Of a DNA stretch of 64,000 bases, positions 1 through 64,000 are shown one piece after another. The first letter of the stretch is position 1; every line of letters starts with the position of its first letter. The position numbers and the translations under genes were made by a program. This stretch comes from Fimbriimonadales bacterium (GTDB lineage: Bacteria; Armatimonadota; Fimbriimonadia; Fimbriimonadales; Fimbriimonadaceae): NCBI GenBank assembly GCA_026418055.1, contig JAOACB010000009.1, positions 1 to 64,000 of the forward strand, given 5' to 3'. The notes beneath the pieces were generated by a model, which did no database searches, was not told where the DNA came from, and saw only the letters and a program-made list of their open reading frames with translations.

Positions 1-1
1 G

Positions 2-913
2 AGACAGGTATTGGATCGCCAATACCGGTACAACAGCGACCTGGCCAACGACCTTGGCAACGCCCTGAACCGCAGCCTGGCGATGGCCCACCGCTTCGTC
101 GGAGGCAGGGTGCCGGATGCGCCCCTCGAGGCAGAGGCGGAGGAGGCCATCCGAGGAGCGTTCGACGCCTACGCCGGCGCGATGGACGACTATCGTCTGG
201 AGCGTGCGGCCGAGGCCGCCTGGGGCTTGGTGCGCTTTCTGAACAAGTACATCGACTCGAGGGCCCCGTGGGCCTTGGCCAAGACCGAGGATCCGGCTCT
301 CGGGTCGGTGGTGCGCTCGATGCTCGCTTGCCTGGCCGCCTCGGCCACGATGGTCGCGCCGTACATGCCGCACACCGCCAAAGAGATCGCGGCTCAGCTC
401 GGCCTGACGGACGTGCCGGCATGGGATGCGGCTCTGCAGGCTCTGCCCCCGGGAGGCGAGCTGCGGCAGCCGAAGCCGATCTTCCCGAGGCTCGACGCAC
501 GCAAGGTTCCGACTGTGCAACCCGAGAAGCCCCAGAGGGCCGCTCCCGAGCCCCAGCCCGCCCAGAGGAAGACAGAGTCTCGCCTGCCCGAGATCAGCAT
601 CGATGACTTCGCGAAGGTGGAGCTTCGCATCGCGCGCGTGCTGGAGGCCGAGGCGTTGGAGGGAAGCGACAAGCTGCTGAAGCTGGTGGTGGTGGTGGGC
701 GACGAGAGGCGGCAGATCGTGGCCGGCATCCGCAAGAACTACAGCCCGCTCGACCTGATCGGCCGGCAGGTGGTGGTGGTGTTCAACCTGAAGCCGGCGA
801 CCTTGCGAGGCACCGAGAGCCAGGGCATGCTGCTGGCGGCCGTGGATGAGGACGGCGGCGCGATCCTGCTCCAGCCGGACAAGGAGGCGCCGGAAGGCGC
901 GCGGGTCCGCTGA
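2..913 (+). CDS. metG: Methionyl-tRNA synthetase, C-terminal part (5' end outside window)
   Basis: The reading frame is open from base 2, so the gene starts upstream. The visible part carries the helical anticodon-binding domain of class I MetRS (about residues 5-160 of the visible protein; YNSDLANDLGN and ALAK are typical). An Ala/Pro/Gln-rich linker (about 165-192) leads to a C-terminal OB-fold tRNA-binding domain of the Trbp111/EMAP type (about 194-300; VELRIARVLEAEALEGSDKLLKL and GTESQGMLLAA). MetRS charges initiator and elongator tRNA-Met in the cytoplasm, and the C-terminal domain mediates dimerisation and tRNA binding. The catalytic HIGH/KMSKS core lies outside the window. The gene ends seven bases before the convergent glycosidase-like gene. 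Confidence 0.93.
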   Translation, partial: RQVLDRQYRYNSDLANDLGNALNRSLAMAHRFVGGRVPDAPLEAEAEEAIRGAFDAYAGAMDDYRLERAAEAAWGLVRFLNKYIDSRAPWALAKTEDPALGSVVRSMLACLAASATMVAPYMPHTAKEIAAQLGLTDVPAWDAALQALPPGGELRQPKPIFPRLDARKVPTVQPEKPQRAAPEPQPAQRKTESRLPEISIDDFAKVELRIARVLEAEALEGSDKLLKLVVVVGDERRQIVAGIRKNYSPLDLIGRQVVVVFNLKPATLRGTESQGMLLAAVDEDGGAILLQPDKEAPEGARVR

Positions 914-919
914 GCCGCC

Positions 920-2182
920 TCAGGCGTCCACGCTCAACACCCAGTCGCGGTTGTCGGGAGCGCGCAGACGCAGGCATCGGGCGCTGGGCCCGTCGTTGTG
1001 CGCCGGCAAGGTCGCGCCGGTGCGGGGGTCGTGCCACTCCAGCCGGCTCGGATCGAAGCGGGCGGTCATCCGGAGCTCGCCGCCGAACGGCAGCCACACC
1101 AGGGTCCAGGGCCGAGGCTGGTCGCCGTGCAGGGCCCAACGCCCTCCGATCAGGCTCTCGGGTGTTCGGCCGATCAGGCTTCGTTCGCAGAACAGGTCCT
1201 GGAGCCATCGAGCCTGCTCCGCCCCGGGTTTGTGCAGCGCCTCCAGCCAAGGCTGGTCGGCGGCGAGGAACGGTGGCGGCACGATGTCGGCGATCGGCTC
1301 CCACCTGGGTTCCCAGCACATCCACACGGCGTTGCAGCCGTAGGTGACGCCGATCGAACCGGCGAACACCGCGGCGTACCAGTGCAGGCGCACGTCGTCG
1401 GCGTCCAGCAGGTCGTCGTGCCGCTCCAAGCGGTCGGGAATCGCCTCGTAGGCGGGCTCGCCCAGCAGCGTCGGCTTGGGAGGCTCCCTCAGCCAGTCTC
1501 GTTGCACCCACCAGGCCGGATCGACCTCTCGCACATGCCCGGTTTGGATCATGTGGAAGTCCAGCCACGGTTCATGGTGGAGCAGATCCCCCGAGGAGCT
1601 GAGGCCTGTGGGGTGGTAGGTGATCAGGCATCGATCGCCCACCGCGGAGCGGATGCCCCTCGCCATGGCTCTCCACACCTCGGGCGCCAGCTTGGGGTCC
1701 CGATCCCCGCCGAGCACGTACACGAGGTTGGGACGGTCGCCGAGCGCCTCGGCGAGCCTCCTGGCATACGCCTCGGAGTTGCCGTCGTGGAAGATTCGTT
1801 TGTTGCGGAACAGAGGATGCTTCTCCTCGACCGCCCAAGATCCCCAAGTCGGCAGCAGCGCCACGCGGATGCCTCGCAGCTCCGCCTGGTCGAGGAGGAA
1901 GGAAGCGAGGCCGAGGTAGCCCTCGCTGGGCTTCGGGTCGTCGAGGTCGGTCAGAGGAAGCTGTCCCTCGGCGTTCGGTCGGAACGGACCCTCGATCTCC
2001 GGCACGAACACCGTCTGCACGACGTTGAAGCCCTGTCGTTGCCGAACCTCCAGATAGCGGACGATCTCGTCCCTCGAGGCGTGGTGCAGCAGCTCCCACG
2101 CGGTGTCCCCGAGCCAGAAGAACGGCTGGCCGTCTTCCGTGCAAAGAGTCCTGCCGTCCGAAGCGACCCTAAGCCTCTGCAT
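920..2182 (-). CDS. DUF4038 / apiosidase-like (GH140-like) glycoside hydrolase
   Basis: 420 residues from ATG 2182. The N-terminal part matches the DUF4038 (apiosidase-like, GH140) TIM-barrel family: PFFWLGDTAWELLHHASRDE (20-39), YVLGGDRDP (155-163) and LLGEPAYE (239-246). The Asp of GGD and the Glu of GEPxYE are the expected acidic catalytic candidates. The last 80 residues resemble the small beta domain (putative collagen-binding type) that usually follows. The characterised GH140 member releases D-apiose from rhamnogalacturonan II, but most DUF4038 proteins are untested. No signal peptide is seen, so a cytoplasmic role on imported oligosaccharides is possible. CACAAT ends 5 bases before the ATG. 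A D-apiose operon lies about 27 kb away, which makes apiosidase activity attractive but unproven. Confidence 0.75.
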   Translation of the reverse strand: MQRLRVASDGRTLCTEDGQPFFWLGDTAWELLHHASRDEIVRYLEVRQRQGFNVVQTVFVPEIEGPFRPNAEGQLPLTDLDDPKPSEGYLGLASFLLDQAELRGIRVALLPTWGSWAVEEKHPLFRNKRIFHDGNSEAYARRLAEALGDRPNLVYVLGGDRDPKLAPEVWRAMARGIRSAVGDRCLITYHPTGLSSSGDLLHHEPWLDFHMIQTGHVREVDPAWWVQRDWLREPPKPTLLGEPAYEAIPDRLERHDDLLDADDVRLHWYAAVFAGSIGVTYGCNAVWMCWEPRWEPIADIVPPPFLAADQPWLEALHKPGAEQARWLQDLFCERSLIGRTPESLIGGRWALHGDQPRPWTLVWLPFGGELRMTARFDPSRLEWHDPRTGATLPAHNDGPSARCLRLRAPDNRDWVLSVDA

Positions 2183-2187
2183 GGCCG

Positions 2188-2193
2188 ATTGTG
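2188..2193 (-). promoter_or_regulatory. Candidate -10 box of the DUF4038 gene
   Basis: CACAAT on the minus strand ends 5 bases before ATG 2182. The same hexamer and nearly the same spacing occur before the nitroreductase gene at 58020. The leader would be essentially absent. Confidence 0.4.
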
Positions 2194-2314
2194 GACCGGC
2201 CGCCGAGCCCGGCGCGCAGGGGTGTTTGCGGAACCTGAGGATTCGGCAAGGAGTTCGACCTTTACAGGAGGAGACTCGCCGCCCGGAGGTCTTGCGAAAT
2301 CGTTTCCGCAGAGT

Positions 2315-2320
2315 TAAGCT
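2315..2320 (+). promoter_or_regulatory. Candidate -10 box, leaderless start
   Basis: TAAGCT is followed by 6 bases and then ATG 2327. The spacing puts transcription start at or next to the A of the ATG. No Shine-Dalgarno sequence lies directly before this start. Confidence 0.45.
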
Positions 2321-2326
2321 GGACAC

Positions 2327-3268
2327 ATGCTGCATGCGCTTCTCGCGGCCGCGACCCTCGCTCCTTCGGTTTCGGAGTGCCGCCTCGGCGTGCACTTCCT
2401 CGACGACCGCTACACGATCGGCGCACGCAGGCTGGTCGCGGCGGGGCCCCGCGTGCTGAAGCTGTTCGACCTTGGGCCGGGCATGCGCGAGGCGCTGCGC
2501 GACTACAAGACCCGCTGGCCGGACGGAACCGTCGTGGTGAGGATCTGGTTCCAACGCCGGTGGAACCTGCAGGACGACCCCGAGGCAGCCGGCCGGGCGT
2601 TCTGGAACGAGATCCTCAAGCCCCAGCACGACCGACTCACCGACCGGGAGAGGAGCTGGATCGACTATTGGGAGGGCCCGAACGAGGGGGACAGCACCCC
2701 CACCTGGGGTTCGGTGGAGGACGCGCGGTGGTTCGCCCGCTTCACCGTGGCCATGGTTGAGGCGATGCGCCGCGACGGCGCGCGGCCGCTGATCGGCAAC
2801 ATCGCGGTGGGAAACCCCGGTGGGACGCCCGAGGAGGTGGCCGCCAAGGTGGAGGCGTTCCTGCCGGCCTTCGAGGCCGCGGCTCGCGCCCGCGGCGCTT
2901 GGGGCTACCACGCGTATACGCTGGAGTACAGCACCGATCCCGAGAAGGAGAGCTGGACGTCGCTGCGATACCGGCGCATCCTGGACGCCGTGCGCCGCAA
3001 GCGCCCCGACCTTGCCCGTCTTCCTCTGATCCTCACGGAGGCGGGCGTCGACCGCGCGGGCAACAGCCACGAGGATGGCTGGGTCAGCCGCGGCAGCGCC
3101 GACCAGTTCGAGCGTTGGCTGCGCTGGTTCGACTCGGAGCTTCGAAAGGACCCCACGGTGGTCGGAGCGACGCTGTTCGCGAGCGGAGGCTTCGAGAGTT
3201 GGCCCTCCTTCGAGCTGGAGGCGTTCCTGCCGCGGCTTGCCCGCATGGTCGGGGAAGGGCATCGCTGA
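2327..3268 (+). CDS. Putative clan GH-A-like glycoside hydrolase
   Basis: 313 residues. A short hydrophobic N-terminus (1-14) could be a weak signal peptide. The body looks like a TIM-barrel glycosidase of the clan GH-A type: WEGPNE (115-120) has the Asn-Glu of an acid/base strand, and LILTEAGVD (234-242) fits a nucleophile strand, with E120 and E238 the candidates. Specific family and substrate cannot be told by eye. It is divergent from the DUF4038 gene, with 144 bases between start codons, so the two may be co-regulated. A strong hairpin follows the stop. Start chosen from TAAGCT six bases upstream. Confidence 0.6.
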   Translation: MLHALLAAATLAPSVSECRLGVHFLDDRYTIGARRLVAAGPRVLKLFDLGPGMREALRDYKTRWPDGTVVVRIWFQRRWNLQDDPEAAGRAFWNEILKPQHDRLTDRERSWIDYWEGPNEGDSTPTWGSVEDARWFARFTVAMVEAMRRDGARPLIGNIAVGNPGGTPEEVAAKVEAFLPAFEAAARARGAWGYHAYTLEYSTDPEKESWTSLRYRRILDAVRRKRPDLARLPLILTEAGVDRAGNSHEDGWVSRGSADQFERWLRWFDSELRKDPTVVGATLFASGGFESWPSFELEAFLPRLARMVGEGHR

Positions 3269-3283
3269 GGGCCGCCAAGCCGA

Positions 3284-3307
3284 GGGCCCCTGCCGCGGCA
3301 GGGGCCC
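3284..3307. terminator. Bidirectional hairpin terminator between convergent genes
   Basis: GGGCCCCTGCC and GGCAGGGGCCC form an 11-bp perfect inverted repeat with almost no spacer, between the stop of the glycosidase (3268) and the stop of the small membrane protein (3341). There is only a short pyrimidine run after it on the plus strand. Confidence 0.6.
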
Positions 3308-3340
3308 CCTTCCGTCTCGGAGGTCTGTGGTGGTTGGTCT

Positions 3341-3523
3341 TCAGCGCTGGGATTCGAAAGCCTGGCGCATCTTCTGGATCTGCTCCATCGCCTCGGGCGG
3401 AGGCTTGGGGAACCGATCGGGGTCCGGCTGGGGCGGGTTCATCGACCGATAGCCCGACACGATGGCGACCACCAGCGCCAGGACCGCCAGAATCAGCGCT
3501 CCGGTCAGGCCGAGCTTCCTCAT
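3341..3523 (-). CDS. Small single-pass membrane protein
   Basis: 60 residues. A hydrophobic segment (about 5-24) is followed by a Pro-rich, charged tail ([20 protein letters not shown]) that should lie outside the membrane. No family is recognised. Its ATG overlaps the TGA of the prepilin-like gene (ATGA at 3520-3523), so it is translated as the last gene of the lacI-prepilin operon. Similar small membrane proteins often trail prepilin-like genes in this phylum, but this is only an impression. Function unknown. Confidence 0.6.
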
Positions 3524-4245
3524 AGCGGTCCCGGCCTCTCCTCATAGTCGAGCTTGGCACCGGTCTGCAGCTTCGCATGGCCGTCCACGTACACCGTGTG
3601 CTTCTTGCTGGTGTTGCTGTTGCCGGTGTCCCACATGTAGTACCAGAGCTCACCGATCATGGGCCTCCGGGCGGGGTCGCTGAAGACCGTGAGGGAGCGC
3701 CCGGTTCGGCCGGATCCCACGGCTCCGGGAGGGTCGCCTCCGGGGATCGGCGGCGCCATGCCGCTGTCGCACGGCTGGGGCGCCGACGCGGTTCCGCAAA
3801 GCTGCGGCATCCATCCGAACTCCGTGGCTCCCTTGGCGTAGTACTCGAAGCTGGTCTTTCCGAACCAGTCGGGCTCCCACATCGCCCTCACGGGAATGCC
3901 CCAAGCGGTGAAGGGGAAGCCGTTGTCGCCCGGAGACCGGAAGATCTCCATGTTCTTGGTGTAGGGCCGAAGCCGGAACACGATGCCTCCGGGCCAGGTC
4001 TGCGGGTTGCTCTGTTCGGCGCCCCACTCCCAAGCCTCCCAGCCTCCCGCGTTCGGCGCGACGTCGTCGTAGTCGGCGGAGTACTGGAGGATCGCGAGCC
4101 CGGTCTGCTTGATGTTGCTCAGGCACTGGGTCCGCTTGGCCGCGGCCTTGGCTTGGGCGAAGACCGGAAACAGGATGGCGGCGAGGATCGCGATGATGGC
4201 GATCACGACGAGAAGCTCGATCAAGGTGAAGGCAGTGCGCTTCAT
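3520..4245 (-). CDS. Prepilin-type N-terminal methylation protein (pseudopilin-like, DUF1559 type)
   Basis: 241 residues. The N-terminus [17 protein letters not shown] is a class III-type prepilin signal: cleavage is expected before the Phe, with Glu at +5 and a long hydrophobic helix. The region after it ([18 protein letters not shown]) and the C-terminal [10 protein letters not shown] are typical of the large DUF1559/H-X9-DG group of Armatimonadota and Planctomycetota. The mature protein probably sits in the cytoplasmic membrane or a pseudopilus, with a soluble, probably carbohydrate- or surface-related domain of unknown role. ATGA overlaps couple it to lacI upstream and to the small membrane protein downstream. 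An operon with a sugar-type regulator suggests it is made in response to a substrate. Confidence 0.85.
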
Positions 4246-5327
4246 GGTTGCTCCTTCGCAGCGAGAGGTTCGCTCGATCGTCGAGCGATCAGTCTGGGCG
4301 GCAGCCTCAGCGCGGCCGCCGGCAGGTCGGGCTCCTCGATGCGTTCCAGCAGCCGGCGGGCGGCTTGCAGTCCGATCTCTCGGAGCGGTTGGCGAATGGT
4401 GGTGAGCGACGGCTCCGTGTAGCCGGTGAAGTCATGGTCGTCGAACCCCACGACGCCCACGTCCTCCGGCACGCGGAGGCCAGCCGCCTTCAGCGCATCG
4501 ATCAGCGCGAGCGCGAAATGGTCGTACTGGGCGAAGACGGAGTCGTAGGGGAAGCCGTCCAGGGGCTCCAGGGCTCCGGCCACCGCATGGCGGCACAGCT
4601 CGCTGAACGTTTCGGGCTGGGGGGCCTCGGGGTGGTCCTCTTGGTAGCGCTCGGCGCTGGCCACGAAGGGGAACTCGAGCAGCGCGGCGTTGCGGAACAC
4701 CGACCGGAAGCCGCACCAGCGGTCCTCGACGCTTCCGATGCGCCGAGGCGAGTCGGTCATGGAGAGGAACGCGGGCCTGCGGTAGCCCCGCTCGCGGAGG
4801 TGCTCTCCCAAGAGCACGCCGCCCTGGAAATGGTCGGTGGCCACGAGGTCGGCGTGCAACCCCGGGACCTCGCGGTCGATGAACACGATCGGAACGCGCC
4901 GCTCGAGCAGGCGCGTGTAGAACTCCGGCTCGTCGGTCTCCGACGCGACGATCAGGCCGTCCACCTGCATGTCGAGCAGGCTCTCCACCAGCTCGTACTC
5001 GCGCTGTCCGCGGGACATCGTCAGCAGCACCCGGTGGTCGACGTCCTGCAGGGCCTTTTCGACGCCCTCGAGCAGTCGAGCGTAGAACTGGCCCTCGATG
5101 CCGGGCACCACCACGCCGATCAGTCCGGTGCGGGCCCGGCGCAGACCGCGGGCAAGGCGGTTCGGTCGGTAGCCGGCGCGCTCGGCGATGTCCAGCACCC
5201 TGCGGCGGGTGGACTCCCCGATGCGTCCCTGGCCCGAGAGCGCCCGGTACACCGTGGTCTTGCTGACCCCGGCCTGCCGCGCGATCTCGTCCATCACCGG
5301 CCTTGCGTAACCGATTCCGCGACCCAC
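4242..5327 (-). CDS. LacI/GalR family transcriptional regulator
   Basis: 361 residues. The N-terminal helix-turn-helix ([20 protein letters not shown], about 12-31) and hinge ([10 protein letters not shown]) are followed by a periplasmic-binding-protein-like sensor domain with [20 protein letters not shown] near the end. GTG 5327 is preferred over ATG 5294. The residues before MDEIA align with the conserved start of LacI proteins, and TATGCT ends exactly six bases before the GTG. It heads an operon with the prepilin-like gene through an ATGA overlap. Ligand unknown, presumably a sugar. Confidence 0.9.
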
Positions 5328-5333
5328 GAAGGA

Positions 5334-5339
5334 AGCATA
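5334..5339 (-). promoter_or_regulatory. Candidate -10 box, leaderless GTG start of lacI
   Basis: TATGCT on the minus strand lies six bases before GTG 5327. It decides between two possible starts. Confidence 0.45.
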
Positions 5340-5450
5340 ACACGGAAACCGCGGAACGGCCCGGAGGATTCCGTCCGGGCCAAGGCATTTTCCAGTGGTG
5401 CTCCCTCGGGCGACCGCCGGGCCGCCAGCCTGCGGAATGGATTTCGCGGA

Positions 5451-5789
5451 TCAGGACCCGAAGCGCGGGGGCTCCTCCCCGGTCTCCGGCTCGGCGTGCG
5501 GGTCGGCCGGGCAGCAAGGCGGCTCGCAGCGATGGGGCAGCGAGCTCTCGGACTCGTCCGGATCCTTGGGCTCGGCGAACAGAGGCGTGCCATCCTCCAG
5601 GCAGTACCTCGCATCGGGAGGGTTCGCCCTCCCGCAGCTCGGACAGAGGATCTCCACGCGGCTCTCCAGCCGGGCCCCGTCGCGCGGGCATTCCAGCGTG
5701 CCGACGGGACAGCGCGCCCCGCAGCGCGGGCACACCAGCACGAAGCGCTTCTTGTGCGGGTCCGATCGGGCCATGGCGCCGGCGTCCAA
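5451..5789 (-). CDS. Double zinc-ribbon protein
   Basis: Up to 112 residues. Two treble-clef/zinc-ribbon halves are visible: CPRCG with CPRDG (about 20-38), and CPSCG with a later YCLEDG (about 49-65). The acidic C-terminus contains another Cys cluster (CEPPCCPADP). Such proteins usually bind zinc structurally and act as adaptors. No specific function can be given. The track start at 5789 is a TTG; ATG 5774 is the more likely start (MARSDPHKKR). It is followed by 123 bases without a gene before the lacI start codon. Confidence 0.6.
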   Translation of the reverse strand: MDAGAMARSDPHKKRFVLVCPRCGARCPVGTLECPRDGARLESRVEILCPSCGRANPPDARYCLEDGTPLFAEPKDPDESESSLPHRCEPPCCPADPHAEPETGEEPPRFGS

Positions 5790-5793
5790 CAGT

Positions 5794-6657
5794 TTAGACG
5801 CTCGGACCGGGTGCCCCGCTAGGCTCGGTCGGCGCCTGCACGGCGCAACCGGAGCTTCGGACGCGCCTCAGGTACTCCCGGGGCGACTCGCCGAAGAACG
5901 ATCGGAACGCCGTGGAGAAGTGGCTGGGGCTGGCGAAGCCCATTTCGAGCGCCACCTCCCTCATGCTCAGGCGGCCGAAGCGCAGCATTTGCTCGGCGGT
6001 GAGCAGCCGAAGACGGTTGAGGAACCTCTTCGGGGACTCGCCGACCACCTCCCGGAACAGCTGGTTCAGGTACCGTTCGGACACGCCCTCCTCCGTCGCC
6101 AGGCGGGCCACGGTCCACTCGTCCCCGATCCGCTCATAGACCCGCTCGAGGATCGCCGCGACCTTGGCGTGGCTCGAAGGCACCGACCATCGTCCGCACC
6201 ATCCGGCGACCCAGCGCCAAAACATCCCGGCGAACGCCGCCGAAGCCCACTGCCGCTGGCACCGGCTGGGGGATCCGAGCCCCGCCACCAGGGTCGCGAA
6301 GTCCTCGCCGTCCCTCGCGTGCTCGGCGATCGGCATGGGACGCTCCACCGGAGCGTCCAGGGGACCGAGGCAACAGAAGTGGAACCGCCAACACCGCCAG
6401 CCGGGGGCCAGCGCCTGCCACCGCTCGAGAAGCGCGGCACGCGCCACGATCAGCGACGCCGGCGGAACCTCGAGAACCCGCCCGTCGCGGAACTCCAACC
6501 GGCCTCTCCCTTCGAACGTCCTCCAAGCAACGAAGCCGGGTCGGTCCTGCTCGACAAGATCCCCCGCGCCGACCGGCGCCTCGATGCTCCAAGCTTCCAG
6601 CAAACTCAGCCCGCAGACCTCGGCGGGCCCTGCTCCCCTCGCGCCACTGCAAAGCAT
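5794..6657 (-). CDS. AraC family transcriptional regulator
   Basis: 287 residues from ATG 6657. The N-terminal 120 residues look like a cupin-type ligand-sensing domain. The C-terminal 100 residues (about 165-268) carry two helix-turn-helix motifs of the AraC/XylS family: TVARLATEEGVSERYLNQLF, and later MREVALEMGFASPSHFSTAF followed by GESPREYLRR. The gene is divergent from ribBA. Its target is not known. Many such regulators in this phylum sit near polysaccharide genes, but here neither neighbour is an obvious target. Confidence 0.88.
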   Translation of the reverse strand: MLCSGARGAGPAEVCGLSLLEAWSIEAPVGAGDLVEQDRPGFVAWRTFEGRGRLEFRDGRVLEVPPASLIVARAALLERWQALAPGWRCWRFHFCCLGPLDAPVERPMPIAEHARDGEDFATLVAGLGSPSRCQRQWASAAFAGMFWRWVAGWCGRWSVPSSHAKVAAILERVYERIGDEWTVARLATEEGVSERYLNQLFREVVGESPKRFLNRLRLLTAEQMLRFGRLSMREVALEMGFASPSHFSTAFRSFFGESPREYLRRVRSSGCAVQAPTEPSGAPGPSV

Positions 6658-6722
6658 CGTTGAGGCTTGGACGAACCTTGCCAGCCGGCGGTTCGTTGCC
6701 GCGGGACCACTGCCGGACAACG

Positions 6723-6728
6723 TACAAT
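6723..6728 (+). promoter_or_regulatory. Candidate -10 box of ribBA
   Basis: TACAAT is followed by 7 bases (GGAGAGG) and ATG 6736, so transcription would start at the ATG. An earlier ATG at 6727 lies inside this hexamer and would not be transcribed. Confidence 0.55.
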
Positions 6729-6735
6729 GGAGAGG

Positions 6736-7953
6736 ATGCCCTTCGCCTCGATCGAGCAAGCCCTGGACGACCTCCGCGCCGGAAGGATGGTCATCGTCGT
6801 GGACGATCCGGACCGCGAGAACGAGGGCGACCTCATCATGGCGGGCGAGAAGTGCACCCCCGAGGCGATGAACTTCATGATCGTCCACGGACGGGGAGTA
6901 CCCTTCATCCCCACCACCGGCGAGCGCCTGCAGCAGCTGGGCATCCCAATGATGACCAAGCAGACCACCGCCCGCCACGGCACAGCGATGGCGGAGACGG
7001 TGGACGCCCGCCACGGAACCACCACCGGCGTTTCGGCCCACGATCGGGCTCAGACCGTTCGCGTGTTCTGCGACCCCCACGCCAAGCCCGAGGACCTGAT
7101 GCGGCCTGGGCACATCATTCCGCTGCGGGCCGAGCCTGGAGGCGTGCTGAAGCGCGCGGGACACACCGAGGCGGCCGTCGACCTCTGCAGATTGGCGGGA
7201 TTCCAGCCCGTGGCGGTGGGCGTCGAGATCCTGTCGGACGACGGCACGATGATGCGCCTGCCCGAGCTGGAACGTTACGCCGAGCGGCACGGCCTGCGCA
7301 TCATCACCATCGCGGACCTCATCCGGTACCGGCGCGCGCACGAGAAGCTCGTGTCCCTTGCGGCAGGTCCGATCCGCTTCCCCACCAAGTTCGGCGAGTT
7401 CCGCCTGTACGTTTACGAGACCACCGTGGAGCCGACGCCCTACCTTGCGATCGTCAAGGGCGAGGTAGCGGGCGAGGAGCCCGTCCTCGTCCGGGTGCAT
7501 TCCAGCTGCCTCACCGGCGACATCCTGGGGTCGTTGCGCTGCGACTGCGGCGACCAGCTGCAGCTGGCCTTGGAGAAGATCGAAGCCGAGCGCAGGGGCC
7601 TCGTGCTGTACGTCGCGCAGGAGGGCCGGGGCATCGGCCTGGTCAACAAGCTCAAGGCGTACGAGCTGCAGGACTGCGGTCTGGACACGGTGGAGGCCAA
7701 CGAGGCCCTGGGCTTCAAGGCCGACCTGCGCGACTACGGCCTAGGCGCGCAGGTTCTGCTCGATCTCGGCGTGCGGAGGCTCCGGCTGATGACCAACAAC
7801 CCCTCCAAGCTCGCCGCGCTGCAGGGCTACGGCCTGGAGGTCGTGGAACACGTGCCGCTCGTGGTTCGGCCCGGCGAGCACAACCGGCGCTACCTCGAGA
7901 CCAAGCGCCGCAAGATGGGTCACCAGTTGCCGAAGGAGCCGAGCGGCTCGTAG
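6736..7953 (+). CDS. ribBA: Bifunctional riboflavin biosynthesis protein RibBA
   Basis: 405 residues. The N-terminal half is 3,4-dihydroxy-2-butanone-4-phosphate synthase (RibB; DDPDRENEGDLIMAGEKCTPE, and RPGHIIPLRAEPGG), which acts on ribulose-5-phosphate. The C-terminal half is GTP cyclohydrolase II (RibA): SSCLTGDILGSLRCDCGDQL gives the zinc-binding C-x10-C-x-C, and AQEGRGIGLVNKLKAY the catalytic region. Both feed the riboflavin pathway in the cytoplasm. The start at 6736 matches the usual N-terminus (SIEQALDDLRAGR) and the upstream TACAAT. The 3' end overlaps the convergent URO-D gene by 34 bases. No FMN riboswitch precedes it. Confidence 0.95.
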   Translation: MPFASIEQALDDLRAGRMVIVVDDPDRENEGDLIMAGEKCTPEAMNFMIVHGRGVPFIPTTGERLQQLGIPMMTKQTTARHGTAMAETVDARHGTTTGVSAHDRAQTVRVFCDPHAKPEDLMRPGHIIPLRAEPGGVLKRAGHTEAAVDLCRLAGFQPVAVGVEILSDDGTMMRLPELERYAERHGLRIITIADLIRYRRAHEKLVSLAAGPIRFPTKFGEFRLYVYETTVEPTPYLAIVKGEVAGEEPVLVRVHSSCLTGDILGSLRCDCGDQLQLALEKIEAERRGLVLYVAQEGRGIGLVNKLKAYELQDCGLDTVEANEALGFKADLRDYGLGAQVLLDLGVRRLRLMTNNPSKLAALQGYGLEVVEHVPLVVRPGEHNRRYLETKRRKMGHQLPKEPSGS

Positions 7954-9020
7954 ACGGCCTCCCGGAGGGCGGCGGCGTTCTCCCACGGCACGTCCGGCTC
8001 CAGCACGTGCGTCGGTGCGACCACGATCCGCACCCCGCGCCGGGCCCAGCCGCGCAGATGCCGCACCGCGGCGCGAACCTCCGGCGGCGTTCCGAACGGC
8101 ATCGTGGTCTGCGTGCCGATCATGCCCCAGAAGGCCAGGCGGTCGCCGTATTCGGAGAACAGCTCGTCGATCGGCATGCACTCCGGTTGGACCGGGTTCA
8201 GAATCTCCACCCCGATCTCCACGAGGTCGGGCACGATGGCCCTCACGTCGCCGTCGGAGTGGTAGAAGATCCTGGTGCAGGGGTTGGCCTCCTTGGCCGA
8301 TCGGATGACGCGCGCCAGCCTCGGCTTCAGGTGCTCCCGCCACATCGGCACGGACATCAGCATGCCGCGCTGGGACCCGACGTCGTCTCCGAGCTGCAGC
8401 ACGTCGGCGCCCGCGCGCGCGTACTCTCGCGCCATCCGGACCGCTCGATGCTCGAACCAGTCCATCAGCCACAACGAGATCGGGTTGCCGTCCACAAGGT
8501 CCTCGAAGAATCGGTCCATGCCCCGCAGGTACCAAGCGGATTCGAAGACCGTGCAGGCGAGCCCGCCGATGGCCCCGCGACCCTCTCGGTGCACGGCGCG
8601 GACCCGCTCCTCTAGGTCGGCGTACAGCGCCGGATCGTCGAAGTCGGGCCACGGAAGCCGCTCGAGCTGGGAAACGCTCTCGGCCGCAGCCAGAGGATGG
8701 GCCATCTCCAGCAGGTGGTAGGCCGACCCGAGCGTCTCCCGCTTCGGGATAGCGTGGGCGACTCCCAGCGAGTCCACCGTGTGGTCGGGCCCGAGGTCCA
8801 GACCCAGCACCTCGCGGTAGGCCTCGCGCCAGCGCTCTCCCGAGACGGGCGAGCCGATCCACAGGCCGCGGAAGTCTCCTCCCAGGGCCTCCACCACGTC
8901 GCGCGTGCCCGCCTCGCGCTCGGCCACGTCGCAGAACGGGGGCGTCGCCGACACATCGAAGGGCAACCGCTCGGCCTGGGCGCCCACCATCATGGCTTGG
9001 AAGTTCTCGAGGCCGTTCAT
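7920..9020 (-). CDS. URO-D family corrinoid methyltransferase (third copy)
   Basis: 366 residues of the uroporphyrinogen decarboxylase superfamily. Conserved parts include DVLQLGDDVGSQRGMLMSV, IFYHSDGDVRAIVPDLVEIG and EILNPVQPECMPIDEL, the last resembling the H-S-D-G and NPVQ strands of MtaA/MtbA-like enzymes. True HemE carries other signatures, and this copy is far from other haem genes. In this operon it most likely moves a methyl group from a substrate to, or from, the corrinoid protein encoded upstream. Its start overlaps the stop of the homocysteine methyltransferase gene (ATGA at 9017-9020). It is the last gene of the operon and runs into ribBA. Confidence 0.8.
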   Translation of the reverse strand: MNGLENFQAMMVGAQAERLPFDVSATPPFCDVAEREAGTRDVVEALGGDFRGLWIGSPVSGERWREAYREVLGLDLGPDHTVDSLGVAHAIPKRETLGSAYHLLEMAHPLAAAESVSQLERLPWPDFDDPALYADLEERVRAVHREGRGAIGGLACTVFESAWYLRGMDRFFEDLVDGNPISLWLMDWFEHRAVRMAREYARAGADVLQLGDDVGSQRGMLMSVPMWREHLKPRLARVIRSAKEANPCTRIFYHSDGDVRAIVPDLVEIGVEILNPVQPECMPIDELFSEYGDRLAFWGMIGTQTTMPFGTPPEVRAAVRHLRGWARRGVRIVVAPTHVLEPDVPWENAAALREAVYEPLGSFGNW

Positions 9021-9892
9021 ACGCTCGACCTCATGGCCGCCAGATGGTCCGGCGTTGTGCCGCAGCAACCCCCTATCCAGGCGAATCCCAGCTCCTTCAG
9101 ACGGGCCGCCAGCCGGGCCATGGCCTCGGGGCTGGCGTCGTAGACCAGGCGGCCCTCTTCGGTGCGCGGCGCCCCGGCGTTGGGTTGCAGGATCTTGGGC
9201 ACGCCAGGGAAGAGGCGTGCGATCTGCTCCCCGAGCCGGGCGTAGTCCTCCAGGGTGAGGTTCGCACCGCAGTTCGCGCCGACGGCCACGGCCCCGGCCT
9301 CCACAGCGATCCTTAGGGCTTGCTCCACTCCCAGTCCCATCATCGTGCGGAACTCCGGGCCGCTGTCGAAAGCGAAGGTGGCGCACACGGGAAGGCCGGT
9401 GGCTCCCGCCGCTGCCTCCACCGCCGCGCGCAGCTCCTCGCCGTCCGTCATCGTCTCGACGAGGATCAGATCGGCCCCAGCCGACTCCAGCGCGGCGGCC
9501 TGCTCGGCGAACGCGGCCTTCGCCTCCTCGAACGGAACGTCGCCCAGCGGTTCGAGGAACGTCCCCAGCGGACCGATGTCGCCCGCGACCAGGCACGTGG
9601 GGGCGCCCTCGCGCGCTCGCTGAACCGCCGCTCTGCACAGCTCCCCGACCCGATCTCCAAGGCCGTGACGGGACAGCGCGACGCGCGTCGCTCCGAACGT
9701 GTTGGTCGTGGCCACGTCGCACCCCGCCTCGGCGTACAGCGCGTGGATGTCGCGCACGGCTTCGGGCCGCTCGACGTTCCAGAGCTCGCCGCAGGAGCCG
9801 GGCCGCAACCCCCGCAGCATCAGTTGCGTGCCCATGGCTCCGTCGCCAAGGATCGGACCCCTGGAGAGGATTTCGAGCAACCGAATCGTCAT
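9017..9892 (-). CDS. Homocysteine S-methyltransferase (MetH N-terminal domain type)
   Basis: 291 residues, a single Hcy-binding TIM barrel. GDGAMGTQLMLRGL starts the domain, ANCG (Cys near residue 207) and GGCCGTTP near the C-terminus supply the three zinc-binding cysteines. It transfers a methyl group to homocysteine to make methionine. Full MetH also has folate and B12 domains, which are absent here. In this operon a separate corrinoid protein could be the methyl donor. It follows the COG0523 GTPase gene with a 7-base gap. Confidence 0.87.
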   Translation of the reverse strand: MTIRLLEILSRGPILGDGAMGTQLMLRGLRPGSCGELWNVERPEAVRDIHALYAEAGCDVATTNTFGATRVALSRHGLGDRVGELCRAAVQRAREGAPTCLVAGDIGPLGTFLEPLGDVPFEEAKAAFAEQAAALESAGADLILVETMTDGEELRAAVEAAAGATGLPVCATFAFDSGPEFRTMMGLGVEQALRIAVEAGAVAVGANCGANLTLEDYARLGEQIARLFPGVPKILQPNAGAPRTEEGRLVYDASPEAMARLAARLKELGFAWIGGCCGTTPDHLAAMRSSV

Positions 9893-9899
9893 GCCAGCA

Positions 9900-10796
9900 T
9901 TATGGTTCGTTCGGGTTTTCGAGGAGCATCGCCAAGGCGCGCCGCAACGCGGGCTCGCTCTCCCGCAGCGCCAGCGCCACGAGGGACGGGATCGCCCCGT
10001 CGGGCGCCGCCGCGAACTCCCATCGGTGGCCGTCGAAGCTGGCGGCCACTAGGCCGCGGCCGTCGTGGAAGAAGCCCTTGGCCCGGAGCAGGCCCTCTCC
10101 GACTTGGTCGCTCAGGCGGACCAGGGCTTCCGGCTGGACCGCGTCCGGCAAGCGCAGCTCGTGTCGAACCACCCGATCGTCGGGGTGGTCCGGCATGGCC
10201 CGCTCTAGGGCCGGCCGTTCTCTGGCTGCCGGCGCGGGGAACGGCAGGGCGGCCCGCACCGTTCGGACGATGTCTGCCGTGGGGTTCATCGCGCGGAGCT
10301 CGCGCTCGAGCCCGCTCAGGTCGTACTCGTCGTGCAGGTCCGCCTTGTTGATCGCCAGCGTGTCCGCCGAGGCGACCTGGGCCTCAACCGCGGGGAGCGT
10401 GCGCCGGAGCTTCCAAAACGTCGCGGGGTCGACCAAGCAGATCACCCGGTCGAGCGAGAAGAGGCCGTCCAGGCGCGTTTCTCTCAGCAGCGTGCGGGTC
10501 GCGGTCGGGTCGGCGATGCCCGATGCCTCGGCGACCAAGGCGTGCCACTCTCGCGCCGCCAGCGCCTCCATGGTTCTGCGGAAGTCGGCGGCCAGGCACC
10601 TGCAAAAGATGCTGCCGCCGGGCAGGGGCACCACTTCGGACGTCTCTGCAGCGAGCACGATCGAGTCGACGTCCCTGGAGGAGAACTCGTTGACGACGTA
10701 GGCAACGCGGCGGTTGCGCTCCGTGCGGGCCCAGTGCCGCAACAGAGTGGTCTTTCCGGCTCCGAGGAAACCGCAGACGAGGATCAGGGGCGTCAT
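9900..10796 (-). CDS. COG0523 (CobW/G3E) family GTPase
   Basis: 298 residues from ATG 10796. The Walker A motif GFLGAGKTTLLRHW (about 8-21), a switch-like VNEFSS, the NKAD guanine-specificity motif (about 150) and a Cys motif IFCRCL (C-x-C rather than the usual C-x-C-C) identify a G3E-type P-loop GTPase. Members load metals into enzymes or act as chaperones for B12-dependent enzymes. Between URO-D methyltransferases and a homocysteine methyltransferase, a role in activating or metallating the corrinoid system is likely. The ATG overlaps the stop of the URO-D-thioredoxin gene (ATGA). Confidence 0.83.
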   Translation of the reverse strand: MTPLILVCGFLGAGKTTLLRHWARTERNRRVAYVVNEFSSRDVDSIVLAAETSEVVPLPGGSIFCRCLAADFRRTMEALAAREWHALVAEASGIADPTATRTLLRETRLDGLFSLDRVICLVDPATFWKLRRTLPAVEAQVASADTLAINKADLHDEYDLSGLERELRAMNPTADIVRTVRAALPFPAPAARERPALERAMPDHPDDRVVRHELRLPDAVQPEALVRLSDQVGEGLLRAKGFFHDGRGLVAASFDGHRWEFAAAPDGAIPSLVALALRESEPALRRALAMLLENPNEP

Positions 10797-12163
10797 CCGC
10801 GCTTGGTGGCGACCCTCTCGCGCAGCACTTGCGCGAGCCGCTCCGGGTCCGGAAGGATCGAAACGTACTCCGGCTTGCCGTCGATGCAGATGGTCGGCAG
10901 GTTGGAGACCCCCAAGGCCGCCATGACGCTCAGCCCCTCCTTGGTGATGATCTTGTGCTCCTGGAAGCGCACTCCCTGGCCCACCTGCAGCACCGCGCGC
11001 CGCACGGCGTCCACCATGTACTGGCAGGGCGCGCACGTCTCGCTGTTCAGGGTGATCACGTCGACCACCACGTCGGGCTCGTTCGGGTAGTCGGGCAGCC
11101 GCACGGAGCCCAGTTCCAGCTCGGGTGCCTTGAGCGTCGCGCGAGCGACGTCCCGGCGGTACTCGTCGTGCACCATCTCGGCCACGGCCTGCAGGTTCGC
11201 TGGCGGCACATCGAACGGCAGGTCGCAGCCCGGCGCGAGCACGAAGCCATCCGTGCCGCAGGCGTCGATGCAGCGGATCGCATCCAGGCGGGCGTCGTCC
11301 GGAGTGCCGAGCAGCAGCACGGCCGTGAGCTTCAGGTTGCCCCCGATCGACTTGCCCGCGGGGCGGGCCAAGTCGCGCAGGTAGGCCAAGTCGATGTTCT
11401 CGTCGATCGACAGGCTGTCGCAGCGCGTGGCCACCATCTCCGCGAGGTTCCGGGTGGCGTCTCCGCACACGAACAGCGAAGACAGCCCTCCGCGCTCCCG
11501 GATGGCGTCGAACACATGGTTCGCCGGGCCGGAGACGAACTCGCGGAAGTGCTCGGGGGAGATCTGGCTGGTCATCGGGTCGACCACCGCGACCACGTCG
11601 GCACCGTTGTCGAGGTAGAAGGCCGCCGCGCGACGGCCCACGTCCGCCGTGAACCGCAGCAGCTCGTGCACCTTGTCCGGGTCGTCGAACATCGTCAGGA
11701 AGATGGTCGGGCCGACGAGGTGCAGCGCCAGCGTGAAAGGCCCGGTGATCAGCCCGTAGAGGGCCACCTCGCCGCCGAACTCGGATCGAAGGCGCGACAG
11801 AGCCTCGCCGATGATCGGGAACCGGCCCGAAGCGGTGTCGAACGGCGGCAGATCGGCGGGAGATCCTCCCAGTTCCAGAGGGTGGCTCGAGACCGAGGGC
11901 GGCCCCTTGGGAGCCCACACGAGGTCGCAACCCAGGATCTCCGCCTCGACCTGCAGGTCGAACACGATCGGGAGGCCGTCCGGTTGGTAGAGCTCGCGCG
12001 CCTTCAACAGGCCCTGGACGATCGCGTCGGAGGACTTCAGGTAGCTCTCGGCGTCCCAACCGATCAGGCTGGCGCCGTGCGTGCCGACGAACGGCAGCCA
12101 AGCCGGGCGGGGCGTTCGCTCGCCGCGCAACGCGGAAAGAAGGAGATCGCGGCCGGTCATCAT
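10793..12163 (-). CDS. URO-D family methyltransferase fused to a thioredoxin-like domain
   Basis: 456 residues. Residues 1 to about 345 form a URO-D/MtbA-like barrel (LYGLITGPFTLALHLVGP, DVVAVVDPMTSQISPEHF, GTDGFVLAPGCDLPFDVPP with a candidate zinc-binding His/Cys set). A second domain (about 360-450) has a thioredoxin/glutaredoxin fold: DVITLNSETCAPCQYMVDAV carries a CAPC redox motif and LGVSNLPTICIDGK the cis-Pro strand. The fusion suggests redox control or reduction of a substrate, metal site or corrinoid partner. It lies second among the URO-D genes of the operon, 4 bases after the previous stop. Confidence 0.82.
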   Translation of the reverse strand: MMTGRDLLLSALRGERTPRPAWLPFVGTHGASLIGWDAESYLKSSDAIVQGLLKARELYQPDGLPIVFDLQVEAEILGCDLVWAPKGPPSVSSHPLELGGSPADLPPFDTASGRFPIIGEALSRLRSEFGGEVALYGLITGPFTLALHLVGPTIFLTMFDDPDKVHELLRFTADVGRRAAAFYLDNGADVVAVVDPMTSQISPEHFREFVSGPANHVFDAIRERGGLSSLFVCGDATRNLAEMVATRCDSLSIDENIDLAYLRDLARPAGKSIGGNLKLTAVLLLGTPDDARLDAIRCIDACGTDGFVLAPGCDLPFDVPPANLQAVAEMVHDEYRRDVARATLKAPELELGSVRLPDYPNEPDVVVDVITLNSETCAPCQYMVDAVRRAVLQVGQGVRFQEHKIITKEGLSVMAALGVSNLPTICIDGKPEYVSILPDPERLAQVLRERVATKRG

Positions 12164-12167
12164 GCTC

Positions 12168-13301
12168 TCAGTCTAACGGAATCTCGGGAAAGGGTGGAAG
12201 GTTCGTTTCGCGCCCCCAGACGGCTCGCGCGCGACGGAGGTAGTGCACGTAGTTGCTCAGGCTGACCGTCGGGGGCACCCGGTGGTCGCAGAACGGGATG
12301 TAGCCTCCCTCCTCGACGAGCGGCGTGAGACGCTCGATCTCGGCGTCGATCGCCTCGGGGCCTTGCGCGAGGATCTGCTTGTCGAAGCCCCCCATCATGA
12401 GCAGGTCCCTGCCGTACTGCCGCCGCCACTGCACCGGGTCCGCGCGCCAGGTGCCTACCTCGATCGGGAACATGCAGTTCACACCGGCGTCCAACCAAAG
12501 GGGCAGAAGGGCGTCGATCTTCCCATCGCAGTCCAGCCAGACGATCTCGACCCCGTGGCGGTGCAGCAGGTCCGTGATCTTGCGGTAACGGGGCACCAGA
12601 TACCGCTTGAAGTGCTCGATCCCGAGCAGCGGGCCGCCGCTGTAGCACATGTCCTCCCACATCGCGCAGGCGTCCGCGGGAACCCCCGCCGAGAGCGTCT
12701 TCTCCAAGTGCCAGTAGATCAGCTGGAACACGGTGTCGACCATCTCCTCGAACCAGGCTGGGTCGTCGTAGACGCAGTAGGCGACGTTCTCGATGCCCAT
12801 CCAGTTGCGGATCCAGCCGAAGAGGCTCCCCCCGCCGATCACCTGGCAGTGGGGCCTGTCGGGGCGCTTCCAACGCTCGACCTTAGCGTCCCAGTCCTCG
12901 GGCACTCGGCCCGGGGAGTCGGGTTGGAGCCTGGGCAGGTAGTGCTTGCGCCACGACTCCCTGTCCACCAGCGTGTGCCCCAGGTGCATCGGGATCGACG
13001 ACATCCACTTGTGGCGTCGCTGGATGGTGCCCTCCCAGGTCCTCTCGATCACCTCGTCGCCGAGATCCTCGAGCACCTCCGGTTCGAAGCCGGGGTGCAG
13101 ACCGTGGTTCGCACCGACGTACACGCGGTCGTACCGGTCCATGCCGAAGAAGTCCGTGGCCGACCATTCGTCCAGGTGTTCGGGCAACCCTTGGCGCTTC
13201 CAAAGCTCGATCGTTTCGGTCCAGAAGCCGAAGTCGCAAAGGGGTGCCCTGTCGCGCGGCTGGTACCGCATGGTGGCCAAGAAGCGTTCGCGCTCGGTCA
13301 T
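12168..13301 (-). CDS. URO-D family corrinoid methyltransferase (first copy)
   Basis: 377 residues of the uroporphyrinogen decarboxylase superfamily. A GGGSLFGWIRNWMGIEN stretch, EDMCYSGGPLLG, HRHGVEIVWLDCDGKIDALLPL and GGFDKQILAQGPEAI are typical of the MtaA/MtbA-like methyltransferase branch. The D-x-D-G strand with a late Cys/His (IPFCDHRVPPTVSLSNY) fits metal binding. It follows the corrinoid protein gene, separated by a terminator-like hairpin. Substrate unknown. Confidence 0.78.
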   Translation of the reverse strand: MTERERFLATMRYQPRDRAPLCDFGFWTETIELWKRQGLPEHLDEWSATDFFGMDRYDRVYVGANHGLHPGFEPEVLEDLGDEVIERTWEGTIQRRHKWMSSIPMHLGHTLVDRESWRKHYLPRLQPDSPGRVPEDWDAKVERWKRPDRPHCQVIGGGSLFGWIRNWMGIENVAYCVYDDPAWFEEMVDTVFQLIYWHLEKTLSAGVPADACAMWEDMCYSGGPLLGIEHFKRYLVPRYRKITDLLHRHGVEIVWLDCDGKIDALLPLWLDAGVNCMFPIEVGTWRADPVQWRRQYGRDLLMMGGFDKQILAQGPEAIDAEIERLTPLVEEGGYIPFCDHRVPPTVSLSNYVHYLRRARAVWGRETNLPPFPEIPLD

Positions 13302-13320
13302 GACGGGGTTGGCTCCGAGG

Positions 13321-13358
13321 AAAAGGAGCCCCCGGGCGCTGTCGGCATCCGGGGGCTC
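13321..13358 (-). terminator. Intra-operon terminator after the corrinoid protein gene
   Basis: On the minus strand GAGCCCCCGG and CCGGGGGCTC (arms 13349-13358 and 13326-13335) form a 10-bp stem with a 13-base loop, followed by CTTTTCC. It lies 25 bases after the corrinoid protein stop and 20 bases before the next start codon. Partial termination would make the corrinoid protein more abundant than its enzymes. Confidence 0.65.
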
Positions 13359-13382
13359 GAGGGTGGCTGGTTCGCGTTCCTC

Positions 13383-14012
13383 CTAGGACTTGACCAGCTG
13401 GCGCGCCACCTGCACGGCGGTGGCTGCGTCCGGCGCGTAGCCGTCCGCCCCGATGGACTGGGCGAACTCGGCGGTGATCGGAGCCCCGCCGATCATGACC
13501 TTGACGTTCGTGAGCCCGGCCGCCTTCAGGGCCTCTACCGTGGTCTTCATCGCGGGCATGGTGGTCGTGAGCAGCGCCGAGAGCCCGACGATGTGCGCGT
13601 TGTGCTCCTTGGCGGCCTGCGCGAAGCGCTCGGGCGACACGTTGGTTCCCAAGTCGATCACGTTGAAGTTGGCTCCCTTCCACATCATCGCCACCAGGTT
13701 CTTCCCGATGTCGTGGAGGTCGCCCTGCACGGTGCCGATCACGGCGGTGTACTCGGGTCGGATGCCGCTGGCGATGAGCACCGGCTCGAGCTTCGCCATG
13801 GCCTCCTTCATGGCGCGGGCGGCGATCAGCATCTCGGGCACGAACACCTCGTTGCGCTGGAACTTCCCGCCGATGTCGTCCATGCCGGCCACGAGAGCGT
13901 CGAGGATGAGCTTCGGGTCGACGCCCTCCTCCAGCGCCTCTTCGGTCAGCTGAGCGGCGATGTCCCGCTTGCCGTTCACGATGGAGTCGGAAAGGGCTTT
14001 CAAATCTGCCAT
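13383..14012 (-). CDS. Corrinoid (cobalamin-binding) methyltransferase carrier protein
   Basis: 209 residues. An N-terminal helical cap domain (B12-binding 2 type, about 1-85; MDDIGGKFQRNEVFVPEMLIA) is followed by a Rossmann-like cobalamin domain with GTVQGDLHDIGKNLVAMM, the D-x-H-x-x-G motif whose His is the lower cobalt ligand. SALLTTTMPAMKTTVEAL and MIGGAPITAEFAQSIGADGYA complete the signature. The protein resembles MtaC/MtbC/MttC carriers. It heads the methyl-transfer operon and has a clear Shine-Dalgarno (GAGGAG) before ATG 14012. Confidence 0.93.
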   Translation of the reverse strand: MADLKALSDSIVNGKRDIAAQLTEEALEEGVDPKLILDALVAGMDDIGGKFQRNEVFVPEMLIAARAMKEAMAKLEPVLIASGIRPEYTAVIGTVQGDLHDIGKNLVAMMWKGANFNVIDLGTNVSPERFAQAAKEHNAHIVGLSALLTTTMPAMKTTVEALKAAGLTNVKVMIGGAPITAEFAQSIGADGYAPDAATAVQVARQLVKS

Positions 14013-14273
14013 GGGTGGTGGGGCTCCTCAAACGTTGTTCGAATCGTCGTCTTCCGCACGGAACTTCGAGTGGTCCAAGGCTGGTGGTCCAAGGGCGACG
14101 AAATCCGCCTCTTGCTGAAGCGAATCCTGCGGCGCCCGGGTCCATGATATCCGACCAGCCGAGCACGCTGTCTACCAATCGTAGCCGGATTTGGCCTCGG
14201 CGTCCAAGGATGCTTCGGCAACTTGCCGGCTCCGCCCGACCGGCCCTCGGGGCTGGGTGGTAAGGTGGGGAAC
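14013..14273. other. Divergent intergenic region with direct repeats
   Basis: 261 bases between the corrinoid operon and the RNase J gene. TGGTCCAAGG occurs at 14071-14080 and again at 14085-14094, 14 bases apart (start to start), with a third GTCCAAGG at 14202-14209. No cobalamin or SAM riboswitch was recognised. The repeats lie upstream of the corrinoid operon and may bind a regulator. Confidence 0.4.
14261..14266 (+). promoter_or_regulatory. Candidate -10 box, leaderless GTG start of RNase J
   Basis: TAAGGT, then 7 bases, then GTG 14274. It selects the GTG that agrees with the start of the conserved protein. Confidence 0.45.
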
Positions 14274-15923
14274 GTGTCCGAAGTGAGAATCATCCCGCTC
14301 GGCGGCGCAGGCGAAATCGGCAAGAACTGCACGGTGATCGAGCAGGGAGACGACCTGGTGGTCATCGATTGCGGACTCTCCTTCCCCAACGAGGAGATGC
14401 CAGGGGTGGATGTCGTCCTGCCCGACTTCACCTACATCCTGCAGAACCTCCACAAGGTGCGCGGGGTGTTCCTCACGCACGCCCACGAGGACCACGTCGG
14501 CGCCCTGCCGTACCTGTTGCGACAGGCCAGCGTTCCCGTCTACGCCACGGAGTTCACGCACGCGCTCATCCGGTCGAAGCTGGAGGAGATGACCCCGGTG
14601 GGCAGCCTGCAGCTGGAGACCTTCAAGCCGGGCGACGTCATCGACGCGGGCTCGCTGTCCGTGGAGCCGATCCGTGTGACGCACAGCATCCCCGAGAGCT
14701 GCAGCGTGGCGGTGCGCACGCAGTTCGGCGTCGTGCTGATGACGAGCGACTTCAAGTTCGACTTCACGCCGGTCGACGGCAAGCTGGCGAACATCACGCG
14801 CCTCGGCGAGCTGGCCAAGGAGGGCGTGGTGGTGCTGCTCAGCGACTCGACGAACATCGACCGCCCGGGGTGGAGCGCCAGCGAGCGCGAGGTGGCCGCG
14901 GGCCTTCGAGCGGCGTTCGCCGAGGCTCCCGGAAGGATCATCCTCACGACCTTCGCCAGCCAGATCCACCGGATTCAGCAGTTCTTCGAGGTCTCGGCGG
15001 AGTTCGGCCGCAAGGTGGTGGCGGTGGGGCGCCGGATGGAGCAGAACATCGAGGTTTGCGCCCGCCTGGGTTACGTGAGGATCCCCAAGGGCACGCAGAT
15101 CAAGCTCGAGGATGCGCGCTACTACCCGCCGGAGCAGCTGTCGGTGCTCATGACGGGCAGCCAGGGCGAGCCGATGTCGGCTCTGGTGCAGGCTTCGAAG
15201 GAGTCGTACGGCCGGTTGCGCATCCAGGAGGGAGACACGATCCTGTACTCGGCGCGGCCGATCCCCGGCAACGAGGCGGCCATCTGGCGCACCGTCAACC
15301 GGCTGTTCCGGCTGGGAGCCCGCGTGATCTACGAGAGCCCGGTGCCGATCCACGTGAGCGGCCACGGCCACGCCGAGGAGCTCAAGCTGATGATCAACCT
15401 CACGCGGCCGTTCTACCTGGCTCCGGTGCACGGCGAGCCGCGCCACACGTGGCAGTACCGCGAGATGGCCCGCGCGATGGGCTATCCCGAGCACCGGCTG
15501 TTCGCCATGGAGGACGGGGTGCCCCTGGTGATCACGGAGAACGAGGCGCACTTGGGAGAGCCGGTGCCCTGCGGCCGGATCCTGGTGGACAACGGTGGGA
15601 ACCCGGGTGTGACCGAGGACCTTCTGCGCGACCGCTCGAACCTCGCCCAGTATGGGGTCGTCACGGTCACCCTGGTCGTGGACCCCGAGGCGGGCGACTT
15701 GGTGGGCGAGCCGATCCTGAGCCACAAGGGGCTGCACGATCCGGACGGCACGGTGTTGCAGGCCGCCTCCCAGGCTCTGTGCCTCGAGCTCAAGCAGTTC
15801 CGGAAGGAGGACGTGATGGATCCCGACACCCTTCGGCACGCCGCCTCGGACGTGGTTCGCCGCGCGATCTTCCGGCAGGGCCAGATCCGCCCGCTCGTGG
15901 TGACCACGGTGGTGGAGGCCTGA
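14274..15923 (+). CDS. rnj: Ribonuclease J
   Basis: 549 residues, the usual length for RNase J. The metallo-beta-lactamase core has THAHEDHVG (H-x-H-x-D-H zinc site), SDSTN, and the beta-CASP domain with HVSGHGHAEELKLMI and the final metal His in PVHGEPRH. RNase J is a 5'-3' exonuclease and endonuclease acting in mRNA decay and rRNA maturation. The chosen GTG gives the normal N-terminus VSEVRIIPLGGAGEIGKN. The last 100 residues include the C-terminal dimerisation domain. It ends at a strong bidirectional hairpin shared with the pilQ gene. Confidence 0.93.
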   Translation: MSEVRIIPLGGAGEIGKNCTVIEQGDDLVVIDCGLSFPNEEMPGVDVVLPDFTYILQNLHKVRGVFLTHAHEDHVGALPYLLRQASVPVYATEFTHALIRSKLEEMTPVGSLQLETFKPGDVIDAGSLSVEPIRVTHSIPESCSVAVRTQFGVVLMTSDFKFDFTPVDGKLANITRLGELAKEGVVVLLSDSTNIDRPGWSASEREVAAGLRAAFAEAPGRIILTTFASQIHRIQQFFEVSAEFGRKVVAVGRRMEQNIEVCARLGYVRIPKGTQIKLEDARYYPPEQLSVLMTGSQGEPMSALVQASKESYGRLRIQEGDTILYSARPIPGNEAAIWRTVNRLFRLGARVIYESPVPIHVSGHGHAEELKLMINLTRPFYLAPVHGEPRHTWQYREMARAMGYPEHRLFAMEDGVPLVITENEAHLGEPVPCGRILVDNGGNPGVTEDLLRDRSNLAQYGVVTVTLVVDPEAGDLVGEPILSHKGLHDPDGTVLQAASQALCLELKQFRKEDVMDPDTLRHAASDVVRRAIFRQGQIRPLVVTTVVEA

Positions 15924-15928
15924 AGAGC

Positions 15929-15960
15929 GGGGCCGGGTCGGCGAACGCCGACCCGGCCCC
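15929..15960. terminator. Bidirectional hairpin between RNase J and pilQ
   Basis: GGGGCCGGGTCGGC and GCCGACCCGGCCCC form a 14-bp perfect stem with a four-base loop (GAAC), placed between two convergent stops. No clear T-run follows on either strand. Confidence 0.6.
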
Positions 15961-15986
15961 AGCGGTTGGAGGCGAGGCTCCCGGTC

Positions 15987-18779
15987 CTACGGGCGGGGCA
16001 TCGGCTTGCCGTCGAGGCTCGCCGGGTGAGCCGCCACGGCCCGGTCGCGATCGTCCACCACCTTCGCGGTGAGGAAGAACACGATCTCGCTGCGGGTCTT
16101 CAGGTTCTCGGTCCGGCCGAACAGCTGCCCGAGGATCGGCAGATCCTTCAGCAGCGGGATGCCCGAGAACGACTTGCGGTCCTGCTCCTGGATGAGGCCG
16201 CCGATCGCGATGGTGTCGCCGCTCTTGATCGACGTCACCATCTTGGCGGAACGCTCGCTGGTCTGGGGCAGCTGGCCGCCACCGGGAACCGGGGTGAACC
16301 CCTTCAGGAACGTGAGCACCGGGTTGAAGTCCAGCACCACGTTGCCGTCGGCCCCGATCCTCGGGGTGAGCTTGAGCTGCACGCCCACGTTCACCGAGTT
16401 GGTGGTCACGGTCGTGCCGTTCTGGCTCGCCTGGATCGTCTCGATGTACCGCACCACGTCTCCCACGAAGATCTCGGTCGGCCGGCCGTCGGTCGAGAGC
16501 ACGTTCGGTCGGGCGATGACCTTGTTCTTCAGAGCGCCGCTGTCCAGCGTAGCCAGCACCGAGCCCGAGGTGTCCGAGTTGAAGCGCAGGTCGCTGGAGA
16601 TCGTGCCGGGCGTGTCGATCGTGCCGCCGACGCTCTGGTTGACGCGGATCGCCTGCAACGTACCGCCGGTGAGGAGGTTCCAATCCAAGCCGATCTTCAT
16701 GGCGTCCTCCTTCGACAGCTCCATCACCCGCAGCTCGATCGCCACTTGGCGCGGCGCCGCGTCGAGCATCGCCAGCAGCTCCTGGGCGTCCGAAAGGTCG
16801 GACTTGGTGCCCTGCAGCAGCAGCTTCATCGGCAGCGTGGACGTGGGCCGCGACGTGGCCTCGGCCTTGTCCTTGCCGCCCGGCTCGCTGGGCTTGGTGC
16901 CCGAGCCCGACGTGATCGAGCCGACCAGCGAGGGGAACACCGACGCGTACACTCCCGGAAGCCGAGTGCGCAGCGCCTCGATCGCGTCCACCGGCTCGAT
17001 GTGCTTCAGGTCGTACACGGCGTAGTGCCGCCGGGCCTCCTCGGTGGTGAGCGGGTAGCGCACGCCGGTCACCGCGCAGATGGTCTGGTCGAGCTGGCGG
17101 GCGAAGTCCGAGATCCCCTCGAGGGCGTCCTTGGGACCGGAGACCACGATCAGGGTCTGGGTTGGCACGGCTTGGGTGGCCGGGCCGCCGTTCGACGAGG
17201 CCTGCGGAGCCGACTCCTGGCCCAACGAAGCGGGGGGAACCGCGCCCGGCGCGAGGTACGGGTTGCCCGTCTGCTGCGGCACCTGCACGACGCTCTTGAG
17301 CTGCTCCTCGGTCAGTTTCTCCCGCACCGGCTCGCCGTTGATCGTGAACGCGTTCCGGTTCGGGTTGCGCAGGCACAGGTTGTGCACCGCCTTAACGATC
17401 TCGTCCGACCGCTGGCTGTACACGGGGATGACCACGTGGCCCATGCCCTCTCCAGCGACGCGGTTGCTGGCCTTGGCCAATTGGCGGTCGAGGTTGGCGA
17501 CGAACTCCGCCACCTCGTCGATGCGCTCGGGAGAGCCCACGACCACCACGTAGGTGGACATCGCGCCCTCGCCCTTGCGCTCGGCCTTCAGCTCCACCTT
17601 GCTGCTGGAGGAGCGTCCCTCGCTGCCGCTTTGGGCACCCACCGCGGCGCCCGAGCCCGACTGGCCCTCGCCAGCGGCGCCTGCGGCCTGTCCGCCGCCC
17701 TCGCCGGACGATCGGCCCGCCGAGCCCTGCGTCGTGGTTGCCGTCGTGCGCTTGCCGACGTTCGTCTCGGCGCTGGTGCTGGCGGAAATCTCCTCGTTCT
17801 CCAGAACGATGTCGTACACGCCCTTGGAAGTGAATTGAGGCAGCGCCTTGAAGGCCGCAGCCTTGATCTGCACGCCCTCGCCGCTCAGCAGGGGCACCAC
17901 GCGCGTCGCGCCGGGCGACTCGGCCTTGCCTCCGAGCTGCGCCAGAGACTCGCTGAAGCGGGCTGTGGTGGTCACCACGAAGGTCTGCCCGAGCTTGGCG
18001 TACCGCAGCCCGGCCATGGTTGTGACCAGGTCCAGGGCCTCGGTGAGGCTCACCTTGTTCAGCGACACGGTGATGTTGCCGCTCACCTCCGGCGAGGTCA
18101 CGATGTTCACGCCGGCCTCGCGGGCGATCGCCCGGAGAACCAGCACGACGTCGGTGTTGCCGAACTCGAGAGTCACCGTCTTGGCCCGATCGGCCGGGGC
18201 CGCCGAGGGTCGGCGCACCTGCTCGAGGGGTGGAACCTTAGACGGGAACGGGGGCGCGGCCTGAGAGCGCGCGGCCACCCTGGTCGGCTCGCGATCCATC
18301 GCCACGGGCGACGGAGGCGCGGGCTCCGGCGGCCTAGGGGCTGCCTTCAGAGGCGGAACCGCCGTGGGGAAGGCCTCCTGCCGCAGGGCGCGCTCACTCG
18401 TGGATGCGTTGATCCGAATCGCCCAACCGTCCTCCCGCTGCTCGACGAGCGGCTGAGCTGCCTTGGCCAGCCAAGCGTGCACGCGCACCTTGGGCGGCCG
18501 GGCTGAGAACCATCCGACGGTCGCGTATTGGACGCCGCCCTGCCGCACCCGCACGTAGGCGGGCTTGCCGGTCAGGTTCGCGTCGAACTCCGCGAGCACC
18601 GAGCGCCCGGCGTTCACCGTGAAGACCTTCGGCTTGGCCAGGTTCTTCCCGATCACCCGGATCTCGCATCCGGAACCGGCCTTGAAGGCCCGGATGCCTT
18701 GGACGTCGCCGACCGCCGCGGCCGAGGCCGCAAGGGCCAAGGCCGCCAAAGCGGCGGCATGCTTCCTGAATTGGGTCAT
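15987..18779 (-). CDS. pilQ: Type IV pilus / type II secretion secretin PilQ
   Basis: 930 residues. A signal peptide (about 1-22) is followed by an AMIN-type domain (about 25-115), a Pro-rich linker, an STN/N0 domain (LEFGNTDVVLVLRAIAREAGVNI, about 200-260), N1-type repeats, and the C-terminal secretin beta domain ending with IPLLKDLPILGQLFGRTENL. A Gly/Ser/Ala-rich insert (about 335-395) lies in the N domains. The multimer forms the outer-membrane channel through which pili pass. It is last in the pilMNOPQ operon; its ATG overlaps the pilP stop (ATGA). Presence of a secretin implies a diderm envelope. Confidence 0.9.
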   Translation of the reverse strand: MTQFRKHAAALAALALAASAAAVGDVQGIRAFKAGSGCEIRVIGKNLAKPKVFTVNAGRSVLAEFDANLTGKPAYVRVRQGGVQYATVGWFSARPPKVRVHAWLAKAAQPLVEQREDGWAIRINASTSERALRQEAFPTAVPPLKAAPRPPEPAPPSPVAMDREPTRVAARSQAAPPFPSKVPPLEQVRRPSAAPADRAKTVTLEFGNTDVVLVLRAIAREAGVNIVTSPEVSGNITVSLNKVSLTEALDLVTTMAGLRYAKLGQTFVVTTTARFSESLAQLGGKAESPGATRVVPLLSGEGVQIKAAAFKALPQFTSKGVYDIVLENEEISASTSAETNVGKRTTATTTQGSAGRSSGEGGGQAAGAAGEGQSGSGAAVGAQSGSEGRSSSSKVELKAERKGEGAMSTYVVVVGSPERIDEVAEFVANLDRQLAKASNRVAGEGMGHVVIPVYSQRSDEIVKAVHNLCLRNPNRNAFTINGEPVREKLTEEQLKSVVQVPQQTGNPYLAPGAVPPASLGQESAPQASSNGGPATQAVPTQTLIVVSGPKDALEGISDFARQLDQTICAVTGVRYPLTTEEARRHYAVYDLKHIEPVDAIEALRTRLPGVYASVFPSLVGSITSGSGTKPSEPGGKDKAEATSRPTSTLPMKLLLQGTKSDLSDAQELLAMLDAAPRQVAIELRVMELSKEDAMKIGLDWNLLTGGTLQAIRVNQSVGGTIDTPGTISSDLRFNSDTSGSVLATLDSGALKNKVIARPNVLSTDGRPTEIFVGDVVRYIETIQASQNGTTVTTNSVNVGVQLKLTPRIGADGNVVLDFNPVLTFLKGFTPVPGGGQLPQTSERSAKMVTSIKSGDTIAIGGLIQEQDRKSFSGIPLLKDLPILGQLFGRTENLKTRSEIVFFLTAKVVDDRDRAVAAHPASLDGKPMPRP

Positions 18780-19360
18780 TGTGCTTCGCCTCCAACAGTG
18801 AGCACCACTGTCTTTCCTCTCTGCCGCAACACCACGCGGTTGCGGTCGACGGCCACCACGCGGGTGTCGCCGTCCAAAGCTTCTCCTTGGCCGACGAGCT
18901 TCTGGTTGCCCTGCTCGTCCTGAATCACCGCCGCGGACTTCTCCCCCAGGAACACCCCGGTCACCACGAACTTCGGCGCGGGGGGCTCGGCGGGCTTGTC
19001 CGGGGACAGCCGCAGCGACCCGCTCAGACCCGATGGCATCACCGGCGGCAACGGCTCGAGCTTGCCGGTCAACGGCTTGGGCTCGGGTGCCGGCTTCGGC
19101 TCCGGCTCTTGGGGCGTCTGGCGCTGCAGGCTGGCCACCGCGGTCGTCGGATCGAAGGGGTCCCTCGGCGGCAGGGGGTTCGCGAACTGCGGGTTCGGCA
19201 GGGAGGGTTCCGACGGCCTCCGTGCCTCGGCCGCCTCCTTCTTGGGTTCCTCCTTCGGCTTCGGCGGCTCGCCGCCCGCGCCGACGAACTGGAACGCGCC
19301 CACGGCCAGGATCACCACCGCCAGCACGGCCAGCACGATCAGTTTCTTCTTGTCATCCAT
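18776..19360 (-). CDS. PilP-like pilus assembly protein
   Basis: 194 residues from ATG 19360. One membrane helix (about 6-25), a long Pro/Lys/Glu-rich linker (about 30-125), then a small beta domain (PKFVVTGVFLGEKSAAVIQDEQ ... VLRQRGKTVVLTVGGE) like the PilP/GspC homology region that contacts the secretin. The position between pilO and pilQ supports the call. Earlier starts up to 19399 are possible but would extend further into pilO. It may be anchored by the helix rather than by a lipid. Confidence 0.7.
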   Translation of the reverse strand: MDDKKKLIVLAVLAVVILAVGAFQFVGAGGEPPKPKEEPKKEAAEARRPSEPSLPNPQFANPLPPRDPFDPTTAVASLQRQTPQEPEPKPAPEPKPLTGKLEPLPPVMPSGLSGSLRLSPDKPAEPPAPKFVVTGVFLGEKSAAVIQDEQGNQKLVGQGEALDGDTRVVAVDRNRVVLRQRGKTVVLTVGGEAQ

Positions 19361-19994
19361 CCTTCCTGGCCTCCTCGCTGTTGCGAACCGAGCGGCCATC
19401 CTCGGCGGGCTTGGCCGGCGGGAAGACGAACGTTCGGATCACGATGGTGAGGTCGAGGTCCGGTTTGAGGCTGGCGCCCGCACCCGCTTGCGACTTCGGG
19501 GCGAGCGTCAGGCTCTTCACCGCCACGATGCGCGGGAACGCCTGCAGGGCCTTGAGGAAGTTCAGCGATGCGCGGTACGACCCGCGCCCCTTGACCTCGA
19601 TGTCGAGCTCCTGATAAGGCTTGCGCCTCTTCGGAGCGTCCTTCCCGTCCTTCGTCGTGGGCTTGGGCGCCTCGATCGGCCGGACCCCCAGCACGGTGAG
19701 ACCCGCCTCTTTGCCCGTCCGCTCCAGCTCGGTGAGCATCGTGGGAATGTAGGCCGCCTGGCTCACGCTCAGTTCGAGGTGCGAGAGCCGGGCGGCTGTC
19801 CGCTTGAGCCGCGCCGCGGTCTCCTCCGCCCGCTGGGCGATCTGGGACTGCTGCTCGACCTCCTTGCGGAGTCCGGCGGCTCGCTCCCGCATCGCGGTGA
19901 GGGCCGAGTACTGCCATCCGCACAGGGCCAGGCCGGACGCGGTCAGGGCGAACATCGTGACGCCGATGGCCTTGACGTTGGGTGCCTTCTTCAT
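19353..19994 (-). CDS. PilO-like pilus inner-membrane assembly protein
   Basis: 213 residues from ATG 19994. One N-terminal membrane helix (about 10-30), a coiled coil (about 33-75; LRKEVEQQSQIAQRAEETAARLK), then a ferredoxin-like fold typical of PilO/GspM (RGSYRASLNFLKALQAFPRIVAVKSLTL). It forms with PilN the inner-membrane platform linking PilM to PilP/PilQ. Starts with an ATGA overlap on pilN and overlaps the pilP start by 8 bases. Confidence 0.75.
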   Translation of the reverse strand: MKKAPNVKAIGVTMFALTASGLALCGWQYSALTAMRERAAGLRKEVEQQSQIAQRAEETAARLKRTAARLSHLELSVSQAAYIPTMLTELERTGKEAGLTVLGVRPIEAPKPTTKDGKDAPKRRKPYQELDIEVKGRGSYRASLNFLKALQAFPRIVAVKSLTLAPKSQAGAGASLKPDLDLTIVIRTFVFPPAKPAEDGRSVRNSEEARKDG

Positions 19995-20608
19995 GCCCTC
20001 TTCGCCTCCTCGCCGCCCTCGGCCTCGCCGTCCCTCTTCTCTTCCTCCTCCTGCGTGCCGACGACGCTTCCAGAGATCTCGAACTCGAGGGTCGGGCCGA
20101 ACTGGGTGGCCTTCTCCTGGGTGAACTTCAGGTTCACGTCCGCCAGCTCGGGGCAGTTCTGCAGACGCAGGATGTAGCCGCCCACCGAGTCTTGGTCGCC
20201 GCTCAGCCCGGTGAAGCTCACCTGCACGGGGTTCTTCGGGTCGGTCATCGTGGAGCGGACGTTGGTCAGCCAGATCCCGGGCGGGGTGTTCTGGGTCAGG
20301 TGCTCCATCACGCGCTGCCATTTGGCGGTGGCCTGCTGCGCGTTCTCCAAGATCGCGACCTTGGGGCCCATCTCCGCCAGGCGCTTCTCCTCGGCCTCGA
20401 TCTGCTCGACGATCGGGCGCATCTTCTGCAGCTTCGCCTGCATCTGCGAGCAGTCCGCCTCGGTCGAGGTGGCCAGGAACAGCAGGAACAGGAAGCCGAG
20501 GTAGGAGCCGGCGGTCAGGAAGCCCAGGCCGAACACCAGCGCCCTGGCCTTCGCCGCGGCAGCCCGCTGAGCTTGGCGCTGTTCGTGGATGAGGTTGATC
20601 ATCGGCAT
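19991..20608 (-). CDS. pilN: PilN-like pilus assembly protein
   Basis: 205 residues. The N-terminus MINLIHEQRQAQ is the INLLP-type peptide that binds the PilM groove. A membrane helix (about 27-47), a coiled coil, and a PilN-type fold (GIWLTNVRSTMT ... QVSFTGLSGDQDSVGGYILRLQ) follow; the C-terminus is a charged Glu/Lys tail. Shine-Dalgarno AAGGAG lies 8 bases before the ATG. It sits between pilM and pilO. Confidence 0.85.
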   Translation of the reverse strand: MPMINLIHEQRQAQRAAAAKARALVFGLGFLTAGSYLGFLFLLFLATSTEADCSQMQAKLQKMRPIVEQIEAEEKRLAEMGPKVAILENAQQATAKWQRVMEHLTQNTPPGIWLTNVRSTMTDPKNPVQVSFTGLSGDQDSVGGYILRLQNCPELADVNLKFTQEKATQFGPTLEFEISGSVVGTQEEEEKRDGEAEGGEEAKRA

Positions 20609-20620
20609 GGCGTGTCTCCT

Positions 20621-21703
20621 TCAGGCCGCCTTGGCGATCGAGCGCATCGCGAGCCCGCAGGCCACCGCGAACGACTCGGACCGGTCGGCCACGGCCTCGC
20701 AGCGGAAGGCGGGGTTGGATCGCAGCCCCACCGCCTCCACGGGCAGCGAGAGCTTGTGCGCGAAGTAGCGATCGATGGACGCCAGCTTCGCGCCGCCTCC
20801 GGTCAGGAGGACGGTGGCGATGGTGTTGCCGGTCGAGCGCTCGCTCTGTTGCGACTGGTAGTAGTTCAGCGATCGGCGGACTTCCCGCACCAGCTCGTCG
20901 ACCAGCGGCTGGATGACGCGGAGCGGAGGGTTCTCCTTGGGGCCCGCCTCGGTGAGCAGGCCCGCGAGGTCCAGTTGCCTCTTGCCGGCCTCGGCGTCGC
21001 CAGGGGACAGCTTGAAGTAGCTGGCGAGGGCGTCCGTCATCGCCTGGCTGCCCTGGGCGATCGACCGGGTCATCGCGAACACCCCTCGCTCCACCACGCT
21101 GACGTTGGTGGTGACGGACCCGATGTCGACCAGCGCGACCACGGAATCGCTCCAGTCGTGCAGCTGGTTGGTCTCCACCAAAGAGCGGTACGCGGCGAAC
21201 GCCTCGACCTCGACGACGTCCACCTCCAGCCCGGCCGACTGGCAGGCGTGGATCCGGCTGTCGACCACGTCTCGCGGGGCGGCGGCCACGATGATGTCCA
21301 TCTGGTTCTCGCCCGCATCTCCCACGATCTCGAATTCGATGTAGCTCTCCTCCGGGGACGTCGGGACGTACCGGCTAGCCTCGTAGCGGATCGACTTCCG
21401 CAGGGTGGCCTCCGGCATCTTGGGCACCCGCACGGTCCTCACCAGCACGGGGCCTCCCGAGACGGCGATGTTCGCGGTCTGGACGCCGAAGCGTCCCTCG
21501 CGCAGCACGGCCTTGACGGCTTCGGTCATCGCGGCTTGGTCGATTACCACGCCGTCCTTCACGGCGTCCTGCGGCGTGGGCGCCTCGGCGGCCCGGGTGA
21601 CGACCCACGCCTCGTTCGAGCGCTCCAGTTGAACCGCCTTGATCGAGTGGTGGCCGATGTCCAGACCGACGCAACCGGGCTTCTGGAACAGGCTAAGCTG
21701 CAT
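20621..21703 (-). CDS. pilM: Type IV pilus assembly ATPase-fold protein PilM
   Basis: 360 residues of the actin-like PilM/FtsA-related family. GCVGLDIGHHSIKAVQL is the phosphate-1 motif, VALVDIGSVTTNVSVVERG the phosphate-2 motif and LLTGGGAKLASIDRYF the adenosine motif. PilM is a cytoplasmic protein that binds the N-terminal tail of PilN. The gene overlaps the upstream HTH protein by 11 bases and has a Shine-Dalgarno-like GGGGAG. Confidence 0.92.
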   Translation of the reverse strand: MQLSLFQKPGCVGLDIGHHSIKAVQLERSNEAWVVTRAAEAPTPQDAVKDGVVIDQAAMTEAVKAVLREGRFGVQTANIAVSGGPVLVRTVRVPKMPEATLRKSIRYEASRYVPTSPEESYIEFEIVGDAGENQMDIIVAAAPRDVVDSRIHACQSAGLEVDVVEVEAFAAYRSLVETNQLHDWSDSVVALVDIGSVTTNVSVVERGVFAMTRSIAQGSQAMTDALASYFKLSPGDAEAGKRQLDLAGLLTEAGPKENPPLRVIQPLVDELVREVRRSLNYYQSQQSERSTGNTIATVLLTGGGAKLASIDRYFAHKLSLPVEAVGLRSNPAFRCEAVADRSESFAVACGLAMRSIAKAA

Positions 21704-22169
21704 GGCTGTCTCCCCGGGCCTTTCGGGCCCGCATCTCGATCCACTCGTCCAGCTTCGTCTTGAGGAACCTCCAGCGGCCGTCGACCAGCAGCCCGGGCAC
21801 CTCGCCGTTCTCGGCCATCTCCTGCAGCTTGCGGGAGTGCAGGCGGAGGTAGCTGGCCGCCTCGCGCAGCGTCATCACGCTGTGGTGGTTGGCCACGGCG
21901 TTCTTCAGCAGGTTCGCGAGCTGCTCGGGCGTGAGCAGGAGCTCGAGCCGAACCGCTCCGCCCGAGGCGATCTGCTTGGCGTCGGCGGTCGCCACCGGGT
22001 TGGCGAAGGCGTCCTGAGGCTCCGGCGCGGACGAGGGATGAGCCGGCTCGGGCTGTCGCGGCTCCGCGTCGGTCCTGGCTTCGAGCAGCACCTCCGGCAT
22101 CGGAACGGTCTTGCCGGCGTCGGGCGAAAGGCCCTGTGCGGCTTTGCGGATGGCGTCGGCGAGATTCAT
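21693..22169 (-). CDS. Helix-turn-helix (MerR/excisionase type) protein in the pilus operon
   Basis: 158 residues from ATG 22169. The C-terminal 60 residues carry an excisionase-like winged helix: MTLREAASYLRLHSRKLQEMAENGEVPGLLVDGRWRFLKTKLDEWI contains the usual tandem of HTH and wing. The N-terminal part is Pro/Glu/Ala-rich and likely disordered. A DNA-binding protein inside an ExeA-pilMNOPQ operon may autoregulate it, or act as a scaffold. Coupled by an ATGA overlap to the ATPase gene. Confidence 0.75.
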   Translation of the reverse strand: MNLADAIRKAAQGLSPDAGKTVPMPEVLLEARTDAEPRQPEPAHPSSAPEPQDAFANPVATADAKQIASGGAVRLELLLTPEQLANLLKNAVANHHSVMTLREAASYLRLHSRKLQEMAENGEVPGLLVDGRWRFLKTKLDEWIEMRARKARGDSHAA

Positions 22170-22987
22170 GCGGCTAGGTCCTCCCCGGAGTACTCGGAGA
22201 TCACGCTGTGCATCAGGAAGCCGTCGATGACCTTGACCTTCTGCACCATGCCCATGAGCAGGGCGTTGTCGGCCATCTGGCACACGAGGCGCGGCGCGCC
22301 CTTGCTGGCCTTGTGCAGCTCGAAGATCGCGTCCGGCGTGAACGGGCTGTGCTCGCCCGTGTAGCCCGCGACGCGGAGACGGTGCATCACCATGTCGCCG
22401 ACCTCCGTCACGTCGAGCGGGTGCAGGTGGTAGCGCACCGCCAGCCTCTGCTCGAGCGCGGGCACCTTGGCGATCTTGGGCCGCAGCTCGGGCTGGCCCA
22501 GCAGCAGGAGGCTGATGAGGAACTGGTCGTTCATCTGGCAGTTCAGCAGAAGGCGCAGCTCTTCGAAGGTGGCCGTCGACTTGATCAGGTGCGCCTCGTC
22601 GACGATGAGGATCACCCTCTGGCCCCGCTCGTAGTGCCACAGCAGGGCCTTGTGCAGCTCCTGCACGAGCAACTGCCGGTTGCGCGAGTTCACCGGGCGG
22701 TCCAGCTGGCTGAGGATCTCTTGGAACATCTGCACCGGCGTGAGCAGCGGGTTGACGATCATCACCACCCGGTTCTTCACCGGCTCGAGCAGCTCGAGCA
22801 GCTTGCGGCTGATGGTCGTCTTGCCCAGACCGATGTCGCCGGACAGCATCGCCGCTCCCTTGTTCCGCGTGATGGCGTAGTGCAGCATCATCAGCGCGTC
22901 CTCGTGGGATCGGCTGAGGAACAGGAAGCGGGGGTCCGGCGTCAGGCTGAACGGTTGCTCGGTCAGGCCCCAGTAGGTTTCATGCAT
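22166..22987 (-). CDS. ExeA/GspA-like AAA ATPase
   Basis: 273 residues. MHETYWGLTEQPFSLTPDPRFLFLS is the standard N-terminus of the ExeA family, GDIGLGKTTISRKLLELL (about 50-67) the Walker A region, and RVILIVDEAHLIK the Walker B. ExeA with ExeB helps to assemble the secretin through the peptidoglycan, and related proteins occur in pilus operons. The C-terminal peptidoglycan-binding domain of true ExeA is missing here. It heads the pilus operon, with GGAG nine bases before the ATG. Confidence 0.85.
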   Translation of the reverse strand: MHETYWGLTEQPFSLTPDPRFLFLSRSHEDALMMLHYAITRNKGAAMLSGDIGLGKTTISRKLLELLEPVKNRVVMIVNPLLTPVQMFQEILSQLDRPVNSRNRQLLVQELHKALLWHYERGQRVILIVDEAHLIKSTATFEELRLLLNCQMNDQFLISLLLLGQPELRPKIAKVPALEQRLAVRYHLHPLDVTEVGDMVMHRLRVAGYTGEHSPFTPDAIFELHKASKGAPRLVCQMADNALLMGMVQKVKVIDGFLMHSVISEYSGEDLAA

Positions 22988-23082
22988 AAGGCGTCATCTC
23001 CGAATGGACGATCCCAGTAACAATGTCGGGATCCCCTCCGAGAAACCTCAGAGGAGGCCCCGGGTTGGGGGGCGCGCCGGCC

Positions 23083-23856
23083 CTAGCCTCGGCCGGCGGA
23101 ACGGAGGAAGACCGCCGCCCGCTCGGCGGCCGCCGCCGCGAGGTCGTCGCGTCCGCCGGCGCGGTAGAGCCGGATCGCGAGCGCGTAGGCGTTGCGGACG
23201 TGGTGGGGGCGGGCTGCCAGGAAGGCCATGCCCGCGGCGGTCTCGGGGTCGACGACGGTCCGTTCGTGGATGGCGATCGCATCCTCCAACAATCGGGCTA
23301 GTTCCACGTCTCGACCCCGGTTGAGGGAGGCCGGAACGATTTCGAGCAAGACTGCTGGGAGGATCGGGGCCGATTCCTCGGGACGCGTGTCGAACACGCT
23401 CCGGGCGGCGGCGATCGCCTCGTCGGTCCTTCCCAGCTCGGCCAGGCAGTGCGCCAGCCGCAGCGAGTCGTTCACCCGGCGGTCCTCGTTCTTCGCGAAC
23501 CGCACCGCCACCCGGAAGCACGCCAGAGCTTCGTCCCACTCCTTGGCGGCGCGGAAGAACTCGCCGTAGCGCCATGCCTGCGAGACCGGGATCAGCCGGA
23601 GGTCGACGCCCTCGACCATGCGGCGCGCGATCGCGGCCATCATCTCCCTGGCCTGGCGATCCGAGATCTCGCCGCGCAGCACGCGCTCGTTGAGGAAGTC
23701 CGAGGCGTGCTTCAGGTTGCGCTGCAGCACGTCGGGGTCGACGTTCGCGCCCCTGCCGGGGTCGTTCGGGTCCGGCGGGGGAGGCAGACGGCAACCGGCC
23801 GCGGCGAAGGCCAAGACCAGCCCGGCGAGCTTACGCCAGCTGCCGAATCCGGCCAT
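23083..23856 (-). CDS. Putative lipoprotein with TPR-like helical repeats
   Basis: 257 residues. The N-terminus has a lipoprotein signal with lipobox AAGC (Cys 22), followed by RLPPPPDPNDPG. The rest is helical with repeated A/L-rich pairs (YGEFFRAAKEWDEALACFRVAVRFAKNEDRR, LAHCLAELGRTDEAIAAARS), as in tetratricopeptide-type scaffolds. Likely attached to the periplasmic side of a membrane. It overlaps the end of pyrC by 26 bases and is probably cotranscribed, but its function is not linked to pyrimidines. No family name can be given. Confidence 0.65.
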   Translation of the reverse strand: MAGFGSWRKLAGLVLAFAAAGCRLPPPPDPNDPGRGANVDPDVLQRNLKHASDFLNERVLRGEISDRQAREMMAAIARRMVEGVDLRLIPVSQAWRYGEFFRAAKEWDEALACFRVAVRFAKNEDRRVNDSLRLAHCLAELGRTDEAIAAARSVFDTRPEESAPILPAVLLEIVPASLNRGRDVELARLLEDAIAIHERTVVDPETAAGMAFLAARPHHVRNAYALAIRLYRAGGRDDLAAAAAERAAVFLRSAGRG

Positions 23857-25153
23857 GGTCGAAGCGAGCGTCCCGATAGATCTCCCCGCCGCAGAACGTC
23901 GCCACGGCCTTGCCCTTGAACGCCATCCCCTGGAAGGGCGAGTTCTTCCCCTTGCTGAAGGTCCGGTGCACGTCGAACGTCCACTCGAGGTCGGGGTCGA
24001 TGATCGTCACCTGGGCGACGGGCGTCTCGCCCGGCCGCAGGGTTCCGGCCTCCAGCCGCAGCAGCCTGGCCGGCGCGGTGCTGAGCTTCTCGATGGTCTG
24101 CAGCGGCGTCAGCACGCCTGTGTGGCACAGGTAGGTCAGGGTCGCTCCGACGGTCGACTCCAGCCCGGCATGGCCCATGGGGGCCTCGGAGAACGGCGCC
24201 TGCACCTCGTGGGACGCGTGCGGCGAGTGGTCGCTGGAGATGCAGTCGATGGTGCCGTCGTTGAGGGCCTGCAGGATCAGGTCCACGTCGACCTGCGTGC
24301 GCAGCGGCGGGTCGCTCTTGAAGTTGGTGTCGAAGTCGCCCACCATGTCCTCGGTCAGCGCGAAGTGGTGCGGAGCGACGTCGCAGCTCACCGGGGCCCC
24401 CAGATACTTGGCCTGGCGGATCAGCTCGACCGCGCCCCAGGTGCTCACCCGCATCACGTGCAGCTGGCATCCCGTGTGCAGCGAGAGGATGCAGTTGCGC
24501 ATGACCATGATCTCCTCGGCGCTGCGGGGGATGCCCTTCAGGCCGAGCATCGCGCTGACGGCGCCGTCGTTCATCGAGCCGCCCGCAGAAAGCGACGCGT
24601 CCTCGCAGTGCGCCATCACCGGCAGGTTGAGCTGCACGCAGAACTCCATCGCGCGGGTCATCACGGCCGAGCTCTGGATCGGCCTTCCCTCGTCGCTGGC
24701 GGCGACGATGCCGGCCTTCTTCAGGGCGCCGAGGTCGGTGAGCTGCTCCCCGGAGGAGCCACGGGTGAGCGCGCCCACCGGCGCGACGAACACCCCTCCC
24801 GCCTCGGGCGACGCCGCGCGGTCGAGGATGAAGTCCACCAGAGCGGGGTTGTCGAGCGGAGGGTTCGTGTTGGGCATGCAGCAGATCGTGGTGTAGCCTC
24901 CGGCGGCGGCGGCCTGCGTGCCCGTCACGATGGTCTCCTTGTACTCGTGGCCGGGCTCCCTCAGGTGCACGTGAGGATCCACCAGGCCCGGGGTGATCCA
25001 CAGGCCGGTGCAGTCGTACACCTCGTCGGCGTCCACCTCGGGAAGGTTCGGACCGACGTAGTCCAGCTGGTCGTCGTCGATCACCACGGAACCGACCAGG
25101 TCGAGGTCCTGCGACGGGTCCAGGATCCGTCCGTTGTACAGCAGCGTTTTCAT
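23831..25153 (-). CDS. pyrC: Dihydroorotase
   Basis: 440 residues, class I dihydroorotase. DPHVHLREPG (metal-binding His pair and substrate Arg), MAHCEDASL and SSDHSPHA (catalytic Asp) are all present. The enzyme cyclises carbamoyl aspartate to dihydroorotate in pyrimidine synthesis. It follows pyrB by 34 bases. A metal-bridging Lys (usually carbamylated) could not be located with certainty. TPARLLRLEAGTLRPG is the usual C-terminal motif of the family. Confidence 0.94.
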   Translation of the reverse strand: MKTLLYNGRILDPSQDLDLVGSVVIDDDQLDYVGPNLPEVDADEVYDCTGLWITPGLVDPHVHLREPGHEYKETIVTGTQAAAAGGYTTICCMPNTNPPLDNPALVDFILDRAASPEAGGVFVAPVGALTRGSSGEQLTDLGALKKAGIVAASDEGRPIQSSAVMTRAMEFCVQLNLPVMAHCEDASLSAGGSMNDGAVSAMLGLKGIPRSAEEIMVMRNCILSLHTGCQLHVMRVSTWGAVELIRQAKYLGAPVSCDVAPHHFALTEDMVGDFDTNFKSDPPLRTQVDVDLILQALNDGTIDCISSDHSPHASHEVQAPFSEAPMGHAGLESTVGATLTYLCHTGVLTPLQTIEKLSTAPARLLRLEAGTLRPGETPVAQVTIIDPDLEWTFDVHRTFSKGKNSPFQGMAFKGKAVATFCGGEIYRDARFDHGRIRQLA

Positions 25154-25187
25154 GCTTGGTCCACCATCCGTTCGCGGCGGCCGGCGC

Positions 25188-26150
25188 TCACTTCTTGGCC
25201 TTGTCCTTGGGCTTGGCGGCCTGCTCGACGCGGCGGGCCGGGGTCACGCCCTCGAACACCCAGGCCAAGGCCGCCATGCGCACGAAGATGCCGTTCTCCA
25301 CCTGGGCGCTGATGGCGCTCAGCTCCGAGTCTGCGGCGGTGTCGTCCAGCTCGATCCCCCGGTTGAGCGGGCCGGGGTGCATCACCAGGCAGTCGCGCTT
25401 GGCCCACTTCACCGTGTCCTTGTTGATCTGGTAGAGCTTGGAGTACTCGGCGATCGAGCCGATGATGCCGCCGTCCATGCGCTCCTTCTGCAGGCGCAGG
25501 CACATCACCACGTCCGCGTCGGCGATCCCGGACGCCAGATCGTGGAACACCTGGCCCGGCAACATGCCGGTGTGCGAGGGCATCAGCGTCTTGGGCCCGA
25601 CGAACCGCACCTCGGCTCCCATCTTGCTCAGCAGCCACGCGTTGGAGCGCGCGACCCGCGAATGGTCCACGTCCCCCACGATCGCAACCACCAGCCCCTC
25701 CAGGGTGCCCTTGCGCTCGAGGATCGTCAGCGCGTCCGCCAGCGCCTGCGTGGGGTGCTCGTGCTGGCCGTCTCCCGCGTTCACGACCGGCCCGCCGAAG
25801 TAGCGTGCCGCCAGCGTGGGCGCTCCCGACTCCTTGTGGCGCATCACCAGGCCGTCCAGCCTCTCGAAGCGCAGCGTGAGCACCGTGTCCTTGAGGGTCT
25901 CGCCCTTGGCCATCGAGCTGGCCTGCGCCGCGAAGTTGGCGGTGCGCAGGTTCAGATACGACGCCGCCTGCTCGAACGACACGCGGGTGCGGGTGGAGTT
26001 CTCGAAGAACAGCATCCCCAGCACGTGCCCCCCGAGCGAGGGAACCGGCTTGCCGAGGTTCACCCGCTTCTTGAAGTCCTTCGCCATCGCGAGGAGGTGC
26101 TCGATCTGCTCGGGCTCCAGATGGCGGATGCCGAGAAGGTTCCTGCTCAT
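25188..26150 (-). CDS. pyrB: Aspartate carbamoyltransferase catalytic subunit
   Basis: 320 residues. FFENSTRTRVSFE is the carbamoyl-phosphate-binding motif, DGQHEHPTQALAD the second substrate loop, and VMHPGPLNRGIEL the aspartate loop. It makes carbamoyl aspartate, the substrate of the downstream pyrC product. No pyrI is next to it. ATG 26150 is preceded by AAGGAG nine bases away, and the gene starts 4 bases after the pyrR stop. Confidence 0.95.
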   Translation of the reverse strand: MSRNLLGIRHLEPEQIEHLLAMAKDFKKRVNLGKPVPSLGGHVLGMLFFENSTRTRVSFEQAASYLNLRTANFAAQASSMAKGETLKDTVLTLRFERLDGLVMRHKESGAPTLAARYFGGPVVNAGDGQHEHPTQALADALTILERKGTLEGLVVAIVGDVDHSRVARSNAWLLSKMGAEVRFVGPKTLMPSHTGMLPGQVFHDLASGIADADVVMCLRLQKERMDGGIIGSIAEYSKLYQINKDTVKWAKRDCLVMHPGPLNRGIELDDTAADSELSAISAQVENGIFVRMAALAWVFEGVTPARRVEQAAKPKDKAKK

Positions 26151-26154
26151 CGCT

Positions 26155-26682
26155 TCAGTCTCCTTGGGCGCGGTGCAGCAGCACGGCGTCCTCCCCATCG
26201 ATCTCGCTGACGCGCACCTCGATGCGGTCGCCTCGCTCGGTGTCGACCGCCCTGCCGCAGAAGTTCGGCTGGATCGGCAGCTCTCGGTGCCCACGGTCGA
26301 TCAGCGCCGCCAGCTGCACGCTCGCCGGCCGGCCGAACCGCATCAGGGCGTCCATGGCCGCGCGGACCGTTCGGCCGGTGAAGATCACCTCGTCGACCAG
26401 AAGCACCGTCTTGCCGGTGACCGAGAACGGGATCTCGCTCTCCGACTCGCCCTTCGGAGGGCGGTCGTCCCGATGGTCCGAGATGTCGAGCTTGCCACAG
26501 GGCGCGGTCACACCCTCGATCTGGGTCAGGAGGAACGCCAGCCTCTTCGCGATCGGCCATCCGCGCCTGAGAATGCCCACGACCACGAGATCGTCGAGCC
26601 CCTTGTTGGCCTCCAGGATCTCGTGCGCCATGCGCCCGAGGGTGCGCCTCATGTCGTTGGCATCGAGCACGACGATGGCCAT
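26155..26682 (-). CDS. pyrR: PyrR bifunctional pyrimidine regulator / uracil phosphoribosyltransferase
   Basis: 175 residues from ATG 26682. The PRPP-binding motif VLLVDEVIFTGRTVRAAMDAL is present, with the usual N-terminal VVGILRRGWPIAKRLA. PyrR senses UMP and in many bacteria binds pyr mRNA to control attenuation. Start 26682 rather than ATG 26691 is supported by CATAAT seven bases upstream and by alignment with the family. No obvious PyrR-binding hairpin precedes the gene. It heads pyrR-pyrB-pyrC. Confidence 0.92.
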   Translation of the reverse strand: MAIVVLDANDMRRTLGRMAHEILEANKGLDDLVVVGILRRGWPIAKRLAFLLTQIEGVTAPCGKLDISDHRDDRPPKGESESEIPFSVTGKTVLLVDEVIFTGRTVRAAMDALMRFGRPASVQLAALIDRGHRELPIQPNFCGRAVDTERGDRIEVRVSEIDGEDAVLLHRAQGD

Positions 26683-26689
26683 CCCGGTC

Positions 26690-26695
26690 ATTATG
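26690..26695 (-). promoter_or_regulatory. Candidate -10 box of the pyr operon
   Basis: CATAAT on the minus strand ends 7 bases before ATG 26682, fitting a leaderless pyrR mRNA. Confidence 0.4.
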
Positions 26696-26727
26696 GCGAT
26701 CCCGATGCCGAGGATTCCATTCCGGTC

Positions 26728-27018
26728 TCACCCGAGTGTCAGGGAATCGCGACCCAGAACGGTGGCCTCCGCCTCGGCGTTCTCCTCGATCCACCGAAGG
26801 ATCGCATCCATGTCCTCCCGCGCCCTCGCCGCCGATCCGCTGACCACCGCGACCCCGATCTCCGCCCGCCGCAGCAGGTTCTGATCGCCCACCTCCGCCA
26901 GGCTCGCCCCGAAGCGGCGGCGGGCGGCGTCGATCAGCCCGCGCACCACCCTCCGTTTGTCCTTCAGGGATTCCGCGGAGGCGAGCCGCAGCTCGACCAA
27001 CGCCGCCTCGACGTGCAT
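26728..27018 (-). CDS. DUF503 family protein
   Basis: 96 residues. The pattern ALVELRLASAESLKDKRRVVRGLI followed by RFGASLAEVGDQNLLRRAEIGVAVVSG is the DUF503 (YlxP-like) signature. Members are small ferredoxin-like proteins often found near nusA-infB and rbfA, and their role is unclear. Here it lies 12 bases after the stop of the sugar isomerase-like gene, so it may be cotranscribed with it. Confidence 0.9.
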   Translation of the reverse strand: MHVEAALVELRLASAESLKDKRRVVRGLIDAARRRFGASLAEVGDQNLLRRAEIGVAVVSGSAARAREDMDAILRWIEENAEAEATVLGRDSLTLG

Positions 27019-27030
27019 GGCCGCCGAAGG

Positions 27031-27789
27031 CTACTTGCCCATCTTGCGCAGGTTCTGCAGGCAGCGCTCCACCGACTCGATCGGCGGACCCTGCTCCTCG
27101 CTCTCGTGCTCGACGACGTACCACTCGACGCCGCCGACCTTCTCCGCTGCCTCGAACACCTTGTCCCAGGGAATGTCCCCCTCACCGACCACAGCCTTGC
27201 CGTGCCCGCCCTTGTACTCCTTGAGGTGCACCGACTTCGCCCGGCCTGGCACGTCCAAGATCGGCTGCACGGCGTCGGCCCCTCCGTCCACGCCGTTGGC
27301 GGTGTCGTACTGCATGATGAAGTCGGCGGGCGTGTTCTCGGCGATGAGCTGCCACGCCGACTTGCCGCCGTCGAGCGGCCTCATGTCGCCGGCGTGCGCG
27401 TGGAAGCCCAGGCAAAGTCCCTCGGCCGCCAGCCGCTGCGTGAGCTCCGTGAGCCGCTTGCAGGTCTCTTTCGTCGAGGCCTCGGTGTTGCGCATCTCCT
27501 CCGGAATCCAGGGGATGATGACGTACTTCGTGTCGAGAACCTTGTGCAGGCGCACCGTCTCGGCGAAGTTCTCGTCGTCCAGGGCGCTGATCGGCGTGTG
27601 TGTTCCAGCGCACTTCAGGCCGGTCTCGTCCAGCACCGCCTTGATGGCCTCGGGGGAGTGACCGTGGTAGCCGGCGAACTCCACGCCGTCGTAGCCCATC
27701 TGGGCGACTCTGCGGATCGTGCCAAGGAGGTCCTGGGCGCAGTCGTTGCGCACGGAGTAGAGCTGAAGCGCGATGGGAATGCTTGCCAT
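27031..27789 (-). CDS. Sugar phosphate isomerase/epimerase-like TIM-barrel protein
   Basis: 252 residues of the xylose-isomerase-like superfamily. IALQLYSVRNDCAQD at the N-terminus, LGFHAHAGDM, MQYDTANG, SVHLKEYKG and VVEHESEEQGPPIESV give the metal-binding Glu/Asp/His set typical of this fold. Family members isomerise or epimerise sugars or cleave sugar-like substrates; the exact reaction cannot be told. TAAGAT ends six bases before the ATG. It is divergent from the MFS gene with only 45 bases between starts, so the two are probably co-regulated. Confidence 0.82.
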   Translation of the reverse strand: MASIPIALQLYSVRNDCAQDLLGTIRRVAQMGYDGVEFAGYHGHSPEAIKAVLDETGLKCAGTHTPISALDDENFAETVRLHKVLDTKYVIIPWIPEEMRNTEASTKETCKRLTELTQRLAAEGLCLGFHAHAGDMRPLDGGKSAWQLIAENTPADFIMQYDTANGVDGGADAVQPILDVPGRAKSVHLKEYKGGHGKAVVGEGDIPWDKVFEAAEKVGGVEWYVVEHESEEQGPPIESVERCLQNLRKMGK

Positions 27790-27795
27790 GCGGCC

Positions 27796-27827
27796 ATCTT
27801 AGCACCAGGTTTCCAACCCTGTACAAT
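27796..27827. promoter_or_regulatory. Overlapping divergent leaderless promoters
   Basis: Minus strand: TAAGAT at 27796-27801, six bases before ATG 27789. Plus strand: TTAGCA (27799-27804), 17 bases, TACAAT (27822-27827), seven bases, ATG 27835. The plus -35 overlaps the minus -10, so the two RNA polymerases cannot bind at once. Confidence 0.6.
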
Positions 27828-27834
27828 GGCCGCC

Positions 27835-29004
27835 ATGGCGAGCGGCGGGAACTGGCGGAACATCCGGCTGATGGGATGGACGAGCTTCTTCGCCGACGTC
27901 AGCAGCGAGATGACCTATCCCGCCATCCCGCTGTTCCTGAAGAACACCCTGCAGGCGCCCGCCTCGGCCCTGGGGTGGACGGAGGGTCTGTCCCAGCTGA
28001 TCATCGGCGCCATGGCGTTCCTTTCTGGGCGGCGCAGCGACCGCACCGGTAGGCGCACCGGCTGGATCCGCCTGGGCTACCTGCTCGCCGCGCTCGGCAA
28101 GCCGCTGATGGCCCTCGCCCACGTGTGGACGGTGGTGCTGGGGGCCCGGGCCGTGGACCGCATCGGCAAGGGGTTGCGCACGTCCTCCCGCGACGCTCTG
28201 CTGGCCGATAGCGCGGGTCCCGGCGAGGCCGGAAAGGCGTTCGGTTTCCAGCGGGCGATGGACAACGCCGGGGCTCTCGTCGGCTCCGCCCTGGCGGTGC
28301 TGCTGATGGCGGCCCTGGCGGAGAACTACCGCGTCCTGTTCCTGATGGCGTTCGTTCCCGGCATGGTGGCCGTGGCCCTCACCCTCGGGCTGCGGGATCT
28401 GCCGCAGACGCCGCGGCAGGCTGAGGGAAGTGCCGTTCGGCTTCCGCGCTCCAAGCCGTTCTGGTGGTGCGTCGGCCTCGTGGCGTTCTTCGAGCTGGCC
28501 AACAGCAGCGACGCGTTCCTGATCCTGCGCGCCAACGATCTCGGGCTGGCTCCCGCCGCGAGCGCGGGGGCGTACCTCGTGTTCACGCTCGTGGCGGCGG
28601 CCTCCAGCTACAAGCTAGCCAGCCTGTCCGACCGCGTGGGCCGCGCGCCGCTCATCGTGGCCGGGTGGCTGGCCTACGCCGCCGTGTACCTCGGCATGGC
28701 TCTCGGATCGGCTTGGACGGTGTGGCCCCTGCTGGCCCTGTACGGCCTGTACTTCGGCGCGACCGATGGCGTCGCCAAGGCGCTGGTCCGAGACGCCTCC
28801 GAGCCTGAATTCAGGGGCCAGGCCATGGGGGTTCTGGCCCTGATCCGCGGAGTTGCGCTGTTCCTCGGCAATCTGCTGGCGGGCTGGCTCTGGGACGGCG
28901 TCGGCCACGCCGCTCCGTTCCTGTTCGGCGCGTCGGTGGCGGCTGCCGCCTCCCTGGCGATGCTGCTGGCCTGGAGAACCCGCCTGCTGCCGGCCTTGAG
29001 CTAG
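27835..29004 (+). CDS. Major facilitator superfamily transporter
   Basis: 389 residues with about 12 predicted membrane helices. SFFADVSSEMTYPAIPLFL, the GRRSDRTGRRTGWIR loop between helices 2 and 3 (the MFS signature) and GLRTSSRDALLADS are characteristic of a widespread MFS subgroup of unknown substrate. The divergent sugar isomerase-like gene suggests a sugar or related small molecule. It ends on a shared CTAG with the hemerythrin gene. Confidence 0.88.
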   Translation: MASGGNWRNIRLMGWTSFFADVSSEMTYPAIPLFLKNTLQAPASALGWTEGLSQLIIGAMAFLSGRRSDRTGRRTGWIRLGYLLAALGKPLMALAHVWTVVLGARAVDRIGKGLRTSSRDALLADSAGPGEAGKAFGFQRAMDNAGALVGSALAVLLMAALAENYRVLFLMAFVPGMVAVALTLGLRDLPQTPRQAEGSAVRLPRSKPFWWCVGLVAFFELANSSDAFLILRANDLGLAPAASAGAYLVFTLVAAASSYKLASLSDRVGRAPLIVAGWLAYAAVYLGMALGSAWTVWPLLALYGLYFGATDGVAKALVRDASEPEFRGQAMGVLALIRGVALFLGNLLAGWLWDGVGHAAPFLFGASVAAAASLAMLLAWRTRLLPALS

Positions 29005-29402
29005 GCGGCGCGGGCCATCGCACCGAGCTCGCGGTCCAGGCGCTGGATGTGGCTCACGAGCCAGTCGCCGAGACGGTTCTTGAGGTCGATGCTGAGCGCA
29101 GCGCTGCCGCCGTCCCGCGCGTACCTGGCCTGCAGCTCCGCCAGGGTCTTGCGGAACTGGGCATGCTCGCGCGCGTTTTCGAGCTTCACCGGGCAGTCGA
29201 GCCGCGCGAAGGCGGCCTCCTCGTGTCGGAAATGCTCGTCGGCGTACCGGGCGAGGAACGCGAGCATCGGCTCGATCGCGTCTTTGCCCCTGCCTTCCCT
29301 CATCGCGCCGAGCAGTCGGTTGACCTGCTCGAGGAGTGTTCGGTGCTCGAGGTCCATGCAAGGGTTGCCGGTGGCCAGAGAATCGCTCCACACGTACGCC
29401 AT
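29001..29402 (-). CDS. Bacteriohemerythrin-like protein (one His ligand altered)
   Basis: 133 residues, the usual size. Expected diiron ligands are visible at H20, H57, E61, H80, H118 and D123 (EHRTLLEQVN, HFRHEEAAF, SHIQRLD). The position four residues before H80, normally His, is Asn 76 in ENAREH. This may weaken or alter oxygen binding. Such proteins store or sense oxygen, or carry it to membrane enzymes. The stop codon is read from the same CTAG as the MFS stop on the other strand. Confidence 0.85.
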   Translation of the reverse strand: MAYVWSDSLATGNPCMDLEHRTLLEQVNRLLGAMREGRGKDAIEPMLAFLARYADEHFRHEEAAFARLDCPVKLENAREHAQFRKTLAELQARYARDGGSAALSIDLKNRLGDWLVSHIQRLDRELGAMARAA

Positions 29403-29452
29403 ACCAGTCGCTTCGGCTGAGGATGCGCGAATCTTGACCGAGAAAGAGCAAT

Positions 29453-29472
29453 CTTCGGTGCGCTTCCCGAAG
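29453..29472 (+). promoter_or_regulatory. Candidate operator before the apiose operon
   Basis: CTTCGG, eight bases, CCGAAG form an inverted repeat directly upstream of TATCGT (29475-29480), a possible -10 box. It is the only clear dyad between the hemerythrin start and apnL. A LacI protein encoded at the end of the operon could bind here. Confidence 0.35.
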
Positions 29473-29500
29473 GGTATCGTTGACTCGGAGAGGTCCCGCG

Positions 29501-31015
29501 ATGCCGGATCCGATCGCGTTCCGCCAAGGCCACTGGTCGTTCGAAGTGGACCCGGGCACGGGTTTCATCCGCCGCGTGCGGTTCGGCAGGGAGACGCTCG
29601 CGCTCGCGGTGTACTGCGCCGTGCGGGGCACGGACTGGAGCACGCTGGGGTTCCGAGCCTCGGGTTACTCGGCAACCCCCGAGGGATGCTCGTGGACATC
29701 GGATGCGGTCGGAGCCCCGTTCCGCTGGACGACCACGGCGCGCTTGACCGAATCCGGCTTCGCGTACGCCGTCGAGGGTGAGGCGCTGGACGCTTTCGAA
29801 ACGTGCCGCACCGGCGTGTGCGTGCTGCATCCGATGGAGGTTGCCGGCTGTCCCGCCACGGCGGTGCACACCGACGGAACCACCGAGGACAAGCCGTTTC
29901 CCACGCACATCAGTCCGCACCAACCGTTCCTGGACCTCAAGGAGCTGCGCTATCGGGGTCGGCACGGCCATCGCGTGGAGATCGCCTTCGAGGGTGAGGT
30001 CTTCGAGATGGAGGACCAGCGAAACTGGTCCGACGCCTCCTTCAAGACGTACTGCCGGCCGCTCGGTTCGGGGAGGCCTTACCGTCTGGAGAAGGGTCAG
30101 AAGCTGCGCCACGTGGTGCGGATCCGTTGCGCCGGGGACCCCGCGATGGAGCAGATGCCGCACGGTCTGTTCGGCAAGCTCCCCCGACTGAGCGTTTGGC
30201 TCGACGGGTTGGCCGACCAGCAGCTCCCCGCCATCGCCGCCCTCGGCCAGCGGCGGGCCGCGACGTCGGACCCCAAGGCGGCCGGCCCGGCGAGGCGGGT
30301 CGGAGTCGGGCTCGACCTGCTGGTTCCGATCGGCTCCTGGGTCTCCGTGGCGGCGGTGCAGGCGCCGACGGAAGACTCGGTGCTTTGGCTGGTCTCGGAC
30401 GGCTGGAGTCCGGCCGCCGAGCAGGCGCTCTTGGCGGCGCGCAAAGCCTGGGGCGGACTCGGATGGCAGATCGGTTGCGCTACCAGCCAGAACTTCACCG
30501 AGCTCAATCGCTCCCGGCCGGTCGACTCGAAGGCCGATTGGGTGGGGTTCGCCGCCAGCCCGCAGGTGCACGCGTTCGACGACTGGTCGATCGTGGAGAA
30601 CGCCGCGACCTTCGCGCCGATCGGCGAGACGATCCGGGGCTTCGCAGGAGCCGCTCGGGTGGCGGCCATGCCCATCCGGTTCGAGTCTCCCTACCGGCCG
30701 CAGGATCCCCGCGCGGGAGGCAGCGTGGGGGCTCTGTACACGCTGCTCGCTCTCGCCGCGGCTTCGGTCGGACGCTTGGATGCCGTGGCGATCGGCAAGG
30801 CCTCTCAGCTCACGGACTCCGCGTCGCAGGCTGGGGAGGTTCTGCGCAACCTAGCGGCCAGCGGCGCGACGCAGGTCGAGTGGCGCCGCGCCGAAGGCAG
30901 CGAGACGATCGCCTTCAAGGGCGGCCGCACCGCGCTGCTCTGGAGGGTGAATCCCGAGCCTCGGGCCAGCCAGGGGCTCGGACGGTTCGGATACCGCTTG
31001 GAGCCGGGCCGATGA
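29501..31015 (+). CDS. apnL: D-apionate lactonase-like protein (ApnL family)
   Basis: 504 residues from ATG 29501, with Shine-Dalgarno GGAGAGG seven bases upstream. The pattern VCVLHPMEVAGCPATAVH, FPTHISPHQPFLDL and EMEDQRNWSDASFKTY matches, from memory, the ApnL family, whose N-terminal domain opens D-apionolactone and whose C-terminal half is a TIM-barrel-like domain. ApnL hydrolyses the product of D-apiose dehydrogenase to D-apionate. It is followed in ATGA overlap by a Gfo/Idh/MocA dehydrogenase, the family to which ApsD belongs. The order lactonase, dehydrogenase, oxidoisomerase, decarboxylase strongly supports the call, which still needs a profile search. Confidence 0.72.
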   Translation: MPDPIAFRQGHWSFEVDPGTGFIRRVRFGRETLALAVYCAVRGTDWSTLGFRASGYSATPEGCSWTSDAVGAPFRWTTTARLTESGFAYAVEGEALDAFETCRTGVCVLHPMEVAGCPATAVHTDGTTEDKPFPTHISPHQPFLDLKELRYRGRHGHRVEIAFEGEVFEMEDQRNWSDASFKTYCRPLGSGRPYRLEKGQKLRHVVRIRCAGDPAMEQMPHGLFGKLPRLSVWLDGLADQQLPAIAALGQRRAATSDPKAAGPARRVGVGLDLLVPIGSWVSVAAVQAPTEDSVLWLVSDGWSPAAEQALLAARKAWGGLGWQIGCATSQNFTELNRSRPVDSKADWVGFAASPQVHAFDDWSIVENAATFAPIGETIRGFAGAARVAAMPIRFESPYRPQDPRAGGSVGALYTLLALAAASVGRLDAVAIGKASQLTDSASQAGEVLRNLAASGATQVEWRRAEGSETIAFKGGRTALLWRVNPEPRASQGLGRFGYRLEPGR

Positions 31016-32028
31016 GGGTCGCGCTGACGGGATGCGGGTTCTGGTCGCGCTTCCAGCTCGCGGGCTGGCGCGAGGTTGGGGTGCCGGTGGTCGCCGTCCA
31101 CAGCCGCAACGAGCGGCGCGTGCGCGCCGCCGCCGAGGCCTTCGGCATCGGGCGCGCCTACACGGACTTGGACCGCATGATCGCCGAGGGAGGGTTCGAC
31201 GTGCTGGACGTCTGCAGCGACGTGCCGGGTCACCGTCCCGCGGTGGTGGCGGCGGCGAGGGCTGGCCTAGCCGTGATCTGCCAGAAGCCACTGGCGGACC
31301 GCGAAGACGAGGTGGAGGAGATGGCCGCGGTCTGCCGATCCACCGGCGTGTGGTGGGCGGTGCACGAGAACTGGCGCTTCCAGCGGCCGTTCCGCAGGAT
31401 CCGGGAGTGGCTCGATCGAGGGGCCGTTGGCCGCGTGTACCGGCTGCGCCTGAGCTTCCTGCAGTCGTTCGACGTGTTCGCGAATCAGCCGCAGCTGAGG
31501 AGCCAGCGGCGCTTCATCCTTATGGACCTGGGGACGCACCTCCTGGACACGGCGCGGTACCTGGGCGGAGAGGTCGATAGCCTTTTCTGCCTGACGGATC
31601 GGGTGCGTCCCGACATCGAGGGGGAGGACTCGGCCACCGTGCTGCTGCGCTTCGCCAGCGGGGCCCACGGCGTGGTGGAGATGACCTACGCTGGCCTGCG
31701 CGAACGGGACGAGTTCCCATCGACCTTCGCCCTGATCGAGGGGGAGAGCGGTTCGATCGAACTCGGGAGGGATTGCGAGCTCCGCCTGACCACGCGCGAC
31801 GGCACTGTCGTCGAGTCCGCGCGGCCGCCGCTGTATGCATGGGCCGATCCCGACTACGCGCTGGTGCACGCCAGCATCGTGGACTGCCTGCGGGACCTCC
31901 GCGACTCCTACGCGCAGGGCCGTCCGGCGGAGACGAGCGGCGAGGACAACCTGCGGACCCTGGGATTGGTGTTCGGTTGCTACGAGTCGGCCGAGACGGG
32001 CGAGGCCGTCCGGCCAAGGAGGTTCTGA
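31012..32028 (+). CDS. apsD: Gfo/Idh/MocA dehydrogenase, probable D-apiose dehydrogenase
   Basis: 338 residues. N-terminal Rossmann fold begins MRVALTGCGFWSRFQLAGW (G-x-G-x-x pattern), followed by CQKPLADREDEVEEM (the E/Q-K-P motif with the catalytic Lys) and VHENWRFQRPFRRIRE. GTHLLDTARYLGGEVDS carries the conserved His. ApsD oxidises D-apiose to D-apionolactone with NAD. The family includes many sugar and inositol dehydrogenases, so the specific call rests on the neighbours. The ATG overlaps the apnL stop (ATGA). Confidence 0.65.
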   Translation: MRVALTGCGFWSRFQLAGWREVGVPVVAVHSRNERRVRAAAEAFGIGRAYTDLDRMIAEGGFDVLDVCSDVPGHRPAVVAAARAGLAVICQKPLADREDEVEEMAAVCRSTGVWWAVHENWRFQRPFRRIREWLDRGAVGRVYRLRLSFLQSFDVFANQPQLRSQRRFILMDLGTHLLDTARYLGGEVDSLFCLTDRVRPDIEGEDSATVLLRFASGAHGVVEMTYAGLRERDEFPSTFALIEGESGSIELGRDCELRLTTRDGTVVESARPPLYAWADPDYALVHASIVDCLRDLRDSYAQGRPAETSGEDNLRTLGLVFGCYESAETGEAVRPRRF

Positions 32029-32035
32029 GAGAAGC

Positions 32036-32875
32036 ATGGCGAAGGTGGCGCTGTTCGGTGCGGGCGGCAAGATGGGTTGCCGCCTGACGGACAATCTGAT
32101 GCGATCGGAGTACGCGCTGGCTTGCGTCGAGCCTTCGGAGGCTGGCCGGCGCAACCTGGCCGACCGGGGCTTGGAGGCGGTGGCGCCCGACGCCGCGCTG
32201 CAGGACGCGGACTTTGTGATCCTCGCGGTTCCGGACGTGGCCCTGGAGCGCGTCTCGGCCGAGGTGGTGCCCGGCATGCGGCGCGGCTCCGTGCTGGTGA
32301 CGCTCGACCCTGCTGCCGCGCACGCCGGCGTGATCGCCCGGAGGGAAGGCGTGCCGCTGTTCGTCACGCACCCCTGCCACCCCCCTTTGTGGCGGGAGGA
32401 GAACGACCCAGAGGCGTTGCGCGACTTCTTCGGAGGGATTAAGGCGAGCCAGCCGATCGTCTGCGCGATCGAGGGTGGGTCCGATGAGGACTACGCGAGC
32501 GCGGAGCGGCTCGCCAGGACGATGTACGCGCCGGTGAGCAGGTCCCACCGCGTCACCGTCGAGCAGATGGCGATCCTTGAGCCGGCGATGGCGGAAACGG
32601 TCACCGCCTGCTGCTGCACGATCATCCGAGAGGCGATGGACGAGGCGATCCGCCGCGGCGTTCCCGAAGCCGCAGCCCGGGATTTCATGATGGGCCACGT
32701 GTCCATCCCGCTGGCGATCGTGTTCGGCGAGATCGGCTCGCCGTTCAGCGACGGCGCGAAGCGCATCATCGAATACGGCCGGAAGAGGCTGATTCAGCCG
32801 GACTGGAAGGCGCTGTTCGAGCCGGAGAGCGTGCTCGACCAAGTGCGCACGATCGTGCGGGGCGGAACGCCGTGA
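32036..32875 (+). CDS. apnO: Probable D-apionate oxidoisomerase (ApnO family)
   Basis: 279 residues. VALFGAGGKMGCRLTDNLM is an NAD-binding G-x-G-G-x-x-G start. FVTHPCHPPLWREEND, HRVTVEQMAILEPAMAETV and RGVPEAAARDFMMGHVSIPLAIVF match, as I recall it, the PGDH_C-type ApnO family. ApnO converts D-apionate to 3-oxo-isoapionate. Seven bases separate it from apsD and its stop overlaps the next start as GTGA. Confidence 0.75.
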   Translation: MAKVALFGAGGKMGCRLTDNLMRSEYALACVEPSEAGRRNLADRGLEAVAPDAALQDADFVILAVPDVALERVSAEVVPGMRRGSVLVTLDPAAAHAGVIARREGVPLFVTHPCHPPLWREENDPEALRDFFGGIKASQPIVCAIEGGSDEDYASAERLARTMYAPVSRSHRVTVEQMAILEPAMAETVTACCCTIIREAMDEAIRRGVPEAAARDFMMGHVSIPLAIVFGEIGSPFSDGAKRIIEYGRKRLIQPDWKALFEPESVLDQVRTIVRGGTP

Positions 32876-33693
32876 GGCTCGGCATAGGCTCCTACGCGGT
32901 TCCATGGACGATCGGCTGGGACGGCTGGTTGCCGGAGCGCCCTTTCGAGCCGGAGGATCTGCTCGATCTGGCGCTCGGCTTGGGAGCGGAGGTGGTGCAG
33001 TACTGCGACAACCTCCCGATCGACGACTGGGCGGACCGGCGGCCGGATCGCTTGGCGAGACTGAAGGATCGGGCCGCGGCTGCCGGGGTGGCTCTCGAGG
33101 TGGGCACCCGGGGGCTGGATCCCGATCGTCTCGAGAGCGCCTGCCGAACGGCCCGCGCCCTGGGTGCGCGCTTCGTGCGCGTGGTGGCGGACAGCGGCGA
33201 TTACCGTCCGGACTTGGCCACGCTCGCGCGGGACTTGGAGAGGGTGCGGCCCGCATTCGAGCGCCACGGCCTCGTGCTGGCCCTGGAGAACCACGACCGC
33301 TTTCTGGCCGAGGATCTGGCGGATAGGATGGAGCGGTCCGGGGGCTGGTTGCAGGCATGCTTCGACACCGCCAACTCGCTGGGATGCCTGCAGGGAACGT
33401 TCGAGGCGCTCGAGCCCCTGTTGCCGCACGTCGTCAGCCTGCACCTAAAGGATGTGGCGGCGACCAGGGTGCCGTACGGCTTGGGATTCCGCGTCGACGG
33501 AGCGCCGGCGGGGGAAGGGGCCGCCCGGTTGCGCGAGGTGTGCGACAGGGTGCGGTCGATCCGGCCCGACGCGACGGCGGTGCTGGAGCAATGGGTGCCG
33601 AAAGGCGCCGATCGGGAGCGGACGGCCGCGGCGGAGCTCGAATGGCTCCGACGCGGCTGGGAAACGGTCAGGTCATGGTTCGACCGGCCTTGA
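32872..33693 (+). CDS. oiaC: Probable 3-oxo-isoapionate decarboxylase (OiaC-like)
   Basis: 273 residues of the xylose-isomerase-like TIM-barrel superfamily, start GTG 32872. RLGIGSYAVPWTIGWDG, VVQYCDNLPIDDW, LEVGTRGLDPDRLES, ALENHDRFLAEDL, CFDTANSLGCLQGTFEAL and SLHLKDVAATRVPYGLGFRV agree with the OiaC type, which decarboxylates 3-oxo-isoapionate to L-erythrulose. The two His/Glu/Asp metal ligands (ENHD, DTANS, HLKD) are intact. Its last 26 bases overlap the convergent lacI gene. Confidence 0.72.
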   Translation: MRLGIGSYAVPWTIGWDGWLPERPFEPEDLLDLALGLGAEVVQYCDNLPIDDWADRRPDRLARLKDRAAAAGVALEVGTRGLDPDRLESACRTARALGARFVRVVADSGDYRPDLATLARDLERVRPAFERHGLVLALENHDRFLAEDLADRMERSGGWLQACFDTANSLGCLQGTFEALEPLLPHVVSLHLKDVAATRVPYGLGFRVDGAPAGEGAARLREVCDRVRSIRPDATAVLEQWVPKGADRERTAAAELEWLRRGWETVRSWFDRP

Positions 33694-34720
33694 CGGGAGC
33701 CGAGCGCGGCGGCGCGGTGCTTTGGCGCTGGATCAGTTGGACGGAGAACACGGTGTGAGCCTCGGGGCTCTCGCGGCACGTGGCGCGCTCTGCCAGGATC
33801 CTCGCGGCTTCGGCCCCCATCTCCTGCAACGGTTGCCGAAGGGTGGTGAGCGGCGGACGGGCCATCTGCGCGATGACGGTGTCGTCGGTTCCCACGAGCG
33901 AAACGTCCTCCGGCACGCGCACCCCCGCTGCGGCCAGGCGTTCGGCCACCCCGTAGGCGATCTCGTCGTTGGAGCAGATCCACCCCGTGGGGAGCTCCTC
34001 CGCCGGCAGGCGGAGCAACCAGTCCGCCATCTCCCGGCCGGATTCCCGAGCGAACACCCCGTCGACCACGATGGGGTCAGGCAGACCGAAGTCTCGGCAG
34101 TAGGCCCTCACGCCCTCGAGGCGCTCCAGGGAGCTGGACTTGTCGGCGACCCGGCCCACGTACGCCAGACGCTCATGTCCCAACCGCGAGAGGTGGTCGG
34201 CGGCCATCCTGCCGCATGCGATGTTGTCCACGTCCACGGTCGAGACCTTCTTGCCCTGGCTGGCGGAACCGATCACCACCACGGGAACTCCCCGCTCGAC
34301 GAGCTGGTTCAGGAGCAGGCTGTCCAGGCAGGGCGCCATGAGCGCGACGCCGTCGCAACGACCGTCGAACGCGTGCCGCACCTTCTGCACGCCGTCCAGC
34401 GACACGCGCTCGACGTCCACCGTCACGCTGTAGCCCAGCCTCCAGGCTGCCTCGAAGAAGCCGTCCAACAGCTTGGCGAAGTAGTTGTTGGACAGGATGG
34501 GGGAGGGCTCGAGCTCCTCGCAGATGAACGCGAGGTTCTTGCTTGGCGGCACTCCCTTGCGCGTTCGGTAGGGGGATGGGCGGTAGTTCAGTTGCCGGAT
34601 GGCCCTCATCACCTTCGCGCGCGTGGCGTCGGAAACGCGATCCCACCGCCCGTGCAGCACGTGGGACACCGTTGCGGTCGAAACGCCGCTCGCTTTGGCG
34701 ACATCCTTGAGGGTAGCCAT
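33668..34720 (-). CDS. LacI family regulator, likely controller of the apiose operon
   Basis: 350 residues. TLKDVAKASGVSTATVSHVLHGRWDRVSD is the canonical HTH, YRPSPYRTRKG the hinge, and NLAFICEELEPSPILSNNYF starts the sensor domain. VDVDNIACGRMAADHL and SLVGTDDTVIAQMARPPLTTLRQP are typical of the family. Convergent overlap with oiaC suggests, but does not prove, a link to apiose. SD GGAGG lies before ATG 34720, within a hairpin. Confidence 0.88.
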   Translation of the reverse strand: MATLKDVAKASGVSTATVSHVLHGRWDRVSDATRAKVMRAIRQLNYRPSPYRTRKGVPPSKNLAFICEELEPSPILSNNYFAKLLDGFFEAAWRLGYSVTVDVERVSLDGVQKVRHAFDGRCDGVALMAPCLDSLLLNQLVERGVPVVVIGSASQGKKVSTVDVDNIACGRMAADHLSRLGHERLAYVGRVADKSSSLERLEGVRAYCRDFGLPDPIVVDGVFARESGREMADWLLRLPAEELPTGWICSNDEIAYGVAERLAAAGVRVPEDVSLVGTDDTVIAQMARPPLTTLRQPLQEMGAEAARILAERATCRESPEAHTVFSVQLIQRQSTAPPRSAPVKAGRTMT

Positions 34721-34727
34721 GGCGGGG

Positions 34728-34748
34728 CGGCCTCCTCCGAAGAGGCCG
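34728..34748 (-). promoter_or_regulatory. Hairpin covering the lacI ribosome-binding site
   Basis: In the mRNA CGGCCTC, a seven-base loop and GAGGCCG form a 7-bp stem. The GGAGGAGG ribosome-binding region occupies the loop and 3' arm, so the stem could limit translation initiation. Confidence 0.45.
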
Positions 34749-34755
34749 TATTCCC

Positions 34756-34784
34756 ATTATAGGCCGAAAGGGCCGGGCGGTCAG
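34756..34784 (-). promoter_or_regulatory. Strong sigma-70-like promoter of lacI
   Basis: CTGACC (34784-34779), 17 bases, TATAAT (34761-34756) on the minus strand; a leader of roughly 30 bases follows. It overlaps the stop of the upstream S41 gene. Confidence 0.7.
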
Positions 34785-36061
34785 GTGGCGTTCGCGCTTC
34801 GGAACCGCTCCTCACGCAGGCGGGCGCGCTCCAGCAGGGCGGCGGCCTTGGCGACGGCGTGGTCGGGCTCGCCGAACCTTGGCGGAGCCACCTCCAGCGT
34901 GGGCCGGACGCCCGTTCCCTCCAGGCGCACCCCCTCCATCGTCACATAGTCGGAGATCGGGTACTGAAGCTGGAACCCTCCCGGCAGGGACGCCATCACG
35001 CTGACGAGCACGGCGCCCGCCGAGGGGGTGCCCACCACAGGCGCGTCCAGGTGCTCCTGCAGGGCCGCGGCGACGATCTCGGAGGCGCTCCCGCTGCGGC
35101 GGTCCACCAGCACCGCCACCCTCCCGGCGAACGGCTTGCGGTTCGTGCGCGAAGGCTTCACCTTGCTGTCGGACCAACGGGCGATCGCGCGAAGATCCGT
35201 CGGGTCGCCCTTGGTCTCCTCGACGTACCGCTCCACCATCCGGCGGCTCACGAACGTTCCCACCGGCGTGTCCTGCGGCAGGAACTGCGCGAGCAGGTGC
35301 ATGAAGTTCGCCACGGCGCCGCCTCCGTTGCCGCGCAGGTCCAGGATCAGTTGCTTCGCGTTCTTCGCCTCATCGATGAGCCGCTCGATGTTCTGACGGT
35401 CGTAGCCTCGGTCGAACGAATGGACCTTCAGCACCGCGGTCTCGCCGTCGACCCAGCGGAGCGTGTCCGGAAGGATCGTGCTGAAGGCGCGCCTTGTCAG
35501 GGCGAGGTCCACCGACTTTCCATCGACCTTGCGCACCTTGAGCTTGAGTTGCTGTCCCTCTTCGCCGGACAGCTGGTTGAGGTCGGTCGCGGGCTGTCCG
35601 TCCACCTCCACGATCACGTCTCCCAGCTGGATGCCCGCCTCGGCCGCGGGGCTTTGCGGGAAGAGGTTGATGACCCTCAGCCCGCCCTCCTCGCGCTGCA
35701 GCCCGACGCCGATGCCGATCGCCTTGCGCTCGCGGCGGGCCTGGGCGGCTTTCGGCGTCGCCAGCACGATGTGGCTGATCCCCAGGCGACGGAACGCGCG
35801 GTTGACCGCCTGCACGAACCCAGCCTCGTCCTTCGCCTCGTCCAAGGCCTGCTTCTCCGTGGCCACGATCTCGGGCCACTTGGAGAAGTCCACTCCCGGC
35901 ACGTAGGCGTTCCTGGTCAGAATCTCCTCGACGCGCTGCAGCACGGCCTCTTTCACCGCCGGCCCGAACGGCTCGGCGGCGCGCGCCTGCGGACGCGCGA
36001 GCGGCGCCAGGGTCAGGGTGGCGAGCAAGGAGGCGAGCAGAACGGCGGCGCGCGGCATCAC
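34781..36061 (-). CDS. S41-type PDZ peptidase, exported, catalytic Lys missing
   Basis: 426 residues from GTG 36061 (ATG 36058 is the alternative). Signal peptide about 1-29, an alpha-helical domain, a PDZ domain (about 112-185; GLRVINLFPQSPAAEAGIQLGDVIVEVDG), and an S41 core with ILDLRGNGGGAVANFMHLL and RRSGSASEIVAAAL. Ser 325 matches the nucleophile of Tsp/CtpA, but the Lys expected 25 residues later is Ala 350 in VGTPSAGAV. His 97 in LGISHIVL may give a Ser-His-type (S41B-like) centre, or the enzyme may be inactive. Periplasmic processing or scaffold role. Confidence 0.75.
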   Translation of the reverse strand: MMPRAAVLLASLLATLTLAPLARPQARAAEPFGPAVKEAVLQRVEEILTRNAYVPGVDFSKWPEIVATEKQALDEAKDEAGFVQAVNRAFRRLGISHIVLATPKAAQARRERKAIGIGVGLQREEGGLRVINLFPQSPAAEAGIQLGDVIVEVDGQPATDLNQLSGEEGQQLKLKVRKVDGKSVDLALTRRAFSTILPDTLRWVDGETAVLKVHSFDRGYDRQNIERLIDEAKNAKQLILDLRGNGGGAVANFMHLLAQFLPQDTPVGTFVSRRMVERYVEETKGDPTDLRAIARWSDSKVKPSRTNRKPFAGRVAVLVDRRSGSASEIVAAALQEHLDAPVVGTPSAGAVLVSVMASLPGGFQLQYPISDYVTMEGVRLEGTGVRPTLEVAPPRFGEPDHAVAKAAALLERARLREERFRSANAT

Positions 36062-36066
36062 CAGAC

Positions 36067-36072
36067 AGGATA
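36067..36072 (-). promoter_or_regulatory. Candidate -10 box before the S41 gene
   Basis: TATCCT on the minus strand is five bases from GTG 36061 and eight from ATG 36058. Confidence 0.35.
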
Positions 36073-36103
36073 CGACGGTTCCTCGCAGGCCGCGTTCCCG
36101 GAC

Positions 36104-36415
36104 CTATTCTTGAGTCACCTCGACGCGGATGCCGATGGTCGAGATCACGGAGGCCACGCGGTCGCATTCCTCCTTAGACGCGTGGTGCACGACGGACTTG
36201 CCCAGGTGGTGGATCTCCCAGGTCTCGATCTGGGCCTCGCGGAGCGAGCAACCGGTGGCCACCATCAGCACGAGGATGACCTCCTCGAACGTGTTGTGGT
36301 CGTTGTCGTAGACCGTGACGATCCACTCTCCACCGCCCGACCCCTGTCCGGAGTCGGTGCGCTCCTCGAGGCCCGGATGGGTGCCCGCCGCGCCGCGGAC
36401 CTTCAGTCCTCCCAC
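36104..36415 (-). CDS. ClpS-like adaptor, second tandem copy
   Basis: 103 residues from GTG 36415, overlapping the stop of the first copy. A long Gly-rich N-terminus precedes a ClpS fold: VTVYDNDHNTFEEVILVLMVATG matches the (N/D)DxxTxxE region that forms the N-degron pocket, and EIHHLGKSVV supplies the conserved His. ClpS delivers N-degron substrates to the ClpAP protease. No clpA is in the window. The start is set by overlap and by frame; a shorter protein is possible. Confidence 0.72.
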   Translation of the reverse strand: MGGLKVRGAAGTHPGLEERTDSGQGSGGGEWIVTVYDNDHNTFEEVILVLMVATGCSLREAQIETWEIHHLGKSVVHHASKEECDRVASVISTIGIRVEVTQE

Positions 36416-36690
36416 TCCGGCCGCACGGTGGTGCGGACGCCGATGGTCGCGATCATCGCCGCAACGATCTCGCACTCCGGTCGGTCGGCGAAGTGGACCG
36501 GAGCCTTCCCGTAGGTGTGCGCCTCCCATGTCTCGAAGAACGCCTCCTCCGTCCCGCAACCCGTCGCGCGCATCAGGACCTCGATCACCTCGTCGAAGGT
36601 GTTCGTGTCGTTGTTGTGGATCTCCACCATCCATCGGCCGGAAACCAAGCCGTGTTCGATGATCTCCGGGGCAACCCAGCCGCGCGGCAT
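36403..36690 (-). CDS. clpS: ClpS-like adaptor, first tandem copy
   Basis: 95 residues. WMVEIHNNDTNTFDEVIEVLMRATG and WEAHTYGKAPVHF mirror the ClpS pocket (D-x-x-T ... H-x-x-G-x-A). The acidic pocket Asp and the conserved His are kept. Upstream, TAAAAT and GGAGAGG suggest its own promoter and RBS. It forms a two-gene unit with the next copy (overlapping by 13 bases). Confidence 0.8.
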   Translation of the reverse strand: MPRGWVAPEIIEHGLVSGRWMVEIHNNDTNTFDEVIEVLMRATGCGTEEAFFETWEAHTYGKAPVHFADRPECEIVAAMIATIGVRTTVRPEWED

Positions 36691-36747
36691 CCTCGGTGCA
36701 CCTCTCCGAGAACCATTTTACGCCGATCCGTCGTGCCTGTGGGCCGG

Positions 36748-36753
36748 TATCAT
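36748..36753 (+). promoter_or_regulatory. Candidate -10 box, leaderless start
   Basis: TATCAT, then seven bases, then ATG 36761. An earlier ATG at 36752 is inside the hexamer. Confidence 0.45.
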
Positions 36754-36760
36754 GGCCAGC

Positions 36761-38656
36761 ATGGCGGCGGTTCGCCGTGCGGCGCCCTATCTGATCCTCC
36801 TGCTCGCCGCGCTCCTGCCCGTGGGGCGCGCGGTGTTCGGGGCCGAAGCGGTTGGGGCGTTCGACCAGATTCGGCAGATGCCGCCTTGGAACGGCCCGAA
36901 GCCGAAGCAGGCTTGGGACATCCTGCAGGCCGACTCCGTGCTGCAGTTCTACGTGTGGCGCAAGCTGGTCATCGAGGACGGCCTCACTTGGGTGAACCCT
37001 TACAGCTTCGGGGGGTCGCCTCTGGCCGCGAACTCTCAGTCTGCGGTGTGGTATCCGCCCCACGTGCAGCTGCGGCTCGTGCGCATGCGCGCCGATGACG
37101 CCGTGGATCTGCTGGCTTGGTTCCACCTGTTCGTTCTCGGAGCCGGGGTTTATGCTCTGTGCAAGGTCGCGGGAGCGGCCTCCTGGCCCGCGCTGGCTTC
37201 TGCTCTGGGCGTTCAGCTGTCGCCGTTCGCCTTGGCGTGGCTGGGCTTGGCGAGCGTGCCGACCACCGTGGCGTGGATCCCGTGGCTGCTGACCGCCACG
37301 GTGCTCTGCCTGCGGGGCCGGCCTTGGGCTTGGTTTGCGGTGGCGGCGTCCGGCGGGCTGCTGCTTACCGCTGGCCACCTGCAGTTCGCCGCCTACGGTC
37401 TGCTGGCCTCGATCGCTGTCGCGCTGCATGGACTCTGGGAGTCGCGCTCTTGGAGGGGCTTGGCGGCGTGGGCCGTCGGAGGGGCGTTGGCGGCGGCCCT
37501 CGCGTGGGTGCACCTCGGCCCGGTGCTCGCCCTGTCTGGGGAGTCGCACCGGCAAGGCCCTGCCACCGAAGAAGGGTACGCCGCCTACGTCGGTGGAGCG
37601 ATCCGGCCGCACGAGCTGGTCGGCAGGCTCGCTTCCCCCTTCGCGCAGGGCAACCCTTTGGTCGAGCCAGACGGCCTCCCCACGGAGTACCTGCCGGCCA
37701 TCACTCGGCCAGGGGCCAACTACGCCGAGTCCGCCTCCACGATCGGGCCCCTGCTGCTCGTGGGAGCTCTTGCGGCCCTTGCGGGCCCGCGCCGTCGGCA
37801 GGCCATCCTTTGGTGGGGCGTCGCCCTTCTGGCGGCCCTGCTGGCCGTCGGCACTCCTTTGAACCGGTTGCTCTACTTCGGATTGCCCGGATGGTCGGCG
37901 AGCGGCTCTCCGGGGCGAGTCGTGGTGTTGATGCTCTTGGCGCTCGCCGTCGCGGCGGCTCTGGGCTTCAGCCCGCAAGCCGCGTCCAAGGGCGGCGATC
38001 GCGCCAGGGTCGCCGCCATCGCCGCGGCGTTTCTGGTGATGGCGGTCGGCGTCGTGTGGGGAGAGGAACCCTACCCGGCGGGGCTGCCCGACAGCCACCC
38101 GGCCGAGGTGGTCTGGATGGAGGTGTTCCGGCGCAACGGGGCCATGGTGCTGCTGTGGGGATTCGCCGCGCTCCTCGTGGCTCCCGTCGTCTGGGAGAGG
38201 CCGCGGCTCGGATGGCTGCTGGCGGCGTTCTCCGTCGCCTTTCCAGTGGCTACGGGGGTCACCGCGCTGGTGCGGACCGGAGACCCGAGCTTCCTGAGGG
38301 AGAGGATCGAGGGGGTCGGCCCGAGCGACCTTGTGGCGATCGTCAACGAGCACTGGACCTTCGTCGGGGCCCCGCGCGCGCTGATGCCTCCCAACACCGC
38401 CGCCGCCGCGGGCATCCGAGAGCTGGGCGGATACGACTCGCTGATGCGGCGCGCCGTCAAGGCCGAGCTGGACGCCATCAACGGCCGGGACTCCAGCCCA
38501 CCCGCGAACGGCAACATCGCGTTCGTCCAGCCCACGGCGGACCCCGACCGGCTGCGTCGGGCGGGCGTTACGCAGGTCTGGAGTCTGCGCGCCCTGCCGC
38601 CGTCCTTCGGACCGGGCGAAAGGCACCCCAGAGGCTTCTGGGTCTACCGGCTATAG
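36761..38656 (+). CDS. YfhO-like polytopic membrane protein
   Basis: 631 residues with about 12 predicted hydrophobic segments, then a long C-terminal soluble part. N-terminal [37 protein letters not shown], followed by [23 protein letters not shown], resembles the YfhO/GT-C-related membrane proteins of many bacteria. These may be involved in glycosylation of surface polymers or lipids; the family is not biochemically settled. The end overlaps the convergent E1 gene by six bases. Start fixed by TATCAT. Confidence 0.7.
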
Positions 38657-41122
38657 TCCGGCCCGGCTCCTCGCCATCCAATCCGCCACGCCGCACGCAC
38701 GCTTGGGGCGATAGCCCGGCAGCGGCTTGAGGTGCGTGTGGATGGCGTCGAGGATGTCCGATGGGAACGGGAAGAAAGCGTCCTCCAGCTCGTCGGGCGG
38801 CGTGATCCAGTTGCGGGCACCGACCACGGTGGGAGGAGCGTCCAGCTCGTCGAACGCGAACTGCGCGATCTTCGAGGCCATGGTGTGCAGCACGCTGCCT
38901 CGCTCGCACGCGTCGCTGGCCAGCAGGATCTTGCGCGTCTTGCGCACCGACTCCAGAACCGGCTCGTAGTCGAACGGCACGATCGACCGGGCGTCGATCA
39001 CCTCGGCGGACACCCCGAACTCGCTCTCGAGCCGCTCGGCGGCCTCCAGCGCCCTGTAGAGGGTCGCTCCCACGGTGAGGATCGTGACGTCCCTGCCCGG
39101 CCGCTTCACGTCGGGCAGGCCGAAGGGGATCTCGTACCATCCCTCCGGAACGCCGCCCGGGTGGAACAGCTCGGGCATGTCGTAGATCCGTTGGCTCTCG
39201 AAGAACACCACCGGGTCCGTTCCCACCAGCGCCGAGGCCATCAGGCCCTTGGCGTCGTAGGGGGTGGCCGGGAACGCCACCTTCAGACCGGGCACGTGCG
39301 CCACCATCGCCGACCAGTCCTGGCTGTGCTGGGCCCCGTACTTGCTTCCCACGCTGACCCGCAGCACCACCGGCATCCTCAGCAGGCCGCCGCTCATGCT
39401 CTGCCACTTGGCCAGCTGGTTGAAGATCTCGTCGCCGGCCCTCCCCATGAAGTCGCAGTACATCAGCTCGACGAGCGCCCGGCCGCCCTCCAGCGCGTAG
39501 CCCACGGCCGAGCCGACGATCGCTCCCTCGCTGATGGGCGTGTTGAAGAGGCGGTGGTATGGAAGCGCCTCCGTCAGGCCTCGGTACACCGCGAACGCGC
39601 CTCCCCAGTCGCGGTTTTCCTCGCCATAGGCGATGAGCGTCGGATCCTTCCGGAAGGCTTCGTAGATCGCCTCGAAGAGCGCGTCGCGCAGCGCCACGCA
39701 CTTGGCCTTGGACAGCGGCTTGCCGTCGGGGCCGATTCCGCTGCGGCTCTTGGCCGCGATCTGGCGGACCCGAGGGTTCTCCTCCGGCGTCCCGATCAGC
39801 TCCGGCTGGCGCCCGGGCTCGAGCGACTCCGCCCGCCCGTTCGAGAGCATCGTGCGGTCCAGCAGGCAGCCCTCGCCCATGAGGTCCGCACGCGGCGAGA
39901 TCTCGAGATCGATCGCCTTGCGGTAGCAGCGCAAGACCACCGCGTCGATCTGCTGGCGGATCGCCTCCAGCTCCCCCTCGGTGGCGATGCCCGCGCGCAC
40001 GAGGTCGTCGGCGTAGGTCTTCAGCGAATCCACCTGCTGCCAGGCCTCGATCTCCGAACGGTCGCGGTAGGACGAGGCGTCCGAGGGCGAGTGGCCGCTG
40101 AAGCGGTAGGTGAGGGTGTCGAGCAGCACGGGCCCGTCTCCTTCGGCGAGCACGCGCTTCTTGCGCTCGAAGGCGTCCGCCACCGCGAGCGGGTTGTAGC
40201 CGTCCACCCGCTCGGCGTGGAGGTTGTTCGGTGCGAGGCCGGCGCCGAGGCGCGCGAGCACCTTGAAGCCCATCGTCTCCCCGACCGGTTGCCCTCCCAT
40301 GCCGTAGAAGTTGTCGACGAAGTTCACGATCAGCGGCAGGCCGCGCCGGTAGGCCTCGTCCCACAGCTCCTTGTACTGATCCATCGTGGCAAGGCACAGG
40401 CCCTCCCACACCGGGCCGCAGGCCGACGAGGCGTCGCCGATGTTGCAGACCACGATGCCCTTGCGTCGGTTCACGTGCTTGAACAGCGCCGCGCCGACCG
40501 AGATGTCTCCCGAGCCACCCACGATCGCGTTGTTCGGATAGATCCCGAACGGGGGGAAGAACGCGTGCATCGAGCCTCCCATGCCCCGGTTGAACCCGGC
40601 CTCCCTGCCGAAGATCTCGGCCAGCGATCCGTACACCAGGTAGTCGACCGCCAGCTCCTTCACCGAGCCGTGAGAGCCGTCGTCCACCACCCTCAGGGTC
40701 GCGCCGTCCATGTAGCCGCGGAAGATCGCCATCAGCTCCTCGTCCGGCAGCTGATGGATCGCGGCGAGGCCCTTGGCCAGGATCTCGCCGTGGCTGCGGT
40801 GGCTTCCGTAGATGTGGTCCTCCACGTCCAGGGCGAAGGCTTGTCCGACCGCGGCGGCCTCCTGGCCGATCGAGAGGTGCGCGGGTCCCCGATGCTCGTA
40901 GGCGATTCCCTGGTACGCCCCCTTCAGCTTCACCTCGCTGAGCATCGATTCGAACGCGCGGATCAGCGCCATGTCGCGGTAGATGCGCTTGAGCGCCTCT
41001 GGCCCTCTGCGGGCCGCCTCCTCGTCGATCGACCGGTCGTACTGGTTGAGCGGGATCGGTCGGATCTCGAGCTGGCCTCTGCGTCGGACTTCTTCGGGTC
41101 GGATGGGAACGCTCTTGGGCAT
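38651..41122 (-). CDS. Fused 2-oxoacid dehydrogenase E1 (alpha-beta) component
   Basis: 823 residues. Residues about 40-385 are an E1-alpha domain ([49 protein letters not shown] with the TPP GD(A/G)...DN motif, and [15 protein letters not shown]). Residues about 470-810 are an E1-beta domain ([57 protein letters not shown]). The alpha and beta chains are usually separate, as in branched-chain and pyruvate dehydrogenases. With the E2 encoded across the divergent promoter it would make acyl-CoA from a 2-oxo acid. It follows deoR with a nine-base gap and an AGAGGAAA ribosome-binding site. Confidence 0.85.
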
Positions 41123-41131
41123 GGTTTCCTC

Positions 41132-41908
41132 TCAGGACGGGTTCGGCTCGGGGCAGACGAGGTCGATGCCGCGGGCGGCCAGAGCCTCGCGCCAGGCCGG
41201 GTCGGGCGGAAGGTCCGTGACGATGCGCGACACCGCCTCCAGGTCGGCGATGCGGAACAGCGAGGGAGCCTGAAATTTCGTGTGGTCGACCAGCAGCACG
41301 GCGTCGCGGGCGTTCTTGATCACGTGCTGGTAGAGGTAGGCGGTGTGGATGTCGGTGGCGGAGATGCCGAACTCCAGGCTCAGCCCGTCGGCTCCCAGAA
41401 ACGCGGTGTAGCCCCGCAGCTGGTCGATGGCGTTGGCGGCGAGCGGGCCGACGAAGTCCATCCGCTCCGGCCGATAATGGCCGCCGATCTGGATCAGCGT
41501 GATCTCGGGGCTGGATCCGAGCTCCAGAGCCAGGCGGGTCGAGTTGACGATCACGGTCAGGTTGGACCGCCGCTTCAGCTCCGGGCACATCTCGAAGCAG
41601 GTGCTTCCCGAGTCCACGTAGATCATGTCGCCATCGGCCACCAGACCGGCCGCCAGCTGGCCGATCGCGCGCTTGGCGGCGGCGTTCTGGTTGGACCTGG
41701 ACGCGACGGACTCCTCGATGGACCGTCGGATGGTGGCTCCGCCGTACACCAGGTCGATCAGACGGCTGTCGGCCAGCGCCCTCAGGTCCCGGCGCACCGT
41801 GGCCTCCGAGACGTCCAGCTCTGCGGCCAGGTCCTTCACGGCCGCATGGCCGCGGGCCCGGATCGCCTCCAGGATGGCGTCGCGCCGCGTGCGTGGCGCC
41901 ACGCTCAC
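41132..41908 (-). CDS. DeoR family sugar-catabolism regulator
   Basis: 258 residues. RRDAILEAIRARGHAAVKDLAAELDVSEATVRRDLRAL is the DeoR N-terminal HTH. The C-terminal DeoRC sensor has VYVDSGSTCFEMCPEL and TIVNSTRLALEL, and DADGLSLEFG-like residues, a fold that binds sugar phosphates. GTG 41908 follows GAGGAGG at 4 bases, GTG 41902 at 10 bases; longer forms from upstream ATG codons are possible. It heads the operon with the E1 gene. Confidence 0.88.
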   Translation of the reverse strand: MSVAPRTRRDAILEAIRARGHAAVKDLAAELDVSEATVRRDLRALADSRLIDLVYGGATIRRSIEESVASRSNQNAAAKRAIGQLAAGLVADGDMIYVDSGSTCFEMCPELKRRSNLTVIVNSTRLALELGSSPEITLIQIGGHYRPERMDFVGPLAANAIDQLRGYTAFLGADGLSLEFGISATDIHTAYLYQHVIKNARDAVLLVDHTKFQAPSLFRIADLEAVSRIVTDLPPDPAWREALAARGIDLVCPEPNPS

Positions 41909-41968
41909 CGCGCCTCCTCGTGGCGGACTTCGATCAAAGGATGACGAAGCTCGATCATCTCTTGGCTT

Positions 41969-42026
41969 CATTGTGACATATTCCGTCCAGATTGCGTTCG
42001 GTTCTCGACGAAGTTGTGTCACAATG
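41969..42026. promoter_or_regulatory. Paired dyad operators between divergent operons
   Basis: Left: CATTGTGACATA (41969-41980), containing TTGTG-A-CATAT. Right: TGTGTCACAATG (42015-42026), containing a perfect TTGTG-T-CACAA palindrome at 42014-42024. The two sites are also inverted copies of each other (TGTCACAATG). Placement between deoR and E2 fits DeoR binding and looping. Confidence 0.6.
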
Positions 42027-42047
42027 TTGGCGAGTGCCGAGGCCGCC

Positions 42048-43295
42048 ATGTCGAGCGAAGCGCATCCCCAGGTCGTTCCCATCCTGCTTCCCCAAGCCGG
42101 CAACACGATGGAGGAGGGCACGATCCTCCAGTGGCGCGTGCGGCCCGGCGACCGCGTGAAGGTCGGCCAGGTGCTCTTCGAGCTGGAGACGGACAAGGCC
42201 ACGATCGAGGTCGAGGCGGAGGCGGAGGGCAGGATCGCCAGGATTCTCGTCGGGGAAGGGCAGGCGGCCCCCGTCAAGTCGGTCGTGGCCCTTCTGGCTG
42301 AGGACGACGAGGCCGCCGAGCGCTACCTGCAGTCCGGCTCGCCAGCGCCGGTCGCGTCGGCCGCGGAGCCCTCGGCGCCCGCCGGAGAGCCCGCCGCGGC
42401 GCCGATGGGGGCGGTCGCGGCTCCGCAGCCCGGTCGGAGGAGGGCGTCTCCGGCGGCGCGCGCGGCGGCCGCCGCTCTGGGGGTGGACCTCGGCGCGCTG
42501 CCCCAGGGCAGCGGCCCGGGCGGGCGGATCCTGCGCGAGGACGTCGAGCGGGCGGCGGCCGCCCGAGCGACCCCGCAGGCGGCGCCCTTGCCCGAGGGGC
42601 TCCCGGGGGAGCAGCCCGCGCCGAGCCCCGTCGCCGGAGAGCGGCACCCGCTGAGCCGCATGCGCAAGGCGATCGCCAGGAACCTGGCCGCGAGCAAGCA
42701 GCAGCTGCCTCACTGGTACCTCCGGACGACGATCGTCGCCGACAGGCTGGTCGAATTCCACCAAAGCCAGAAGGCGCGGTTCCCCTGCTCGCTCAACGAC
42801 GTGGTGGTGCTGGCGGTGGCCCGTGCGATCCAAGAGATGCCCGCGTTCCGGAGCCGCCTGGAGGGCGACGAGGTGGTGACGTTCGACTCGGTGAACATCG
42901 GCATCGCCGTGGCGGTCGAGGAGGGTCTGGTGGTGCCGGTGGTGCGCGGAGCGGACCGCCTGAATCTGAAGGGTCTGGCGGCCGAGAGCCGGCGGGTGGT
43001 CGAGGCGGCACGGCAGGGAAGGCTGGAGGGAGTCGGCGAGGGCGTGTTCACCGTGAGCAACCTCGGCATGTTCGGCGTGGAGGAGTTCGCGGCGATCATC
43101 AACCCGCCGGAGGTGGGCATCCTTGCGGTGGGGTCCGTGCACGAGGATGTCGTCGTTCAGGACGGCGCGCTCCGCATCGGCAAGAGGATGACGATGACCC
43201 TGAGCGCGGACCATCGGCTGATCGACGGTGTGCAGGGAGCGCGGTTCATGGCCCGCGTCCGCGAGCTGCTGGAGGACCCCTCGTCGTGGGTCTGA
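42048..43295 (+). CDS. 2-Oxoacid dehydrogenase E2 (dihydrolipoyl acyltransferase)
   Basis: 415 residues from ATG 42048 (in-frame ATG 42024 would add eight). Lipoyl domain about 10-95 with ELETDKATIEVEAE carrying the lipoyl Lys; an Ala/Pro linker; a peripheral subunit-binding domain (about 130-165; ASPAARAAAAALGVDLGAL); and the catalytic domain ending with TLSADHRLIDGVQGARF, whose His and Asp are the active site. It accepts acyl groups from E1 and passes them to CoA. No E3 gene is close by, so a housekeeping one is presumed. Confidence 0.9.
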   Translation: MSSEAHPQVVPILLPQAGNTMEEGTILQWRVRPGDRVKVGQVLFELETDKATIEVEAEAEGRIARILVGEGQAAPVKSVVALLAEDDEAAERYLQSGSPAPVASAAEPSAPAGEPAAAPMGAVAAPQPGRRRASPAARAAAAALGVDLGALPQGSGPGGRILREDVERAAAARATPQAAPLPEGLPGEQPAPSPVAGERHPLSRMRKAIARNLAASKQQLPHWYLRTTIVADRLVEFHQSQKARFPCSLNDVVVLAVARAIQEMPAFRSRLEGDEVVTFDSVNIGIAVAVEEGLVVPVVRGADRLNLKGLAAESRRVVEAARQGRLEGVGEGVFTVSNLGMFGVEEFAAIINPPEVGILAVGSVHEDVVVQDGALRIGKRMTMTLSADHRLIDGVQGARFMARVRELLEDPSSWV

Positions 43296-44494
43296 GGCGT
43301 CTTCTGGCCGAGGCGTCGGCAGCGGTGGAAGGTCGGTGGGATCCGGAGCCGCGGCCCCACAACGCGCACATCCATCTGCCGCCGAACTTTTCGGCCTTCG
43401 ATTCCGTGGAGGACGCGGTCGAGCAGGCTCGGTCGGAGGGTGCCGCTCTGCTGGGTGCGGCCAACTACTACGACTACTCGGTCTTCGAGCGGTTCGCGAG
43501 CCTGTGCCTCGAGGCGGGGGTGTTTCCGCTGGTCGGCACCGAGATCCTGACCTGGATGGAGGACTGCGCCGAACGGGGGTGGCTGGTCAACGACCCGGGC
43601 AACCCCGGCAAGGCTTATCTGTGCGGCAAGGCGCTGGCGCTGTGCGCGGAGCCCACGCCGTGGGCGGCCTCCAAGCTGGGCGAGATCCGAGAGGGCGATG
43701 CGCGCCGGATGGAGCGCATGGTGGAGCTCGTCGGCGAGCATCTTCGGGGCAGGGGAATCGCGCTCTCCCTAGGGGCGGAAGAGGTGCGGGCGCGGGTCGC
43801 GCAACGGCACAGGACGCCTCTGGATACGGTGGTGCTGCAGGAGAGGCACCTGGCCATGGCGCTGGCCGAGAGGCTCGCCTCGCCGGAGCATGAGGAGGGT
43901 CTCGCCGTGCTGATGGCAGGGGATCCGCCAGCGGACCCGGTCGCCCTGCAGAACGAGCTGCGCAACCGCCTGCTCAAAGCCGGAAGGCCGGCTTACGTGG
44001 ATGAGCGGTTCGTGCCGTTCGACGAGGCGGCGAGGCTCATCCGGGAGCTGGGCGGGGTTCCCTGCTATCCTGCGATCATGGACGGCATCCCGGGAGGTCC
44101 GTCTCCGTTCGAGGACGCGCCCGAAGAGCTGGCGCGCAGGCTGGTGGAGAGGGGAATCCCCGCGATCGAGTTCATTCCGAACCGCAACGATCCTGCGGTG
44201 CTCGAGGAGTACGCCCTGGCGGCCCGCGCGGCGGGCTTGGTCGCGACCGCCGGCACCGAGCACAACACGCTCGGGAGCCAGCCGATCGTGCCGCGCTGCA
44301 AGGGAGGGCTCCCGATTCCTCGCCGGGCGGCGGAGATCTTCTGGGAGGGCGCCTGCGTGATGGCGGGCCACCAGCTGGCCGTGGCGCGGGGCGAACCGGG
44401 CTTCGAGGAGGCTCCGGGGACCGTCGAAGAGAGGATCGCAGCGTTCCGGGCCGTGGGTTGCGCCGCGATCCTGGAGGTGACCGGCCGTGCCTGA
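43286..44494 (+). CDS. PHP-domain metal-dependent hydrolase-like protein
   Basis: 402 residues, GTG start overlapping the E2 stop by 10 bases. PHNAHIHLPPNFSAFDS is a PHP motif with clustered His residues, VFPLVGTEILTW, GGVPCYPAIMDG and TAGTEHNTLGSQPIVP fit further metal-binding strands. PHP proteins hydrolyse phosphoesters or related bonds with divalent metal clusters. The internal region (about 120-250) is longer than in histidinol-phosphatase types and has no recognisable partner. Its position between E2 and the aldolase suggests a step of the same sugar pathway. Confidence 0.75.
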   Translation: MGLRRLLAEASAAVEGRWDPEPRPHNAHIHLPPNFSAFDSVEDAVEQARSEGAALLGAANYYDYSVFERFASLCLEAGVFPLVGTEILTWMEDCAERGWLVNDPGNPGKAYLCGKALALCAEPTPWAASKLGEIREGDARRMERMVELVGEHLRGRGIALSLGAEEVRARVAQRHRTPLDTVVLQERHLAMALAERLASPEHEEGLAVLMAGDPPADPVALQNELRNRLLKAGRPAYVDERFVPFDEAARLIRELGGVPCYPAIMDGIPGGPSPFEDAPEELARRLVERGIPAIEFIPNRNDPAVLEEYALAARAAGLVATAGTEHNTLGSQPIVPRCKGGLPIPRRAAEIFWEGACVMAGHQLAVARGEPGFEEAPGTVEERIAAFRAVGCAAILEVTGRA

Positions 44495-46430
44495 CCTGGG
44501 CGAACTGATCCGGCTTTCCCGCCGCTACGGGTCCGACAAGGACTTCGTGATCGCGGGTGGCGGGAACACGTCCTTCAAAGTCGAAGGCCGGATGTGGGTG
44601 AAGGCCAGCGGCGTGGCCCTCGCGGAGATCGACGAGTCGGGCTTCGTCGAAATGGACTTGGCGGCCCTTCGGGCCATCGTGGAGAGCGACTTGGGTGGCG
44701 ATCCCGAGGAGCGCGAGCTGCGGTTCAAGGAGGCGATCTACGCCGCCAGGCTTCGTCCCGAGCTGGGTCAGCGGCCCTCCGTCGAGTGCGCGGTGCACGC
44801 GCTGTTCCCGCACGCCTACGTGGTGCACACCCACGCGACCTACGCGAACATGCTTTCGTGCTGCGTGCAGGGCGAGCGTCTGTGCCGAGAGCTGCTCGGA
44901 CCCGAGGTCGTGTGGGTGCCGTACACCGATCCGGGGTTCCTCTTGGCAAAATCGATCGCCGAAAGGCTGCAGGGCGCCGATGCCTCCAGGCCCGTGGCGA
45001 TGCTGTGGCAGAACCACGGCTTCGTCGTGGCCGCCGAGCGGCCGGACGAGATCGCCGAGGTCACCGAGCGGGTGCTCGCGCGGGTGCGCGCGCTCGTGCC
45101 CTCCACGCCGGCCGGAGGCGAGCCGCCGAGCGACGAGCTGCTGGAGCGCCTGTTGCCGAGCCTGAGGGGCGCGATGCTGGCCAGGGGCTGGGCGAGCGTG
45201 CTGCGCTGTCGCACAGCGGGTCCGGGCCGCGCGTTCGCCGACCACCCCGAGGCCCAGCGGCTCGCCTCCCTCGGGCCGCTCATCCCCGACCAAATCGTGT
45301 ACTGCAAGTCGTTCCCGCTGTGGCTGGGGATGGACGAGGATCCGGGCCCTGCGCTGGACGCCCACCTCGCCGAGACCGGCTATCCGCCGAAGATCGTGCT
45401 GGTGCCGGGCGTCGGCCTTCTCGCGGCGGCGCCGAGCGCCAAGGAGGCCGACGCGGCGGCGGACATGTACGAGGACGCGGTCCGGGTTGCGCTGGGTGCG
45501 GAGGCATTGGGAGGAGTCGCGCCGCTCTCCCAGCGCGACCGGGAGTTCATCGACGCCTGGGAAGTCGAGCAGTACCGGCGCCAGGTGGCCGCCGCGGGCA
45601 CGCCGGGTCGTTTTGCCGGCAAGGTGGCCGTGGTCACGGGGGCGGCGCAGGGCTTCGGCAAGGGCTTGGCGGAGAGGCTCGCGGCCGACGGCGCGCATGT
45701 GGCGCTTTGGGACGTGGCGGAGGAACAGGCGCAGGCCGTTGCCGAGGAGCTGAACCGATGCTGCGGCCCGGGCCGGGCGCTGGCGCTGCGGGCCGACGTC
45801 TCGGACCCGGCGTCCGTTCGCGAGGCGATGCTGGGGACGCTGGTGGCGTTCGGTGGGATCGACCTGTTCGTCGCGAACGCGGGCATCCTCAGGGCGGGCA
45901 GCGTCAAGGAGCAGCCTCACGAGGAGTTCGAACGCGTGACGCGGGTGAACTACATCGGGTTCTTCCTGTGCGCCCAAGCGGCCGCCCGGGCCATGGCGTC
46001 GCAGAACGCGCGGAACCCCGGCGCCTGGACGGACATCGTGCAGATCAACTCCAAGTCCGGGTTGCAGGGCTCCAACCGGAACGGAGCGTATGCCGGAGGC
46101 AAGTTCGGCGCGATCGGCCTCGTGCAGTCCTTCGCGATGGAGCTCCTCGCGGACAGGATCAAGGTCAACGCCGTGTGTCCCGGCAACTTCTTCGACGGTC
46201 CGCTCTGGTCCGACCCGCAGAACGGGCTGTTCGTTCAGTACCTGCGGGCCGGCAAGGTGCCCGGCGCTCAGACCACCGAGGATGTGCGGCGCTTCTACGA
46301 GGCCAAGGTGCCCATGGGGCGCGGCTGCGGGGTCGACGACGTGTACCGCGCCCTGGTGTACGTGGTCGAACAACAGTACGAGACCGGCCAGGCCGTTCCC
46401 GTCACCGGCGGCCAGGTGATGCTCCACTAG
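44487..46430 (+). CDS. Class II aldolase / short-chain dehydrogenase fusion
   Basis: 647 residues. Residues about 1-390 are a class II aldolase/RhaD-like domain with VIAGGGNTSFKV, VHALFPHAYVVHTHATYANM (zinc His residues) and LWQNHGFVVAA. Residues about 395-647 are an SDR dehydrogenase: VVTGAAQGFGKGLAERLA (T-G-x-x-x-G-x-G), VANAGIL and INSKSGLQGSNRNGAYAGGK (S-Y-K triad). Annotated relatives are called rhamnulose-1-phosphate aldolase/dehydrogenase and turn a sugar phosphate into DHAP and lactate; here no isomerase or kinase gene follows. The GTG overlaps the previous stop. Confidence 0.87.
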   Translation: MPDLGELIRLSRRYGSDKDFVIAGGGNTSFKVEGRMWVKASGVALAEIDESGFVEMDLAALRAIVESDLGGDPEERELRFKEAIYAARLRPELGQRPSVECAVHALFPHAYVVHTHATYANMLSCCVQGERLCRELLGPEVVWVPYTDPGFLLAKSIAERLQGADASRPVAMLWQNHGFVVAAERPDEIAEVTERVLARVRALVPSTPAGGEPPSDELLERLLPSLRGAMLARGWASVLRCRTAGPGRAFADHPEAQRLASLGPLIPDQIVYCKSFPLWLGMDEDPGPALDAHLAETGYPPKIVLVPGVGLLAAAPSAKEADAAADMYEDAVRVALGAEALGGVAPLSQRDREFIDAWEVEQYRRQVAAAGTPGRFAGKVAVVTGAAQGFGKGLAERLAADGAHVALWDVAEEQAQAVAEELNRCCGPGRALALRADVSDPASVREAMLGTLVAFGGIDLFVANAGILRAGSVKEQPHEEFERVTRVNYIGFFLCAQAAARAMASQNARNPGAWTDIVQINSKSGLQGSNRNGAYAGGKFGAIGLVQSFAMELLADRIKVNAVCPGNFFDGPLWSDPQNGLFVQYLRAGKVPGAQTTEDVRRFYEAKVPMGRGCGVDDVYRALVYVVEQQYETGQAVPVTGGQVMLH

Positions 46431-46432
46431 CC

Positions 46433-48043
46433 ATGAGTCCTGCTCCCACCACCCAACACGCGATCCAGCTCGTCGGTCCCGACCAGATCCGTCTGAATGA
46501 GGCCAAGCCGGTTCCCCGGCCCAAGGGCAGGCAGATCCTCGCCAAGGTGGAGGCCGTGGGCTTGTGCTTCTCCGACCTGAAGCTCTTGCACCAGTTCGAT
46601 CGCCACGTCCGCAAGGCGGAGGTGGTTTCGGGCATCGAGCCGGAGGTCTTGGCGGCGCTCCCGAGCTACGTGCCCGGAGAGCGTCCCACAGTGCCGGGGC
46701 ACGAGGCGGTGTTGCGGATCGCTGCGGTCGGCGAGGATGTGCGCTGGTACCGGTGTAACGAGCGCTACATCGTCCAGGCGGACTTCCGGAGGCTGAAGGT
46801 TCCCACGGCCAACGGAGCGTTCGGCTACAACTTCGAGGGAGCGCTCCAGGAGTACACGCTGCTGGACGAGCGCATCGTGGGCGACCCTAGGGACCCCGAC
46901 TCGTACCTTCTCCCGGCGCCCGACGGTCCGAGCGCGTCGTCCCTGGCGCTGGTCGAACCGTGGGCCTGCGTGGAGAACAGCTACAGCAATCCCGAACGGC
47001 GGCGACCGCTCTCCTCCGGCCGACTGCTGCTGTTCGGGGCGGGGATCGAGGACCGGCGACGGGTGCTCGAGCTGTACGACAGAGGCCCGGAGCTCGTGGC
47101 GGAGGCTCGGACCCTGGACGCTCTGGCCGCTCTGCCGGACCAGGCGTTCGACGACGCCGTGCTGTTCCGTCCCACCCCGGAGGCCGTCGAGCTGGTGTCG
47201 GACAAGCTTGCCGACGGAGGCATCGCGAACCTGGTGCTGGCCGGAGCCAAGCTCGGCAGGCCGTGCACGATCGGCATCGGGCGCGTGCACTACGGCGGAT
47301 GCCGCTGGGTGGGAACGACGGGAGAGCATCCGGCCGAGGGCTACGCCTGGATTCCCCAGACCGGGGAGCTCCGCCAAGCGGAGCGCATGCTGGTGGTTGG
47401 GGCCGGAGGACCGATGGGTCAGATGCACGTGCTGCGCAGCCTCATGGCGGGAGTTGGGGCCAGCGTGGTCGCCGCCGACGTGGATGCGAACCGTCTGGCG
47501 GCCCTGGGGAGGAAGGCGCGCCGCTTCCAAGGCTTCCTCCCCGTGGACGCGAGCAGGGAGGACGTCGGGCGCGGCTTCACCTACGCGGCGATCATGGCTC
47601 CCGTGCCCGAGCTCGTCGCGGACGCGCTGGAACGGTGCGCCGAGGGAGCGATCGTCAACGTGTTCGCGGGGATACCGGTGGGCGTGAAGCACCCCTTCGA
47701 TTGCGACCGGATCGTCCAGTCGCGGATCTTCGTGTTCGGAACCAGCGGCTCGGAGACGCGAGACATGCGGTCGGTGCTCGCCAAGGTTCTGGATGGCCGC
47801 CTCGACACGGATGCCTCGGTTGCGGCCGTGAGCGGCATGGCCGGCGCGGAGGCGGGGCTTCGAGCCGTGGAGGACCGATCGATCGAGGGCAAGATCGTCG
47901 TTTATCCGTCGGCCCGCGGTCTGGGCCTCACGCCGTTGGCGGACTTGCACGGCGTGTGTCCGGAGGCCGCGCGGAGCCTTCGCGACGGGGACTGGTGCCT
48001 CGAGGCGGAATCGGCGCTTCTCCGCTGCCTCGCAGGCGCCTAG
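46433..48043 (+). CDS. MDR (alcohol dehydrogenase-like) oxidoreductase
   Basis: 536 residues, long for the family. A GroES-like N-terminal part (AKVEAVGLCFSDLKLLHQ, with Cys in the catalytic zinc position, and TVPGHEAVLRI) is followed by an inserted region (about 175-300) and a Rossmann domain (ERMLVVGAGGPMGQMHVLRSL). No structural four-Cys zinc lobe is seen. The fourth and last gene of the divergent sugar unit, two bases after the previous stop. Substrate presumably a polyol or sugar phosphate. Confidence 0.75.
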   Translation: MSPAPTTQHAIQLVGPDQIRLNEAKPVPRPKGRQILAKVEAVGLCFSDLKLLHQFDRHVRKAEVVSGIEPEVLAALPSYVPGERPTVPGHEAVLRIAAVGEDVRWYRCNERYIVQADFRRLKVPTANGAFGYNFEGALQEYTLLDERIVGDPRDPDSYLLPAPDGPSASSLALVEPWACVENSYSNPERRRPLSSGRLLLFGAGIEDRRRVLELYDRGPELVAEARTLDALAALPDQAFDDAVLFRPTPEAVELVSDKLADGGIANLVLAGAKLGRPCTIGIGRVHYGGCRWVGTTGEHPAEGYAWIPQTGELRQAERMLVVGAGGPMGQMHVLRSLMAGVGASVVAADVDANRLAALGRKARRFQGFLPVDASREDVGRGFTYAAIMAPVPELVADALERCAEGAIVNVFAGIPVGVKHPFDCDRIVQSRIFVFGTSGSETRDMRSVLAKVLDGRLDTDASVAAVSGMAGAEAGLRAVEDRSIEGKIVVYPSARGLGLTPLADLHGVCPEAARSLRDGDWCLEAESALLRCLAGA

Positions 48044-48047
48044 GGGT

Positions 48048-48075
48048 TTGCGGAAGAGCGAAAACGTGGTACGAT
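48048..48075 (+). promoter_or_regulatory. Promoter of the ilv leader
   Basis: TTGCGG (48048-48053), 16 bases, TACGAT (48070-48075). It lies right after the stop of the MDR gene. Transcription would begin near 48082, just upstream of the leader-peptide ATG at 48086. Confidence 0.5.
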
Positions 48076-48085
48076 GAAGGTTCCA

Positions 48086-48181
48086 ATGCGCCGCCAGTCT
48101 GCAAGGGCCAGGATCCAGCGACCGAACGAGCCGCTCGAGCTCGGTCTCGGTGCCGTCCTCGTCCTTATCCTTCCGGCCTAG
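48086..48181 (+). CDS. ilvBNC leader peptide rich in Leu, Val and Ile
   Basis: 31 codons from ATG 48086 (another in-frame ATG at 48074 lies within the -10 box). The last third reads LELGLGAVLVLILPA: six Leu, two Val and one Ile codon in a 13-codon stretch. It stops at TAG 48179-48181, 26 bases before a terminator hairpin. This is the layout of branched-chain amino acid attenuators, in which ribosome stalling at Leu/Val/Ile codons prevents termination. The peptide itself has no expected function. Confidence 0.8.
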   Translation: MRRQSARARIQRPNEPLELGLGAVLVLILPA

Positions 48182-48207
48182 CCGGGGGGCGCTGCAGACG
48201 CTGCAAC

Positions 48208-48239
48208 GGGCCTCTCCGGCGAATTCGGAGAGGCCCTTT
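48208..48239 (+). terminator. Attenuator terminator before ilvB
   Basis: GGGCCTCTCCG, seven-base loop, CGGAGAGGCCC: an 11-bp perfect stem followed by TTTGCGTTT. It sits 26 bases after the leader peptide stop and about 125 bases before ilvB. An antiterminator pairing was not resolved by eye. Confidence 0.78.
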
Positions 48240-48363
48240 GCGTTTCGGACGACGACGCCGTTCGACCGAAGCGCGAGAAGCCAGCCGGGCGGATCGTTGG
48301 ATCAGCGCCGACGCCGCTGTTGGCACACGGGCTCCGATGCCGGGGCTAAGGAGCAAGGCTCGT

Positions 48364-50067
48364 ATGACAAGAAGCGGTTCGCGTATCGTCATGGAGGCGC
48401 TGGTGAGGCACGGCGTCGACACGATCTTCGGCTATCCGGGCGGCGTGGTGCTGCCCCTGTACGACGAGATGTTGAACTGGCCGACCGTGCGGCACGTGCT
48501 CGTGCGCCACGAGCAGTGCGCCGCGCACATGGCCGACGGCTACGCAAGGGCCACCGGCAAGGTGGGGGTGTGCCTCGCAACCAGCGGTCCGGGCGCCACC
48601 AACCTGGTGACAGGGATCGCCACGGCGATGATGGACAGCATCCCGATGGTGGCTCTCACGGGCCAGGTGGCCACGCCGGCGATCGGCAAGGACGCCTTTC
48701 AGGAGACCGACATCCAGGGCATCACGATCCCGATCACCAAGCACAACTACCTGGTGACCGACGTGGCCGACCTGCCCTGGGTGCTCGAGGAGGCGTTCTT
48801 CCTCGCCAGCACCGGCCGCAAGGGACCGGTGTTGGTGGACATTCCGAAGGACGTGTTCATCGCGGAGACCGACGCGGACGCCACGCCCGCGACGCCCCGC
48901 CGCGGCTACCGCCTGCCCGGTCCGCCCTCCGAGGACCAGGTCCGAGAGGCCGCGCGGCTGATCGCGGAGGCTCACCGCCCGGTGATCATCGCGGGGGCGG
49001 GCGTCCTGCACAGCGAATCGTGGGATCTGCTCGCGGAGTTCGCGCGCAAGGCCGACATCCCGGTCGCGAACTCGCTGCTGGGCTTGGGCAGCTTCCCGCG
49101 CGAGCACGAGCTCTCGCTCGGCATGCTGGGCATGCACGGCGAGGCGGCCTCGACCATGGCGGTGCAGCATGCCGATCTGGTGCTGGGCATCGGCATCCGC
49201 TTCGACGACCGCCTCACGGGCAAGACGAGCGGCTTCGCTCCCAGGGCCAAGATCGTGCACTTCGACATCGACCCCTCCGAGGTGGGGAAGACGGTGTCGC
49301 CCGTGTGCTTCGTGATCGGGGACCTGAAGCAAAGCCTCGCCGCGCTGCTCCCCCTTGTGGAGCCCAAGAGCCACACCGAGTGGCGGTCCCAGATTCGAGA
49401 GTGGCAGCGCCGCTACCCGCTCGTGGTGCCGGAGGACGGCCGCCTGCTCGCCAGGCACGTGCTGCGCGCCCTGAACGAGCACACCGAGGGCCGGGCCATC
49501 GTGTCCACCGACGTGGGCCAGCACCAGATGTGGGCGGCCCAGTTCTATAAGTTCCGGGAGCCGCGCCAGTGGCTCAGCAGCGGAGGCCTCGGCACGATGG
49601 GCTACGGCGTGCCCGCCGCCGTGGGCGCGAAGTTCGCGCGACCGGACCGGGAGGTGTGGGCCGTGGTGGGAGACGGAGGCTTCCAGATGACCCTCCAGGA
49701 GCTGCAGACCATCCGGGACCACAACGTCGACGTCAAGATCTGCCTGATCAACAACGGCTACCTGGGGATGGTGCGGCAGTGGCAGGAGCTGTTCTATGAC
49801 AACCGCTACAGCCACGTCGCGATGGGCAACCCGAACTACGCCAAGCTCGCCGAAGCCTACGGCATCCCGTTCGTGCAGTGCACGCGCCGGGACGACGTCG
49901 ACGGCGCCTTCGAGCGGGCTAGGAGCATCCGTGGCCCCGCGCTGGCCGAGTTCGTGGTGGAGATGGAGGAGAACGTGTTCCCGATGGTCGGTCCGGGCGC
50001 GTCGAACGACGCCGTGATCATGGATCCCGCTCTGCAGGCGGAGGTTCCGGTGGAGGCGCGTCGATGA
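48364..50067 (+). CDS. ilvB: Acetolactate synthase large subunit
   Basis: 567 residues. VLVRHEQCAAHMADGYARATG has the catalytic Glu of TPP activation, and GDGGFQMTLQELQTIRDHNVDVKICLINN is the TPP-binding motif. It makes 2-acetolactate and 2-aceto-2-hydroxybutyrate for valine, leucine and isoleucine. AAGGAG precedes ATG 48364 by 10 bases. It starts about 280 bases after the leader promoter and is coupled to ilvN by an ATGA overlap. Confidence 0.97.
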   Translation: MTRSGSRIVMEALVRHGVDTIFGYPGGVVLPLYDEMLNWPTVRHVLVRHEQCAAHMADGYARATGKVGVCLATSGPGATNLVTGIATAMMDSIPMVALTGQVATPAIGKDAFQETDIQGITIPITKHNYLVTDVADLPWVLEEAFFLASTGRKGPVLVDIPKDVFIAETDADATPATPRRGYRLPGPPSEDQVREAARLIAEAHRPVIIAGAGVLHSESWDLLAEFARKADIPVANSLLGLGSFPREHELSLGMLGMHGEAASTMAVQHADLVLGIGIRFDDRLTGKTSGFAPRAKIVHFDIDPSEVGKTVSPVCFVIGDLKQSLAALLPLVEPKSHTEWRSQIREWQRRYPLVVPEDGRLLARHVLRALNEHTEGRAIVSTDVGQHQMWAAQFYKFREPRQWLSSGGLGTMGYGVPAAVGAKFARPDREVWAVVGDGGFQMTLQELQTIRDHNVDVKICLINNGYLGMVRQWQELFYDNRYSHVAMGNPNYAKLAEAYGIPFVQCTRRDDVDGAFERARSIRGPALAEFVVEMEENVFPMVGPGASNDAVIMDPALQAEVPVEARR

Positions 50068-50573
50068 GGGACCGCCAGATCAAGGAGCACACGATCATCG
50101 CTCTGCTGCAGAACGAGGCGGGAACGCTCAACCGGCTGGTGAGCCTGTTCCGTCGGCGAGGATTCTCGCTCGCCAGCCTCAACGCCGGGGACTGCGAGCA
50201 GCCCGGCTACTCGCGCTGCACGATGGTGGTCACCGCCGACGACCGGGAGCTGCGCCAGATCCTGCAGCAGCTGGAGAAGCTGATCGACGTCGTGGAGGTC
50301 GAGGACATCCCGCCGATCCGATCGATCCGGCGCGAGCTCGCGCTGATCCGCGTGGACGTCGCGAGCGGCCAACGCAGCGAGGTGCTGGAGATCGTCGGCG
50401 TGCTGGGGGGCAAGGTGGTGCACCTCACCCAGAAGTCGATCACCGTCGAGTTCACCGACGAGCCGTACAAAATCGACCAGCTCATCCACATGCTGGAGCC
50501 GTACGGCATCGGCGAGATCGTGCGGACGGGTCTCGTCGCCATGAAGGCGGATACGCCGTCCGCGAGCAACTGA
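50064..50573 (+). CDS. ilvN: Acetolactate synthase small (regulatory) subunit
   Basis: 169 residues. An N-terminal ACT domain (HTIIALLQNEAGTLNRLVSLFRRRGFSLASLNAG) and a C-terminal ALS_ss domain (ELALIRVDVASGQRSEVLEIV) match the valine-sensing small subunit. It binds the ilvB product and gives feedback inhibition. ATG overlaps the ilvB TGA. Confidence 0.95.
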   Translation: MRDRQIKEHTIIALLQNEAGTLNRLVSLFRRRGFSLASLNAGDCEQPGYSRCTMVVTADDRELRQILQQLEKLIDVVEVEDIPPIRSIRRELALIRVDVASGQRSEVLEIVGVLGGKVVHLTQKSITVEFTDEPYKIDQLIHMLEPYGIGEIVRTGLVAMKADTPSASN

Positions 50574-50588
50574 GGAGGGGAAGGAAGC

Positions 50589-51584
50589 ATGGCGAAGCTC
50601 TACTACACGCAGGATGTGGATCCGGAGATCGTTCGGGCTGAAAAGGTGGCGGTGCTGGGCTACGGCAGCCAGGGGCACGCGCACGCGCTGAATCTGAGGG
50701 ACAGCGGCGTGGACGTTTGCGTGGGCCTGTACGAGGGCAGCAGGAGCTGGGAGAAGGCGCAGGCCGACGGACTGCAGGTGCGCACGGTCGCCGAGGCGAT
50801 CCAGTGGGCCGACGCGGCGATGTTCTGCGTGCCGGACGTGCCCATGCGCGACATCTACCGGGAAAGCGTCGCGCCCAACCTGCGCGAAGGCCAGATGCTG
50901 CTCTTCGCGCACGGACTGAACATCCACTACAGGCTCATCGAGCCGCCCGCCACCGTGGACGTGGCGATGATTGCGCCCAAGGGGCCGGGGCATCGGTTGC
51001 GGCACGAGTTCGTGCACGGCGCGGGGATGCCCGCGCTGGTGGCCGTCCATCAGGACGCCACCGGCCGGGCGCTCGCCCGGGCGCTCAGCTATGGGTGGGG
51101 CATCGGCTCCGCCAAGGCGGGGATCCTGGAGACCACGTTCAAGGAGGAGACGGAGACCGACCTCTTCGGAGAACAGGCGGTGCTGTGCGGCGGCCTGAGC
51201 GCCCTCATCAAGGCGGGCTTCGAAACCCTCGTCGAGGCGGGCTATCAGCCCGAGGCCGCCTACTTCGAGTGCCTGCATGAGATGAAGCTGATCGTCGACC
51301 TGATCTACGAAGGCGGGCTGAGCTACATGCGGTACTCGATCAGCGACACCGCCGAGTGGGGCGACTACACGGCCGGCCCGAAGGTGATCGGCGAGCAGAC
51401 CCGACAGGCCATGCGGGAGATCCTGGCAGCCATCCAGGACGGCTCGTTCGTGCGCCGCTGGATCGAGGAGAACGAGACGGGCCGCAAACAGATGCAGGCT
51501 TTTCGGGAGCAGGAGTCGCGGCACCCGATCGAGCAGGTGGGCAAGAGGTTGCGCTCGATGATGCCGTTCATCGAGGCCAAGTAA
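50589..51584 (+). CDS. ilvC: Ketol-acid reductoisomerase
   Basis: 331 residues, class I length. [21 protein letters not shown] is the Rossmann motif, and [17 protein letters not shown] holds metal ligands. The loop after the second strand, which sets NADPH or NADH use, reads GLYEGSRSW where GLRxGSxSW is usual, so an Arg is replaced by Tyr. It makes 2,3-dihydroxy-isovalerate in valine and isoleucine synthesis. SD GAGGGGAAGGAAG; overlaps dapF by 17 bases at the 3' end. Confidence 0.96.
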
Positions 51585-52404
51585 GCTCGCCCTCGAACAC
51601 GCAGCGGGCTCGGCCCCGCAGCACGAGGGGGGCGTCCCAGGCGTGCAGCCGCACGCTCAGGACGCCCCCTTGGCTCTCGACGCGGAGTTCCCCCGAGTGC
51701 TCCGCGCCGAATTTGCGGACGTAGGCCGACGCGGTGGCGCACGTTCCAGAGCCGCACGCGAGGGTTTCGCCCACGCCCCGCTCCCAGATGCGCAGCCGGA
51801 TCTGCCTCCGACCGACCACCTTGGCGAACATCACGCTGGTGCGCTCCGGAAAGGCGGGATGGTGCTCCAGCGCACGCCCCAGCCGCTCGAACCGCGGCGA
51901 TTCCGGCAGGCGGTCGCAGAACACCACCGTGTGGGTGCTTCCGGTCGACAGCGACCACAGCTCCAGGCGCTCCCCCTCCACCTCCGCGTGCGCCGGTGCG
52001 AACTCCGGCAGACCCTCGGCCAGCGGCACGTCCTCGGGCCGCCACGAGGCGCGCCCGAGGTCGGTCTCGATCGTCGGGCTGACCAGGCCCTCGGAGTCCT
52101 CGCCCCACCGGGCCGTCACGTCGCGCCCAAAGTGGCGCACCACGACGGGGCGCTCGAACCAGGCGCGGCGCAGCCCGTGCCACAAGGCGCACCGCAGGCC
52201 GTTGCCGCAGAAGTCCTCGGTCCCGTCCGGATTGAACATCCGGAGGTTGAGGATGCCGGACTGCATCCAGGCGGCGAGCAGGCCGTCCGCTCCGATCCCG
52301 AACCTGCGGTCGCAGGCGACACGGGCCAGCTGGGGCAGATTCGCGCGATCGCCCTCAACCAGCACGAAGTCGTTGCCAACCGACTCGAGCTTCCAGAACC
52401 TCAC
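51568..52404 (-). CDS. dapF: Diaminopimelate epimerase
   Basis: 278 residues from GTG 52404. [14 protein letters not shown] and [15 protein letters not shown] carry the two catalytic cysteines. It turns LL- into meso-diaminopimelate for lysine and peptidoglycan. GTG 52404 overlaps the upstream TGA (GTGA) and gives the usual N-terminus [17 protein letters not shown]; the ATG at 52425 would add seven residues. It overlaps the convergent ilvC. Confidence 0.95.
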
Positions 52405-54353
52405 GTCAGCGGCTCCAGCTCGCATCGGGCGGTTTCGACGGTGCGACGGAACCAGGCGCCGTCCGGGCAGACCAAGGGGAACCACCATGCGCTGGGGCGG
52501 TGGTTCGCCTTCTCGAGTCCGCTGGAGCAGAGAATCGCCTCTCGCGCCATGCTCAGGCGCATCAGCTCCGCCTCCAGCTCGATCGAGCGCCTCCTCTCGT
52601 GCGTCGCGATGGCCTCGGACCCTCGCGCCGCGGCTTCCTGGCGCTCCCGCGAGGCCCTGGCCTCGGCCTTGAGGCGGTCGATCTCGGCGATGGTCCGCTG
52701 GATGTCGGCGGCGAAGGCTCGGCGCGTCTCCGCGTCTTCGGCGGTGGGCTTCCTGCCGTAGATGCACTCGCGGAAATGCTCCCCCATGCGGCGCTCGGTC
52801 TCGACCCTGTGCAGCCGCAGCTGGCGGATGAGCTCGTAGAGGCGCCTGCGCTCCGCGCGCTCGGCGTCGATCGCTCGACGGATCTCGGCGGCCTTGGCGT
52901 GCAACGACTCGTACTCCCGGGCGATCGCCCTCCAGGCGCCGCCAGCCTCCTCGTCGAGAAACCGGATCAGGTCGATCGGTCGGCGGAGGCCCGCCAGCTG
53001 GGCCAACAGAGCGCGCTGCTCCCGAGCGACCTCGCGCCATCGCTGGGCGAAGCTCTTCGAGCAGATCTCACAGGCTCCGAATGGCCTCCGGAACGGCTCC
53101 GGCAGGCGGATCCAGCTGCAACACGCGTCGAGGGCGTCCAGGGCGTTGAACTCGACCCGCAGCAGCGGGTGCAGATCGAGCCCCAGTCCATCGTCGGCCA
53201 GAAGCCGGTGGAAGGCTTTGGAGCGCGACACGTATCCGCTCGCGCCGCGGTGGAACACGAACACGAACTCTCGAGCCAGCTGGCCGATGAGCGCGACGGC
53301 CTTGCCGACCAACACGCAGTCCGGTCCGAACTTGTTCTCGATGGCCTCCGCGAGCTCCTCGACGCTTCCGATCCGCCGCGGGAAGCTGAGGAAGGCTGGC
53401 TTCGGCGTCTGGATCACGGCGCCTCGGTTGCCAAGGCGGATCGTGCCGCGACCCACGCCCGGGATCACCAGATCGAACGGGATCGCGCCGGTTCCGAACC
53501 GAGCCAGCGCGTACAGCTCCGAGCCCTCGATCGCCCTGTCGTAGGCCCGCTCCGCTCTGGCCCGCGTGCGAGGATCGACGAACAGCCGCAGCAGGTCGAA
53601 GCGCGCCTGCCCGCAGGTCGACCGGTTGAAGCGCAGCAGCTCGCTGGTGGCCGTGGTGTCGATCTCCACCGGGCGGCCCGCGGCGAACGCGTAGAGCATC
53701 GGCAGGAGGCGGCGATAGAACTGGCCCAGGGTTTGTCTCGGGTCGGCCTCCGCGATCTCGCACGCCTCCCGCACGAGACGGTCCGCCAGCTCCTCGGCTC
53801 GGGAAGGGTCCTCATGGTGGACCGTCTCCAAAGTGCCTTGGATCGCCCAGAGCAGGGTTCGCTCCAGAGCGGGCCACACCAGACCCACCGGCAGCTCGGC
53901 GGCCACGCGGTGGTCCTCCACGGTTCCCACCACGCCCCTCCAACCCCATGCCTCGGTGGCCTCGTCGAGCAATCCAGGCCGATTCTGTGCGATCGTCCGC
54001 ACCCGCACGCCGGCCGCCATGAGAGCTTCTCGCGTGACGACCGTTTCGGAGCCGAGCAAGCGGCTAAACTCCCCGGCGGCGCTCCAGAGGTCGCGCGTCG
54101 TGGTGTCGTTGTGGCCCAGCGCCACGTAGCGCTCGCGCGACACGCTGCCGCCGTGCTTGGCGAAGTAGTCGGTGTCGTGCGCTCCGGCCACGAAGCGCCG
54201 CGTCGAACCGATCTCCTTCAGCGCCAGAGCAACGCCCGCCTTCATCGGCTCGTCCCAAAACACCGTCTGGCCGAGGGCCAGGAGCGGTGCGCCTGGAGAG
54301 GATCGCTCGAGCGCTCGGAGGGCTTCGTGCAGGCTACATGGGCCGTCCGTCAT
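52401..54353 (-). CDS. Large protein of unknown function with Cys cluster and coiled coil
   Basis: 650 residues. No family is recognised. The N-terminal 230 residues look globular (ALGQTVFWDEPMKAGVALALKE, AHDTDYFAKHGGSV, YVALGHNDTTTRDLWSA). A Cys cluster near residue 400 (CCSWIRLPEPF followed by CEICSKSF) may bind a metal. From about 430 to 620 the chain is highly charged and helical, consistent with a long coiled coil. It follows the thioesterase gene and is coupled to dapF. It may belong to lineage-specific families of this phylum. Confidence 0.6.
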   Translation of the reverse strand: MTDGPCSLHEALRALERSSPGAPLLALGQTVFWDEPMKAGVALALKEIGSTRRFVAGAHDTDYFAKHGGSVSRERYVALGHNDTTTRDLWSAAGEFSRLLGSETVVTREALMAAGVRVRTIAQNRPGLLDEATEAWGWRGVVGTVEDHRVAAELPVGLVWPALERTLLWAIQGTLETVHHEDPSRAEELADRLVREACEIAEADPRQTLGQFYRRLLPMLYAFAAGRPVEIDTTATSELLRFNRSTCGQARFDLLRLFVDPRTRARAERAYDRAIEGSELYALARFGTGAIPFDLVIPGVGRGTIRLGNRGAVIQTPKPAFLSFPRRIGSVEELAEAIENKFGPDCVLVGKAVALIGQLAREFVFVFHRGASGYVSRSKAFHRLLADDGLGLDLHPLLRVEFNALDALDACCSWIRLPEPFRRPFGACEICSKSFAQRWREVAREQRALLAQLAGLRRPIDLIRFLDEEAGGAWRAIAREYESLHAKAAEIRRAIDAERAERRRLYELIRQLRLHRVETERRMGEHFRECIYGRKPTAEDAETRRAFAADIQRTIAEIDRLKAEARASRERQEAAARGSEAIATHERRRSIELEAELMRLSMAREAILCSSGLEKANHRPSAWWFPLVCPDGAWFRRTVETARCELEPLT

Positions 54354-54369
54354 GGTCTGGCTCTGGATT

Positions 54370-54801
54370 CTACGCGAGCCGTTCGCATTCGTTCGGGTCG
54401 CGGAAGAGCAGCTCTCGCAGGGGCTCTGGGACGGAGACGGGCCGCAGGGACTCGTCCACCAGGAGGTGCACGGTGTATCCCTCGGTGACGAGCCTGCCCT
54501 CCTCGGGCAGGACGACCTCGTAGTCGAAGCGCAGCGCCGAGCGCCGAACCTCGGTCAGGCGGATGCGCACGACGATGAGGTCGTCGTAGCGGACCTGGCC
54601 CTTGTAGCGGACGTGCGCCTCCACCACCGGAAGGCGATAGCCCATCTCCTCGAGGCCGCGGTACGTGAAGCCGCGGTCCCGGCACCAGGCTCCCCGAGCC
54701 TGCTCGAACCAGAGGAGGTAGCTGCCGTAGTAGGCATGGCCCATCTGGTCGGTTTCGCCGTAGCGCACGCGGATGCGCTCCTCCGTCACGGCTTGCAGCA
54801 T
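54370..54801 (-). CDS. YbgC/4HBT family acyl-CoA thioesterase
   Basis: 143 residues from ATG 54801. RVRYGETDQMGHAYYGSYLLWFEQAR is the 4HBT hot-dog motif with the catalytic Asp and the Tyr/Glu helix. These enzymes cleave acyl-CoA thioesters; YbgC members are linked to the Tol-Pal system. TAGAGT seven bases upstream supports this start over the 5'-extended ORF from 54852. It is divergent from the alpha/beta hydrolase gene with 41 bases between starts. Confidence 0.87.
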   Translation of the reverse strand: MLQAVTEERIRVRYGETDQMGHAYYGSYLLWFEQARGAWCRDRGFTYRGLEEMGYRLPVVEAHVRYKGQVRYDDLIVVRIRLTEVRRSALRFDYEVVLPEEGRLVTEGYTVHLLVDESLRPVSVPEPLRELLFRDPNECERLA

Positions 54802-54808
54802 CGGCCCG

Positions 54809-54814
54809 ACTCTA
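54809..54814 (-). promoter_or_regulatory. Candidate -10 box, leaderless thioesterase start
   Basis: TAGAGT on the minus strand, seven bases before ATG 54801. Confidence 0.45.
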
Positions 54815-54830
54815 CCCGCGGTTGTCGTGC

Positions 54831-54836
54831 CATAGT
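54831..54836 (+). promoter_or_regulatory. Candidate -10 box of the alpha/beta hydrolase
   Basis: CATAGT, six bases, ATG 54843. It lies 17 bases from the divergent -10 of the thioesterase gene. Confidence 0.4.
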
Positions 54837-54842
54837 GCCCGC

Positions 54843-56219
54843 ATGGCTGCACTGTGCACGGCTCTGATGCTCGTCGCCGGCTGTCTGTCGGTGGCCGGCG
54901 AGGTTTGGCACGGCCTGCTGTCCCTTCCGGGCTCCAAGCTGACGCTGGTGGTGCGGTCCGACGGCAAGGCGGCGACGCTGGACGTTCCCGAGCAGGGGGC
55001 GAAGGGCATCCCGCTGACTCGCTTCGAGGTCCGCAAGGGCGTGCTGCGGTTCGAGGCGCGCTCCATCGGGGCGTCGTTCGAGGGCCAGCTGAACGAGTCC
55101 GGCACGCGAGCCGCGGGCAAGTTCCGGCAGGGCGGCCTCGAGCTTCCGCTGACGATGCAGAAGGGCGAGCCCAACCTCCAGCCGCCCCGTCGGCCGCAGA
55201 CGCCGCGGCCGCCGTTCCCTTACGACGCCGAAGAGGTGGCGTTCGACAACCCGGAGGCTTCGGGCGTTCGGCTTGCTGGCACCTTGGTGAAGCCGAAGGG
55301 AGAAGGGCCGTTTCCCTGCGTCGTGATGGTCACCGGCTCGGGGCCCCAGGACAGGGACCAGACCATCCTGGACCACAAGCCGTTCGCGGTGTGGGCGGAC
55401 GCGCTGGCCAAGGCCGGGGTCGCCTCGCTGCGGTGCGACGACCGCGGCGTCGGCAAGTCGACCGGTTTGTTCTCGACGGCCACGAGCGACGACTTCGCCT
55501 CGGACGCGCGAGCGGCCGTGGCCTTTCTGAAGACGAGGAAGGACATCGACGCGGGCCGCATCGGACTGATGGGCCACAGCGAGGGCGGTCTGATCGCGCC
55601 GATGGCGGCGGCCGACCATCCGGACGTGGCGTTCGTCGTGCTGTTGGCTCCCCCGGCCGTCCCCGGGCGCGACATCGTGGTGGTGCAGAGCCGGTTGATC
55701 GCCGAGGCGGAGGGCGCCAAGCCGGAGGACGCCGCCAAGGCCGCGGAGCTGACGGACAAGCTGGTGGGCGCGATCCTGTCCGAGGAGGAGCGCGACAAGG
55801 CCGCGGAGAGGGCGCTGGCGGTCTACCGGGAGGCGGTCGCCGCGATGCCCGAGTCTGAGCGAGCCTCCGCCGAGGCTTCGATGACCCGACATGTGGCCCA
55901 GCTGAACTCTCCCTGGATGCGGCGGTTCCTGGTGCTCGATCCCAGACCGTACCTGGCTCGCCTGAAAGTTCCGGTGCTGGCGGTGTGGGGAGAGTACGAC
56001 CTCCAGGTCCCCCCTTCGCAGAGTCTTCCCGAGGCTCGGCGAGCCTTGGCCGCGAACCCGCGGGCGGAGCTCAAGGTGCTGTCGATGCTCAACCACCTCT
56101 TCCAGCTGAGCGCCTCCGGAAGGCTGAGCGAGTACGGCCGCTTGGAGGAGACGATCCACGAGATCGCGCTCCGCGAGGTGGTGGGTTGGGTTGCGCGAAC
56201 GACGGGGATTCGGAAATGA
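54843..56219 (+). CDS. Secreted alpha/beta hydrolase
   Basis: 458 residues from ATG 54843. Signal peptide about 1-19. A beta-rich N-terminal domain (about 20-125) leads into a Pro-rich linker and an alpha/beta hydrolase with [30 protein letters not shown] and [16 protein letters not shown] (nucleophile Ser in G-H-S-E-G). [15 protein letters not shown] gives the Asp and NHLFQ the His of the triad. The family resembles acyl peptidase-like or dienelactone-type hydrolases; the substrate is unknown. Confidence 0.82.
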
Positions 56220-56223
56220 GGTT

Positions 56224-56298
56224 TGGAGCGGGCGACGAGATTCGAACTCGCGACATCAAGCTTGGGAAGCTTGCGTTCTACCCCTGAACTACACCCGC
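56224..56298 (-). tRNA. tRNA-Gly (anticodon CCC)
   Basis: GCGGGTG acceptor at 56298, D arm GTTCAGGGGTAGAAC, anticodon stem-loop CAAGC-TTCCCAA-GCTTG (anticodon CCC), T arm GCGAG-TTCGAAT-CTCGT, and 3' arm CGCCCGC followed by TCCA, so CCA is encoded. One G-U pair in the acceptor. 5 bases after the alpha/beta hydrolase stop on the other strand. Confidence 0.95.
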
Positions 56299-56310
56299 TC
56301 TCGCCCCTCC

Positions 56311-56342
56311 ATTCTATCCCATCCCTGCAGAGGGCGCGTCAA
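56311..56342 (-). promoter_or_regulatory. Probable promoter of tRNA-Gly
   Basis: TTGACG (56342-56337) and TAGAAT (56316-56311) on the minus strand with a 20-base spacer. The -10 lies 12 bases before the mature 5' end. The spacer is longer than usual. Confidence 0.45.
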
Positions 56343-56471
56343 GCCCCCTCGTTCGGGACCTTCGGAGGGTCCTCCAGGGACCGGGAACGAATCCCCCGCG
56401 GCTTGCGTTTCCTTTATCGAAGCATATCCTCCTTCCCTCTCCCAAGCAGCCAAGCCGCAAGGCGAACGGAC

Positions 56472-56512
56472 AGCCCCCGAAGATCCCCCCAGATCCGAGG
56501 GGGCTCCGCTTT
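56472..56512 (+). terminator. Terminator-like hairpin upstream of the HD gene
   Basis: AGCCCCC and GGGGGCT enclose an inner GATC/GATC stem, followed by CCGCTTTG. It may end plus-strand read-through from the hydrolase before the HD gene. Confidence 0.4.
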
Positions 56513-56553
56513 GTGGCGGTGCGGCAGCAAGCGCCTTGGGTAAAAGCGTTCCC

Positions 56554-57111
56554 ATGAACGATCGGGAATCCGCCTTCCGCCTGCTGTGCGAGCACACCCA
56601 GAGCGATTCTTTGCGGCGGCACTGCCTGGCGGTCGAGGCCTGCCTGGCGTGGTACGCGCGCAGGCTGGGCGAGGACGTCGAACTGTGGCGCACCGTGGGG
56701 GTGCTTCACGACTTCGACTACGAGAGGCACCCGGACGACCACCCGATGTGGGGCGTGCGGTTCCTGGAGGAGCAAGGGTGGGATCCGGTGATCGTGCGGG
56801 CCATCGCGAGCCACAGCGATCGAACCGGCGTCCCGAGGGAGAGCGCGCTCGAGCGGCACCTGTTCGCCGTCGACGAGCTGACAGGGTTCATCGCCGCCGT
56901 CGCGTACGTGCGGCCCTCGCGCAGCGTGAGGGACGTCGAGGTGAAGTCGGTTCTCAAGAAGCTCAAGACGCCGGCCTTCGCCGCGGCGGTGAACCGGGAG
57001 GAGGTCGCGCGGGGAGCCGAGGAGATCGGCCTCTCCTTGGAGCAACACATCGCGAACATGCTGGAGGCGATGTCGGCCGAGGCGGAGGCGCTCGGTCTGG
57101 CGGGCCAGTAA
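56554..57111 (+). CDS. HD-domain phosphohydrolase
   Basis: 185 residues. [34 protein letters not shown] and [10 protein letters not shown] are the conserved H...HD...H and D positions of the HD superfamily. Such proteins hydrolyse phosphomonoesters or nucleotides; the exact substrate is not clear. TAAAAG ends seven bases before the ATG. 62 bases separate it from the PEP-CTERM gene. Confidence 0.88.
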
Positions 57112-57148
57112 TTTTGCTGGTTTTCCCTCAACTCCGGGGAACCGGCAA

Positions 57149-57154
57149 TATACT
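57149..57154 (+). promoter_or_regulatory. -10 box of the PEP-CTERM gene
   Basis: TATACT, followed by a short leader containing GGGAGG before ATG 57174. Confidence 0.5.
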
Positions 57155-57173
57155 GGGGTTGGGAGGCAATTGG

Positions 57174-57926
57174 ATGACGAGGAAGGGATGGTTTGCCGTC
57201 GCTCTCGCGGCCTTGGCGTGCGGGGCGAACGCGGTGGTGCTGTTCGAGGACGGGTTCGAGACAGGCGACTTCTCCAAATGGGACCTGACGCTCAATGCCT
57301 CCGGGCCGGACGGCATGACGATCGTAACGAGCCCGGTGAACTCCGGCAGCTACGCGGCGAAGCTGCTCGGTCTTTCCAGCGGAAGCCCCAAGCGGTTGGG
57401 CAAGGTGCTGTCGCACGAGGATCCGAACGCGACGTTCCGCCTGAGCTTCTACTTCTACGATGACAAGGGCGCGAGCCTAGGGGGCGGCCGCCACTATCTG
57501 GAGTTGCGCGCCTACAGCGGAAACGGCTTCGAGGGCACGCTCCTGAACCTCTGGGCCATCGGAAAGTACAACACCGTCACCAGCGGCACGTACAACGGCC
57601 GCAAGTATCAGGCGCGGGTGGCGTTCGGCGGCGTGGGCTGGATCAACCTGTCCAGCGCCCCCGACCGCAGCGTCGGCTGGCATCTGATGGAGATGGAGAT
57701 CACTCCGACCCTGGCGAGGTTCTACGTGGACGGCGTGCTCGGAGCCGAGGTGTCGCGCGGCGCGGCCGGGGTCGTCGACTCGTTGGTGATGGGATCCGGC
57801 TTGAGCTCGGCCAACATCGACGCTTGGATCGACGATGTGCGCGTCACAGCCGTTCCGGAGCCGGCGACGCTGGTCGCCTTGGGTGCCGGAGCGGCGGGCC
57901 TCCTTCTCCGTCGCCGCAGGCGCTGA
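57174..57926 (+). CDS. PEP-CTERM domain secreted protein
   Basis: 250 residues. Signal peptide about 1-20 and a C-terminal sorting tail VPEPATLVALGAGAAGLLLRRRRR (a VPEP motif, hydrophobic helix and Arg tail). The middle is a beta-rich, lectin-like or laminin-G-like domain (FEDGFETGDFSKWDL, WHLMEMEITPTLARFYVDG). PEP-CTERM tails are recognised by an exosortase system, which is not encoded here. An SD GGAGG lies upstream. A terminator follows. Confidence 0.85.
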   Translation: MTRKGWFAVALAALACGANAVVLFEDGFETGDFSKWDLTLNASGPDGMTIVTSPVNSGSYAAKLLGLSSGSPKRLGKVLSHEDPNATFRLSFYFYDDKGASLGGGRHYLELRAYSGNGFEGTLLNLWAIGKYNTVTSGTYNGRKYQARVAFGGVGWINLSSAPDRSVGWHLMEMEITPTLARFYVDGVLGAEVSRGAAGVVDSLVMGSGLSSANIDAWIDDVRVTAVPEPATLVALGAGAAGLLLRRRRR

Positions 57927-57946
57927 CGTCTTGAGTCTCAGGGATG

Positions 57947-57985
57947 CGCCTTCCGGGGTCCTGCCTCCGACCCCGGAGGCGTTTT
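57947..57985 (+). terminator. Intrinsic terminator after the PEP-CTERM gene
   Basis: CGCCTTCCGGGGTC and GACCCCGGAGGCG pair with one bulged T, eight-base loop, then TTTT. It lies 21 bases after the stop. Confidence 0.8.
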
Positions 57986-58008
57986 CACCGCCTTTCCCTG
58001 CGTTGGGC

Positions 58009-58014
58009 CACAAT
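58009..58014 (+). promoter_or_regulatory. Candidate -10 box of the nitroreductase
   Basis: CACAAT, five bases, ATG 58020. It is 24 bases after the preceding terminator. Confidence 0.4.
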
Positions 58015-58019
58015 GGGCC

Positions 58020-58823
58020 ATGTTCTCCGAGTCCTTCGCCGAGGCTTGGCGCGCGCGCTACGGCGTCGACCCAGGCTTCGAGCTCCCCGAGCTGGCGCCG
58101 TTTCTGCGGCACCGCAGCGTTCGGGACTTCGCGCCTGAGCCGATCGGTGAGCGCACCCTCAGCGCCCTGATCGCCGCGGCGCAGAGCGCCTCCACCAGCA
58201 GCAACCTGCAGCTTTGGTCGGTGGTGAGCGTCGATGCGCCCGAGTCGCGCGCGGCGTTCGCGGAGCTGGCCGGCAACCAGCGGCAGATCCTCTCGGCGGC
58301 GAGGTTCCTCGTGTTCTGCGCCGACCACCATCGGCTGAGGCGGGCCGGTGCGAGGGTCGGGGAGGATTGCGAAGGGCTGGATTACGCCGAGTTCGGGTTG
58401 ATGGCGTTCCTCGACGCCGCCCTGGCGGCGGAGCGGCTCGTGTGCGCGGCGGAGGCCCTGGGGCTCGGCGCTTGTTACATCGGAGCGGTCCGGAACGACC
58501 TTCAGAGGTCGAGCGCGCTGCTGGGCCTGCCGTCCGGAGTCGCGCCGCTCTTCGGGCTGTGCCTCGGCTGGCCGGAAGCCGGATGCGCCGCGGAGATCAA
58601 GCCTCGGCTCGACCAAGCCGTCGTCTGGCACCGGGAGCGCTACGATCCCCAGGCCGAGGTGGCGGCGTACGACGAGCGCATGCGCCCCTTCTACGTCTCC
58701 CAGGGCATGAAGGGCGAGGTCACCTGGTCGATGCGGAGCGCCCGCCGGGTCGACGGCCGCCACATGACCGGTCGCGAGGTCCTGAAGGCGTTCTTCGAGC
58801 GCGTGGGCTTCTGGATCCGCTGA
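58020..58823 (+). CDS. NfsA/FRP-type nitroreductase (flavin reductase-like)
   Basis: 267 residues. FLRHRSVRDFAPEPIGERTLSALIAAAQSASTSSNLQ is the typical FMN-binding N-terminus, followed by FLDAALAAERLVCAAEALGLGACYIGAVRND and GVAPLFGLCLGWP. These proteins reduce nitro compounds or flavins with NADPH. It is followed seven bases later by the convergent glycosidase gene. CACAAT lies five bases before the ATG. Confidence 0.9.
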   Translation: MFSESFAEAWRARYGVDPGFELPELAPFLRHRSVRDFAPEPIGERTLSALIAAAQSASTSSNLQLWSVVSVDAPESRAAFAELAGNQRQILSAARFLVFCADHHRLRRAGARVGEDCEGLDYAEFGLMAFLDAALAAERLVCAAEALGLGACYIGAVRNDLQRSSALLGLPSGVAPLFGLCLGWPEAGCAAEIKPRLDQAVVWHRERYDPQAEVAAYDERMRPFYVSQGMKGEVTWSMRSARRVDGRHMTGREVLKAFFERVGFWIR

Positions 58824-58830
58824 CCCAGCG

Positions 58831-61251
58831 TCAGGCCCACCGAACCTCCACTCGGAACGGTCCCGGACCAATCAGGTGGTTGACCACGACGTAGTGCGAC
58901 TCACCCACGGTTTCCGACGCGAACGGCGCCTCCGCGCCGTTCACCTTGCACGAGACTGCGGGAGCCGGCACGAGCAGCCTCAAGCGGAGGCTGTCCCCAG
59001 ATCCGGTCAGGGTCAGGGTCGCGGCCTTTGCCTCCGGATCGGCCTCGAAGGCGTACGCGGCATAGCCGTCGCAGGCTGGGAAGGCGGCGCACACGCGCGC
59101 CTCGGTCTCGCCGCGAGCCAGCCAGCGGGGGGACAAGGTGGCGGACTCGAACCCGGGGTCGTCGCACACGATCCCGGCCAGTCCCTCGATGAGCGCGTAG
59201 ACCACCGCGGCGGCCCCCCAACCATCGGGAATGCCGAAGCTGATCGGCGGCGGCGGGAACCGGAAAGGCCTGTCGGCCAGGGTCAGCCCGATCACGTGCC
59301 AGACGGCCCGCTCGGCGGCCGAGCGGAGCTCGATGGCTGCGACGGGCTTGTCGGGGTTCGGGTTGTCGACGACGCAGGCGCAAACCGCCACGTAGGGCAA
59401 CACGGGATTGGAGCCCTTCCAGACGATCTGGAGGGTGGCGGGCCCGTACTGCTCGGGAGGTTCGGGCATCCACCAATGGGTGATGTCGCGGTCGAACAGT
59501 ATGCTGCGCCGCTCCTCGCTGCCGTCCTCGTAGCACAGGCGGAGCTCGCCCGCGGCGCGGCGGTTGCCGCCCGAAACCGTGTGCAGAACCACCAGGCTCG
59601 AAGCCTTCCGACCCACGGGAATCCGCACGATCGACGGATAGCCACTCTGATCCGACACCGACACGCAGCATCGGCCCCGGTTCTTGTCGGGGTCCGCCAC
59701 GCAGAACGGAACGCCGCCCAGCTCGACTCTTCCGACGGGGAACTCCCGTAGGTCGTTGGGGGAGTTGGGCCATCGAGGCACGCCGGGGGTCGATTTGCCG
59801 TGGATGTCCGCGTTGGCGAAGGCGGCCAGGTCGATGGGCCACCAACCCGGGTCCTCGCACGGCGGGAACCAGCCGGTGTAGGAGCAGTAGAGCCGGTTCT
59901 GGAGGCGCCTTCCCAGGTCGGTCAACCGGTCCAGAATGTCGGCTCCGTACGCCTCCTCGCCCGCTTCGAACGCGCCCCTCGACAGCTCGCCGGCCACGAT
60001 GGGCGTCACGCTGCCGTTCATGTACTGTCCGACGCCGCAGTGATCCTCGAAACCCCGCTGGAAAGGCGGCCAGATCGTGTACCACTCGCCGGGCGAGCCC
60101 TTGGGAAGGTTCTCCCTCAGCCGCCTATAGGTGTTCACGATGGCGCGGCAATGCTCCCGCGGGATGCCTCGGTTGATCGAGTAGGCGTTGCTGAGGCTCA
60201 CCTGGGAGGCCTCGTCCACCCCGAAGTCCCGTACGACGGACGGGTCCTCCGGCACGTGGTGGCGGTAGTGCGTGCCCAGCCACGCGACTTGGTCCAGCCG
60301 TTGCAGAACCTCGGAGGCCAGGCGGCGATGATCCTCGGCTTCGGCCTTGCGTCCGGCCCGATCCAGCATCTCGGCCAGCATGCGGCAACCCATGGCGTAG
60401 CCGGTGGCGTCCCCGAACATCGCCCCGAAGCGCGTCGTGCCGGGTCGGATCCGCATCGGGTCGCCCTCCACCTTGCTGTCGACGTCCGATTGGAAGTCCC
60501 AGGTGTCGATCGTGTAGCCGCGCTTCGGCAGTCCCAGAGCCTCGCTCCAGCGGTACGCCTTGTCGTTGCGCGTATAGGCCAAGGCTCGGACCGCGGAGTC
60601 CAGGCAAGACAGCATCCAGGCGTCGTCGCCCGTGGCCTTCCACGTGTTGTAGATCCCCTCGACGAACAGGTACTCGACGTCGTTCTCGACCGGGATGCGC
60701 TTGAACTCGCCGGTCTTGTCCTCGAAGGCGCGGTAGAAGCCGCCCTCGGTGAAGCGCACGATCCAGTAGTTCTCGTCCTCTCCCCGCGGGTAGTAGTTGT
60801 CCCAGATCATGCCGTCGTGCCGCTGGGAGTCTCGGTACAGCTCGATCGCGGTCTTGAGCTCGTCCGCGAAGTACCGCATGCCCTTGAGGGTGTGCACGTG
60901 GTCGCGGAGCCACCCGACGAAGAAGCGGTACACCTTGCCGTTCCAGAGCGCGGAGCTCGGACCCTCGCTGGAGAAGAGCGTGTGGCGCAACATGTCGAAG
61001 AGCTCCGCCATGCGGCCCGAGCCGTCCTGCACAAGGGTGGCCGCCTCGAGTCGGAACTGCAACCGGTTCCCCGTCGACTCGCTGCGAACGGTGTGCCAGC
61101 CCGGCGTCCCCGAAGCCAGGAACGACGCGCCGCCGCGGTGATAGATCCGACCCCGGGCATCGGAGACCTCGAACGGGCCGGCGTCGCCGGCGATGGTCAG
61201 TTCCCGCAACGGCTGGACCGCCTCGCCGCGGTAGAGTCCCTGAATCCTCAC
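58831..61251 (-). CDS. Six-hairpin (alpha/alpha) glycosidase-like protein
   Basis: 806 residues from GTG 61251, overlapping the lacI stop (GTGA). Segments such as WLRDHVHTLKGMRYFADELKTAIEL, WDNYYPRGEDENYWIVRFTEGGFYRAF, PVENDVEYLFVEGIYNTWKATGDDAWM and GEWYTIWPPFQRGFEDHCGVGQYMNGSVTP show an (alpha/alpha)6 barrel with paired acidic residues, as in several glycosidase families. The C-terminal 250 residues are beta-rich. No signal peptide is seen, so it probably acts on imported oligosaccharides. The specific sugar is unknown; the LacI gene is cotranscribed and presumably regulates it. Confidence 0.75.
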   Translation of the reverse strand: MRIQGLYRGEAVQPLRELTIAGDAGPFEVSDARGRIYHRGGASFLASGTPGWHTVRSESTGNRLQFRLEAATLVQDGSGRMAELFDMLRHTLFSSEGPSSALWNGKVYRFFVGWLRDHVHTLKGMRYFADELKTAIELYRDSQRHDGMIWDNYYPRGEDENYWIVRFTEGGFYRAFEDKTGEFKRIPVENDVEYLFVEGIYNTWKATGDDAWMLSCLDSAVRALAYTRNDKAYRWSEALGLPKRGYTIDTWDFQSDVDSKVEGDPMRIRPGTTRFGAMFGDATGYAMGCRMLAEMLDRAGRKAEAEDHRRLASEVLQRLDQVAWLGTHYRHHVPEDPSVVRDFGVDEASQVSLSNAYSINRGIPREHCRAIVNTYRRLRENLPKGSPGEWYTIWPPFQRGFEDHCGVGQYMNGSVTPIVAGELSRGAFEAGEEAYGADILDRLTDLGRRLQNRLYCSYTGWFPPCEDPGWWPIDLAAFANADIHGKSTPGVPRWPNSPNDLREFPVGRVELGGVPFCVADPDKNRGRCCVSVSDQSGYPSIVRIPVGRKASSLVVLHTVSGGNRRAAGELRLCYEDGSEERRSILFDRDITHWWMPEPPEQYGPATLQIVWKGSNPVLPYVAVCACVVDNPNPDKPVAAIELRSAAERAVWHVIGLTLADRPFRFPPPPISFGIPDGWGAAAVVYALIEGLAGIVCDDPGFESATLSPRWLARGETEARVCAAFPACDGYAAYAFEADPEAKAATLTLTGSGDSLRLRLLVPAPAVSCKVNGAEAPFASETVGESHYVVVNHLIGPGPFRVEVRWA

Positions 61252-62411
61252 TGCAACGCCCCCACCGAAAGCGGATCGCGAAGCACCAAGGGGCCCTTTC
61301 GGGGAGCGGCGACCGACCCTCGGTCCACGAGCTCGGGAGCGATCAGCACGTTCTCGGCCGGGCGCTCCGGGTCCTCGATGTGGGCGAGAAGGATGCTCGT
61401 CGCGGTCCGAGAGATGAGGCCGACATCCTGCGCGATCGACGTGATCCGTGGTTCGGGGCACACGAGCCGCTCCAGGTTGTTCACTCCAATGACCGACAGA
61501 TCCTCGGGGATCCTCACGCCGGCGCGCACCAGCTGGGTCACCCAGTGCCGCGCCATGCCGTCGTCCCAGAACAGGATGCCCGTCACGTCCGATCCCAGGC
61601 AGTTCAGAAGACCCTGCGCGTCCGCACCGCGGATCTCCCGCCCCAGGTAGCGCATCTTCGACCAGGTCTGCTTCAGGGACCTGGACTGCGCCTGCCGGAC
61701 CTGTTCGGGGCTTGGCGGTTCGTCCAGCACCACGCCGATGGGAGCGTCGGGCATCCCTGCGGCCTCGAACGCCTGCAGGAAACCCTCGAACCGCTCGTAG
61801 GTGCTCACCTGCTGGTTCCAGTCCGCCACGTAGGCGACCTTGCGGTGACCATGCTTGAGGAACAGCTCCGCCGCAAGCTCGCCCACGCGGTGGTTGTCCA
61901 CATCGACGTTCGAAACGCCTTGGACCTTGAGCCGCGCGCCGATCGACGCGACGGGAAGCCCGCGCTCCCAGAGCAGCTTCGCGCCTTCGCCGAACGCTGG
62001 CGGGGCCAGGAGGAGCACGCCGTCGCAGCGTCCGTCGAACTTGCGGCGGGCCGCCTCGCCGACGGCGTCCCATACGCGCTCCGCGACGAACGTGAGGCTG
62101 TAGCCTCGGCTCGCCAGAACCGCGATGGCGGCGAGCAGCGCGTCGACCATGTAGTCGGGCTCGGGCCTCAACGGCGGCATTAGGTCGCTAACCACGAACG
62201 CCACGTTGTGCGTGGGTATCGCCGTTTGGCGGTCCTCCTTCGGCGGGAGGCGGTACCTCAGCTCGCGCACCGCTCGCATCACCCGCTCCCTGGTCTCGTT
62301 GCTGACCTTCTCGCGGCGGTCGTTCAGAACATGGGAGACCGTCGCGATGGAGACGCCGGCGGCTTTCGCGACGTCGCGGATGGTCGGGTTCTTCCTGGAA
62401 GGTCTCACCAC
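61248..62411 (-). CDS. LacI family regulator of the glycosidase operon
   Basis: 387 residues. TIRDVAKAAGVSIATVSHVLNDRREKVSN is the HTH, YRLPPKEDRQTAIPTHNVAFVVSDL the hinge and start of the sensor domain. VDVDNHRVGELAAELFLKHGHRKVAYV is nearly shared with the HTH-less relative at 62890-63840. The GTG 62411 start is preceded by AGAGGAAA. A perfect AACGCGTT palindrome sits in the promoter. It is coupled to the downstream glycosidase. Confidence 0.9.
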   Translation of the reverse strand: MVRPSRKNPTIRDVAKAAGVSIATVSHVLNDRREKVSNETRERVMRAVRELRYRLPPKEDRQTAIPTHNVAFVVSDLMPPLRPEPDYMVDALLAAIAVLASRGYSLTFVAERVWDAVGEAARRKFDGRCDGVLLLAPPAFGEGAKLLWERGLPVASIGARLKVQGVSNVDVDNHRVGELAAELFLKHGHRKVAYVADWNQQVSTYERFEGFLQAFEAAGMPDAPIGVVLDEPPSPEQVRQAQSRSLKQTWSKMRYLGREIRGADAQGLLNCLGSDVTGILFWDDGMARHWVTQLVRAGVRIPEDLSVIGVNNLERLVCPEPRITSIAQDVGLISRTATSILLAHIEDPERPAENVLIAPELVDRGSVAAPRKGPLVLRDPLSVGALQ

Positions 62412-62428
62412 GGTTTCCTCTGTTCCTT

Positions 62429-62441
62429 AGGTTAACGCGTT
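62429..62441 (-). promoter_or_regulatory. Promoter with AACGCGTT operator
   Basis: TAACCT on the minus strand (62434-62429) and the CG-centred palindrome AACGCGTT (62434-62441) next to it. LacI-family operators usually have a central CG, so autoregulation is likely. Confidence 0.5.
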
Positions 62442-62889
62442 TTTGGCGCAGTGCCAAGCGCCTCGCCCGCGATTCTGGTTCGAGGCGCCCTCATGCAACA
62501 TGCAATCATGCCATGTTCGCGGCCTTGTTCACCAGCGCGAGCGGCAAGAGCGGAGAAGCCGCGGCCTTGCCTGGCGGCCTTGGTCGCCCGGTTTCGATCG
62601 AAGCGCCCCGACCCGTGGGCGGTCAGGTGCTGAGACCCCGCCGCGCCGAGGGCAGTGTGTGGAGGAAAGGGATCGGAGAACCTTTCGTCCGCGGCCGTGC
62701 CGCAGGACCGTGGCCCTGCCAGGACGGTGGAGGGCCCCCGCGCGGAGCGTCGGGCGAAGCGAGGAGCACCAAGGAACGGCTCGGTCTCTGGCTGCGTCCC
62801 AAGGGCGTTTGCTCTGTGCCGTTCGGGGAACCGCTCCGGGCAAGGGCCGGGACGCGCCCTCGGACGGGCGCGGCGGTCTCCAGCCGCGC
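62442..62889. other. Gene-free GC-rich interval
   Basis: About 450 bases with no convincing gene: the open frames on both strands are Arg/Pro/Gly-rich and have no family features. Several hairpins are present, for instance GCGCCC/GGGCGC near 62850-62870. I did not recognise RNase P RNA, tmRNA, SRP RNA or 6S RNA. It may be an untranslated region or an unknown structured RNA. Confidence 0.5.
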
Positions 62890-63840
62890 TCAGGCCGCCC
62901 GGCGCGAGGGAGGCGCGACCGAGCCGCGGTCGTGCAGCACCGGAGGAACGAGCACCGTCTGAGGCTCGGCATCGGGGTGCTGGATGCGTGCGAGCAGCAG
63001 CCGAACCGCCACGCGGCAGATCTGCGGCACGTTCTGTCCGATCGAGCTGAGGCGCGGGTTGCCCAGCACGAACCGACCGACGTTGTCCACGCCGATGATG
63101 GACATTTCGCTCGGCACCTTGACCCCAGCGGCCATCAGTCGGTCGGTGTACATCCTAGCGTCTTGGTCGTTGAAGGCGAAGATGGCCGTGACGCGCTCGT
63201 CGAGGAGCCTTCGGAGGAAGCGATCGAACACACCGGGGTTGTTCTGCCAGCCGAAGTGCTCGGTGCGCAGGTAGTTCGCTCGCAGGTCCTCGTCCAGCGA
63301 GGGCTCGTCGAGCGGCACGGGGTCGTTGAGCGCCATGTACAGCACGTCGTCTTCGCTCCGGCCCGCTTCGCGGTACGCCGCGAGCAGGCCCGCGTGGCGC
63401 TCCATCGAGCTCACCTGCGTCGGGGCGGAGGTCACGAAGGCCACGCGGTCGTGCCCGGCCTTGAGGAACAGCTCCCCGGCGATGTGCCCGACGCGGCGGT
63501 TGTCCACGTCCACGCAGTCGCAACGGTTCAGGCGGAGCCTGGTGCCGATCAGCGCGAGCGGCAGCCTGCGGCTCAGGGCGTCTCGCAGCAGGGCGTCGTT
63601 CGGGGCTGGGGCGATCATTGCGACGCCGTCCAGGCGCGGCGGCAGCTGCCCCTCCGCCACCAAGCCGAGGGAGTCGAACACCCGGTGCGCGCAGGAGACC
63701 ACCCAGTGGCCGTTCAGAAGGATGGCCTCGTGCAGGCATCTCCAGGCATGGGCGACGTACTGCGTGTCGTCCATCGGGAAGTAAATGTCCGAGAGCACGC
63801 AACCAATGGTCAGCCGATCCATCCCATCCTCGCCGGGCAT
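62890..63840 (-). CDS. LacI-type sensor domain protein lacking the HTH
   Basis: Up to 316 residues. From MDRLTIGCVLSDIYFPMDD onward the protein aligns with the sensor domain of LacI regulators (CVDVDNRRVGHIAGELFLKAGHDRVAFV and MSIIGVDNVGRFVLGNPRLSSIGQNVP), yet no helix-turn-helix precedes it. The upstream in-frame sequence back to about 63900 is open but shows no HTH. It is closest by eye to the LacI at 61248-62411. It may be a ligand sensor that works through another partner, or a truncated gene. GAGG lies close to both possible ATG codons (63840 and 63822). Confidence 0.7.
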   Translation of the reverse strand: MPGEDGMDRLTIGCVLSDIYFPMDDTQYVAHAWRCLHEAILLNGHWVVSCAHRVFDSLGLVAEGQLPPRLDGVAMIAPAPNDALLRDALSRRLPLALIGTRLRLNRCDCVDVDNRRVGHIAGELFLKAGHDRVAFVTSAPTQVSSMERHAGLLAAYREAGRSEDDVLYMALNDPVPLDEPSLDEDLRANYLRTEHFGWQNNPGVFDRFLRRLLDERVTAIFAFNDQDARMYTDRLMAAGVKVPSEMSIIGVDNVGRFVLGNPRLSSIGQNVPQICRVAVRLLLARIQHPDAEPQTVLVPPVLHDRGSVAPPSRRAA

Positions 63841-63942
63841 CGAACCTCGCGAACCTCCAGCCTCTCGAGGGGCTATTCCATGGATCGGTTGTCGGTTGGG
63901 ACCGCCGCACCCGCAATTCGGCCGGTACCCAGCTCCCCTTGC

Positions 63943-64000
63943 CTAAATCAACTCTGCGAAGTCCTCTACGGTGCCGCCCTGTCGGAAGCAGGTGATGATG
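63943..64000 (-). CDS. Possible C-terminal end of a small gene (partial)
   Basis: Reading in from the window edge, the minus frame gives IITCFRQGGTVEDFAELI and a TAG at 63945-63943. The short peptide looks coding (TVEDF-like ends occur in small antitoxin or DUF433-type proteins), but the evidence is weak because only 18 residues are visible. Confidence 0.3.
   Translation of the reverse strand, partial: IITCFRQGGTVEDFAELI

Follow-up and report, generated by a model that had tools for sequence, protein, structure and literature searches.

A predicted operon for the oxidative conversion of D-apiose to L-erythrulose in an uncultured member of the Fimbriimonadaceae

Does a set of four coupled genes in an uncultured bacterium of the family Fimbriimonadaceae (Armatimonadota) encode the oxidative breakdown of D-apiose, by which branch would the pathway then proceed, and can the genome account for the use of its product? 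Apiose is a plant cell-wall sugar that occurs in RG-II, a pectic domain. Carter et al. are said to have described oxidative D-apiose pathways, including an OiaC branch, in 2018. The genes lie in a 64,000-nucleotide stretch of the draft genome, here called the window.

Gene layout and predicted pathway

Gene order, coupling, conserved motifs and family relationships were observed directly. The coordinates (Table 1) bear out an earlier note on this DNA, which had described four overlapping or nearly overlapping genes, and all of the motifs quoted there (including THPCHPPLW, GIGSYAVPW, LEVGTRG, and ENHDRF) were found. The tail-to-tail overlap of a LacI gene with the last gene was also confirmed; it measures 26 bases. 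Gene order and coupling recur in both congeneric genomes compared (locus L020 in one genome; L021 and L097, two contigs of the other) at 69 to 84% identity, and the arrangement is therefore not due to chance. The lacI gene also converges on oiaC in these two genomes (77 to 78% identity). The intergenic region separates the apnL-like gene from a divergent hemerythrin-like gene, and the operon contains no transporter gene.

Table 1. Features of the predicted apiose locus and the apiosidase gene in the window
Feature	Coordinates	Strand	Remarks
GH140-type apiosidase gene	920..2182	-	PF13204, E 4.4e-87; PDB 8t9w "Apiosidase", E 1.8e-61
Intergenic region, presumed promoter/operator	29403..29500		98 bases; from position only
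apnL-like gene	29501..31015	+	ATG start; 504 aa
apsD-like gene	31012..32028	+	338 aa; ATGA overlap with apnL-like gene
apnO	32036..32875	+	279 aa; 7-base gap after apsD-like gene
oiaC-like gene	32872..33693	+	GTG start; 273 aa; GTGA overlap with apnO
lacI-family regulator gene	33668..34720	-	350 aa; PF00356 and PF13377; convergent with operon

Most probably, the four genes make up a single operon that encodes the upper part of oxidative D-apiose catabolism, leading from D-apiose to L-erythrulose and CO2. The catalytic steps and substrates, as well as uptake and regulation, are predicted from sequence. Apiose would be freed from plant material by GH140-type apiosidases, whose genes lie outside the operon (one of them within the window). 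ApsD would convert D-apiose and NAD+ to D-apionolactone, the ApnL-like protein would hydrolyze the latter to D-apionate, ApnO would oxidize D-apionate and move its hydroxymethyl group to give 3-oxo-isoapionate, and OiaC would yield L-erythrulose and CO2. The same series of intermediates had been proposed in the earlier note and is supported by the PDB matches and gene linkage described below. The LacI protein is a probable repressor of the operon; we infer this control solely from the position of its gene, and a search by eye for operators upstream of apnL and lacI revealed no conserved palindrome in the congeneric genomes.

Assignment of the four proteins

The assignment of the second protein as D-apiose 1-dehydrogenase ApsD, a member of the Gfo/Idh/MocA family, is strong, because it has one dominant PDB match (5uhw; E 5e-71, 243 bits, with the runner-up chain at 82 bits) that is nearly equal to an annotated proteobacterial cluster ApsD, that of Shinella (562 bits). 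The 5uhw protein itself is reported to have been assayed as ApsD. Residues K92 (QKP) and H176 (GTH), which correspond to the catalytic Lys (QKP) and His (GxH) of the family, are invariant in 46 sequences. The assignment of the third protein as D-apionate oxidoisomerase ApnO is strong for the same reason: its single dominant PDB match (5t57; E 1.7e-84, 287 bits) nearly equals the protein encoded by apnO in a Cupriavidus cluster (562 bits). This putative ApnO carries Rossmann and PF16896 domains (the latter with an E value of 1.8e-60), is ~50% identical to ApnO of Rhizobiaceae, and has HPxHP and LEP motifs that are invariant in 72 sequences. Both identities had been suggested before from the letters of the sequence, and these matches support them.

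The identification of the first protein as ApnL stood only in part. Its sole NCBIfam match is indeed the ApnL model NF049900 (E 9.8e-49, residues 15 to 212), but the score of 166 bits is far below the curated cut-off of 750 bits, and the protein is therefore labelled ApnL-like and not ApnL. The congeneric copy scores 163 bits, whereas ApnL of the Shinella cluster exceeds the cut-off with 813 bits. The protein is also shorter than most aligned relatives (~580 to 660 aa). Residues E169, E171 to W176, D178, K182, Y184, H357, and D360 are invariant across 21 relatives, and these shared residues, together with the linkage to apsD and apnO, point to a divergent, compact D-apionolactonase-like relative of ApnL. 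Its structural model (pLDDT 92.7) gave overall Foldseek matches to GH97 and GH36 glycosidases with low TM-scores. ApnL homologues are also present in genomes of the family that have no apn genes nearby, which counts against the ApnL reading.

The fourth protein is predicted to be a 3-oxo-isoapionate decarboxylase (OiaC)-like protein, since it combines the three features by which OiaC was recognized here: a PF01261 TIM barrel (model pLDDT 96), a metal-site tetrad, and linkage to apnO. The tetrad residues E139, D165, H191, and E239 are invariant and are located at the metal-ligand positions of the TIM-barrel fold. Identity to the OiaC of Pantoea, the function of which is itself inferred, is only 31%. 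The earlier identification as OiaC is supported by the constant linkage to apnO. Even the reference ApsD, ApnO, and OiaC proteins match no NCBIfam model above its cut-off, and the silence of NCBIfam on the corresponding proteins of the window is therefore uninformative.

Decarboxylation branch and alternative readings

We identified at least 80 OiaC loci in at least 13 named phyla. Outside Armatimonadota too, apnO lies within 10 kb of oiaC in 67 of the 80 loci listed, and 40, 39, and 15 loci are grouped with ApsD, ApnL, and an apiosidase, respectively. The upper pathway predicted from these sequences is already known and proves to be widespread, so that the suggestion that a set in such a lineage would broaden its range barely holds; nor is the locus unusual for the lineage. 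ApnO is present in 34 of the 291 Armatimonadota genomes (24 genera). Each Armatimonadota apnO cluster with a recognizable decarboxylation branch has either oiaC (21 loci) or oiaX and/or oiaK (6 loci), and none has both, the pattern to be anticipated if the two decarboxylation routes are alternatives. Strict exclusivity of OiaC and OiaX holds in Armatimonadota but fails in other phyla, to which all 6 of the 80 listed loci with oiaC, oiaX, and oiaK belong; such co-occurrence would be redundant if decarboxylation is the role of OiaC. For this organism, the OiaX/OiaK route was ruled out, as a search of the source genome found no RuBisCO-like protein.

Among the closest known systems is the OiaC branch of Carter et al.; the locus resembles it in that a single operon encodes ApsD-, ApnL-, ApnO-, and OiaC-type proteins and in its expected product, L-erythrulose. 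Here, however, ApnL is compact and divergent, a LacI-family regulator is present at the locus, and the genome has a single triose-phosphate isomerase (TPI) and no LerK-type Dak1 kinase. In the clusters of Rhizobiaceae and Roseobacteraceae (Shinella, L014; Salipiger, L032, which has OiaK; and LCG007), the homologues are ~39 to 41% (apsD), 29% (apnL), and 47 to 50% (apnO) identical. These clusters use the phosphorylated RuBisCO-like route (oiaK, oiaX) and have a ribose-type ABC transporter (the order in Shinella is apnO, transporter, apsD, apnL, nanR, oiaX, oiaK), whereas oiaC replaces oiaK and oiaX in the transporterless operon described here. The Rhodobacteraceae strain LCG007, which has an ApnL/ApsD/ApnO/OiaK/OiaX set, grows on D-apiose as the sole carbon source (PMC11747546). 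In the D-apionate-type cluster of Pantoea and Erwinia plasmids, oiaC also adjoins apnO (in the order DhaK-type kinase, TPI, TIM barrel [OiaC], ApnO), and MFS, DhaK-type kinase, and TPI genes are present with rpiB nearby, whereas apsD and apnL are absent from the stretch viewed.

The closest solved folds to the TIM-barrel protein are D-tagatose 3-epimerase, L-xylulose-5-phosphate 3-epimerase, and similar enzymes, and the operon could thus serve apiose catabolism with this protein acting as an isomerase or epimerase on 3-oxo-isoapionate or a later intermediate. The six loci with all three oia genes would fit such a role, as would relatives in alphaproteobacterial plasmids that adjoin transketolase halves, SDR, and TRAP genes and not apnO. 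However, OiaC takes the place of OiaX/OiaK in Armatimonadota, a pathway lacking any decarboxylase would halt at 3-oxo-isoapionate in this genome, and in Paracoccus, Salipiger, and Marivivens a relative adjoins a dihydroxyacetone-kinase-type gene, which fits ketose production. We therefore regard this role as unlikely and decarboxylation as the preferred function.

Two further readings concern the substrate. In a single related genus of Armatimonadota, five loci carry apnL-apnO-oiaC but lack apsD in the vicinity, and an amidohydrolase-family gene replaces apnL in six loci; the true input might then be D-apionolactone, D-apionate, or another branched sugar such as hamamelose, with apiose a minor substrate. 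This is improbable given the apsD of the operon, with its dominant match to a near-equal of the reference ApsD, and the co-occurrence of apiosidase genes with apnO. Among NCBIfam models, the dehydrogenase scores best with that of inositol 2-dehydrogenase, under the cut-off, as if this were a generic sugar-acid or inositol operon only superficially like apiose genes. The reference Shinella ApsD, however, gives the same under-cut-off result, and the recurrence of all four genes together with apiosidases in unrelated phyla contradicts such a reading, to which we give almost no credence. Inositol, rhamnose, and hamamelose operons were rejected on the dominant PDB matches and the apiosidase linkage.

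Apiose release and the fate of L-erythrulose

The apiosidase gene in the window, which the earlier note did not mention, is on the same contig. Its product would free apiose from plant glycans: it retains the family match to GH140 apiosidases (PDB 8t9w and BT1012-type 5msy) and a putative catalytic pair, the Asp of GGD and the Glu of GEP, shared with 8t9w and 5msy/3kzs, although the gene lies 27 kb from the operon. Another apiosidase gene of this genome is on contig C57. GH140-type apiosidase genes were found in 24 of the 26 apnO-bearing genomes checked but in none of the five family members without apnO (Fisher's P = 1.2e-4), and they adjoin six of the Armatimonadota loci that pair apnO with oiaC or with oiaX and/or oiaK.

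The known OiaC-branch route to D-erythrose 4-phosphate is incomplete in the source genome, which lacks LerK and LerI. The earlier note had stated that L-erythrulose kinase and isomerase genes are not in the window, and this extends further: a LerK-type (Dak1) kinase was found nowhere in the source genome or in any of the 26 apnO-bearing genomes searched (controls from E. coli, L. lactis, and H. volcanii were positive), so that the missing kinase is not an effect of the window edge. Each of the three genomes checked has a single TPI and thus no second one (LerI). One RpiB homologue per genome is a candidate for EryI and could be a housekeeping protein.

In Actinomycetota, Bacillota, and one betaproteobacterium, apnO-oiaC adjoins genes for a ribulokinase-like FGGY kinase and an AraD-like epimerase; carriers include Planktophila and the cultured Shouchella shacheensis. 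Because of these clusters, we tentatively suggest that an undescribed lower pathway replaces LerK and LerI in Armatimonadota, possibly one in which a ribulokinase-like FGGY kinase acts with a class II epimerase resembling AraD and with RpiB as the isomerase. The source genome encodes three FGGY kinases (xylulokinase-, rhamnulokinase-, and ribulokinase-like), the last of which shares ~40% identity with the kinases encoded next to apnO-oiaC in other organisms; the link is weak, because the AraD-like protein of the source genome is only 28 to 29% identical to its counterparts there.

The data expose a concrete missing step, the user of L-erythrulose where the known kinase is absent, and two candidate gene replacements emerge: apnL may give way to an amidohydrolase-family gene, and LerK and LerI to an FGGY kinase paired with an AraD-like epimerase. 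To judge from these data, the oxidative breakdown of apiose by way of OiaC is common among uncultured phyla of soil and water, in many of which apiosidase genes adjoin the catabolic genes.

Protein identities and operon layout

Two of the four proteins have close relatives of solved structure. For the apsD-like dehydrogenase, 5uhw was the sole outstanding match (243 bits versus 82 bits for the next) and is nearly identical to the apsD product of the Shinella plasmid cluster (562 bits), and ApnO matched 5t57 (E = 1.7e-84), which is a near-match to the apnO product of a Cupriavidus cluster. The only NCBIfam match of the apnL-like protein was the ApnL model (E = 9.8e-49), with a score below the model cut-off (166 versus 750 bits); Shinella ApnL scored 813 bits. 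The apnL-like protein is a compact member that retains the invariant residues of 21 relatives, and its structural model (pLDDT 92.7) places a beta-sandwich at the N terminus, ahead of a barrel; the best Foldseek matches, to glycosidases of GH97 and GH36, have low TM-scores. The oiaC-like protein is a PF01261 barrel with invariant E139, D165, H191, and E239; it was modeled with very high confidence (pLDDT 96), and its closest folds are sugar epimerases and isomerases. Together with the linkage to apnO, these matches bear out the four families assigned in the earlier note.

The apnL-like and apsD-like genes overlap by ATGA, a 7-base gap precedes apnO, and apnO overlaps the oiaC-like gene by GTGA. 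We infer LacI control of the operon from the position of the lacI-family gene. A divergent hemerythrin-like gene lies between the operon and an upstream MFS gene. Two congeneric genomes, named in a collection scan as Armatimonadetes UBA8783 and as an uncultured bin of Fimbriimonadaceae, retain the gene order and the convergent lacI at 69 to 84% identity; their names place the host in Fimbriimonadaceae (Armatimonadota). The host genome is a draft of 2.89 Mb (97% complete).

Features of the window, including neighboring genes
Feature	Position	Strand	Remark
GH140-type apiosidase gene	920-2182	-	strong PF13204 match
Prepilin-like gene	3520-4245	-	near the apiosidase gene
Second LacI-family gene	4242-5327	-	near the apiosidase gene
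Uroporphyrinogen-decarboxylase-type methyltransferases, homocysteine methyltransferase, CobW-like protein, corrinoid protein	7741-14012	-	by resemblance; possibly a demethylation system
MFS gene	27838-29004	+	
apnL-like gene	29501-31015	+	first of four
apsD-like gene	31012-32028	+	second of four
apnO	32036-32875	+	third of four
oiaC-like gene	32872-33693	+	fourth of four
lacI-family gene	33668-34720	-	converges on the end of the oiaC-like gene
Putative fused pyruvate dehydrogenase E1 alpha/beta	38651-41122	-	823 aa; recognized by eye
DeoR-like gene	41132-42277	-	near the rhamnose-type pair
Two adjacent L-rhamnose-catabolism-like genes	43286-46430	+	isomerase-like, then 647-aa protein
Class II aldolase domain of the 647-aa protein	44502-45071	+	confirmed; rest of the rhamnose reading by resemblance

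Apiosidase genes

Of the four PF13204 matches in the host genome, two are strong. One of these, a GH140-type apiosidase gene, lies in the window and was overlooked in the earlier inventory of apiose genes; among solved structures, its product is most closely related to 8t9w (E = 1.8e-61), an entry named Apiosidase, and it retains the GGD Asp and GEP Glu. PF13204 genes were present in 24 of 26 apnO-bearing genomes versus none of five apnO-less family members (Fisher P = 1.2e-4), in a small comparison set picked from the search list.

Fate of L-erythrulose

Dak1, the family of the L-erythrulose kinase LerK, was found in none of the 26 Armatimonadota genomes tested, including the host (controls were positive). 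TPI and RpiB are present in one copy each in each of three genomes, and the host genome has no RuBisCO-like protein. A kinase-plus-epimerase route could be a candidate alternative: apnO-oiaC is flanked by genes for an FGGY kinase of ribulokinase-like type and for an AraD-like protein in members of Actinomycetota and Bacillota (Shouchella) and in one betaproteobacterium (compared loci L185, L187, L196, L203, L205, and L208). The host homologues of these two proteins are distant and unlinked to the operon.

Reference clusters and distribution

In Pantoea and Erwinia, genes for a DhaK-type kinase, TPI, a TIM barrel, and ApnO are consecutive, with rpiB close by, a set that agrees with the OiaC branch reportedly described by Carter et al. 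2018. The Shinella cluster has the order apnO, ribose-type ABC transporter, apsD, apnL, nanR, oiaX, oiaK, and growth on D-apiose has been demonstrated for a strain with its enzyme set (PMC11747546).

ApnO was found in 34 of 291 Armatimonadota genomes, spanning 24 genera. These clusters contain oiaC at 21 loci and oiaX and/or oiaK, of the phosphorylated RuBisCO-like decarboxylation route, at 6, and none of them combines oiaC with oiaX/oiaK. In other phyla, all three coexist at 6 of the 80 OiaC loci listed, so OiaC may not everywhere be the only decarboxylase. A GH140-type apiosidase gene is present at six Armatimonadota apnO loci. At six further loci, an amidohydrolase-family gene replaces apnL; PF04909 genes occupy its expected place between apnO and apsD at L080:9740-10516, L081:9844-10590, L082:12059-12880, and L091-L093, and their product is a candidate alternative apionolactonase. 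Several family genomes have ApnL homologues without apn partners (L023, L024, L025, and L027, lacking apnO or a close apsD), suggesting that the family extends beyond apiose catabolism.

Scanning genome contigs with an OiaC alignment yielded at least 80 loci in at least 13 named phyla, among them Chloroflexota, Bacteroidota, Verrucomicrobiota, Actinomycetota, Acidobacteriota, Planctomycetota, Bacillota, and one archaeal phylum. Among the 80 listed, ApnO lies within 10 kb of OiaC at 67, and OiaC is grouped with ApsD at 40, ApnL at 39, a ribose-type ABC transporter at 18, and an apiosidase at 15. Archaeal apnO adjoins oiaC in a Bathyarchaeota locus (L168) and is near RuBisCO-like and four-carbon acid sugar kinase genes on a Haloarcula plasmid (L031). 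Four alphaproteobacterial clusters (L015, L016, L017, and L019) have OiaC-like genes with split transketolase, SDR, TRAP transporter, and sometimes DhaK-type kinase genes, contain no apnO, and would represent a different pathway.

The OiaC tree joined the window sequence to those of its two congeners, and this clade in turn to four further loci from a related group of Armatimonadota (SH-aLRT of 100 for both). Given the phyla covered and the frequent proximity of ApnO, the pathway is widespread and ordinary for the family in Armatimonadota, and, against the earlier expectation, this lineage barely broadens its known range. As judged from sequence, the operon is the predicted upper half of a known pathway that is common in its phylum.
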